A stretch of 43,982 nt of DNA. Origin: Pseudobdellovibrionaceae bacterium (lineage in GTDB: Bacteria > Bdellovibrionota > Bdellovibrionia > Bdellovibrionales > Bdellovibrionaceae). Under the pieces are notes generated by a model. That model did no database searches. It saw only the letters and a program-made list of their open reading frames with translations, and had not been told where the DNA came from. A program made the position numbers and the translations under genes. Of this stretch, positions 1 through 43,982 are shown piece after piece. The stretch is taken from positions 1 through 43,982 of the forward strand of contig JAHBUU010000005.1 of the NCBI GenBank assembly GCA_019637895.1, written 5' to 3'. Each line of letters begins with the position of its first letter. The stretch's first letter is position 1.

Positions 1-449
1 TCGGTATCCGCCCAACAGTTAAAACAACTGTGACTGGTATCGAGATGTTCCGTAAGCTCCTCGACGAAGGTCAAGCGGGCGACAACTGCGGTGTTCTCCT
101 TCGTGGTACTAAGAAAGAAGACGTTGAACGTGGTCAGATCTTGGCTAAACCAGGAACGATCAAGCCACACAAAAAATTCAAGTGCGAAGCGTACATCCTC
201 ACCAAAGAAGAAGGCGGACGTCACACTCCATTCTTCAACGGTTACCGCCCACAGTTCTACTTCCGTACCACAGACGTTACTGGCGTCGTGACTCTGAAGA
301 CTGGAACCGAGATGGTTATGCCAGGTGATCGCGTTGAGCTCGCAGTTGAGTTGATCGCGCCAATCGCAATGGAAAAAGAACTTCGTTTCGCGATCCGCGA
401 AGGTGGCCGTACCGTCGGCGCCGGCGTTGTGACCGAGATCGTTGAGTAA
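1..449 (+). CDS. tuf: Elongation factor Tu, 3' part (partial)
   Basis: EF-Tu delivers aminoacyl-tRNA to the ribosomal A site as a GTP complex. The reading frame is already open at the window edge (first full codon at base 3), so the GTPase domain lies outside. What remains is the end of domain 2 ([20 protein letters not shown]) and all of domain 3 ([48 protein letters not shown]), ending in the usual EIVE-type C-terminus. It lies directly upstream of tRNA-Trp and secE. No second tuf follows fusA, where the str operon usually carries one. Confidence 0.97.
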
Positions 450-481
450 TTCAGCCGTGTAACGGTTGAAGCGGCGAATCC

Positions 482-507
482 AAGGGGACCTCACAAGTGG
501 TCCCCTT
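482..507 (+). terminator. Hairpin downstream of tuf
   Basis: A perfect 9-bp inverted repeat (482-490 with 499-507) has an 8-nt loop. The T-run after it is poor (cgccgtttt), so it may be a weak terminator, a 3'-end stabiliser or a processing site between tuf and the tRNA/secE transcript. The rest of 450-598 shows no gene. Confidence 0.45.
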
Positions 508-598
508 CGCCGTTTTCAAAGGGAACGAAAACCGACGGGTAACCGTCGGATGTCAGAGAGAGAAGCCGAAGCGGATCTCGGTCCGCAACGGGTGGGAT

Positions 599-674
599 AG
601 GGTCGTAGCTCCAATGGTAGAGCGAAGGTCTCCAAAACCTAAGGTTCGCGGTTCGAATCCGCGCGGCCCTGCCA
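599..674 (+). tRNA. trpT: tRNA-Trp (anticodon CCA)
   Basis: A full cloverleaf can be drawn. The acceptor stem is 599-605 with 664-670 (7 pairs, one T-G). The D stem is GCTC/GAGC (608-611, 620-623). The anticodon loop 630-636 reads CTCCAAA with CCA at 632-634. The variable loop is 5 nt, and the T stem CGCGG/CCGCG encloses TTCGAAT. The discriminator is G671 and the 3' CCA is encoded (672-674). The first anticodon-stem pair is an A-A mismatch (625/641). tRNA-Trp between tuf and secE is a known arrangement in proteobacteria. Confidence 0.95.
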
Positions 675-717
675 ATTTTCTCCTGCGATAGGCCTGGAAT
701 TTCAGAGCGAGGACAAC

Positions 718-1095
718 ATGGATAAAACGAATTCGAAAATTTTAACGATGAGTTTTGCCCTGGCAGCTTTGCTGGGTGGTTTTACTCTGCATCTTTTGAT
801 CCGCGTCATGGCCGGGGCTTTCGGGACCGTTGCTCGATTGGCTGATTCGGACTTGATCCGTCACGGTGTGCCAGTTGCTTTCGGCTTGGCGCTCTTTGTG
901 GTTCTTCAGTTCAATCCAAAGATTTTAACTTGGGGCGAGGAAGTCGTCTCTGAGGTTCGCAAGGTTGTATGGCCAAGCGGACGTGACACGACGGCGATGA
1001 CCATCGTCGTTATCATTTTCGTTATTTTGGCCAGTGTGATCATCGCCACGTTCGACTACATGTCGAGCCAGCTGGTGAACGTCATTTTGAAGTGA
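718..1095 (+). CDS. secE: Preprotein translocase subunit SecE
   Basis: SecE clamps SecY in the SecYEG channel of the inner membrane. The 125-residue protein has the family signature EVRKVVWPS (about residues 79-87), preceded by the amphipathic helix and followed by the conserved C-terminal membrane span (about 92-113). Two further hydrophobic stretches (about 9-31 and 50-65) give the three-span E. coli-type form rather than the one-span form of about 60 residues found in many bacteria. It starts at ATG 718 behind a gcgagga ribosome site. The stop codon lies just before the nusG start, so the two are probably co-transcribed. Confidence 0.96.
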   Translation: MDKTNSKILTMSFALAALLGGFTLHLLIRVMAGAFGTVARLADSDLIRHGVPVAFGLALFVVLQFNPKILTWGEEVVSEVRKVVWPSGRDTTAMTIVVIIFVILASVIIATFDYMSSQLVNVILK

Positions 1096-1103
1096 GGCCC
1101 TCG

Positions 1104-1637
1104 ATGGAAAAAAAATGGTACATCGTTAATACTCAGACCGGATGCGAGAATATCGCCAAAACGGCCATCGAAGAGCGGATCAAAACCCTCAAGATGGAAG
1201 ACCAGTTTGGTCAGATTCTGATTCCTTCCGAGAACGTCGTCGAACTCGTAAAAGGCCAAAAGAAGGAAAAATCGCGAAAATTTTTCCCTGGTTACATCTT
1301 TGTTCAGGTCGTTCTGACGGATGAAACTTGGCATTTGGTACGAAATGCGTCTAAAGTCACGGGCTTCGTTGGGGGAACCAAAACCCGTCCGCCGGAAGTT
1401 CCGGAGGCCGAGGTTTTCCGAGTGACTCAGCAGATGGCCGGTATCGCGGAAAAGCCGAAGCACAAGGTGAAATTCACCATCGGCGAAAACGTGATGGTCG
1501 TCGACGGTCCGTTTAGCAACTTCAACGGAACCGTTGAAGAGATCAACGAAGACAAGGGCAAAGTAAAAGTCCTTGTGAGCATTTTCGGTCGACCGACACC
1601 TGTGGAACTCGATTTCCTGCAAGTGTCCAAAGGCTGA
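1104..1637 (+). CDS. nusG: Transcription termination/antitermination protein NusG
   Basis: NusG binds RNA polymerase, suppresses pausing and links it to Rho or to the ribosome (S10). The NGN domain begins at KKWYIVNTQTGCE, the central part has FFPGYIFVQV and the conserved VGG, and the KOW domain covers about residues 125-160 (GENVMVVDGPFSNFNGTV, then FGRPTPVEL). ATG 1104 is chosen over GTG 1092 because gagg at 1094-1097 is well spaced for it and it gives the usual N-terminus. Length 177 aa, close to the family norm. Sits in the conserved secE-nusG-rplK order. Confidence 0.97.
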   Translation: MEKKWYIVNTQTGCENIAKTAIEERIKTLKMEDQFGQILIPSENVVELVKGQKKEKSRKFFPGYIFVQVVLTDETWHLVRNASKVTGFVGGTKTRPPEVPEAEVFRVTQQMAGIAEKPKHKVKFTIGENVMVVDGPFSNFNGTVEEINEDKGKVKVLVSIFGRPTPVELDFLQVSKG

Positions 1638-1696
1638 TTGTTTTTTGAATTTTCAAACCGCGGGAACATTGGGTTTTCGCGGATGTTAACTGAACC

Positions 1697-1732
1697 CTTT
1701 CGAGAATAACGCCTCGAAAGACTTAGTGGGAG
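1697..1732 (+). promoter_or_regulatory. rplK leader, possible L1 operator
   Basis: The 104-nt nusG-rplK gap holds a perfect 8-bp hairpin (1697-1704 with 1713-1720), followed at once by GTGGGAG (1726-1732), which also serves as the rplK ribosome-binding site. GUGGGAG occurs in the L1-binding region of 23S rRNA. In E. coli, L1 represses the rplK-rplA mRNA through a mimic of that site. The assignment here is inferred from motif and position only. Confidence 0.45.
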
Positions 1733-1741
1733 AATGCAACC

Positions 1742-2167
1742 ATGGCCAAAAAAGTAACGGGCATGATCAAGTTGCAGATTCCGGCAGGGAAAGCCAATCC
1801 GGCTCCTCCCGTGGGACCGGCACTTGGTCAGCATGGCGTGAACATCATGGAGTTCTGTAAGCAGTTCAATGCCCGCACTCAAAAGCTGGGCGATGATATC
1901 ATTCCGATCATCATCACTGTTTTCCAGGACCGTTCGTTCACGTTCATCACCAAAACGCCGCCTGTGTCGAGTCTGCTGAAAAAAGCCGTGAAGATCGAAT
2001 CCGGCTCGAAAATGCCGCAGAAAGACAAAGTCGGAAAAGTGAACAAGGATCAAATCAAGCAAATCGCGACAACGAAGTTGCCGGATCTGAACTGCTTGAA
2101 AGTTGAATCCGCCATGTCACAGGTTGCCGGGACTGCCAAGTCCATGGGCCTTGAGGTTCAGGAGTAA
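1742..2167 (+). CDS. rplK: 50S ribosomal protein L11 (uL11)
   Basis: L11 binds the GTPase-associated region of 23S rRNA and is needed for factor-dependent GTP hydrolysis and stringent-response signalling. The 141-residue protein matches the family length and shows the N-terminal [21 protein letters not shown] block, with prolines flanking the thiostrepton-contact region, and the C-terminal rRNA-binding domain ([19 protein letters not shown]). It starts at ATG 1742 behind GGGAG. It is the first gene of the L11-L1 pair, 3 nt before rplA. Confidence 0.98.
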
Positions 2168-2170
2168 CGT

Positions 2171-2881
2171 ATGGCAGGCAAAAAGTTCAAAGCCGCATTG
2201 GCTAAAGTTGATTCCAAAAAAGCATACACCATCACGGATGCCTTCTCTATGGTCGTTCAAGCCGCTCCGGCGAAGTTTGACGAAACCATCGACGTCGCTC
2301 TTCGTCTCGGTGTTGACCCTAAACAATCCGATCAGCAAGTTCGCGGCGCGATTGCCCTCCCGAATGGTTTGGGCAAAACAGTTCGCGTGATCGTTTTCGC
2401 AAAAGGCCCGAAAGAAGCCGAAGCGAAAGCCGCTGGCGCGGATTATGTTGGTGCAGACGACTTGGTTGAAAAAATCCAAGGCGGATGGCTCGATTTCGAT
2501 AAAGCCATCGCGACACCTGACATGATGGGAACTGTTTCGAAAGTTGCTAAGATCCTCGGTCCTCGTGGACTCATGCCGAATCCAAAAATCGGTACTGTGA
2601 CCATGGCCGTTGGTGATGCTGTGACTGCCGAGAAAAAAGGAAAATTGGATTTCCGAGTTGATAAAGCGGGTATTATCCACGCTGGTATCGGCAAGAAATC
2701 CATGGGCTCCGAGAAACTCCAAGAGAACTTCATGGCTCTGTTGGGTGCTCTCGTCAAAGCCAAGCCTTCGGCATCGAAAGGTCAATATTTGCGTTCGATC
2801 ACCGTGTCCTCGACCATGGGTCCTGGCATCGGGATGGATGTGAATGAAGCCCTCGCATCCGGCAGCAAAACAGCTAACTAA
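2171..2881 (+). CDS. rplA: 50S ribosomal protein L1 (uL1)
   Basis: L1 forms the mobile stalk that moves with deacylated tRNA at the E site. In many bacteria it also represses translation of its own operon. The 236-aa protein has the L1 signature region ([15 protein letters not shown]), the preceding [11 protein letters not shown] segment and the GKIIHAGIG-like stretch (here [13 protein letters not shown]). It starts at ATG 2171, three bases after the rplK stop, so translational coupling is likely. It is followed by the structured rplJ leader. Confidence 0.98.
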
Positions 2882-3039
2882 TATTTTTTAACCCTTGCGA
2901 TCAGAGACCGTCGGTTTGCGATTGTGCATCTAATGCCCCTTCCGAGGGGCGCCGGCCGAGATGGGCAAGAGGACTCCTCCAAAAGGACCTCCGACCACAA
3001 AACTCCTTCGCAGGAAAACAGAAGAAAGGAGGTCCGCAC
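2882..3039 (+). promoter_or_regulatory. rplJ (L10) leader with SD-sequestering helix
   Basis: This untranslated leader contains a hairpin at 2935-2950 (GCCCCT/AGGGGC around a TCCG loop). It also contains an 8-nt segment, GGACCTCC (2985-2992), exactly complementary to GGAGGTCC (3028-3035), which includes the very strong rplJ ribosome site AAAGGAGGT. A small hairpin (tccttcgcagga) lies in the intervening loop. L10-L7/L12 autoregulation through a leader RNA is established in other bacteria. The particular fold here is read from the sequence and untested. Confidence 0.6.
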
Positions 3040-3561
3040 ATGATTACACGCGCTAATAAAGAGCAAATGGTCAAAGGCTTGACGGAGCAATTCGCCAAGG
3101 CCCGCGGAGCTTTCATCGTCGACTTTAAAGGAATGAAAGTTGAGCAGGTCACAAACCTGAGAAAAAAACTCAACCAATCCGAGTCCGAGATGAAAGTTGT
3201 GCGCAACACGTTGGCCAAGCGTGCGTTCAAAGACCACCCAACCGTAGAGAAGGCTTTCTCCAGCACAATGACTGGAACGAACGCCATCGTATTCTCATAC
3301 GGTGAGGTGAATGCGACCGCCAAAGTTCTCGCTGATTTCGCTAAAGACGTTGAAGTCTTGCAAATCAAGTCGGGGATGATGGACGGCGAAGCTCTGGACG
3401 ATGCAAAGATCAAGTTCCTGGCAACTTTGCCTGGGAAAAACGAATTGCGTGCGATGTTCCTTGGCGTTCTTCAGGCTCCCGGCTCCAAGCTGGCTCGCTG
3501 CCTGGCAGAATACGTCAAGAAACAAGAGGGCGGCGGCGAAGCTGCTCCTGCACAAGCTTAA
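3040..3561 (+). CDS. rplJ: 50S ribosomal protein L10 (uL10)
   Basis: L10 anchors L7/L12 dimers to the 23S rRNA GTPase centre and usually represses its own mRNA. The 173-aa protein begins with the RNA-binding domain ([30 protein letters not shown]) and ends in an Ala/Glu-rich helix with which L12 N-termini would pair. It starts at ATG 3040 with an exceptionally strong AAAGGAGGT site. It lies 38 nt before rplL. Regulation is likely through the upstream leader. Confidence 0.97.
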
Positions 3562-3599
3562 TAGTGGCTATTTAATTTTTATTATTTTTGGAGGAATTC

Positions 3600-3968
3600 A
3601 TGTCTCTTACAAACGATCAGTTGGTAGAAGCACTGTCGAACAAAACAGTTCTCGAAATCGCAGAACTCGTAAAGCTTCTTGAAGAAAAATGGGGCGTTTC
3701 CGCTGCAGCTCCTGTTGCAGTTGTTGCTGGTGGCGCTGCTGCCGCTGTTGAAGAAAAAACTGCGTTCGACGTCGTTTTGGCTGATGCAGGCGCTAACAAA
3801 ATCAACGTCATCAAAGAAGTTCGCGCGATCACAGGCCTCGGCCTTGCTGAAGCGAAAGCTCTCGTTGAAGCCGGCGGCAAGACCGTTAAAGAAGGCGCAA
3901 CAAAAGAAGACGCTGACAAGATCAAGAAGCAGCTCGAAGCTGCTGGCGCAAAAGTGACTATCAAGTAA
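3600..3968 (+). CDS. rplL: 50S ribosomal protein L7/L12 (bL12)
   Basis: L12 is the multi-copy stalk protein that recruits translation factors. The 122-aa product has an N-terminal dimerisation helix ([25 protein letters not shown]), an Ala/Val-rich hinge (about residues 38-52) and the C-terminal factor-binding domain ([35 protein letters not shown]). The start at ATG 3600 is set by GGAGG at 3590-3594; the frame is open a little further upstream, but without a good site. It is followed by an attenuator-like hairpin before rpoB. Confidence 0.98.
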
Positions 3969-3987
3969 TTTTTGGTCGTCAAAAGGA

Positions 3988-4019
3988 AGACCGGTTCAAG
4001 TTTGCGCTTGAACCGGTTT
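3988..4019 (+). terminator. rplL-rpoB attenuator hairpin
   Basis: A stem of 11 perfect pairs (3990-4000 with 4007-4017), extendable by two, has a 6-nt loop and is followed by ttgctttt. The T-run is interrupted, which fits a partial terminator. In E. coli an attenuator at this position lowers rpoBC transcription relative to the ribosomal genes, and the same role is inferred here. The rest of the gap (4020-4226) shows no gene and no convincing promoter. Confidence 0.75.
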
Positions 4020-4226
4020 GCTTTTAGAAAAACTTGTATTCAAACTGTTCCCTGTCCCTAGCAATTGCGAAAAATACTTTAATGTGGGTCTTAGAATCTT
4101 CCCCCCGAAGCGAAATTCACGATTTCAGAGCTTTCTCCTGACTTGTTGCGCCATGCGTCTTGAGCTCAGGGGGATCTGTGATCGAATCGGTCCTCCCAAT
4201 ACAAAATCGGGAGTCTGAGGAGAGAA

Positions 4227-8447
<4,221 letters not shown>

Positions 8448-8488
8448 GACGGATTGAATTGGTTGAATTTTAATTAAAGAGGTGAAGC

Positions 8489-11400
8489 TTGAGAGACCTT
8501 CTGAATTTTTTCGATAAGCCGAAGGATCCGCTGTCATTCGACGCTGTTCGCTTGTCCCTGGCCTCCCCGGAGATGATCCGGGAATGGTCCCATGGCGAAG
8601 TGAAAAAGCCCGAAACAATCAACTACCGCACGTTCAAACCTGAGCGTGACGGTCTGTTCTGCGCAAAGATTTTCGGTCCGATCAAGGACTACGAATGCCT
8701 TTGCGGTAAGTACAAGCGCATGAAGTATCGCGGAGTGATCTGCGAGAAGTGCGGTGTTGAAGTCACGCAATCCAAAGTTCGCCGTGAGCGCCTTGGTCAC
8801 ATCGAACTGGCGACTCCTGTTGCACACATCTGGTTCCTGCGCTCGCTCCCGAGCCGGATCGGTAACCTTTTGAATCTTTCCCTGAAAGACGTCGAAAAGG
8901 TCCTTTACTGCGAAGCTTACGTGGTCATCGATCCGATGGACACCAAGCTCGAAGAAGGCCAAGTTCTGTCCGAAGAGGCCTACCAGGCCGCTTTGAACGA
9001 CTACGGTCCAAACTTCAAAGCCGGTATGGGTGGTGAGGCAGTTCGTGAATTGCTCCGCAAAATCGATCCTGAATACCTCTCCAAGAAACTCCGCATGGAG
9101 ATCAAAGAGACCAAATCCGAAGCTCAGATCAAAAAGCTGACAAAGCGTTTGCGCGTCGTTGAAGCCTTCAAAGGCTCCAGCAACCGTCCTGAGTGGATGA
9201 TGCTCGAAGCCCTTCCTGTGCTTCCTCCGGACCTCCGTCCGTTGGTTCCACTCGATGGTGGTCGTTTCGCGACTTCTGACTTGAACGATCTTTATCGCCG
9301 GGTCATCAACCGTAACAACCGTTTGAAGCGCCTCCAGGAGCTGAATGCTCCGGACATCATCATCCGAAACGAAAAACGGATGTTGCAAGAGTCCGTTGAC
9401 GCTCTCTTGGATAACGGCCGTCGTGGCAAGACCTTCACTGGTCCAAACAAACGCCCACTTCGTTCGTTGTCGGATATGCTCAAAGGGAAGCAAGGTCGTT
9501 TCCGTCAGAACCTTCTCGGAAAACGGGTCGACTACTCCGGCCGTTCCGTGATCGTTGTTGGACCGACTTTGAAACTCCACCAGTGCGGTCTTCCTAAGAA
9601 GATGGCTCTCGAACTCTTCAAGCCGTTTGTTTATAACAAGCTCGAAGAGAAGGGCATTGCGACCACAATCAAGCAGGCCAAGAAAGCCGTTGATTCTGAA
9701 ATGGTCGAAGTCTGGGATATCCTCGCTGACGTGGTCAAAGAACACCCTGTGATGCTGAACCGTGCGCCAACGTTGCACAGACTCGGTATCCAGGCGTTCG
9801 AACCTGTTCTGCACGAAGGAAAAGCGATCCAATTGCATCCGCTCGTTTGTACGGCATTCAACGCCGACTTCGACGGTGACCAAATGGCCGTTCACGTTCC
9901 TCTCTCGATCGAAGCACAAGTTGAAGCTCGCGTGTTGATGATGTCCACAAACAACATCCTCAGCCCAGCGAACGGTAAACCAATCATCAACCCTTCGCAG
10001 GACGTTGTCTTGGGTCTCTACTGGATGACCCGTGTTCGCCCTGGCGCCAAAGGAACTGGCAAAGTCTTCCGCTCGGTTGACGAAGCCGTTTACGCGCACG
10101 AAACCGGCATGGTTGATTTGCAGGCCGCTTGTAAAGTTCGTATCAACGGAAAACTCGAAGAGACTTCCGTCGGTCGTTCGATCTTGGGATCCATCGTTCC
10201 TCGCGAAGTTCCATTCGCTGAAGTGAACATCGTGATGAACAAGAAGGCGATCGCCAACTTGATCGATAAAACTTTCCGCCTTGCTGGTGCGAAAGCTTGC
10301 TGCATCCTCGCGGACAGCATCATGACCATGGGCTTCAAATACTCCACTCAAGCGGGTATTTCGATCTGCTCGGACGACATGATCATCCCAGAGAGCAAAG
10401 GAACGATGATCAAAGACGCGGAAGCGCAGATCACCGAAATCCAACAGCAGTACGATGAAGGTCTGATCACCGAGGGGGAGCGCTACAACAAAGTCGTCGA
10501 TATCTGGGCTCAGACATCCGACAAGCTCTCCAAAGAAATGATGAACAACATCGAAAAGCAGAAGTTCCAAGTCGACGGCAAAGAAATCGTTGGCCCAAGC
10601 TTCAACCCAATCTACGTCATGGCAGATTCTGGAGCACGGGGATCCGTGAACCAGCTTCGTCAGCTGTGCGCAATGCGGGGTCTGATGGCCAAGCCATCCG
10701 GTGAGATCATCGAAACTCCGATCACGGCGAACTTCCGTGAAGGTTTGACGGTTCTCCAGTACTTCATCTCGACTCACGGTGCTCGTAAGGGTCTCGCGGA
10801 TACCGCGTTGAAAACTGCGAACTCCGGTTACTTGACTCGTCGTCTGGTCGACGTGGCTCAGGACGTTGTTGTTTCCGAAATCGACTGTGGAACCACAGAC
10901 GGTTTGGAAGTCACTCCAGTTCTCGAAGCCGGTGAAATCATCCAGCCTTTGAGCGATCGTATCCTCGGTCGTACGGCATTGGTTGATATTGTTGATCCTG
11001 CGACTCAAAAAGTCCTCGTTCCAGCTGGCGATGAAATCAACGAAACCCTCGTTAAAGTCATCGATGCCGCTGGGATCGACAAAGTCATGATCCGCTCCGC
11101 TCTCGTGTGCGAAAGCTCGCGTGGTGTGTGCGTGAAGTGTTACGGCCGTGATTTGGCTCGTGGTGCGACAGTGAACCTCGGCGAAGCCGTCGGGATCATC
11201 GCAGCTCAGTCGATCGGTGAACCAGGAACTCAGTTGACGATGCGTACGTTCCACTTGGGTGGTGCGGCTTCTCGTGCGGTTGAGCAATCTGTTCACACGT
11301 CTCGTTATGATGGCACACTCAAGCTCAAGAACGTTCACTTCGTCGTGAATCGTCAGGGCAAGTTGACCGTCATGAACCGGAACGGTGAGGCGATCATCGT

Positions 11401-12619
11401 CGACGAAACCGGTCGTGAACGTGATTCTTACAAACTGGTTTACGGTGCGATCCTCAACTTCAAAGACGGTGACAAAGTCACCAAAGGTGCCAATCTCGCT
11501 GAGTGGGATCCGTACTCGAACCCGATCATCTCCGAAGTTTCGGCGAAGGCGCAGTATCACGATATCGAAGAAGGCGCGACCATGTCCGAACAGGTCGATG
11601 CCGTCACCGGTTTTGCGACCAAGGTCATCACCGAGACCAAGTCTTCGGATGTGAAGCCAACCGTTTACCTCGTTGATGACAACGGAAAACCGTTGGATCT
11701 GCCAGGCCGTGATATCCCGGCTCGTTACTTGATCCCAGTGGGCGCGCAGTTGCTCGTTCAGGATGGTCAAGACGTGCATGCCGGTGACGTGATTGCGAAG
11801 ATGCACCGTGAAGCCTCGAAAACCCGCGATATCACCGGGGGTCTTCCTCGCGTTGCGGAACTCTTCGAAGCTCGTAAGCCGAAAGAAGCTGCTGTCATCG
11901 CTGAGATCGACGGTTATGTGACCTTCGGTAAAGACGTCAAAGGTAAGCAGCGTGTGATCGTCACTCCTGAAGTCGGCGAACAACGTGAATACCTGATCCC
12001 TAAAGGCAAACACGTCGTCGTTCGTGAGGGTGAGTTCGTGAAAGCCGGGGATTCCCTGGTTGACGGACCTGCCAGCCCGCACGACATCCTCGCGGTTCTC
12101 GGTCAAAAGGCTCTCGCAGCTTACCTGACCAACGAAATCCAAGAGGTTTATCGCTTGCAAGGTGTGGGTATCAACGACAAGCACATCGAAGTGATCGTTC
12201 GTCAGATGCTCCGGAAAGTGGAAATCATCGACGCTGGAGACACTCGTTTCCTCGCCGGTGAACAAGTGGAGCGTTATGCGTTCGACGCTGAAATGAAGCG
12301 TGTGAGCACCGAAGGCGGCCAGCCTGCGACCCATCGTCCATTGTTGTTGGGTATCACGAAAGTGTCCCTCAGCACGGACAGCTGGATCTCGGCGGCATCC
12401 TTCCAGGAAACCACCAAGGTTCTCACCGAAGCAGCCATCAATTCTCGCACGGACAATCTCCGCGGCTTGAAAGAGAACATCATCATGGGTCGTTTGATCC
12501 CTGCTGGTACAGGTCTGACTTCGTACAAACGTTGGAAAGTCGTCGTCAAAGAAGACGAAGAGGTCCCTATGGTCTCTCTGCCAGGCTTCGGAGTGGCTCA
12601 GCCCCAACAGAACTCGTAA
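8489..12619 (+). CDS. rpoC: DNA-directed RNA polymerase subunit beta'
   Basis: Beta' carries the catalytic Mg site of RNA polymerase. The motif NADFDGDQM gives D460, D462 and D464, the same numbering as E. coli. The N-terminal zinc finger uses C70, C72, C85 and C88. The second zinc site is C[10 protein letters not shown] at about residues 872-882, just before the trigger-loop region ([25 protein letters not shown]). The start is TTG 8489, set by agaggtg and by exact agreement with the E. coli N-terminus (RDLLNFF). Length 1376 aa. From 8537 to at least 12607 the gene contains no TTA, CTA or TCA codon, a sign of strong codon selection. Confidence 0.99.
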
Positions 12620-12627
12620 ATGAAGCG

Positions 12628-12652
12628 GATGGGGCTGAAAAACAGCCCCATC
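12628..12652 (+). terminator. Hairpin after rpoC
   Basis: A perfect 10-bp stem GATGGGGCTG/CAGCCCCATC has an AAAAA loop, starting 9 nt after the rpoC stop. No T-run follows, so intrinsic termination is doubtful. A role as an mRNA 3' stabiliser or a factor-dependent terminator before the str operon is possible. A second, smaller repeat (ggcc/ggcc) lies at about 12664-12676. Confidence 0.4.
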
Positions 12653-12701
12653 TCGAAAGAAACGGCCTTAGAGGCCATGAAAGTTTTTGAAAAACTAATT
12701 C

Positions 12702-12730
12702 TTGACCAGGACGCAGGGAGCCGATAACTT
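12702..12730 (+). promoter_or_regulatory. Candidate str operon promoter
   Basis: TTGACC (12702-12707) is a good -35. The -10 is uncertain: GATAAC at 12723 (15-nt spacer) or TAACTT at 12725 (17-nt spacer). It lies about 50 nt before the rpsL start and after the rpoC hairpin, so it is well placed for a separate str transcript. Confidence 0.35.
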
Positions 12731-12780
12731 CCGGCGTCCCGATCCCAGGATACAGGTTTTTTATTTTTTAGAGGTAAACC

Positions 12781-13155
12781 GTGCCGACAATTAACCAGCT
12801 CATCAAACGTGAGCGTGTCGTTCAGAAAAACCAGACAAAGTCTCCGGCTTTGAATAACTGTCCTCAGCGCCGCGGTGTTTGCACTCGCGTGTACACGACG
12901 ACTCCTAAGAAGCCGAACTCGGCTCTCCGTAAAGTCGCAAAAGTTCGCTTGTCGAACGGCTTTGAGGTCATCTCCTACATCCCGGGTATCGGTCACAACC
13001 TGCAAGAGCACTCTGTTGTTCTGATTCGCGGGGGCCGGGTAAAAGATCTTCCAGGTGTTCGTTACCACATCGTCCGTGGCGTTCTTGACTTGCAAGGCGT
13101 GAACGGCCGTCTCCGTAGCCGCTCGAAATACGGCGCGAAAAAGCCTAAGAAATAA
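12781..13155 (+). CDS. rpsL: 30S ribosomal protein S12 (uS12)
   Basis: S12 sits at the decoding centre and controls accuracy. The 124-aa protein has the start PTINQLI, the loop [18 protein letters not shown] and the second loop [13 protein letters not shown], with lysines at the two streptomycin-resistance positions (wild type, predicted sensitive). The start codon is GTG 12781, with tagaggt upstream; ATG is absent at this position. First gene of the str operon, 12 nt before rpsG. Confidence 0.98.
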
Positions 13156-13167
13156 AAGGGAAAGACA

Positions 13168-13641
13168 ATGTCACGTCGTAAAAAAACGCTTAAGCGCGAA
13201 GTAATTCCAGATCCAGTTTTCAAAGACATCGTTGTTGCGAAATTCGTTAACAAAATGATGATCCAGGGCCGCAAAGCAACGGCTCAAAAGCTGTTCTACG
13301 GTGCTTTGGATGAAATCAAAGTCAAAGTTCAAGGCGAAGAGCCAATCGCGGTTCTGAAAAAAGCTTTGGAAAACGTCAAGCCTTCCATCGAAGTCCGCTC
13401 CCGCCGTGTCGGTGGTGCGACTTACCAAGTTCCGACTGATGTTCGTCCATCCCGCCGTCTTGCCTTGGCAATGCGCTGGTTGGTTGAGTACAGCCGTGCT
13501 CGCGGTGAGAAAGACTATGCGAAGAAACTCGCTGGTGAGCTCATCGACGCTTACAACAACCGTGGTAACTCCATCAAAAAACGTGAAGACGTTCACAAGA
13601 TGGCAGAAGCCAACAAGGCGTTCTCTCACTACAACTGGTAA
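13168..13641 (+). CDS. rpsG: 30S ribosomal protein S7 (uS7)
   Basis: S7 nucleates assembly of the 30S head and touches the E-site tRNA. The 157-aa protein shows the N-terminal [15 protein letters not shown] segment, [15 protein letters not shown], the [16 protein letters not shown] hairpin and a C-terminus ending KAFSHYNW. Starts at ATG 13168 behind aaaggga. A strong terminator follows directly, so unlike the classical str operon rpsG is not continuous with fusA. Confidence 0.98.
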
Positions 13642-13666
13642 CTCCGGTTCTAGAATTGAAATCTCC

Positions 13667-13697
13667 AAAAGCCCTCGAAAGAGGGCTTTTGTTTTTT
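13667..13697 (+). terminator. Rho-independent terminator after rpsG
   Basis: Perfect 10-bp stem (13667-13676 with 13681-13690) with a GAAA tetraloop, followed by G and six Ts. It should end the rpsL-rpsG transcript. 13698-13844 carries no gene that I can support. Confidence 0.92.
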
Positions 13698-13844
13698 AAA
13701 TTCCGCAGGAAACTCACCGGATCTCTGGCTCTGGGTTTTTCGGGTCTGTCGCGGATTGTCCTGGTAAATTCTTTTGCATTCCTTTTCAGTCTTGCTAGCC
13801 TTTCGTCAGTTTTTGGACTCGAAAATTCACCGATGGAGGGGAAT

Positions 13845-14177
13845 ATGAAAGCAGTTATTTTTGGATTGGTCTTCGCGTGGGGAGCCTTCGCTTCGGCGGC
13901 AACAACTTGCGTGGCCATGGAGAGCCGAGATGGAGAAAACTTCGACCAAGTGATCGCTCAAAAGCAAATCACTCAGGATGGTCAGGCAAACATCGTTTTG
14001 CAGCGTGATCAGGACGTTTACGCCGCGATCGATAACGGCAAAGTCATCTCGATCGGCCAGCTGATGGTGGATGCGAATGGCGAAAGTCAGGTCACTCTGA
14101 TGGCTTCCGGAAACGGAACTCAAGTCCTCATGCTGAGCGTTCCTGCGAACCTCGCAATCGTCTGCGCTCGTCAATAA
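13845..14177 (+). CDS. Small secreted protein of unknown function
   Basis: I do not recognise this family. The 110-aa product has a clear Sec signal peptide: MK, a hydrophobic core (about 3-15), then a likely cleavage after ASA (about residue 18). The mature part of about 92 residues has exactly two cysteines, C22 and C107, near its two ends, consistent with a disulfide linking the termini. The middle is polar and beta-prone (DGQANIVLQRDQDVYAAI, GNGTQVLMLSVPANLAIV). The start at ATG 13845 is set by GGAGGGG 5 nt upstream; the longer frame would run through the terminator. It stands alone between the rpsG terminator and fusA, an odd place for an exported protein. Confidence 0.75.
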   Translation: MKAVIFGLVFAWGAFASAATTCVAMESRDGENFDQVIAQKQITQDGQANIVLQRDQDVYAAIDNGKVISIGQLMVDANGESQVTLMASGNGTQVLMLSVPANLAIVCARQ

Positions 14178-14188
14178 TCGATTTTAGG

Positions 14189-14216
14189 CCGGGGCCCGCT
14201 TTTTGGTGGGTTCCGG
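14189..14216 (+). terminator. Possible terminator of the secreted-protein gene
   Basis: A nine-pair stem with two G-T pairs (14189-14197 with 14208-14216) has a T-rich loop. No T-run follows, so this is weak. It lies 11 nt after the stop codon. Confidence 0.3.
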
Positions 14217-14291
14217 TCAATCCCGTAAATCCATGGCAAATCTTTGCCTCTGGGATTGTCCTTCCAAGCCCTGTTCTGATAGGGTTGTCGC

Positions 14292-16391
14292 GTGAAAGAA
14301 CCAAAACAAGTCTCTGACCTCAAATACACTCGCAATATCGGGATCATGGCTCACATCGATGCCGGTAAAACAACCACGTCCGAACGCATTCTCTACTACA
14401 CGGGAAAGTCCCATAAGCTGGGCGAGGTTCACGACGGTGATGCGGTGATGGACTGGATGGTTCAAGAGCAGGAACGTGGAATCACGATCACGTCCGCCGC
14501 AACGATGTGTTTCTGGAGAGATCACCGGATCAATCTGATCGATACCCCCGGGCACGTGGACTTCACAATCGAAGTCGAGCGCTCTTTGCGCGTTCTGGAT
14601 GGTGCTGTCGCTGTCTTTGATGGTGTGAACGGTGTCGAGCCACAGACGGAGACCGTATGGAAGCAAGCGGACAAATACCACGTCCCGCGGATTTGCTTTG
14701 TGAACAAAATGGATCGGGTGGGCGCGGACTTCGTGATGAGTGTGAACTCCATCAAGGATAAGTTGCATGCGAACCCTGTTCCGATTCAGGTGCCGATCGG
14801 AATGGAAGACCAATTCCGTGGTGTCGTCGATTTGATCGAACAAAAGGCTTATATCTGGGCCGACAAAGACAAGGGTGAGCAATTCGAACTCACCGAGATC
14901 CCCGCTGACATGAAAGACGACGTTGCTCGCTTTCGAGTGGAAGTGATCGAAAAAATCGTCGAATTCGAAGATGCTCTGCTTGAAAAGTACCTGGGCGGTG
15001 AGGAGATCTCTGTCGAAGAGCTGAAGGCCGCTCTTCGCAAGGGAACTCTGGAGCGCAAGGCGTTCCCAGTCCTGTGTGGCTCTGCCTTCAAGAACAAAGG
15101 CGTACAGCCACTGCTGGATGCCGTTCTTGCTTATCTGCCATCCCCTCTCGATGTTCCGCCGATGATTGGCCATCACCCGGAAAAAGAAGACAAAGAGATC
15201 GTCTGTAAAACGGATTGGGATGCGCCGGCGGCAGCCTTGGCATTCAAGATTGCCAACGATCCATTCGCGGGAACTCTGACCTACGTTCGCGTGTACTCGG
15301 GTCAGGTCAAAGCCGGTGCGCAAATGTTGAATCCACGGACTGAAAAAAAAGAGCGCATCCAAAAGCTCGTCAAGATGCACGCCAACTCTCGAGAGGAAGT
15401 CGATGTTCTGAAGGCTGGTGATTTGGGAGCCGTCGTGGGTCTGAAATTCACCGGAACCGGAGACACTCTTTGCGAAACCTCTCATCCTGTCGTTCTTGAG
15501 TCGATCACATTCCCTGAGCCCGTCATTTCCGTCGCTGTCGAAGCGAAATCTTCTGCCGATCAGGACAAGATGATGGCGGGTCTCGAAAAGCTCGCCAAGG
15601 AAGATCCTTCCTGCCGTTTGCGCTCGGATCCTGAAACTGGGCAGATGCTTCTGTCGGGAATGGGAGAGCTGCACTTAGAGATTCTCGTGGATCGACTTCT
15701 GCGTGAGCACAAGATTCAGGCGAATGTCGGTAAGCCTCAGGTCAGTTATCGCGAGACGATCACGGCGTCGGCGCAGGCTTCCCATGTCTACGAACGGGAA
15801 ATCGCCGGCGACCTCCACTTTGCATCCGTTTCGCTCCGTTTGGAGCCGATCTCCCAAAAAGAGGGTATCCAGTTCCAGAGCCTGGTTGCTGCTGGGAAGG
15901 AGTTCCCTCCCGAGATGCTTCGATCTGTTGAGGCTGGTTTCCGCGAGGCTGCTGAAGTGGGCCCTCTGGCAAGCTATTCCATGCTGGGAATCAAAGGGGT
16001 TCTCGCGAAGGTTGAATACCGTGCGGACGCAGCCAGCGAGATGGCTTTCAAGGCGGCGACCTCCCTGGCGTTCCGTGAGGCTGTCAAAGTGGCTTCTGTC
16101 GAGCTCCTCGAGCCGATCATGAAGCTTGAGGTGACCTGCCCTGATGATTTCGTTGGGAACATCGTCGGCGACTTGAATGCTCGCCGGGGGAGAATTCTTT
16201 CCATGGATGTCAAACCAGGTGGGGGGCAGATTATTCATGCCGAGGCCCCTCTGGCGAACCTTTTTGGATATGCGACTGATATCAGGAGCTTAAGTCAGGG
16301 CCGAGCGGCCTTCTTTGTCGAGTTCTTGGAGTATTCCGCCGTCCCGCCGAAGGTGAAAACAGAGATTCTCCACCGCCTCGGAAGATATTAA
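14292..16391 (+). CDS. fusA: Elongation factor G
   Basis: EF-G drives translocation with GTP. The 699-aa protein shows the G1 loop [13 protein letters not shown], switch [17 protein letters not shown], the G4 motif NKMD, domain II, and the domain IV/V regions with VGDLNARRG. Length and motifs are those of a canonical bacterial EF-G. Starts at GTG 14292 with only a modest ribosome site. Followed by the S10 leader instead of tuf, so tuf has been separated from its usual partner. Confidence 0.98.
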
Positions 16392-16410
16392 GTTTTTTGG
16401 AAATTCCCCT

Positions 16411-16440
16411 TTGACAGAGGGCTGGCCGGTGATGCATAAC
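16411..16440 (+). promoter_or_regulatory. Candidate S10 operon promoter
   Basis: A perfect -35 TTGACA (16411-16416) is followed after 18 nt by CATAAC (16435-16440), which matches four of six -10 positions. It lies 20 nt after the fusA stop and would leave a leader of about 150 nt before rpsJ. I see no other gene in 16392-16596. Read from sequence only. Confidence 0.55.
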
Positions 16441-16596
16441 TGCCAGCTCTGTTACAAACCTTGGCAGAGGATCCCCGTATCACCGTCTTGGGCCGCACTG
16501 GCTCACCTCGGGCAAAGATCCTTGATGAAAGAGTTTGATAATGGCGCATTTTGCGAGAAAAAACGACAGCTTATTAACCAGCGAGAGTGACTTGGT

Positions 16597-16914
16597 ATGA
16601 AAAGCCAAAAGATCCGAATCCGCTTGAAGGCGTTTGATCACAAATTGCTTGATCAATCGACGAAAGAAATCGTTGAGACAGCTCGACGGACAGGTGCACG
16701 TGTTGCAGGTCCGATCCCGCTTCCAACCCGTATCAACCGTTTCACGGTTTTGCGTTCTCCTCACGTCGACAAGAAATCCCGTGAGCAGTTCGAAATCCGC
16801 ACACACAAGCGCATGCTCGATATTCTCGAGCCAACACAACAAACCGTCGATCAATTGATGAAGCTGGACCTGTCCGCTGGCGTCGATGTCGAAATCAAGC
16901 TGTCTGCAATCTAA
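16597..16914 (+). CDS. rpsJ: 30S ribosomal protein S10 (uS10)
   Basis: S10 is in the 30S head and, as NusE, joins NusB and NusG in antitermination. The 105-aa protein has the typical [18 protein letters not shown] start, the loop [29 protein letters not shown] (the tRNA/NusB side) and the end [16 protein letters not shown] 16597 heads the S10 operon, about 205 nt after fusA, with rplC 10 nt downstream. Confidence 0.98.
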
Positions 16915-16924
16915 GGAGTGAGAC

Positions 16925-17593
16925 GTGAGCGAAAACAACACGCCTGACACTACTGAGACAACGGGCCTGAAGCTGAACGGTCTCTATGCTTTCAAAGAAG
17001 GCATGGCCACTGTTTACAATGATCAAGGCGAAGCTGTCCCTGTGACAGTTCTTCGTTATGAGCCATGGTTCGTTTCCCAAATCAAAACTAACGAAAAAGA
17101 CGGCTACGAAGCTCTTCAGCTTGCTTGCCGTCCAAAGAAAGCAAAAAACTCCTCGAAAGCGGAAAAAGGTCATCTGACTTCTGCTGGTTTCGAGAATGGT
17201 GCTGCTTTCGTTAAGGAACTCCGTCAGTCCGCACCAGAAGGTGCTTCTCTCGGCGCTCAGCTGTCGATCGACAGCTTGTCGAAAGGGGACATCGTTCGTG
17301 TGACTTCCCGCTCGAAAGGTCGTGGTTTCACGTCCTCCATCAAGCGTTGGAACAACTCCGGCGGTCCTGCATCTCACGGATCTAAATTCCACCGTAAACC
17401 TGGTTCGAGCGGTAACAGAACTTGGCCAGGACGAGTGATGCCAGGGAAGAAATTCCCAGGTCACTGGGGTGATGAGACGGTCACGGTTAAAAACGTTGAA
17501 ATCGTTGAAATCAACTCCGCAGAAAACGTTGTCCTGGTTAAGGGCCCAGTTCCTGGCGCTCGCAATAGCCTGGTCAAGTTGGTGAAGGGGTAA
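16925..17593 (+). CDS. rplC: 50S ribosomal protein L3 (uL3)
   Basis: L3 is an early assembly protein whose loop reaches the peptidyl-transferase centre. The 222-aa product shows GLYAFKEGMATVY, the SKGRGFTSSIKRWN extension and the PGRVMPGKKFPGHWG tip. It carries a short polar N-terminal extension rich in Thr and Asn (residues 1-14) before the family start. GTG 16925 is used, with taaggagtgag upstream. Spacing to rplD is 3 nt. Confidence 0.97.
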   Translation: MSENNTPDTTETTGLKLNGLYAFKEGMATVYNDQGEAVPVTVLRYEPWFVSQIKTNEKDGYEALQLACRPKKAKNSSKAEKGHLTSAGFENGAAFVKELRQSAPEGASLGAQLSIDSLSKGDIVRVTSRSKGRGFTSSIKRWNNSGGPASHGSKFHRKPGSSGNRTWPGRVMPGKKFPGHWGDETVTVKNVEIVEINSAENVVLVKGPVPGARNSLVKLVKG

Positions 17594-17596
17594 GCG

Positions 17597-18229
17597 ATGG
17601 CGACAGCTAATGTATTGAACTGGAAAAAAGAAAAAGTCGGCACCGTCGAACTCTCTCCTGAAGTTTTCGAACGTGAAGTCAAAAAAGAAGTCCTTCACGA
17701 AGTTGTGAAGTGGCAGCTTGCAAGCCGTCGTCAAGGTACGCACATGACCAAAACAAAAGGTCTCGTGTCTGGTGGTGGTAAGAAGCCGTTCAAGCAAAAA
17801 GGAACAGGTAACGCCCGTCAAGGTTCGACCCGTTCTCCTTTGATGCCTGGAGGGGGAACCACTTTCGGTCCACTCCCGCGCAGCTACGCTTACGTTCTGC
17901 CTAAAAAAGTTCGTCGTATCGGTTTGAGCATGGCTCTTTCCCACCTGGTGAAAGAAGGCCGTTTGTTCGTTGTTGATGCGATGGAGTCGAAAGCCGGCAA
18001 AACAGGCGAGCTCAACAAGGCTCTCAAGGGTCTGGGCTTGAAAAAAGCGGTTCTTGTCGATGCTCAAAACAATGAAACTTTCAAGCGCGCGTCTCGCAAC
18101 CTTGAGTCTTACAAGTATTTCCCAGTTGAAGGCCTGAACGTCTTTGACCTGTTGAAATACGATGCCGCTGTCATCACCAAAGACTCTGTTGCGAAAATCG
18201 TAGACCGCTGCTCGTTGGAGAAAGCTTGA
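17597..18229 (+). CDS. rplD: 50S ribosomal protein L4 (uL4)
   Basis: L4 lines the exit tunnel and in E. coli also represses the S10 operon. The 210-aa protein has the loop GKKPFKQKGTGNARQGSTRSPLMPGGGTTFGP and the C-terminal globular part with KKAVLVDAQNN. Starts at ATG 17597. Its stop precedes rplW by 2 nt, implying coupled translation. Whether L4 regulation operates on the different leader here cannot be told. Confidence 0.97.
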   Translation: MATANVLNWKKEKVGTVELSPEVFEREVKKEVLHEVVKWQLASRRQGTHMTKTKGLVSGGGKKPFKQKGTGNARQGSTRSPLMPGGGTTFGPLPRSYAYVLPKKVRRIGLSMALSHLVKEGRLFVVDAMESKAGKTGELNKALKGLGLKKAVLVDAQNNETFKRASRNLESYKYFPVEGLNVFDLLKYDAAVITKDSVAKIVDRCSLEKA

Positions 18230-18231
18230 TT

Positions 18232-18510
18232 ATGAATAACGTCATCAAAGCTCCACTTGTAACAGAGAAAAATACTTACCATAGCGCTGCCGGCGTCTAC
18301 GTTTTCGAAGTCGAGTTCTCGGCTGATAAAACTCAGATCCGCACGGCCGTCGAAAAAAACTTCGGCGTTAAAGTGGACTCTGTGCGCACGGCTGTATGCC
18401 GCGGCCACTCGAAGTACACCAAGTTTGGAATCACTAAGGCTCCATACTGGAAAAAAGCGTTCGTGAAACTGAAGGCAGGCGAGAAGATCGCCTTGTTTGA
18501 GGGAGTCTAA
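18232..18510 (+). CDS. rplW: 50S ribosomal protein L23 (uL23)
   Basis: L23 sits at the tunnel exit and is the docking site for trigger factor and SRP. The 92-aa protein reads [19 protein letters not shown], then [29 protein letters not shown] 18232 is preferred to the in-frame TTG 18226 because it gives the family N-terminus. It ends 2 nt before rplB. Confidence 0.96.
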
Positions 18511-18512
18511 TC

Positions 18513-19331
18513 ATGGGTGTAAAGACATACTCACCCCGGTCACATGCTCTTCGCTCGCGAGTTGGATTCGACTTCAAAGAGATCACGAAGAAACGTCCGG
18601 AAAAATCTCTGACAGCTCCGCTCAGCAAGACGGCGGCTCGAAACAACACCGGTATGATCACCATGCGCCACGTGGGCGGTGGTCACAAGCGTCGCTATCG
18701 TTTGGTTGATTTCAAACGTACGAAGCTCGAAGTTCCAGCAAAAGTCGCTGCGATCGAGTACGATCCAAACCGTACTTGCCGTATCGCTCTTCTGAACTAC
18801 GCCGATGGTGAAAAAGCATACATCATCGCTCCAATCGGTCTGAATGTCGGTGATACCGTCATGAGTTCCGACAAAGCGGATATCAAACCTGGAAACAGCC
18901 TGACTTTGAGTGCGATTCCAGTTGGTACAACAATCCACAATATCGAGCTTCGTCCTGGTAAAGGCGGTCAAATCTGCCGCGGTGCCGGTTCCAGCGCTGT
19001 CCTTCTCGGTCGAGAAGGCGAGTACTGCCTGATCCGTCTTCCTTCCGGCGAAGTTAAGCGTGTTCTCTCTGTCTGCCGCGCATCGGTTGGACAGGTTGGA
19101 AATACGGATAACGAAAACATCTCTCTCGGAAAAGCGGGACGTTCTCGCTGGAGAGGGATCCGTCCAAGCGTTCGTGGTATGAAAATGAACCCGATCGATC
19201 ACCCACTCGGTGGTGGTGAGGGCGTGGGTAAGGGGCATCACCCTGTCACGCCATGGGGTCAGCCATGTAAAGGGTACAAAACCCGTCACAACAAGCGTAC
19301 CAACTGGTCGATTGTTAAGAGACGTAAGTAA
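18513..19331 (+). CDS. rplB: 50S ribosomal protein L2 (uL2)
   Basis: L2 is required for subunit joining and peptidyl transfer. The 272-aa protein begins with [12 protein letters not shown] and ends with the NPIDHP-GGGEG and [12 protein letters not shown] blocks near the catalytic centre. The critical histidine (H230, E. coli H229) is kept. The second histidine of the DHPHGGGEG motif is leucine here (L232, codon CTC). Starts at ATG 18513; the rpsS start is 12 nt downstream. Confidence 0.98.
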
Positions 19332-19343
19332 GGGAGCGATGAG

Positions 19344-19634
19344 ATGGCACGTTCAGTAAAAAAAGGACCGTTTGTCGATCTTCACGTCCAAAAGAAGGTC
19401 GATCACGCGATCGAAAAAAATGATAAGAAGGTCATCAAGACTTGGTCCCGACGTTCGACGGTTCTGCCGGAGTACGTGGGTTTGACGTTCGCGGTCCACA
19501 ACGGCCGTAAGTTCGTCCCTGTCTATGTGACTGAGAACATGATCGGTCACAAACTCGGTGAATTCTCTCCGACCCGTCAATACGGCGGTCACGCAGAGAA
19601 GAAAGCCGCAGCCGCTCCCGGCGCTAAGAAGTGA
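19344..19634 (+). CDS. rpsS: 30S ribosomal protein S19 (uS19)
   Basis: S19 lies at the 30S head-50S interface. The 96-aa protein has [11 protein letters not shown], the [13 protein letters not shown] region and the [19 protein letters not shown] block. The C-terminus carries a short Ala/Lys tail ([11 protein letters not shown]). Starts at ATG 19344; rplV starts 14 nt after the stop. Confidence 0.98.
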
Positions 19635-19648
19635 TTTGAGGTAGGAAC

Positions 19649-19981
19649 ATGGAATCAAAAGCAAGTCTCAAATACGCAAGAGTCGGATGCCAGAAGGCAC
19701 GTTTGGTTGCCGATCTCGTCCGCGGGAAAGATGTGAACGATGCGGTGAAAACCCTCACGTTCCTCAATAAAAAATCCGCGTTGATGATCAAGAAATTGAT
19801 CGAGTCTGCGATTGCGAACGCAGATTACAAAAAAACAATGGATATCGATAAACTCTATGTGAAGTCGATCACGGTTGATGGTGGTCCTGTGCTCAAGCGC
19901 TTTATGCCGCGAGCTCAAGGTCGCGCTTTCGGCCTGCGAAAAAAGACCAGTCACATCAACGTCATTCTTGAGGAGAGATAA
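19649..19981 (+). CDS. rplV: 50S ribosomal protein L22 (uL22)
   Basis: L22 extends a beta-hairpin into the exit tunnel at the constriction. The 110-aa protein shows the N-terminal helix ([14 protein letters not shown]), [16 protein letters not shown] and the hairpin with [11 protein letters not shown], ending in the [10 protein letters not shown] strand. Starts at ATG 19649 with gaggtag upstream. It is 2 nt from rpsC. Confidence 0.98.
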
Positions 19982-19983
19982 AC

Positions 19984-20649
19984 GTGGGACAGAAGGTTAA
20001 TCCTGTCGGACTCAGAGTTGGTGTGATTCGGACTTGGGACTCCCGTTGGTACGCCAAAGGGCAGCCCTATCTCGAAAATCTTCACGAAGACCTCCGTTTG
20101 CGCGAGTACTTGAAAAAGAAACTCAAGCACGCGGGTGTTGCGAAGATCGAACTCGAGCGCGCCGCTAAAAAAGTAAAAGTGATCATCTCCACGGCTCGCC
20201 CTGGTGTTGTGATTGGCAAAAAAGGAACCGGTATCGATGCTTTGCGCGCGGAAGTGCAGAAGCTGACTCCGAACGAAGTCTTCTTGAGCATTCAAGAAGT
20301 TCGTAAGCCGGACATGGATTCGCAATTGGTCGCCGAGAGCATCGCGACTCAGTTGGAAAAACGGATCTCCTGGCGCCGTGCTCTGAAAAAGGCCATCGCG
20401 GCTGGGATCAAGAGCGGCGTTCGTGGGATCAAAGTTCGCGTGTCGGGCCGTTTGGACGGTGCCGAAATCGCGCGCACGGAATGGTACAACGAAAAGAGCG
20501 TTCCGTTGCACACCCTCCGCGCCGACATTGATTACGGCACGGCGGAAGCCCTGACGACCTACGGGATCATCGGCTTGAAAGTGTGGATCTACAAGGGTGA
20601 CATTTTGAGCACCCGTGAAGTTGAGGAGGCCGGTCGTGTTAAGTCCTAA
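19984..20649 (+). CDS. rpsC: 30S ribosomal protein S3 (uS3)
   Basis: S3 forms part of the mRNA entry channel. The 221-aa protein has [23 protein letters not shown], the KH domain with the GxxG-type loop ([13 protein letters not shown]) and the C-terminal domain ([20 protein letters not shown]). GTG 19984 is used, with gaggaga upstream. Its last 14 nt overlap the rplP start. Confidence 0.98.
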
Positions 20650-21043
20650 GCGTGTCAAATGGCGTAAACAATTCGTCGGCAGTGCCCACGGCTTGGCCTA
20701 TCGTGGTTCGACTCTGAACTTCGGTGACTACGGTCTTCAGGCAACTGAAGAGTTCCGTATGACAGCCCGTCAATTGGAAGCTGCTCGTATCGCGATCTCC
20801 CGCTCGATCAAACGTGGCGGTAAAATCTGGGCTCGCGTGTTTCCTCACACTCCTGTGACGAAGAAACCCGCTGAAACTCGGATGGGATCCGGTAAAGGGA
20901 ACCCGGAACTGTGGGTTGCTCGAGTTAAGCCAGGAAAAATCATCTTCGAGATGGATGGCGTGACGAAAGAGCAAGCTCAAGAGGCTTTCCGCTTGGCTGC
21001 CCATAAGCTCCCTTTCAAAACTCGTTTCTTGGTTCGGGAGTAG
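20636..21043 (+). CDS. rplP: 50S ribosomal protein L16 (uL16)
   Basis: L16 organises the A-site tRNA region of the 50S subunit. GTG 20636 is chosen because gaggagg lies 6 nt upstream and the product then begins [11 protein letters not shown], the family start. Length 135 aa. Further landmarks are [29 protein letters not shown] and [13 protein letters not shown]. The 14-nt overlap with rpsC points to coupled translation. Confidence 0.97.
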
Positions 21044-21047
21044 GACT

Positions 21048-21239
21048 ATGAAATTTACGGAAATCAAAGACCTCTCAGTGACAGAGCTCAAGAAAAAGCG
21101 CACAGCTCTTTCTAAAGAGCTGTTTGACGCAAAAATTAAAAACTCGATCGGTCAACTTGGTAACCCGATTGAGATTCGTCAGCTTCGTCGCGATATCGCC
21201 CGTATCAACACGGCGATCGTGAAGAAAGTTGCAAGGTAA
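21048..21239 (+). CDS. rpmC: 50S ribosomal protein L29 (uL29)
   Basis: L29 is a two-helix protein next to L23 at the tunnel exit. The 63-aa product (KFTEIKDLSVTELKKKRT, then GNPIEIRQLRRDIARINT) has the family length and helix pattern. Starts at ATG 21048, 4 nt after rplP. rpsQ follows after 3 nt. Confidence 0.96.
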   Translation: MKFTEIKDLSVTELKKKRTALSKELFDAKIKNSIGQLGNPIEIRQLRRDIARINTAIVKKVAR

Positions 21240-21242
21240 GGT

Positions 21243-21518
21243 ATGGCCATGACGACTGAAAACAACCGCGGACGCCGCATTGAAGTCACTGGCGAAGTTG
21301 TCAGCAATAAAATGCAAAAGACAATTTCCGTAAAAGTGAATCACATGGTGAAACACGCGAAATATGGCAAGTACATGAAGTCATCGTCGGTATTCAAAGC
21401 CCACGATGAAAAAGGTGAAGCGAAAGTCGGAGACGTCGTTCGCATTTACGAAACCCGTCCGTTGAGCAAAACCAAGCGTTGGGCTCTCTCGGAAATCGTT
21501 GAAGCTGCAAAGAGCTAG
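21243..21518 (+). CDS. rpsQ: 30S ribosomal protein S17 (uS17)
   Basis: S17 is a primary 16S rRNA-binding protein with an OB fold. The 91-aa protein shows [41 protein letters not shown] and [22 protein letters not shown] 21243 is taken as the start; ATG 21249 two codons later is equally possible. Last gene of the S10 operon. Confidence 0.97.
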
Positions 21519-21529
21519 AGGAGAGTGAC

Positions 21530-21898
21530 ATGATTCAAATGCAAACTCGACTCAATGTCGCAGACAACTCGGGTGCCAAAGAAGTGATGTGCGTAAAGGT
21601 CCTTGGTGGATCCAAAAAACGCTACGCTTCGATTGGCGACGTTATCGTTGTATCGATCAAAGAAGCTTTGCCGAACGCAAAGGTTAAAAAGGGCGACGTC
21701 GCAAAAGCGGTTGTTGTTCGCACCGTGAAGAAACTCCGCCGTCCAGATGGATCTTACATCCGCTTCGACGACAACTCTGCGGTTTTGATCAATGCTTCTA
21801 AAGAACCAATTGGAACTCGTATCTTTGGACCCGTGGCTCGTGAGCTTCGCGCGAAGCAATTCGTGAAGATTGTCTCCTTGGCTCCGGAAGTTCTTTAA
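21530..21898 (+). CDS. rplN: 50S ribosomal protein L14 (uL14)
   Basis: L14 forms an intersubunit bridge and binds the silencing factor RsfS. The 122-aa protein begins [18 protein letters not shown], as in most bacteria, and ends [15 protein letters not shown] 21530 follows gaggaga. The next gene is rplE after only 11 nt; the L24 gene normally found between them is missing. Confidence 0.98.
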
Positions 21899-21909
21899 AG
21901 AGGTCAACC

Positions 21910-22452
21910 GTGGAACGCTTGAAAAAGAGATATCAAGATGAAATTGCTCCCGAGCTGATGAAAAAGCACGGGTATAAAAACGTGATGGAGGTCCCTCGCC
22001 TCGAGAAGATCATCATCAGCGTCAGCCCGGGATCCGAAGCTGTCGCCAACCCTAAAATTTTGCCTGGCGTGGCTGAAGAAGTCAGCGCGATCGCCGGTCA
22101 GAAAGCGGTGATGACCAAGTCGAAAAAGGCGATCTCGAACTTCAAGCTTCGTGCTGGTTTGCAGATCGGCGTGCGAGTGACTTTGCGTCGCGATCGTATG
22201 TGGTCCTTCTTGGATCGTTTGAACTCTTTGGCATTGCCACGAGTTCGCGACTTCCGCGGACTTCCTCGTAAAGGTTTTGACGGTCGTGGTAACTACAACA
22301 TGGGCCTCAAGGAGCAAATCGTGTTCCCAGAGATCAATTTCGAGAAAGTCGAAAAGATCCGCGGAATGAACATCACGATCTGCACGACGGCTAAAACGGA
22401 CGCAGAGGGGATGTCTTTGTTGGAATCCCTGGGCGTTCCCTTCAGGAAATAA
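21910..22452 (+). CDS. rplE: 50S ribosomal protein L5 (uL5)
   Basis: L5 binds 5S rRNA and contacts the P-site tRNA. The 180-aa protein has RLKKRYQDEIAPELMKKHGYKNVMEVPRLEKI, the FKLRAGLQIGVRVTLRRDRMW core and the RGMNITICTTAKTDAEGMSLLESLG end. GTG 21910 is used with aagaggt upstream. Directly adjacent to rplN, without rplX. Confidence 0.98.
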   Translation: MERLKKRYQDEIAPELMKKHGYKNVMEVPRLEKIIISVSPGSEAVANPKILPGVAEEVSAIAGQKAVMTKSKKAISNFKLRAGLQIGVRVTLRRDRMWSFLDRLNSLALPRVRDFRGLPRKGFDGRGNYNMGLKEQIVFPEINFEKVEKIRGMNITICTTAKTDAEGMSLLESLGVPFRK

Positions 22453-22467
22453 AGGTAGGTTGCGTTC

Positions 22468-22773
22468 ATGGCTCGTTTGGCATCAGTCGAAAAGAACAAC
22501 CGTAAGAAAGCTTTGGCCAAGAAGTACTTCAAACATCGTGAAGAGCTTCGCAACAAAGCCGTTGATATGAAACTTTCTGAAGAAGAAAGAAACGAAGCTC
22601 GCGTGAAGCTCCAAAAGCTTCCGAAGAAGACGTCTTCTCTTCAGGTTCGTAATCGTTGTGAACTCACGGGTCGTCCTCGTGGTGTTCTTCGCAAGTTTGG
22701 TCTTTCGCGGAACAAGTTCCGTGAACTCGCTCTCACTGGGAAAATCCCTGGTGTGACTAAGGCCAGCTGGTAA
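22468..22773 (+). CDS. rpsN: 30S ribosomal protein S14, zinc-independent form (uS14)
   Basis: S14 binds late in the 30S head. This is the long C-minus form: 101 aa, no CxxC pairs, a single cysteine in the conserved [12 protein letters not shown], and the C-terminus [25 protein letters not shown]. The middle part (about 30-60) is the insertion seen in the longer bacterial form. Starts at ATG 22468. Confidence 0.97.
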
Positions 22774-22785
22774 GGGAGATTTAAG

Positions 22786-23175
22786 ATGGATATGGTCGGA
22801 CAGTTTCTCACAATGATTCGAAATGCAGGCGCGAGCCGGCACGAGAAAGTTGATATGCCTGCGTCCAAAATGCGCGCTGGTATCGCTCAGATCCTCGCGG
22901 ACGAAGGTTACATCCGTAGCTTCAAGGTCGCGAAAGACTCCAAACAAGGGATCATGCGCGTTTATTTGAAATACGACGAAAAAGGAAGCCATGCGATCCT
23001 GAACGTTAAGCGTGTAAGCACGCCAGGACGTCGGATCTACGTGAAGTCCGATAAAATCCCGGTCGTCCGTTCTGGCCTCGGAATCTCCATTCTGAGCACC
23101 AGCAAAGGTGTGATGAGCGGAAAACAAGCGACCGAGAAGCAACTCGGTGGCGAACTGCTTTGCACAATCTGGTAG
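22786..23175 (+). CDS. rpsH: 30S ribosomal protein S8 (uS8)
   Basis: S8 binds the central domain of 16S rRNA and is the translational repressor of the spc operon in E. coli, with the target near rplE. The 129-aa protein shows FLTMIRNAGASRHEKVDMPASKM and the C-terminal RVSTPGRRIYVKSDKIPVV and GLGISILSTSKGVMS blocks. Starts at ATG 22786. Confidence 0.98.
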   Translation: MDMVGQFLTMIRNAGASRHEKVDMPASKMRAGIAQILADEGYIRSFKVAKDSKQGIMRVYLKYDEKGSHAILNVKRVSTPGRRIYVKSDKIPVVRSGLGISILSTSKGVMSGKQATEKQLGGELLCTIW

Positions 23176-23182
23176 GTGAACA

Positions 23183-23725
23183 ATGTCACGTGTTGGAAAA
23201 GCCCCAGTCATTTTCGACGACAAAGTCCAAGTGACCGTGAGTCCAAAAAATGAAGTGATCATCAAAGGCGCGAAGACGCAGTTGGCGATCCCTATGAAGT
23301 CCGACGTTTCGGCGAAGGTCGACGGTAAAAAAATCGTCCTCGTTCGTAACACTGAAACGAAAGAAGCCCGGTCCCTCCACGGATTGTACCGCGCTTTGAT
23401 CCAGAACGCCGTGACTGGTGTTTCGAAAGGTTTTTCGAAATCTCTCGAGCTCCACGGGGTCGGATATCGTGCAAACGTCGCTGGAAAAAAACTAGAACTG
23501 TCTCTCGGTTTCTCTCACCAAGTGATTTTCGACATTCCTGAAGGAATCGAAATCAAAGTTGAGAAGCAAACCGCGATTCAAATCACTGGCGCAAGCCGTG
23601 AGCTTGTTGGTCAAGTTGCTGCGAAGATTCGCTCGTTCCGTCCACCAGAGCCATACCTTGGCAAAGGTGTTCGTTACACTGGTGAGAAACTCCGCCGTAA
23701 AGCCGGTAAGTCGGCTGGAAAATAA
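23183..23725 (+). CDS. rplF: 50S ribosomal protein L6 (uL6)
   Basis: L6 lies near the sarcin-ricin loop. The 180-aa protein consists of two similar domains and ends with the signature RSFRPPEPYLGKGVRYTGEKLRRKAGKSAGK, which is typical. The central LELHGVGYRANVAGKKLELSLGFSH is also standard. Starts at ATG 23183, 7 nt after rpsH. Confidence 0.98.
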   Translation: MSRVGKAPVIFDDKVQVTVSPKNEVIIKGAKTQLAIPMKSDVSAKVDGKKIVLVRNTETKEARSLHGLYRALIQNAVTGVSKGFSKSLELHGVGYRANVAGKKLELSLGFSHQVIFDIPEGIEIKVEKQTAIQITGASRELVGQVAAKIRSFRPPEPYLGKGVRYTGEKLRRKAGKSAGK

Positions 23726-23737
23726 GGTAGGTGTGAG

Positions 23738-24109
23738 ATGATGAAAGTAAAAATTGGTAAACACACCAGCGCGAGAACAGCGAGCCGCCTCAAAAAGAAG
23801 GTTCGTATCCGCAAGACGATCGCGGGCACTCCAGAGCGCCCACGTCTCTGCGTGTTCCGCAGTAACAAACACATTTACGCTCAGATCATCAATGATGCTC
23901 AAGGGACAACTTTGGCTTCCAGCTGCTCTTTGAAGCTGGGTGAAAAAGTTGCTGGCGTTGAAATGGCAAAGCGAATTGGCCAGGAGATCGCGAAAGCGGC
24001 TGCGGCTAAAAACATCAAGGACGTGGTGTTCGACCGGAACGGTTACATCTACCACGGTCAGGTGAAGGCTTTGGCTGAAAGCGCTCGTGAGAGCGGACTT
24101 AACTTCTAA
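23738..24109 (+). CDS. rplR: 50S ribosomal protein L18 (uL18)
   Basis: L18 with L5 brings 5S rRNA into the 50S subunit. The 123-aa protein shows [39 protein letters not shown] and the C-terminal [31 protein letters not shown] 23738 or the adjacent ATG 23741 may be used. 10 nt before rpsE. Confidence 0.97.
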
Positions 24110-24119
24110 GGAGTGATGC

Positions 24120-24569
24120 GTGGATAACGTGAAAGCCCCAGCTGAATTTGAAGAACGGGTCGTCGCCATCAACCGCGTCGCCAAAGTTGTAAAGGGTGGT
24201 CGTCGGTTCTCCTTCGCCGCTCTCGTCGTGATTGGCGATAAAAATGGTCAGATTGGTTTCGGCACCGGTAAAGCTGGTGAAGTTCCAGAGGCCATCGGAA
24301 AAGCCGGTCGCTCCGCTAAGAAAAACTCGATGGCAGTGAGCCTGAAAGAAGCCCGCACAATCCCTCACGAAGTGATCGGAAAGTTCGGAGCAGCTAAGGT
24401 GATCATGCGTCCAGCAGCACCCGGAACGGGTGTGATCGCGGGTGGTGCAGTTCGCGCCGTTCTCGAGAGCGTTGGCGTTAAAGACATCCTTACCAAGTGC
24501 GTGGGAACTCGCAACGCTCACAATGCTGTGCGTGCGACTCTCGACGGCTTGAAACAACTTAAGATGTAA
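24120..24569 (+). CDS. rpsE: 30S ribosomal protein S5 (uS5)
   Basis: S5 lies at the mRNA entry site and influences decoding accuracy. The 149-aa protein has the N-terminal dsRBD-like fold ([33 protein letters not shown]) and the C-terminal domain ([20 protein letters not shown]). It ends at [11 protein letters not shown] and lacks the roughly 18-residue tail found in E. coli S5. GTG 24120 follows aaggagtg. Confidence 0.96.
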
Positions 24570-24581
24570 GGGAGTTGAGCC

Positions 24582-24767
24582 ATGGCAAAATCCTTTAAAT
24601 TGACTCTGAAAAGATCCCTGATTGGTTGCACCCAGTCTCAACGCGACGCAGTTCGTTGCTTGGGCATGGCTCGTCGCCACCAAACAGTCGAAGTAAAAGA
24701 CAACCCGGCCAATCGTGGCCAGATCCTTAAAGTTCAGCACATGCTGAATGTTGAGGTCGTGAGGTAA
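24582..24767 (+). CDS. rpmD: 50S ribosomal protein L30 (uL30)
   Basis: L30 binds domains II and V of 23S rRNA. The 61-aa product shows [38 protein letters not shown] followed by [12 protein letters not shown], as in the family. Starts at ATG 24582 behind agggag; 2 nt before rplO. Confidence 0.96.
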
Positions 24768-24769
24768 TT

Positions 24770-25207
24770 ATGAGCTTGCTTTCTAACCTGAGCCCCGCAG
24801 CGGGCTCCACACACTATCGTAAGCGCGTTGGACGCGGTATCGGCTCTGGTCTCGGCGGCTGGTCCGGTAAGGGTGGTAAAGGTCAAACTCAACGCTCCGG
24901 TGGATCGATCCGCCGTGGTTTCGAGGGTGGTCAAACTCCTTTGCATCGTCGTTTGCCAAAGTTCGGTTTCACGAACGTTGCATTTGCGACAAAGCATGAG
25001 ATCGTTAACCTCGGTCAGCTTGAGAAGCTCAGTGGCGAAGTGAGCCCTGAAACTCTGAAGGCGGCTGGTTTGATCCACGGCACACGCGTGAAAGTTCTCG
25101 GCCAAGGCGAAATCAAAAAAGCTTTGACTGTGAAAGCCCACATGTTCTCGGAATCCGCTAAGAAGGCGATCGAGGCAGCTGGTGGTAAAATCGAGATCCT
25201 GAAGTAA
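24770..25207 (+). CDS. rplO: 50S ribosomal protein L15 (uL15)
   Basis: L15 is a late-assembling 50S protein with a long Gly-rich N-terminal extension. The 145-aa protein shows [24 protein letters not shown], then [15 protein letters not shown]. The C-terminal part has the [22 protein letters not shown] block. Starts at ATG 24770. Followed after 33 nt by secY. Confidence 0.97.
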
Positions 25208-25240
25208 TTTTTCAAACGGACTTGAGAGGGGATTCGAAAA

Positions 25241-26566
25241 GTGTCAGCCATCGCGAGTATCAGCAGAAATTCGGAACTCAGAAAGCGCATTCTCTTCACA
25301 TTGGCGATGCTTGCCATCTACCGCATCGGCGTTCATGTGCCGACGCCGGGGGTGGATAGCCACGCCGTGCTTTCTTTCTTCCAATCTCAGAGCCGGGGGA
25401 TCTTCGGTCTCTTTGATACCTTTTCCGGTGGCGCCCTCTCGCAATTCAGTATCTTTGCTCTGGGGATCATGCCCTATATCTCTGCATCGATCATTTTCCA
25501 GCTTCTGACTTCGGCCGTTCCTGCCTTGGAACAGCTCAAGAAAGAAGGGGAGCATGGCCGTCGCAAGATCAACCAATACACGCGTTATGCGACTGTGTTG
25601 TTGGCGATCATTCAAGGGTATGGGATCAGCACCTTCCTGATGAACTCTCCAAGTCCAGATGGTCGACCATTGGTCATCTCGCCGACGGTTGGTTTCTTGC
25701 CCTTCCAATTGATGACGATCATCACGCTCACTGCGGGCACATGCTTTATCATGTGGCTGGGTGAACAGATGACTGAGCGAGGTGTCGGAAACGGGACATC
25801 CTTGATCATCTTCGCGGGGATTGCTGCGGCTATTCCTGGTGGCGTCCGTCAACTTTATGAACTGACCGTCAATGGCGAAATGCGTTTCGTCGTCGCAGTT
25901 CTCTTTGTTCTTTTCATGATCGCTGTGATCGCGGGTGTGATCTACATGGAAGTGGCTCAGCGCCGTATTCCTGTGCAGTACTCTCAGCGCTCGCAGACCG
26001 GTCCGCAGGCAATGTCCGCTCCTTCGAGCCACTTGCCGATCAAAATTAACTTCTCCGGTGTGATTCCTCCGATCTTCGCTAGTTCGTTGCTGATGTTTCC
26101 TGCGACGATGGCTCAGTTCGTGGAAACCCCTTGGTTGCGCGCGTTCCAGGATTCGCTCAATCCGAACGGTTCGATCTTCAATATCCTGTTCGTTGGTTTG
26201 ATCGTCTTCTTCTGTTTCTTCTATACAGAGATCGTCTTCAATCCGAACGATGTGGCTGACAACCTGAAAAAATACGGTGGCTTTATCCCTGGCATTCGCG
26301 CGGGAAAAAGCACCGCTGATCACATTCAACGCGTTCTTGATCGCGTGAACGTGCTTGGTTGTATTTATCTCTCTGCGGTTTGCGTTTTGCCTGGAATTTT
26401 GACCTCTCAGTTCAATATCCCTTTCCACTTCGGTGGAACCAGCCTTCTGATCTTGGTCGGTGTTGGCTTGGATACTGCTCAGCAGATCCAGTCCCACATG
26501 ATCACTCAGAAGTATGAAGGGGTCTTGAAGGTCGCTAAAATTCGCAGTCGAAGGGTTGAGTTCTAA
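25241..26566 (+). CDS. secY: Preprotein translocase subunit SecY
   Basis: SecY is the channel of the Sec system. The 441-aa protein has ten predicted spans. Recognisable blocks are [13 protein letters not shown], the [19 protein letters not shown] plug-side segment, the [14 protein letters not shown]-like motif ([20 protein letters not shown]), [17 protein letters not shown], and the C-terminal [11 protein letters not shown]-like end ([12 protein letters not shown]). GTG 25241 is used. Its last base is the first of the adk start (TAATG), so translation is coupled. Confidence 0.98.
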
Positions 26567-27201
26567 TGAATGTGATCCTCTTCGGCGCGCCGGGGGCGGG
26601 CAAAGGGACTCAATCGAGTCTGATGATCGAGCGCTTGGGAATGAAGCAGATCTCTACCGGGGATCTCTTCAGGGCGGCGATCAAAAATCAGACCGATCTT
26701 GGGAAAAAAGCCCAAGAGTACATGGACAAAGGACAACTGGTTCCTGACTCCATCGTGATTGGAATGGTTGAAGAGGTCTTGAAGGGTGAGACCAAGGAAT
26801 TCATCCTTGATGGTTTTCCGCGGACAGTGGCCCAGGCCCAAGCTCTTGATGAGCTTTTACGGAAACTCGGTCTTTCGGTTGGAAAGGCCATTTTTCTCGA
26901 AGTTCCGATGGAGATCCTGATGGATCGCCTGACGGGACGACGAGTCTGTAAGTCGTGTGGTGCGGTGTATCACGTGACGAGCAAGCCCCCCAAGATGGCT
27001 GGGGTTTGTGACCTCTGCGGAGGCGAAGTTTATCAACGGAATGATGATAAGGCTGAGGTCATTGGAACTCGCCTGAAGACGTATGAAGAATTTACTAGCC
27101 CCTTAAAGAGTTTCTATAAGGACGCTGGAAAATATGTGGAAGTGGACGGGGACAGAGCAACGGAAAGCGTTTATAAGGACATCGAAAGAATAGTTCTTTA
27201 A
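26566..27201 (+). CDS. adk: Adenylate kinase
   Basis: Converts AMP and ATP to two ADP. The 211-aa protein has the P-loop [10 protein letters not shown] (residues 7-16), the AMP site with STGDLFR and DGFPRT, and a LID domain carrying four cysteines (C128, C131, C148, C151). The four-Cys LID marks the zinc-binding form, common in Gram-positives and present in a minority of Gram-negatives. Starts at ATG 26566, overlapping the secY stop. The map and infA genes that often follow adk are not here. Confidence 0.97.
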
Positions 27202-27211
27202 GGCGTAAAAA

Positions 27212-27240
27212 AAATGTTGATTTACTAGACTTCAACATTT
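27212..27240 (+). terminator. Hairpin between adk and rpmJ
   Basis: A perfect 9-bp stem AAATGTTGA/TCAACATTT has an 11-nt loop and lies 10 nt after the adk stop. It is AT-rich, and no T-run follows (cccggtg), so intrinsic termination is unlikely. It may mark an attenuator or processing point inside the operon. The rest of 27202-27324 shows nothing else. Confidence 0.35.
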
Positions 27241-27324
27241 CCCGGTGTTACGTTTCCGGACCGCATTTGTTTTTTGGGTAGAACGGCAAAATTCGTGCAC
27301 ACAAACGCACGATAGGTTGGGATT

Positions 27325-27438
27325 ATGAAAGTCAGACCTTCAGTCAAAAAGATTTGCAACAAGTGCAAAGTGATCAAGCGGAAAGGTGTTATCCGCGTGA
27401 TCTGTGAAAACTCTAAACACAAGCAAAGGCAGGGTTGA
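27325..27438 (+). CDS. rpmJ: 50S ribosomal protein L36 (bL36)
   Basis: L36 is a small zinc-ribbon protein of the 50S subunit. The 37-residue product begins [21 protein letters not shown] and has the zinc ligands C11, C14, C27 and H32 of the metal-binding form. The start is ATG 27325 behind ggttggga. It is followed after 3 nt by rpsM, which is the normal order. Confidence 0.95.
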
Positions 27439-27441
27439 TCA

Positions 27442-27816
27442 ATGGCTCGTCTTCTTGGTGTCGACCTTCCTCGCAATAAGAGAGTTGGAATCGCACTCAC
27501 ATACATCTATGGAATCGGGCCAACCCGTTCGAAGAAGATCTGCGAGATCGCTAAGATCCCTGCACAACTTCGCACTGACGCTTTGACCGACGAACAGATT
27601 GCGGCCATGCGTGCTTATATCGAGACCAACTACAAGGTAGAGGGTGACCTCCGCCGTGAGACTGGTGGTTCGATCAAGCGCTTGATGGATCTCAACTGCT
27701 ATCGTGGACTTCGCCACAGAAAAGGTCTTCCGGTTCGTGGACAACGGACTCGTTCGAATGCTCGAACACGTAAGGGCCCACGTAAGACAGTAGCGAACAA
27801 GAAAAAAGCCGTCTAA
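27442..27816 (+). CDS. rpsM: 30S ribosomal protein S13 (uS13)
   Basis: S13 is in the 30S head and contacts P-site tRNA and the L5 bridge. The 124-aa protein has [25 protein letters not shown], the central [12 protein letters not shown] and the basic tail ([29 protein letters not shown]). Starts at ATG 27442. Confidence 0.98.
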
Positions 27817-27830
27817 TCGGAGCTGAATAA

Positions 27831-28217
27831 ATGAGCGCGGAAAAAACGACGAAAAGAAAAGTTAAGCGCAATGTTCCTCAGGGACAGTGCTACATCAACG
27901 CTAATTTCGGGAACGTCATCGTCACGATGACTGACCCGACTGGCAATACCGTTGCTTGGTCCTCTGCGGGCCACCTTGGCTTCAAAGGCTCTCGTAAGGG
28001 AACTCCGTTCGCGGCTCAGGTCGCAGCGGAAGACGCCGCTAAGAAAGCCATGGATGCCGGAATGAAGGCGATCGACGTCTACCTGAAAGGCCCTGGCGCC
28101 GGACGGGAACCTGCGATCCGTGCTTTGGCAGCGACTGGTCTGCGAATTCTCTCTCTGAAGGATATCACGCCCGTTCCACACAACGGCTGCCGTCCTCCAA
28201 AACGTCGTCGTATCTAA
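27831..28217 (+). CDS. rpsK: 30S ribosomal protein S11 (uS11)
   Basis: S11 lies on the platform near the Shine-Dalgarno site. The 128-aa protein shows [22 protein letters not shown], the [19 protein letters not shown] segment and the C-terminal [18 protein letters not shown]. The normal NNTIVT stretch reads GNVIVT here. Starts at ATG 27831. A terminator-like hairpin, not rpsD, follows. Confidence 0.98.
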
Positions 28218-28225
28218 CGACGATG

Positions 28226-28255
28226 GCGACCCTTTCGAGGGTCGCTGGTTTTTTT
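28226..28255 (+). terminator. Terminator or attenuator between rpsK and rpoA
   Basis: A perfect 8-bp stem GCGACCCT/AGGGTCGC around a TTCG loop is followed by tgg and seven Ts (28249-28255). This looks like an efficient intrinsic terminator, yet rpoA and rplQ follow with no clear new promoter. Either read-through or antitermination is needed, or I have missed a promoter in the 46 nt before rpoA. Confidence 0.85.
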
Positions 28256-28301
28256 GGGAAGAGAACTTTGAACTTTTTTGATAAATAAGCCGGGGGGATG
28301 A

Positions 28302-29330
28302 ATGCAGCAGCATTACTACAAATTCTGGAGAGAGATGATCAAGCCGAAAGGCTACGAGATCGAGAAAGAGTCTCTCCGTGAAGAATACGGAAAGTTCCTC
28401 GTTCGTCCGCTGGAGCGTGGCTACGGCGTGACCCTTGGAAACTCCCTCCGTCGTATCCTTTTGAGCTCCATGATGGGTTCCGCTGCGACTGCAGTGAAAT
28501 TCGAAGGCGTTCTCCATGAGTTCACGACGATCCCTGACGTTCTCGAGGACGTAACGGACATTATCCTGAACTTGAAAGAAGTCCGTTTCCGCCAATTCAG
28601 CGCGGAGCCTGTGACTTTGAAAATCAACAAAAAAGGTCCTGGAAAAGTCACTGCCGCTGACATCCAAGTGACTAGCAACATCGAAGTTCTGAACCCAGAG
28701 CAGCACATTGCGACTCTTGGTGCGAATGCGAACTTCAATGCTGAACTCATCGTCAGCTTCGGTCGCGGATACGTTCCGACTGAATTGCGCGAAGAAGAGC
28801 TTCCAGTTGGCTTCATCGGTATCGACGCTCTTTACAGCCCGATCCGTAAAGTGAACTACTCGGTTTCCAACGCTCGTGTTGGTCAACGCACGGACTACGA
28901 TGCTTTGACCCTCGAAGTTTGGACCGATGGCTCTTTGAAGCCTGAAGAGTCTGTGGCTCTCGCTTCCAAGATCATGAAAGAGCAGCTTCAAATCTTCTTG
29001 AACTTCGACGAGGCGATGGAGCCAGCCGAAGAGAAAAAAGACAGCTCGAGCCCGAAACTCAACGAGAACCTGTTCCGCTCTGTGGACGATCTCGAGTTGT
29101 CGGTTCGTTCTGCGAACTGCTTGAAGAACGCCAACATCCGTTACATCGGTGAGCTGGTTGTTCGCTCGGAAGCAGAAATGTTGAAAACGAAAAACTTCGG
29201 CCGCAAATCCCTCAACGAGATCAAAGAGATCTTGGCAGAAATGGGCCTGAGTCTTGGAATGAAAGTAGAAGGTTGGCCGCCAGTGGGTTGGGATCCGAAC
29301 ATCCCTCCTCAGAAACGCGAACAACAGTAA
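28302..29330 (+). CDS. rpoA: DNA-directed RNA polymerase subunit alpha
   Basis: Alpha dimerises to scaffold polymerase assembly, and its C-terminal domain contacts UP elements and activators. The 342-aa protein has the N-terminal domain ([34 protein letters not shown]-like region), a linker rich in Glu/Lys/Ser (about 240-258) and the C-terminal domain ([34 protein letters not shown]). Starts at ATG 28302; a second ATG at 28335 is less likely, because the leading [14 protein letters not shown] sequence is found in related alphas. Confidence 0.98.
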
Positions 29331-29347
29331 AGAGCTGGAGTTAGAAA

Positions 29348-29878
29348 ATGGCATCTCATCGCCGTCGTACACGTACTTTTTCCCGCGCGAGCAAGCCTCG
29401 TCGCGCTCTCTTGCGGGGTCTGATGACCTCCCTCATCGAACACGGTCGTATCAAAACGACTGTTGAGCGTGCGAAAGAAACTCGCCGCCACGTTGAGAAA
29501 GCGATCACTTTGGGTAAGAAAGGGGACCTCTCGGCAACTCGCCTTTTGATGTCTCGTCTCCCGAACAAAGACGCTGTGAAGTCGATCATGACTGACTTGG
29601 CAGTTCGCTTTAAGAGCCGTCCAGGTGGCTACACTCGCATTATCAAAATCGGACGTCGTCCGGGCGATACTGCTGAGATGGCTTTCCTCGAGTTCGTTGA
29701 CCATAACTGGGACGAAAGCAAAGCTCCTAAAAAGGAAGCTGCTGCGGACAAAAAAGAAGCTAAACCAGCAAAGAAAGCTGCCGCTAAAACCAAAAAAGCA
29801 GCTTCTTCCGTTGTCGCAGCTAAGAAAAAGTCTGCTAAAAAGATCCAAAAGAAATCTCGCGCGGCAGCTCGCGCTTAA
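29348..29878 (+). CDS. rplQ: 50S ribosomal protein L17 with basic tail (bL17)
   Basis: L17 lies near the tunnel exit. Residues 1 to about 120 are a standard L17 (HRRRTRTFSRASKPRRALLRG, then GGYTRIIKIGRRPGDTAEMA, FLEFVD). Residues 124-176 form an extra tail made almost only of Ala and Lys, with a few Ser, resembling a histone H1-like tail. Usual L17 is about 115-130 aa. Last ribosomal gene of the block, followed by a strong terminator. Confidence 0.97.
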   Translation: MASHRRRTRTFSRASKPRRALLRGLMTSLIEHGRIKTTVERAKETRRHVEKAITLGKKGDLSATRLLMSRLPNKDAVKSIMTDLAVRFKSRPGGYTRIIKIGRRPGDTAEMAFLEFVDHNWDESKAPKKEAAADKKEAKPAKKAAAKTKKAASSVVAAKKKSAKKIQKKSRAAARA

Positions 29879-29906
29879 TTTCCGGGGAGCTTTTCAAGAA
29901 TTCTCA

Positions 29907-29945
29907 AAAAGGCCTAGGGTGAAAACCCTGGGCCTTTTGTTTTTT
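29907..29945 (+). terminator. Rho-independent terminator after rplQ
   Basis: Stem of 13 pairs (29907-29919 with 29926-29938, one G-T) with loop TGAAAA, then G and six Ts. Ends the alpha operon. Confidence 0.95.
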
Positions 29946-30002
29946 GTTGGCTCGGGGGCCGTCTCTCAATAAGTTGAAGGGGTCTTTCTAAAGGAGGCCT
30001 CT

Positions 30003-30632
30003 TTGAACGCTCATCTTAAGGCCCTAGGGGCCGTTGCTTTGGTTTTAATCGTGGCAGCCCTTGGATGGTTCGGCTGGAACTCTCAGCAGCCCCAGAAGGC
30101 CTCTCCGGCCGCGACACGCGGGCTAGAGAGCCTGCCTCAATTCAAAGTCGAAAACTTGGCTGGCAAGGTGGTCTCTTCCGAGGACTATGCTGGTCGGGTC
30201 GTGATTGTGAATTTCTGGGCATCCTGGTGCGGTCCCTGTGTCGAGGAGATCCCGTCCTTCGTCCGGTTGAAGGAGACCCTTGGAAACGACATTCAGATTC
30301 TGGCCATTTCGAACGACAATACCCGCGAGGATATCGACATCTTTTTGAAGTCCTTCCCTCAGTTCAAAGGGCCGGGCATCGAGATCGTCCACGATATTCC
30401 GAAAGACTTTCCTCTGACCAAGATGTTCGGTGTTTACCGCTTGCCGGAGTCCTTTGTTTTCACCAAATCGGGGCGGATGATCCGAAAAGTCGTCGGAACG
30501 ATCGATTGGGCCTCTCCTGATGCCGTAGACTTCTTGAAAACGTTGATCGCGCAAGAGGCTGAGCCAGCCGTCACGCCGGGAGCGGCGGACGTTGGAAGGC
30601 CGGGGGAAGCCGGTGCAGAGTCGTCTCACTAA
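30003..30632 (+). CDS. Membrane-anchored TlpA/ResA-like thioredoxin
   Basis: Predicted periplasmic thiol-disulfide reductase. The 209-aa protein has a single N-terminal membrane anchor (about residues 7-25), a linker, then a thioredoxin fold with WCGPC (C76, C79) in the TlpA/ResA-type setting VIVNFWASWCGPCVEEIPSF. The cis-proline loop is probably YRLPESFVF. The final 25 residues (PAVTPGAADVGRPGEAG) are low-complexity. The start is TTG 30003, fixed by AAAGGAGG 5 nt upstream. It lies between two strong terminators, so it is its own unit. Family members reduce cytochrome c apoprotein or periplasmic proteins; the actual partner is unknown. Confidence 0.9.
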   Translation: MNAHLKALGAVALVLIVAALGWFGWNSQQPQKASPAATRGLESLPQFKVENLAGKVVSSEDYAGRVVIVNFWASWCGPCVEEIPSFVRLKETLGNDIQILAISNDNTREDIDIFLKSFPQFKGPGIEIVHDIPKDFPLTKMFGVYRLPESFVFTKSGRMIRKVVGTIDWASPDAVDFLKTLIAQEAEPAVTPGAADVGRPGEAGAESSH

Positions 30633-30656
30633 GCGGCATGCGTTCATCGCTTGAAA

Positions 30657-30690
30657 AAGAAAAGGCTCCTTGCGGAGCCTTTTCTTTTTT
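30657..30690 (+). terminator. Bidirectional terminator between convergent units
   Basis: A stem of 13 or more pairs built on AGAAAAGGCTCC/GGAGCCTTTTCT with loop TTGC is flanked by A-runs on one side and six Ts on the other. It can end the plus-strand thioredoxin unit and the minus-strand operon that stops at 30793. The intervening 30691-30792 carries no gene. Confidence 0.92.
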
Positions 30691-30792
30691 GAAGATCGTT
30701 TTGCTTTTTGAGCGGGCTTGGAGATCAAGACCACTTGCCGGGATGAGCGGCCGGAGGATCTGTCCCACGCTGCTTCGCCGGATTTGCGGCTT

Positions 30793-32766
30793 CTAGAGGC
30801 CGAGGCGTTTCTTGAGTTGCTCAGCCGCTTTTTTGGCTTCGTTTTCAACGCCTTTTTTCGCTGAATTTTCTGCGTCTTTCTTGGCCTTTTCTTTTTGGGT
30901 TTCGACTTCTTTCTTTTTGGAGTCGGCCTGGGCTTGCAGTTTTTTGACCTCGCCGTCGACTTGATTTCGCAATTTTGCGATTTCGGTGTCGATTTGTGCC
31001 TTGGTTTTTCCGACCTGCTCTTGGACGTAAGCTTCGATTTTGGCTCTGGCCTCGGCGATCTTCGCGTTGATTTCACGCGAAAGGCCTTTCTGCAGCTCTG
31101 GCCCCAGGTTGGAGTTCACACTGGTATTGATCCTGGGAAGAGTTCCCGAGAATCGGGCATCCAAGGTCACGGCCGGCATTCCGTTGAAAACTCCTTTGAG
31201 CAGCGACGAGACGACCTCGTTCTTGGCGGAAATATTGTAAGCCACATTGTTGAACTGGTTGCCGAGTCGCAGTTCAAACTCTCGCAGGGCCCGCAGTGAG
31301 GACTGTACGTTCACGGCGCCATTCGCTTTGTCGAACGCGATATTGACGTCCGACCCTTTGATCAGATCACGGCCGACGATGGGATAGCTTCCGACATTCA
31401 GCAATAGCTCGATCAAGCTGGCCTCACCTCGGTTATCGACGGTGAGCTTGGTTGAAAAATCCCGAATTTCCATTCCTGGGAAATCGCCCGCCAGATTGGC
31501 AATGGTGGGCTTGCGGGTCAGAACCTGATTGGTCGTGACGTCGAGGATCTCGCCTTTGATGTTTCCAGCATGTGGGGAGGTCCCGGCCTGAGAGCTGACG
31601 GCTGTTCGTTTCAGCCAGAAAAGAGGGTACGAGTTCGGGCGTCCAAATTCGTAGCTGACGCCTGAGGCTCGGGGCCTTGGCTGAATGGCAGGATCGGCTT
31701 CTTTGCCGCCTTTTTTCATCAGATTTGGCGGAACGTATTTTTCAGCGAGGGCGCGATAGGTCTGAAACTTATTGAGATAAGGATCCAGGTACTGCTTGAA
31801 CAGCGCGGCGACCAGGGCTTTCGGATCGAGGCTGGGAATTCGGAACCGGGTTTCCAGGGCCTTGATATCGGCTTTGATCTGCGCCTCCAGGGCCTTGACG
31901 TCGGCATTCGCCTTTTTCAAGTCACCATCCAGATCTTTGCCCGCAGCTTCGATGGTTTTGATCTTGGCGTCGGCGTCTTTGAAAATGCCATCAAGTTCTT
32001 TAAGGCTGTCTTGGAGTTCCTGTGGAGATTTGAAGTCCTTGGTTTTCACTTTTTTCAGGCGTTGTTCGAGCGCCTGGAGATCAGAACCTTGTGGCAGGGT
32101 TTTGAGGCGTGTTTCCCAATCCTTTTGTTTGCCTTTGACCCAGGTGTCGAGTTCCTGCGCCATCTTTTTCGAGGCTAGGGACTCTTCGATTTTGCTGAGT
32201 TGGACCTGGGAATCCGTTCCCGCTAGGATGCTGGCCAGATCACCGAAGACGTTCTCATTGTAGTCTTCTTGAACTTTTTCGAGCGCCTGCCCCTTCAGTT
32301 TTTCTCCCTCTTTGGCGAGGAATCCTGGCTCGTTGCTTTCGATGATCGGTTCTGGCGGCTTGACCCAACCTTTCGAAGGACGTGGTTTGCCGAACTCAAT
32401 CTGTTCGACCACCGCTTCGTTGATGACGATCTTGGCGCGCAGAAGGGCATCCCACAGCATCCCGAAGCGAACCTCGCCGACGCTGACCGAGTTTTTCATC
32501 GGGCTTTCGGAATTCGTCACGTCGATTCCGGCGATTCGCATATGGGCTTTGAAGAAGCTCGTTTCGAGCTCGCGCACGTCGACCTGCACACCCATCGCAC
32601 TGGTCAATCCCCACTGGAGCGCCATCCGCAGATGAGTGTCCATGAAGAATTTCGCGTAAAGCGAGAACAGAATCACCAGAACCACAACGGGAAGGACGGC
32701 TTCCCAACGAATCGGGCCTTGGCGCTTTTTCTTTTTCGGAACGGCGGTGTTGTCTGCTTTTGTCAT
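30793..32766 (-). CDS. TIGR03545-like AsmA-type envelope protein
   Basis: Function unknown. The 657-aa protein has a Lys-rich cytoplasmic start, one membrane span (about residues 22-41), then an AsmA-like N-terminal segment (ALQWGLTSAMGVQVDV, then VGEVRFGMLWDALLRAKIVINEAVV). A coiled coil covers about 215-310 (repeated KALEAQIKADIKALE pattern), and a beta-rich AsmA/DUF748-like C-terminal half follows. The last 100 residues are a highly charged Lys/Glu/Ala coiled coil. The gene pair with a TIGR03546-type protein is a known conserved pair in outer-membrane bacteria (from memory). Role in lipid or protein handling across the periplasm is inferred from the AsmA resemblance. Starts at ATG 32766, 12 nt from the upstream gene. 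Last gene of the operon. Confidence 0.75.
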   Translation of the reverse strand: MTKADNTAVPKKKKRQGPIRWEAVLPVVVLVILFSLYAKFFMDTHLRMALQWGLTSAMGVQVDVRELETSFFKAHMRIAGIDVTNSESPMKNSVSVGEVRFGMLWDALLRAKIVINEAVVEQIEFGKPRPSKGWVKPPEPIIESNEPGFLAKEGEKLKGQALEKVQEDYNENVFGDLASILAGTDSQVQLSKIEESLASKKMAQELDTWVKGKQKDWETRLKTLPQGSDLQALEQRLKKVKTKDFKSPQELQDSLKELDGIFKDADAKIKTIEAAGKDLDGDLKKANADVKALEAQIKADIKALETRFRIPSLDPKALVAALFKQYLDPYLNKFQTYRALAEKYVPPNLMKKGGKEADPAIQPRPRASGVSYEFGRPNSYPLFWLKRTAVSSQAGTSPHAGNIKGEILDVTTNQVLTRKPTIANLAGDFPGMEIRDFSTKLTVDNRGEASLIELLLNVGSYPIVGRDLIKGSDVNIAFDKANGAVNVQSSLRALREFELRLGNQFNNVAYNISAKNEVVSSLLKGVFNGMPAVTLDARFSGTLPRINTSVNSNLGPELQKGLSREINAKIAEARAKIEAYVQEQVGKTKAQIDTEIAKLRNQVDGEVKKLQAQADSKKKEVETQKEKAKKDAENSAKKGVENEAKKAAEQLKKRLGL

Positions 32767-32778
32767 GGTCGTCCTCGA

Positions 32779-33303
32779 TTAAAGATAAAGTTTTTCGTAA
32801 GTGGTGTACCAGGCGTAGAACTTGGTCGCGGTCCAGGCCTTCCAGATCTTTGTTTCCTTGAATCGGGCGACGAAGGTCGCTCGGTATTTCAGGATCAATG
32901 AGCGGAAAATGAAAAAGGCGGGGATGGCGAGAAGCACGCCGACCACCATCGAGCCCATCACGATGCTGTTGTTGAATCGGGTGAGCGGAACCAGCGGCAT
33001 ATTGTAAAGGCTGACGAACAAGGGGCGCAGTCCTTCGTTTTCGAGAACGGCCCGTCCAAGGGCGTCGGCCAAAGGATCAACGAGCCAGGCGACGAATTTG
33101 AAAAAGAAGGCGGCCATGAAAGCGGCCCCGATTTGAATTCGGAAAAAGAGCAGTACGAACAGCAGAATGAGGGTCTGCAGGCTGAGGAACGGAGAGAACC
33201 CCAGAATGATCCCGCAGGAAAGACCGGCGGCGAGTTGATTGTGGCCGGTGTCCGAATTCAGCATGCGGAAAAAGGCGAAAAGTTGTTTCAGTAAGAGAGT
33301 CAT
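32779..33303 (-). CDS. TIGR03546/DUF2062-like inner-membrane protein
   Basis: The 174-aa protein has three or so hydrophobic segments (about 26-54, 56-76, 112-138) and short Arg/Lys-rich ends. The P-x-x-x-A-x-G and GxxxGFSPF pattern (AGLSCGIILGFSPFLSLQT) resembles DUF2062 proteins. ATG 33303 is set by GGAGGAGG just upstream. That site lies inside a hairpin (see separate feature). It is paired with the TIGR03545-like gene 12 nt downstream, which suggests the two work together. Function unknown. Confidence 0.75.
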   Translation of the reverse strand: MTLLLKQLFAFFRMLNSDTGHNQLAAGLSCGIILGFSPFLSLQTLILLFVLLFFRIQIGAAFMAAFFFKFVAWLVDPLADALGRAVLENEGLRPLFVSLYNMPLVPLTRFNNSIVMGSMVVGVLLAIPAFFIFRSLILKYRATFVARFKETKIWKAWTATKFYAWYTTYEKLYL

Positions 33304-33306
33304 CGA

Positions 33307-33346
33307 GCCTCCTCCGCAAAGCCTAAATGGATCTGCGGAGGGAGGC
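33307..33346 (-). promoter_or_regulatory. Hairpin masking the ribosome site of the TIGR03546-like gene
   Basis: A 12-bp stem with one bulged base (33307-33318 with 33334-33346) has a 15-nt loop. In the minus-strand RNA the 3' arm contains the GGAGGAGG ribosome site, so the helix would hide it. No T-run follows on the minus strand, so this is not an ordinary terminator of the upstream gene. Confidence 0.55.
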
Positions 33347-33390
33347 AAAGGCTTGGGGGCTTGACGCGTTGTTGAGAGCGCCGGGTTCGA

Positions 33391-34416
33391 TCAGATTTCT
33401 TTTTTGAGCAGGACGTAGTCGTGGGTCCAAAGCGGCGTCGCCTTTTTTTTGTAGCTTTCCGATTGAGCGCCGGTTTTGACCAAGGCCGTGATCATTTTGG
33501 AATGCCCCTTGGCGAGGGCGGCTGTGGCTTGCAGATAGGTCAAGGCATTCGAAAGGCCTTTTCCTCGGGCTTCGTTGCGAACCGCAACCGTCTTGAGAAC
33601 CAGGTAGCCCTGATCCACGAACCCGTAGAAAAATCCGACTTCCTTGCCGTTTTTATCCAAGACGAAGAAAGAATAAGAAAGATCAGCTTTTTTCATGGCG
33701 GGGACATAAATTCCCGCGAAGCCTTGGGGATCCAGGGGCTCGAACAGAAAGTTGTCGCGGAAACCCTCCATACTGATCTCGTAGAGCGCGGGGATCTCGT
33801 GGGATTCGAGGCGGTCTGCATCCACTGGACGGAACGAATACCCTTCTTGCGCAGCCCGCTCGTAGGCTGGTCGGCACTTTTCGGCGTAACCCTGGAGATC
33901 TCCGAGACCCACGGACTGGTAGCTTTCACAAACGGTGAAACCACCCTCCATCCAAACCTGCGGGTACTCCTTGGGCTGAAAGGGCTCCCAGGAAAAGGTC
34001 AGCTCGTCATCTTTAGGGAGTCCGAATCGATAGGGGAACCAGGTGTTGTAATTCAAGGGTCCGTAAACGGTTTTCACCCCTTTGGACTTCAAGAAAGCTT
34101 CGGCCTCATGAAGCAGGCCCTTCCCAATGGCGAGGGCTTCTTTGGTGGAGGTGTCGGTTTCGAAGAATCCGATGAAGCCGACGTCGGGATTGGTCAGGGA
34201 CACATTGGCGCCGATGCGTTGATGTCCGCTTCGGGTGACCCAAAACTCCGTCGGACGGGGAAAAGGCAGTTGAAGCAGGCTCACCCAAAGCGGAGCCGGC
34301 CACAGCAAAGGGGCCTCTTTCGCCGGACGAACGGCAGAAGGGACGCTCGAGAAGATCTTTGCGAACTCGTCGAAGCGGCCTTCGGCTCTGGCTTGGGAAC
34401 GTGTCCAAAATTCCAT
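33391..34416 (-). CDS. GNAT-family acyltransferase-like protein
   Basis: A 341-aa protein with a GNAT C-terminal domain: the acyl-CoA-binding motif A appears as VAVRNEARGKGLSNAL (about 275-291), followed by the beta5/alpha4 region and a final WTHDYVLLKK. The N-terminal half looks like a second, degenerate GNAT unit that has lost motif A. A central motif GPLNYNTWFPYRFGL followed by FQPKEYPQVWMEGGF (about 115-165) is a hallmark of a subgroup of large uncharacterised GNAT proteins. It starts at ATG 34416, 2 nt after the PEP-enzyme stop, so it belongs to the same operon. Substrate unknown; an acyl transfer to an amine or lipid intermediate is a guess. Confidence 0.7.
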   Translation of the reverse strand: MEFWTRSQARAEGRFDEFAKIFSSVPSAVRPAKEAPLLWPAPLWVSLLQLPFPRPTEFWVTRSGHQRIGANVSLTNPDVGFIGFFETDTSTKEALAIGKGLLHEAEAFLKSKGVKTVYGPLNYNTWFPYRFGLPKDDELTFSWEPFQPKEYPQVWMEGGFTVCESYQSVGLGDLQGYAEKCRPAYERAAQEGYSFRPVDADRLESHEIPALYEISMEGFRDNFLFEPLDPQGFAGIYVPAMKKADLSYSFFVLDKNGKEVGFFYGFVDQGYLVLKTVAVRNEARGKGLSNALTYLQATAALAKGHSKMITALVKTGAQSESYKKKATPLWTHDYVLLKKEI

Positions 34417-34418
34417 GA

Positions 34419-37145
34419 TTAGGACCTCAGGATGCGGACTTCACCGCGTCCAGCATCGATGCGCACGCGCATTCCTGTTTTCAGTTTCGTCATGAGTCCT
34501 CCGGAAATCCCAACGATCGTCGGAAGTCCCAGTTCGCGAGCCACGACCGCCGAGTGTGACAGCAGAGAGCCTCGTTCGATCAAAAGACCCGAGCAGGCCG
34601 GGTACAGCGGTACCCATCCTGGATCGGTCCGGCTGGTGACAAGGATTTCCCCATTGAGACCTTCGGCATCTTTCGGATCCTTGGCGACTCGAACGACCCC
34701 TTCGATGACTCCAGGACAGCAAGGGGTTCCAATCAGAACGTCTGGATCCGTCGAAACCGGCGCCTCGGAGGCCAAGAGATCGCTCTCCAAAAGGATCTGC
34801 GGGTACAGCGAAGAAACGGCCACATTTCCTTTGGTCATGAGGCGATCTGGCGGTGGGATTTCCTCGTTGAACTGTGCGAACTCTTTTTTGCGAGCGTCGG
34901 CGAGGGTCCGAACTTGCAATGACGAGGCTCTGCCTTCATCCAGAGAGACTAGCTCTTCGATGGTCAGGAAAAAGATGTCCTGAGGTTCAGACAGCAATCC
35001 GAGCTGCTGGTACTTTTCCCCCATGGCGCGGAACAGATGGCGGGCGATCCCGAAGATCTTTGTTCGAGCAAAGCGCAGGTTCTCGCGATTGCGAACGGCC
35101 TTCCTGGTCTGTTTGACCACCCAGAAATAGATCGCTCGTTTTGGGCCACCCAGAAGGCCTCGCGCCTGCTCTTCGGCCTTGGAGCGGATTTCGACTTCGC
35201 GTTTCTCCATCGCCTCGATGGAGTAGGACTTGGTGCGGATATAGGAAACGACCGAGTTGATGGCGAACTCGGGATTGTCATGCAGATCGGATTCCTCGAG
35301 TTTCAGCTCGTTGATGCAGCGGAAACCGTACTTATCCAGGAAGATCTCGAGCTGCTGGGCAAAGAAAGATGATTTGCGATCGCTTCGCAGGGATTTGAGG
35401 ATATCGGCATTGCTCTGGGTGAGGATCCAGTCGCGTTCAGTCGTGTCCTTGAGATCCAGGTGGGCGGCAATTCGCATCAGCATCTTTGTCGGTTCCGTGC
35501 TTTCGAGGTCGCCCTGTCCGCATAGAAGATCATTCTGCAGACTGGCCCCGTCGTTGCCTTGGGCGACCCAGTTTTCAGTCAGCTTCTTCAGCAAGCCGAA
35601 AAAGATCATGCATAAATAGTCGTTGATGATCGGCGCCTTCCAGTTCTTGAGCATCTTGTTCTCGAGATCGTGGTAATGCTCCATCAGATCCGTGAGGCTG
35701 AGCTTGCGGAATTCGGTCTTGCGGGCCTTGTCGTACTCGCGATCAAAATTTTCGCGGAAGTCGTTGACGATCCGGTCGATTCGATTGAATCGCCAGAGTG
35801 TCGAACCGATCAACGTCATTCGGTGAAGGAAGCTGTACTGCGGAGGGTTTTTCGTAAAATCGAAAAGGCCCGCCATTTCTGGTTTCAGTTTTTGTTTCAC
35901 GCCCATCATGGTTTCCATGAAGGCCTTGTTGTTGGCCGATCCCGGAAGCATCAGAACCAATCGATACCAGTTGATGAGGTTGTAATAGATCCGTCCGCGA
36001 ATCTGTCCAAGCATGTTGCGATACATGCTTTCGTGGGATTCGATCATCTCGGCGGGAACACCCATCACTTGGCAGAACTGGATATAAACCTGGCGGTAGG
36101 CTCGGGCCGCAAAACTGAAGGTCAGCGGGGAGGTCACTCCACTATAGGATTCGATGATATTCGAGTTGTCCCAGAGAAAAATCCGTTCGCCCTTGAGGTT
36201 GTCGGCGAAAAAAATGTCCGGAGGGATATTCGTGATCGGTCGCGTTTGAACACAGAACAGTTTGCCTTTTTCGAAGGCCCATTCGCAGTCTTGCGGTGAA
36301 CCATAGGACTTTTCCAGATCCAAGGTGAGCTTGGCGACTTCGAGGACTTGGGTATCTGTTAGGCTTGAGGCCTTGGCTTGGGATTCGGGGATGGCTTTCT
36401 TTTCGAGTCCTCCGCCAGCCTTGGAGAACAGTCCTTCATTCTTTTCGACGATGGTGCTGGTGATCTTTTTGCTGTCACGGTGGACTTCGAAACTGTCGGC
36501 GTCCAACTCGCCCGAGACAAGGCCTTCGCCAAGACCCCAAACCGAGCTGACAAGCAGATGATCGCGGTCAAGAGCCCGGATGGGATGCCGTGAAAAGGCG
36601 ACACCGGCTGACTCGGCGAAGATCATTTTCTGAATCACCACGCCCATGCTCAGATTTGAAACGGGAAGACCTTTTTGCAAACGATAGCTAAGGGCTCGCT
36701 CGGAGTACGCCGAGGCCCAACAGAGCTTGAGTGAGGTCTCGATCTGCTCGAGGCCTTTTTGGAAAAGATAGGACGAGAATTGGCCCGCGAAAGAGTGTTC
36801 TGCCGAGTCTTCGTCGAGTCCGCTTGAGCGAACGGCGACGAAGCTGTCTTCGAGGGAATTTTTATTCAGCTCTTTGGAGATTTCCTCGTGCAGGCTTTGA
36901 GGAATCCGCGCAGTCGTAAAGAGCTCTTCGACATATTTTGAAAAAGAGGCCGGAGTTCCCTGGAACTCGAGCTTGTCTTCGAGATGATTTGAGCGAAGGA
37001 ACTCTTGGAAGGCTTCGGCCCCGACGCAGAACCAGCCTGGAACAGGAAAGCCCCGTGAGGACATGATCGCCATGTTGGTGGCTTTGCCTCCGCAAGAGGA
37101 GCGGAATGTTTCGATGGAATCGTGGGTGGTTAAGATGCGTTTCAT
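34419..37145 (-). CDS. PEP-synthase/rifampin-phosphotransferase-like enzyme
   Basis: The 908-aa protein joins an N-terminal PEP/pyruvate-binding ATP-grasp domain (GGKATNMAIMSSRGFPVPGWF, VAVRSSGLDEDSAEHSFAGQF, then CEWAFEKGKLFCVQTRPI) to a C-terminal swivelling domain with the phosphohistidine motif LLSHSAVVARELGLP, catalytic H864. The long middle region (about 320-740) is unlike the PEP/pyruvate barrel of PpsA; no C-terminal barrel exists. This layout is that of rifampin phosphotransferase and phenylphosphate-synthase-type enzymes, which phosphorylate an alcohol or phenol using ATP. The true substrate is unknown. It overlaps the UbiA gene by 4 nt (ATGA). Confidence 0.8.
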   Translation of the reverse strand: MKRILTTHDSIETFRSSCGGKATNMAIMSSRGFPVPGWFCVGAEAFQEFLRSNHLEDKLEFQGTPASFSKYVEELFTTARIPQSLHEEISKELNKNSLEDSFVAVRSSGLDEDSAEHSFAGQFSSYLFQKGLEQIETSLKLCWASAYSERALSYRLQKGLPVSNLSMGVVIQKMIFAESAGVAFSRHPIRALDRDHLLVSSVWGLGEGLVSGELDADSFEVHRDSKKITSTIVEKNEGLFSKAGGGLEKKAIPESQAKASSLTDTQVLEVAKLTLDLEKSYGSPQDCEWAFEKGKLFCVQTRPITNIPPDIFFADNLKGERIFLWDNSNIIESYSGVTSPLTFSFAARAYRQVYIQFCQVMGVPAEMIESHESMYRNMLGQIRGRIYYNLINWYRLVLMLPGSANNKAFMETMMGVKQKLKPEMAGLFDFTKNPPQYSFLHRMTLIGSTLWRFNRIDRIVNDFRENFDREYDKARKTEFRKLSLTDLMEHYHDLENKMLKNWKAPIINDYLCMIFFGLLKKLTENWVAQGNDGASLQNDLLCGQGDLESTEPTKMLMRIAAHLDLKDTTERDWILTQSNADILKSLRSDRKSSFFAQQLEIFLDKYGFRCINELKLEESDLHDNPEFAINSVVSYIRTKSYSIEAMEKREVEIRSKAEEQARGLLGGPKRAIYFWVVKQTRKAVRNRENLRFARTKIFGIARHLFRAMGEKYQQLGLLSEPQDIFFLTIEELVSLDEGRASSLQVRTLADARKKEFAQFNEEIPPPDRLMTKGNVAVSSLYPQILLESDLLASEAPVSTDPDVLIGTPCCPGVIEGVVRVAKDPKDAEGLNGEILVTSRTDPGWVPLYPACSGLLIERGSLLSHSAVVARELGLPTIVGISGGLMTKLKTGMRVRIDAGRGEVRILRS

Positions 37146-38029
37146 GGGACCATCCTTGCAAGAAGCGGAAACCAGATGTGAAGAATCAATGACAGCGTCG
37201 CGAGACCTTCGACCATCTTGTATTTTTCAGGGCGTCGGAGGACGACATAGGTCAAGAAAAAAGCGAGCGGAGTCAGGAGAGGGAGGAAGAGTGCGCAGAA
37301 TCCCACCTGCCCGAAGAAAAGGGAGTCTGCGAGCATCATCGCCCCGGCCAGTGCAACAAAGGCTGTCGCAATGATGATGAGACCACTTTTAGGGGCGCCA
37401 TAGACGTGCAGATAAGTTCTGAGCATAGGGTGGGCCTTGGGATCGAGTTTCCGACAGACCTCATATCCAAAGAACGAACCCAAGACCATCAGCGCCCAGT
37501 CGAAACCGGCCGAGTTGTAAAGATCCGCAGAGATGATATCGGCCGTTGAATGCAGGGAAAAGGAAAACAGGGACAAGGGAATCAGAATTACCTGGTGACT
37601 AAGGCCATAGAGGAACATGCGTTGTTCGAGCCAGGAACCGATGTAGAATTCTCGGAACATCAACCACAGATAAATCGTCACGACTCCGTAGAGAAGTCCC
37701 GCGGTGGGTGAGAATGAAAAAAGAATGAGGGCGGCGATTGCCATGATGATGGCTAGCAGGCGGATCGCTCTTTCGACCTGAATGGGCTTAAGGACTCCTC
37801 GGGGAAGGGGGCGGGTCGGATTTGCGATCTGATCCTTTTTGAAATCTTTGAGTTCGTCCATCATGCGTAGTTCCGCGAAAAAAAGTGCGATGAGGACGAA
37901 GCCCAGGAGGACCTTCCAGTCGAAAGCTTCGTTCGAGAGCGCCCAGCCGGACAAGGCAAGGCCACCGGCCAAGAGGCCATAGGCGGGAATCGGAAGTCTT
38001 TCGCGAATGAAAACTAACCAAGCGCCCAT
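37142..38029 (-). CDS. UbiA-family prenyltransferase
   Basis: Integral membrane enzyme that transfers a prenyl group to an aromatic or other acceptor. The 295-aa protein has the first Asp-rich motif as D58-E59-x-x-D62-x-x-x-D66 (usually NDxxDxxxD), followed by the standard NPTRPLPRG. The second motif region (FGYEVCRKLDPKAHP) is degenerate, with few aspartates. About eight hydrophobic spans follow. The start at ATG 38029 is set by AAAGGAG; a longer upstream frame has no matching features and overlaps the ligase. It overlaps the ligase end by 16 nt. The acceptor is unknown; this is not the ubiquinone or heme O enzyme as far as I can tell. Confidence 0.82.
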   Translation of the reverse strand: MGAWLVFIRERLPIPAYGLLAGGLALSGWALSNEAFDWKVLLGFVLIALFFAELRMMDELKDFKKDQIANPTRPLPRGVLKPIQVERAIRLLAIIMAIAALILFSFSPTAGLLYGVVTIYLWLMFREFYIGSWLEQRMFLYGLSHQVILIPLSLFSFSLHSTADIISADLYNSAGFDWALMVLGSFFGYEVCRKLDPKAHPMLRTYLHVYGAPKSGLIIIATAFVALAGAMMLADSLFFGQVGFCALFLPLLTPLAFFLTYVVLRRPEKYKMVEGLATLSLILHIWFPLLARMVP

Positions 38030-39411
38030 GGGGCTCCTTTCGACAATGATGCAAATCGATCGATGCGTGCCCGGTGACGAGCGTCTCTTTGAATTTTGAC
38101 AACGGTTTGACCCGACAACGAAAAATCTTTGAAAAGATCGGGCGTGAGATCTTCGCCGAAGAGCCAAGGGCCTCGCGGAGTCGGCTGAACAAAGGCGCGA
38201 GAGTGCTTGAGCTCGTTGAAAATCTTTTGTTCGACGAGGAAGAGTTCTTGGTCTTGTTGGGAGCGACCCATATACCACCACCCCTGCTCATCGCTGAGGA
38301 CTCGGTCGCCCATATTGTGCCAAAGAACTCCGTTTTCACGTTTCTTGTTGGCGCGGTTTTCCGGGGAATCTCCGCCCCAATATTCGGGACCGACATGGAG
38401 ACCTGAGATCCAAACGGTATTCGCTTCGACTCGTGAGGACAGTTGTGGCACGGGCTTTCCCAGATACAAGGTCTGAAAATAACCTCGGTCCTTGGATTTC
38501 TGAACGGCTTCATGAGCATCGGCGACGGCGACGGGTTCGGCCTCGCTGCTGCCGTAAATATGGCTCCAGTGAGCCATTGGCCAATGGTGGAAGCCTTCTT
38601 CAAAGAGAGAAACGTCGGTCAGGGCTCCGCCGATGTGAATGCTTCGCAAGGAGGGGAGTCCACCGTTCGAGAGGAGAGTTTTCAGAAAGGCGGGCCCTGC
38701 GGTCATAGTTTCCGGAAGTTGGTCAGTCGAGAGCTGGCTGATCGCGCGGAAGTCTTTCTTTTTCCAGCCTGGAGGGACGATGACGGACCCGCGGCCGGAA
38801 GCAAGGTTCGCCAAGGCGAAGTTTGCAAAGATACAAAGATCCGGTGTCGAAAACTCTTCTAAACCCAAGGCCTCGTTGAGGACCTGATGTTGGGCTCGCA
38901 TATAGCCGTGAGCGCGAAGCACGCCTTTTGGCAGCCCCGTCGTTCCAGAAGTGAAAGTCAAAATTCCAGGAGAGTCGGCCTCGACATTCTCGATTTGCAG
39001 GTCGCCGTGGCTGTCCCAAGCCTGTTGTGGCCAGATCCAGTGGGGAATTTTTCGAATGGCCGGGATTCGCAGTCCCCAGAGGCGCCCTTTCCAACCCGCG
39101 ATAAAATATCGTGGCTGGATCTTTTCGATCAGAAGAGCGATGCGATCAGCTTTCATCCACGGTTCGACGAAGAGAATGCAGGCCCCTTGAGCCAGACAGG
39201 CCGTGACCATGGCGTAGAGCCGAGGACTGAGAGGATCCATCAGCAGGACATAGTCGCCCTTTTTAAGACCCTTGGATTTTAGATGGTTTTGAACACCGCC
39301 GCTTCGACGGGATAGCTCATGGAAGCTGACTGGCTCGTTGCCAGGCAACCACAAAGCCATCCGATCCGGATGGCGCTCGGCCTTTTCCACAAAAAGACTA
39401 ACCGTGTTCAA
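38014..39411 (-). CDS. AMP-dependent acyl ligase (OleC-like subgroup)
   Basis: Adenylate-forming enzyme of the ANL superfamily. The P-loop reads FTSGTTGLPKGV (about residues 150-161). The A5 region is HIYGSSEAEPVA, followed later by the hinge-proximal NMGDRV and WWYMGR. The sequence FANFALANLASGRGSVIVP resembles the OleC group of beta-lactone synthetase-like ligases, as does the C-terminal RHxAxI. The A10 catalytic lysine (normally RHNAKI or GKxDR) is arginine here: RHRARIDR, R449 with this start. The start TTG 39411 is set by GGGGAG; TTG 39438 has no site. Product length 465 aa. Substrate unknown. Confidence 0.8.
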   Translation of the reverse strand: MNTVSLFVEKAERHPDRMALWLPGNEPVSFHELSRRSGGVQNHLKSKGLKKGDYVLLMDPLSPRLYAMVTACLAQGACILFVEPWMKADRIALLIEKIQPRYFIAGWKGRLWGLRIPAIRKIPHWIWPQQAWDSHGDLQIENVEADSPGILTFTSGTTGLPKGVLRAHGYMRAQHQVLNEALGLEEFSTPDLCIFANFALANLASGRGSVIVPPGWKKKDFRAISQLSTDQLPETMTAGPAFLKTLLSNGGLPSLRSIHIGGALTDVSLFEEGFHHWPMAHWSHIYGSSEAEPVAVADAHEAVQKSKDRGYFQTLYLGKPVPQLSSRVEANTVWISGLHVGPEYWGGDSPENRANKKRENGVLWHNMGDRVLSDEQGWWYMGRSQQDQELFLVEQKIFNELKHSRAFVQPTPRGPWLFGEDLTPDLFKDFSLSGQTVVKIQRDARHRARIDRFASLSKGAPWALG

Positions 39412-39472
39412 AGAAAACTCCCCTCTCTCTTTTATCAATCAGAAGAGAGATTGGGAGGACCGGGATCGAAAG

Positions 39473-39501
39473 TTCCCGCCCTCCGTCGGGGAGGGTGGGA
39501 A
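39473..39501 (-). promoter_or_regulatory. Hairpin between the PLP enzyme and the ligase
   Basis: Inverted repeat of 12 pairs with one mismatch on the transcribed strand (39473-39484 with 39490-39501), 5-nt loop. It falls in the 98-nt gap between the two genes. The T-run is weak, so it may attenuate or set an mRNA processing point inside the operon. Confidence 0.4.
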
Positions 39502-39509
39502 CAAAGGTT

Positions 39510-40775
39510 CTAGATTTTTTTGAGAGCTTGTTCGAGGTCCGAGAGCAAGTCCTTGGTGTTCTCGAGGCCGACACTGAGGCGAATCAACCGGGGATCGATG
39601 GAAGAGGCATCACGTCGCTCTTCGGGAACCGCCGAGTGAGTCATGAAGCCCGGAACTTCGACCAAGGTCTTCACGAGACCAAGGCTTACGGCCAAGGTGA
39701 CGGTGTAAGAGTTTTCCGCCAAGTCATCCACGAAGCGTTCGCATTTTTCCGCCGAGCCTTTCAGACGGAAAGAGATCATCGTCCCAGGACAAAAATCCCC
39801 CTCTGGAGACCGGAGGAGTTTTCGGGCCAGTTTGTGCTGAGGATGGGACTTCAGACCTGGATAAATGACACTTTCCACTTTTGGATGGGATTCCAGATAC
39901 TGAGCAACCTTCATCGATGTTCTTTGTTGCTGTTCGAAGCGCAAAGATTGCGTTGAAACCCCAAAGACCAGAATATGCCATGCCGACGAAGGGTGGATCA
40001 CGGCTCCGAAATCTTTGCGAGCGACCTTGAGGATCGGTTCGAACTCTTTGCGGGTGATGATGGCGCCGCCCATTTCGGTTCCGAAGCCCGAGATATTTTT
40101 AGTCAGACTTTGGATGACGAAATCCACTCCCCAGTCGAGGGGCCGCAGGGACCAAGGTGTCGCAAAGGTATTGTCCACCACGATCCGGATCGGGTTTTTT
40201 CGTTTGGCATTTTCCTTTTTGACCAAGCGAACGACGCGCTCCAGATCGATGAGTTCGAGCATCGGATTGGAAATGGTTTCAAAGTACAAAACGGAAACGG
40301 CGGGGTCTTTCAATTCGGTTTCCAGATCCTTCGAATTGAAATCCAACATTTTCGACGTGATGCCGAAGCGTGGAAGCCAGTTTGCGATCAGGCTGTCTGT
40401 GCAGCCGTAAAGTGTGCGGTGAGCGAGGATTTTCCGGTCCTTCTCGAGCAAAGACAGCAAAAGGGCTGAAATCGCGCCCATGCCGCTTCCGAAGCAGACG
40501 GCTTTGTCGCCGCCTTCCATTGCCGCGATCTGCTCTTCGAGCATCAGCGTGGTCGGCTCATCGAGGCGGTCGTAAACCCAGATCGGTTTTTTATCAGAGG
40601 CCTTCAGGTTGGCGAAGGAGGTGAACCCTTGAGCTCCGCGCTTGAGTGATTTCAGGCGGAAGGTCGTCGAGGCCGTCATCGGTGGGACGAGATGGTGGGA
40701 GAACTCCCAAGCATCCGTGGATGAGGGGCCGTGGATCGAGCGGGAGCGAGGAGAAAGGCTTTTCTTTTTTGTCAT
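39510..40775 (-). CDS. Cys/Met metabolism PLP-dependent enzyme
   Basis: Fold-type I PLP enzyme of the cystathionine gamma-synthase/methionine gamma-lyase family. The 421-aa protein has the PLP-lysine motif SLTKNISG (K226), YFETISNPMLELID (the PLP-facing region), IVVDNTFATPWSLRPLDWG and the C-terminal LIRLSVGLEN. The usual YxRxxNPT at about residue 70 reads YDRLDEPTT, so Asn-Pro-Thr is Glu-Pro-Thr. It has an N-terminal extension containing HGPSSTDAWEFSHHLVPPMTASTTF. Reaction cannot be fixed from sequence. Starts at ATG 40775, overlapping the upstream stop by 4 nt (ATGA). Confidence 0.88.
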   Translation of the reverse strand: MTKKKSLSPRSRSIHGPSSTDAWEFSHHLVPPMTASTTFRLKSLKRGAQGFTSFANLKASDKKPIWVYDRLDEPTTLMLEEQIAAMEGGDKAVCFGSGMGAISALLLSLLEKDRKILAHRTLYGCTDSLIANWLPRFGITSKMLDFNSKDLETELKDPAVSVLYFETISNPMLELIDLERVVRLVKKENAKRKNPIRIVVDNTFATPWSLRPLDWGVDFVIQSLTKNISGFGTEMGGAIITRKEFEPILKVARKDFGAVIHPSSAWHILVFGVSTQSLRFEQQQRTSMKVAQYLESHPKVESVIYPGLKSHPQHKLARKLLRSPEGDFCPGTMISFRLKGSAEKCERFVDDLAENSYTVTLAVSLGLVKTLVEVPGFMTHSAVPEERRDASSIDPRLIRLSVGLENTKDLLSDLEQALKKI

Positions 40776-41776
40776 GGTTCCTCCACCGTGGATTCGATTG
40801 TTGAAAGAGATGTGCGGTCTTTGCGTTGAATGTAAAGAAGGGCACCGATCGCTCCGAAGATCGCGGTCATGACCTGCTGAGTGGTGATGACAATGGCGCC
40901 GATATCGGATTCGTAACCCAGGTACAAATTGAACAGAACCAGGAAGGCGGCCTGACCGACACCGAGTCCTGCTGGAGAGATGGGAATGGCCGTTGCCATA
41001 TAGCCAAGAGGGGCCACAAGGAAGAAGGTTTTCAGGCTGACATCACCGAAGCCAGCAGCCTGGGCGGCGATCCAGAGGAAAACCACGGCCAGCGATTGCG
41101 AAAGGAAACTCAGCACGAGCGTCCAGATCACGCGTTTTCTCTGCAATCCGAAGCGGTGGGCGGTTTCGTAAAGTTTCAAAAATTTCGCCGAGAGGGGGAG
41201 CTTTCCAAGCAGGCCTTCGAGAAAGCCCGTTTTTTTAAAACGCCGGGAAAAAATGGACAGAAAGAACAGAGAAACGGCCCCTGCGAGCAGGAACAACAGG
41301 ACATACAGCGTTCGCAGAGTCGGTTGATCCAGGACATGCCGGTAGTCGTAGGTCATCGCCAAAACTGCCATCAGAATCATCGCGTAGAGTCCGAGGACAC
41401 GGTCCAAGATGACAGAAGTGATCGCTGCGGCCCGTGCTTGAGGGTGATCCTTACCGAAGTAGTAGGCTTTGACGACGTCGCCGCCGACACCGCCGGGCAT
41501 GGCATAGTTGAAAAACACACCGATCAGAGTCAGGCGGAAAACTTCGAGGGGACCGGCCGGAACATTCTGGGGGGTGACGAGGATTCTCCAACGCTCACTG
41601 GTGAGCCAGAGATTCAGTCCGATCAAAATGAAGCCAAGAATGACAAGAGGACTTCGGAACAGGGCCGAGGCGGCATGCAGATCCAGGCGGTCGGTCGCGA
41701 CCATCCAGCCGATGAGACCACCGGCCAAGAGGAACTTGAAAAGGGAACCAAGGATCGATTTCAGTCTTTCGGTCAT
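40772..41776 (-). CDS. LPG_synthase_TM/UPF0104-family membrane protein
   Basis: The 334-aa protein has about eight hydrophobic spans and the family landmarks LTSERWRILV, FFNYAMPGGVGGDVVKAYYF and ISPAGLGVGQAAFL. These match the membrane part of lysylphosphatidylglycerol synthase and the UPF0104/AglD2 group, some of which are lipid-carrier flippases or transferases. The soluble lysyl-transferase part is missing. ATG 41776 has no ribosome site, and a hairpin ends 2 nt before it. It sits with LPS genes upstream and a possible lipid pathway downstream. Confidence 0.82.
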   Translation of the reverse strand: MTERLKSILGSLFKFLLAGGLIGWMVATDRLDLHAASALFRSPLVILGFILIGLNLWLTSERWRILVTPQNVPAGPLEVFRLTLIGVFFNYAMPGGVGGDVVKAYYFGKDHPQARAAAITSVILDRVLGLYAMILMAVLAMTYDYRHVLDQPTLRTLYVLLFLLAGAVSLFFLSIFSRRFKKTGFLEGLLGKLPLSAKFLKLYETAHRFGLQRKRVIWTLVLSFLSQSLAVVFLWIAAQAAGFGDVSLKTFFLVAPLGYMATAIPISPAGLGVGQAAFLVLFNLYLGYESDIGAIVITTQQVMTAIFGAIGALLYIQRKDRTSLSTIESTVEEP

Positions 41777-41778
41777 TT

Positions 41779-41808
41779 ACGTGCCGGAACGAGGGCCGCC
41801 CGGCACGT
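41779..41808 (-). promoter_or_regulatory. Hairpin abutting the UPF0104-type start codon
   Basis: A perfect 9-bp stem ACGTGCCGG/CCGGCACGT has a 12-nt loop and lies between kdsA and the membrane-protein gene. On the minus strand its 3' arm ends 2 nt before the ATG, and there is no Shine-Dalgarno sequence. It may limit translation of the downstream gene or act as a processing/termination point after kdsA. Confidence 0.45.
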
Positions 41809-41815
41809 TCCGTCC

Positions 41816-42664
41816 TTAAAAGTGGGTTGCCCAGATCTTTTGCAACGATTTGAGCAAAGGGCCAAGCTCTTTCAGTGGGAGGGAGGTCGGACCGTCGCAG
41901 AGAGCTTTCTCTGGATTTGGGTGGGTTTCAAGGAACAACCCGTCGACGCCGACCGCCAAAGAGGCGCGGGCCAGAGGGGCCACCATTTCGGATCTGCCGC
42001 CAGAGCTTTCGCCCGTGGCACCTGGAAGCTGGGTCGAATGGGTGACGTCCATGATGACCGGGAAACCCAAGCGGCGCATTTCGACAAGGCCTGTCATGTC
42101 GTTGATGAGGCGGTTATAGCCGAAGGTGGTTCCGCGCTCGCAAAGAAGGAGGTTCTTGTTGCCGGCTTGCACGGCTTTTTGTGCGATGGCCTTCATATCC
42201 CAAGGCGCGAGGAATTGGCCTTTTTTGATGTGAATGACTTTGCCGGTTTTTGCGGCGGCCACCATCAAGTCCGTCTGGCGGGACAGGAACGCCGGGATCT
42301 GGATGACATCGGCGACTTTGGCCATTGGTTCGACCTGATAAGTCTCGTGAACGTCAGTCAAAAGCGGGCAGTCCAAAGCTGTTTTGATTTTTTCCAGGGA
42401 CTTCAGGGCTTCTTCGACGCCGGGACCGCGAAAGCTGCTCGAGCTTTGACGGTTGGCCTTGTCATAAGAGCATTTCAGGATCCAGGGGATTCCAAGCTCG
42501 CGAGTCACCCGTTGGATTTCTTTCCCGGTCTCGAGGACCATTCCTTCGTCTTCGATGATGTCGGGACCGGCGAAGAGCACGAAGCTTTTGCCATCACCCC
42601 AGGTGATTTTTTGAGAACCGTGGGTCAGGGTCACTGGATTTGCGAGAGGTGCGAAAGTCTGCAT
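41816..42664 (-). CDS. kdsA: 3-deoxy-8-phosphooctulonate synthase (KdsA)
   Basis: Condenses PEP with arabinose 5-phosphate to KDO 8-phosphate for lipopolysaccharide. The 282-aa protein has the SYDKANRQSSSSFRGPG block, TDVHETYQVEP, IHIKKGQFLAPWDM, CERGTTFGYNRL, MDVTHSTQLPG and ETHPNPEKALCDGPTSLPL. The metal-ligand position that is Cys in metal-dependent and Asn in metal-free enzymes is Asp here (FAGPDIIED, D35), while the other ligand-type residues are kept. Starts at ATG 42664. Its presence indicates an LPS-bearing outer membrane. Confidence 0.95.
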   Translation of the reverse strand: MQTFAPLANPVTLTHGSQKITWGDGKSFVLFAGPDIIEDEGMVLETGKEIQRVTRELGIPWILKCSYDKANRQSSSSFRGPGVEEALKSLEKIKTALDCPLLTDVHETYQVEPMAKVADVIQIPAFLSRQTDLMVAAAKTGKVIHIKKGQFLAPWDMKAIAQKAVQAGNKNLLLCERGTTFGYNRLINDMTGLVEMRRLGFPVIMDVTHSTQLPGATGESSGGRSEMVAPLARASLAVGVDGLFLETHPNPEKALCDGPTSLPLKELGPLLKSLQKIWATHF

Positions 42665-42678
42665 TTCTAATTCCTTGC

Positions 42679-43794
42679 TTACGCCAGAGCGTTTTTAACG
42701 GCCGCAATCACGCGGTCTTGAGTGGCTTCGTCCATATCGGGATACATCGGGATGCTGATGACATGATCAGCGGCCCAGCGTGCGTTCTCCAAAGAACCCA
42801 CCGATTTGGAGGCGTGCTCTTTGTACCATGGTTGATCCGGCATGATGCGCGGATAATGGATCGAAGTCGGAACGCCGGCTTCGGTGAGTTTCTTTTGGAA
42901 GGCGTCGCGATTGCCGATGGTCAGGGTGTACTGAGCCCAAACACTTTGGCGATCAGAGCGGACTTTCGGAGTTTTGAAATCCTGAGCTTTGATCGACGAG
43001 AAGGCATCGTTGTAGCGGTTGGCGACGCGATTTCGTTGTTCAACCTCCCAATCATAGCGACCGAGCTTTGACAGCAAGATCGCGCATTGAATGGTGTCGA
43101 GACGGGCATTCATGCCCAGGCGAGTGTGGTAGTAGCGGCTTTCGGAACCATGCTCGCGAATTTCCTTGAGGGCCTTGATAAGCTTTTCGTCATTCGAGAA
43201 AATCGCGCCCCCGTCGCCGTAGCAACCGAGAGGTTTTGCAGGGAAGAAGCTCGTGCCCGCAACCAAGGAAGCGTTTCCGCTTTTCACGTCTTTGTAGCGA
43301 GCGCCGTAAGATTGGGCGGCGTCTTCGAGGACGATCAGATTGTGTTTTTTCGCAATGGCATTGATGGCATCCATGTCCGCCATTTGCCCGTACAGGGAAA
43401 CGGGAATGATGGCTTTGGTTTTCGGCGTGATGGCCGCTTCGATTTTGGAAGCATCGATGTTGAAGGTATCAGGTTCAATATCGACATAGACCGGAGTCGC
43501 ACCAGCCAGAACGATGATTTCGGCAGTCGCAATGAAAGAGAAAGCGGTCGTGATGATTTCGTCGCCGGGCCCGATTCCAAGAGCCATCAGTGGAAGCAAA
43601 AGAGCGTCTGTCCCGTTGGCGCAGGACAAAGCGAATTTGCTGCCGGTGTGTGCGGCGAGCTTCTGTTCGAATTCCGCGATTTCGGGGCCGTTGATATAGG
43701 CGCCGTGATCGAGCACTTTGTGAATGCGGGCGTCGATGTCTTCTTTCAGGGCTTTGTATTGCGCTTTGAGATCGATAAACGGAACGGGCTGCAT
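42679..43794 (-). CDS. DegT/DnrJ/EryC1 sugar aminotransferase, WbpE-like
   Basis: PLP-dependent aminotransferase of nucleotide-sugar biosynthesis. The 371-aa protein closely follows Pseudomonas WbpE, which aminates UDP-2-acetamido-3-oxo-glucuronate for O-antigen: PFIDLKAQ, HGAYINGPE, CANGTDAL, YVDIEPDTFN, PVSLYGQMADMDAINAIA, EDAAQSYGA and the PLP-lysine motif FFPAKPLGCYGDGG (K187). ATG 43794 is set by ggagg; a longer frame begins 20 codons upstream but lacks a site. First gene of the minus-strand operon, 14 nt before kdsA. The exact sugar is inferred. Confidence 0.92.
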   Translation of the reverse strand: MQPVPFIDLKAQYKALKEDIDARIHKVLDHGAYINGPEIAEFEQKLAAHTGSKFALSCANGTDALLLPLMALGIGPGDEIITTAFSFIATAEIIVLAGATPVYVDIEPDTFNIDASKIEAAITPKTKAIIPVSLYGQMADMDAINAIAKKHNLIVLEDAAQSYGARYKDVKSGNASLVAGTSFFPAKPLGCYGDGGAIFSNDEKLIKALKEIREHGSESRYYHTRLGMNARLDTIQCAILLSKLGRYDWEVEQRNRVANRYNDAFSSIKAQDFKTPKVRSDRQSVWAQYTLTIGNRDAFQKKLTEAGVPTSIHYPRIMPDQPWYKEHASKSVGSLENARWAADHVISIPMYPDMDEATQDRVIAAVKNALA

Positions 43795-43846
43795 GGGGCC
43801 TCCAGCAAGTTTAAATATGGGCTGATCATGCTCCTCTCGGCGGGAA

Positions 43847-43982
43847 ATGTCCACTGTGGCGCTCGGGACACAGGACGTGTGGAACTTTCAACCGCTCTCG
43901 GTGTTGACGGTCCGAATCATCCTCGGAACGCTGGACCTCTCGAGAGTCTTTTGGTGGAATCAGTTTATGATTCCTGTCGTGA
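43847..43982 (+). CDS. Possible start of a divergent gene (partial)
   Basis: An open frame from ATG 43847 runs off the window edge (45 codons), with many third-position G/C bases like the other genes here. The translated part (MSTVALGTQDVWNFQPLSV, then a hydrophobic segment ending RVFWWNQFMIPVV) could be the start of a membrane or exported protein. The ribosome site is weak (ggcggga). If real, it diverges from the sugar aminotransferase across a 52-nt gap. I do not recognise it. Confidence 0.4.
   Translation, partial: MSTVALGTQDVWNFQPLSVLTVRIILGTLDLSRVFWWNQFMIPVV

Follow-up and report, generated by a model that had tools for sequence, protein, structure and literature searches.

A putatively mobile four-gene cassette in Bdellovibrionota and a candidate envelope-lipid pathway around it

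Four genes on the minus strand of the window (the whole 43,982-nucleotide stretch analysed, from contig JAHBUU010000005.1 of a Pseudobdellovibrionaceae bacterium) encode an AMP-forming (ANL) ligase, a UbiA-family membrane enzyme, a PEP-synthase-like phosphotransferase (PEPS), and a tandem GNAT N-acyltransferase (Table 1). Judged from gene neighbourhoods, the linkage of these four genes is beyond chance, that of an adjoining PLP-enzyme gene is not, and the evidence for genetic linkage of the wider system is strong. On balance, we judge it slightly more likely than not that positions 33391-39411 are a horizontally mobile four-gene cassette at the centre of a conserved system, which would make an amine-bearing envelope lipid and export it towards the outer membrane.

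Table 1. Features of the cassette and its flanks (window positions).
Feature	Position	Strand	Basis
Tandem GNAT N-acyltransferase	33391..34416	-	Pfam Acetyltransf_7/1/6, AlphaFold2 model, fold search
PEP-synthase-like phosphotransferase (PEPS)	34419..37145	-	PPDK_N + PEP-utilizers, NCBIfam, PDB
UbiA-family membrane enzyme	37142..38029	-	Alignments A1/A7, PDB profile match, fold search
AMP-forming (ANL) ligase	38014..39411 (ORF open to 39438)	-	PF00501, NCBIfam
Stem-loop between PLP and ANL genes; outside cassette	39472..39502	-	RNA fold
Cys/Met-metabolism PLP enzyme; flanking, outside cassette	39510..40775	-	PF01053, TIGR01328
LPG_synthase_TM flippase-like; flanking, outside cassette	40772-41776	-	Pfam/NCBIfam
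KdsA; flanking, outside cassette	41816-42664	-	Pfam/NCBIfam
DegT aminotransferase; flanking, outside cassette	42679-43854	-	Pfam/NCBIfam
TIGR03546; flanking, outside cassette	32779-33348	-	NCBIfam
TIGR03545; flanking, outside cassette	30793-32766	-	NCBIfam

The cassette is inserted in a conserved gene run

A sequence-only reading of the window had described five minus-strand genes, from the PLP enzyme to the GNAT protein, as one operon. ORF calling recovered all five at the same coordinates, and the family assignments agree with Pfam for each, the UbiA protein scoring below the gathering threshold and being supported by its fold. Three of the four junctions also stand: ANL and UbiA overlap by 16 nt, UbiA and PEPS overlap by 4 nt, and PEPS and GNAT are separated by 2 nt. 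The overlap reported for the PLP and ANL genes is wrong; these lie at least 71 nt apart (71 nt with the ANL ORF taken as fully open, 98 nt with a start at TTG 39411), and the real 4-nt overlap joins the PLP gene to the upstream flippase gene. TTG 39411 is the likely ANL start, as it is preceded by a good ribosome-binding-type sequence (AGAGGGGAG) and gives an MN(C/T)V start that is common to relatives. The UbiA ORF opens at 38281, and ATG 38029 matches the start positions of relatives. The gap between the PLP and ANL genes holds a predicted stem-loop of two 6-pair halves (folded stretch -24.4 kcal/mol, z -2.2), which is terminator-like but followed by only UUU, a weak U-tail, and is a probable transcript boundary. 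Elsewhere in the window, a strong intrinsic-terminator-like stem-loop with 19 pairs and a T-rich tail (30651-30692, plus strand) lies between convergent genes.

The PLP enzyme is of the methionine gamma-lyase/cystathionine synthase type (PF01053 at 6e-104; 330 bits against TIGR01328, below the cutoff of 550). A sister genome (G001) lacks the cassette and has the order DegT-KdsA-flippase-PLP, one unrelated opposite-strand gene, TIGR03546, and TIGR03545; its flanking run follows the order of the window at 71-87% identity. In G002, likewise without the cassette, the PLP gene ends the same DegT-KdsA-flippase-PLP run, and TIGR03546 comes directly next. The window cassette, ANL-UbiA-PEPS-GNAT, is thus an insertion at a variable slot of a conserved run. 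No PLP gene neighbours any other cassette examined (neighbour tables were built with a simple ORF caller). An operon of all five genes, with the PLP enzyme providing a building block made from an amino acid, would fit adjacent genes on one strand, but the 71-98 nt gap with its stem-loop, the retention of PLP by the cassette-free genomes G001 and G002, and the lack of PLP at the other cassettes examined make it exceedingly unlikely. We therefore rejected PLP as a fifth member and take the unit to be ANL, UbiA, PEPS, and GNAT. The DegT-KdsA-LPG_synthase_TM-PLP run (window 40772-43854), kept in G001 and G002, itself looks like a surface-sugar operon with an unexplained methionine-gamma-lyase-type enzyme.

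The four-gene core recurs across phyla

The four genes recur together in dozens of genomes, in the same or shuffled order, and are thus anything but rare neighbours. The suggestion that they form no textbook pathway also holds: in the open-access literature searched, we found no published description of the set (topics covered were UbiA/PEP synthase/ANL clusters, DUF3419 in Bdellovibrio, OleC/OleBC with UbiA, and Bdellovibrio lipids). ANL, UbiA, PEPS, and GNAT have the same order in three genomes of a different family within the order (G059, G047, and G056) and in a Gemmatimonadetes MAG (L025), and they are rearranged in a Proteobacteria MAG (L027), where an AurF-type diiron oxygenase gene lies beside the cassette copy (L027:7525-8505). 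The core is also found in further genomes near these Gemmatimonadetes and Proteobacteria MAGs. Most Bdellovibrio-genus genomes examined have the system, with the pathway intact. The survey rests on a search across genomes; a single-sequence scan of genome contigs gave 3 loci only, and a plasmid search found no close copies. One cluster in a MAG filed as Euryarchaeota (L026, PBUX01000067.1) encodes proteins 97-99% identical to those of L025, the Gemmatimonadetes contig, and is probably a misbinned contig and no archaeal system.

Sequence features of the core proteins

The ANL ligase matches PF00501 (2.9e-34), and its best NCBIfam match is PRK09274, followed by AA-adenyl-dom and OleC-type models. 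Its nucleotide-binding P-loop is intact (TSGTTGLPKG; family motif TSGTTGxPKG). The catalytic A10 Lys of ANL adenylating enzymes is replaced by Arg in the window protein (DARHRARIDR), so the enzyme may not adenylate normally. Arg occupies A10 in the GNAT-type ANLs in which the motif was found (RDxRHRARIDR), and formyl-type ANLs, described below, have Lys. At many other loci, ANL and UbiA are fused as one protein, which provides a direct link between the two enzymes.

The UbiA protein scores 27.7 bits in Pfam, below the gathering score of 34.2, and far below every NCBIfam cutoff. Its family membership is established by a profile match to the PDB entry of DGGGP synthase (6m31) and by the predicted fold (model pLDDT 91), for which 6m31/7bpu and 4od5 were retrieved with a TM of 0.72, DGGGP synthase being the best match. 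In common with archaeal DGGGP synthase and other UbiA enzymes, it has the UbiA fold and the Mg-binding motif 1, here in the form DE..D..D (D58-E59..D62..D66, with RPLPRG; family motif NDxxDxxxD). Unlike in those enzymes, the second aspartate motif DxxxD is missing, and an ExxRK (E190xxR193K194) that is invariant in the 29-row alignment A7 stands in its place. Prenyl transfer is therefore not assured.

PEPS consists of an ATP-binding domain, a middle domain, and a phosphohistidine swivelling domain (His864). Pfam reports PPDK_N and PEP-utilizers only, and the PEP/pyruvate barrel is absent. This layout, with the phosphohistidine kept and the barrel absent, is like that of rifampin phosphotransferase (Rph) and the prodigiosin ligases. 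The protein scores 910 bits against PRK06241.2-2 (cutoff 883), 339 bits against rifampin phosphotransferase, and 345 and 359 bits against PigC and RedH, both under their equivalog cutoffs of 1300 and 1350; in the PDB it matches Rph at 2e-80. Every full-length PEPS copy has the phosphohistidine motif SHxA(V/I)(V/I)ARE.

The GNAT protein (Acetyltransf_1/6/7) was modelled by AlphaFold2 as a tandem two-domain GNAT (pLDDT 94) that keeps the CoA-binding loop R284-GKG in the C-terminal domain. The top PDB folds are tandem GNATs (3tt2, MAB_4324, glucosamine N-acetyltransferase 5kf2, and mycothiol synthase 2c27), and the modelled fold is closest to small-amine acetyltransferases. Bacterial ceramide synthase is also a GNAT-type enzyme, and the sequence-only reading had been reminded of it. 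That likeness gained no support: ceramide synthase is absent from the fold matches, the comparison covering solved structures, of which it may have none; no sphingolipid gene lies nearby, and no Spt-type gene occurs among the conserved neighbour families.

Recurrent neighbours extend the core

At 49 loci found through UbiA, the recurrent neighbours are DUF3419, a GNAT or a formyltransferase, a reductase of ~680 aa, an NAD_binding_4 reductase, a DAGK-type lipid kinase, a LolC/LolD-like exporter, a LolA_like carrier, a probable beta-barrel (a label taken from sequence appearance only), P450, and MMPL. UbiA has strong matches in 113 of 369 genomes of the phylum. It co-occurs with DUF3419 almost perfectly (both in 110 genomes, one only in 3 and 11, neither in 245; Fisher 1e-76, kinship ignored) and similarly with the reductase (101/12/9/247; Fisher 3e-65, kinship ignored). 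Relatedness inflates these p-values, and several of the exceptional genomes are incomplete. The sister genome G001 lacks UbiA, the reductase, and DUF3419 alike. In genus g140, the core and DUF3419 are both present in eight genomes, of which seven give no match to the reductase.

The genome of the window carries DAGK, SDR, the ~680-aa reductase, LolC/D-like, LolA_like, barrel, and DUF3419 genes on another contig (C211), the DUF3419 gene being cut by the contig end. As DUF3419, the reductase, and the exporter are on a different contig, they are tied to the window cassette by their co-occurrence and by the neighbourhoods of other genomes. The DUF3419 protein at locus L064 matches PF11899 over the full length at 8e-65. 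In Pfam, DUF3419 is the family to which the betaine-lipid enzyme BtaA belongs (PMC6642084); BtaA uses SAM to form diacylglycerol-O-homoserine (PMC10685587, PMC6642084). The C-terminal half of the ~680-aa thioester reductase matches acyl-ACP reductase (AAR) and the N-terminal domain of PigE, in both sequence and structure searches, and the protein keeps the ACLAET cysteine. Its N-terminal ~310 residues, which have no Pfam domain, are all that is matched by stand-alone ORFs in four genomes (G116:C49, G098:C5, G096:C17, and G086:C512). Exporter genes match LolD and LolCE, the carrier matches PF17131 (LolA_like), and some clusters have an MMPL protein instead. A lipid kinase and an NAD(P) reductase accompany the core in the usual case, as does one or the other of these export systems. 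P450 genes are present at 11 loci, and P450, AurF, and metallo-hydrolase (MBL) genes vary between loci. A conserved membrane protein beside DUF3419 (L025:17069-18463 and L165:13890-15263) looked by eye like a phytol/dolichol kinase; Pfam and NCBIfam gave no support, and the assignment was dropped.

Two cassette types and a possible HMG-CoA reductase front end

In the comparison of the two types, 26 loci have a GNAT gene and 18 have a formyltransferase gene, and none has both; the GNAT gene is conserved with the core at 30 of the loci examined. At formyl-type loci, an alpha/beta-hydrolase is fused to or lies beside an OleC-like ANL whose A10 residue is still lysine (DPRHHSKVEY). Genus g6 has cassettes of both types at one chromosomal slot, with identical kinase and ligase neighbours (L067 and L071 versus L064, L066, L069, and L076). 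Locus L079 (G075, 7252-13384) is a mosaic, in which GNAT-type ANL, UbiA, and GNAT genes accompany an opposite-strand PEPS from the formyl-type clade. The PEPS tree requires only 2 changes for the GNAT/formyl split. Because this makes the split mostly one old divergence, its p-value is overstated and the interchangeability of the two enzymes is suggested and not proven, and we discounted a single conserved function argued from that p-value alone. The simplest reading of these gene contents would be that one amine is acetylated in some lineages and formylated in others.

Outside the phylum, clusters without the reductase often hold HMG-CoA reductase (HMGR). The HMGR gene lies in the cluster at 11 loci, all from genomes without an AAR-like match, and 10 genomes with AAR have HMGR on other contigs (Fisher 3e-6, kinship ignored). 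We rejected HMGR as a general marker: its presence is uninformative because all 51 of the 51 genomes tested have one, and what is informative is its position in the cluster together with the missing AAR. The AAR and HMGR routes may be equivalent, both leading from a thioester to an alcohol that the kinase could phosphorylate. In genus g140, neither the reductase nor HMGR lies beside the core. Within or beside three clusters, HMGR is fused to a C-terminal APH/EcKL-type kinase (L153:2954-5725, L162:12714-15551, and L163:1768-4566); the fusion was confirmed by Pfam for the first two and by similarity for L163.

Candidate product and alternative readings

The sequence-only reading had suggested that the five genes could give an envelope lipid or small molecule. 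The envelope-lipid role gains support from the co-occurring DUF3419, lipid kinase, thioester reductase, and LolCD/LolA-like exporter. As DUF3419 is the BtaA family, the lipid proposed here, as inferred from gene content, would bear an aminocarboxypropyl group derived from SAM, with acetyl or formyl on its amine. The reductases and the kinase would yield a phosphorylated lipid alcohol, to which DUF3419 would attach the 3-amino-3-carboxypropyl (homoserine) group of SAM. GNAT would acetylate the amine of that group, which other lineages would formylate instead. The parts played by ANL, UbiA, and PEPS are guesswork. ANL might bind ATP and act on a carboxylate, perhaps that of homoserine, despite the Arg that replaces its A10 Lys. 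UbiA might add a chain of (poly)prenyl or similar type, taken from its diphosphate, and PEPS might phosphorylate an intermediate through its phosphohistidine. The Lol-like genes would then export the lipid towards the outer membrane.

A diffusible prenylated or alkylated specialised metabolite (a pigment, signal, or antibiotic) could also be assembled by ANL, UbiA, PEPS, and the N-acyltransferase, tailored by P450, AurF, and MBL proteins, and secreted by an ABC or MMPL pump. The relationship of PEPS to the prodigiosin ligases PigC and RedH and of the AAR-like protein to PigE points this way, as does the patchy, mobile distribution, and the tailoring genes, which are present at some loci and vary between them, would fit a secreted small metabolite too. 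The LolA-like carrier, Lol-type exporter, and lipid kinase suggest a lipid, however; DUF3419 is a lipid-enzyme family, the pathway is intact across most of the Bdellovibrio-genus genomes examined, and no ketosynthase or NRPS was identified beside the cassette. We regard such a metabolite as rather unlikely.

We consider it improbable that the cassette belongs to an isoprenoid or quinone-type pathway already known (UbiA chemistry like that of chlorophyll, menaquinone, or archaeal ether lipids) and has incidental neighbours. The UbiA fold and motif 1, DGGGP synthase as the nearest structure, and HMGR inside some clusters agree with it, whereas the replaced motif 2, the NCBIfam scores far under every cutoff, and the near-perfect co-occurrence with DUF3419 and AAR do not. 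The set is moreover missing from the sister genome G001, and it can therefore be no core quinone step. A catabolic or detoxifying unit would account for the resemblance of PEPS to Rph; in it, an antibiotic or xenobiotic would be phosphorylated by PEPS and acetylated by GNAT, in the manner of rifampin phosphotransferase and of GNAT enzymes that confer resistance. We hold it to be very unlikely, since ANL-UbiA fusions and the coupling to AAR, DAGK, DUF3419, and Lol-like export are a poor fit to inactivation and the same set occurs in unrelated phyla.

It is less likely than not, though plausible, that the product is a new class of bacterial envelope lipid. Such a lipid would carry a homoserine-derived group, N-acetylated or N-formylated, joined through UbiA-type chemistry and a phosphohistidine phosphotransferase, and a dedicated Lol-like route would take it to the outer membrane, both in predatory Bdellovibrio and in unrelated phyla. 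About 12 co-occurring families across one phylum that recur in others usually have one defined product, and the presence of the system in most Bdellovibrio-genus genomes examined makes it testable in a genetically tractable predator. An outer-membrane lipid of this kind could bear on the distinction of self and prey, on envelope stability during predation, or on how the predator is shielded from enzymes of its own. It would also bring to lipid biochemistry a combination of UbiA, PEP-synthase-like, and BtaA-like proteins that is as yet uncharacterised. For annotators, the conserved context is a basis against labelling such genes, each taken singly, as 'phosphoenolpyruvate synthase' or 'prenyltransferase'.

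Comparison with known pathways

The BtaA/BtaB betaine-lipid (DGTS) pathway has the DUF3419 family in common with the system described here, as a predicted activity. It includes the N-methyltransferase BtaB, a member of a very broad methyltransferase family, and no such enzyme was identified among the conserved neighbour families. Unlike that pathway, the present system has a GNAT or formyltransferase together with ANL, UbiA, PEPS, AAR, and a dedicated exporter. The prodigiosin/undecylprodigiosin pathway has relatives of PEPS (PigC/RedH) and of the C-terminal half of the ~680-aa reductase (the PigE N-terminal domain), but scores are far under the PigC, RedH, and PigE cutoffs, neither the aminotransferase half of PigE nor pyrrole genes were identified, and UbiA and DUF3419 are present here.

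The OleABCD long-chain olefin pathway (OleBC) resembles the formyl-type variant in its alpha/beta-hydrolase fused to or adjoining an OleC-like ANL and in the similar C-terminal motif of that ligase. Against the OleC beta-lactone synthetase model, however, the formyl-type ANL scores 214 and the window ANL 67 bits, both below the equivalog cutoff of 900; no OleA thiolase was identified, and in the window the ANL carries Arg at A10 and is without a hydrolase. In common with LolCDE-LolA lipoprotein trafficking, the system has a LolD-like ATPase, a LolCE-like permease, and the LolA_like carrier. It differs in scoring under the Lol equivalog cutoffs, only one permease gene was seen, and its exporter genes are adjoined by lipid-biosynthesis genes and the beta-barrel-like protein.
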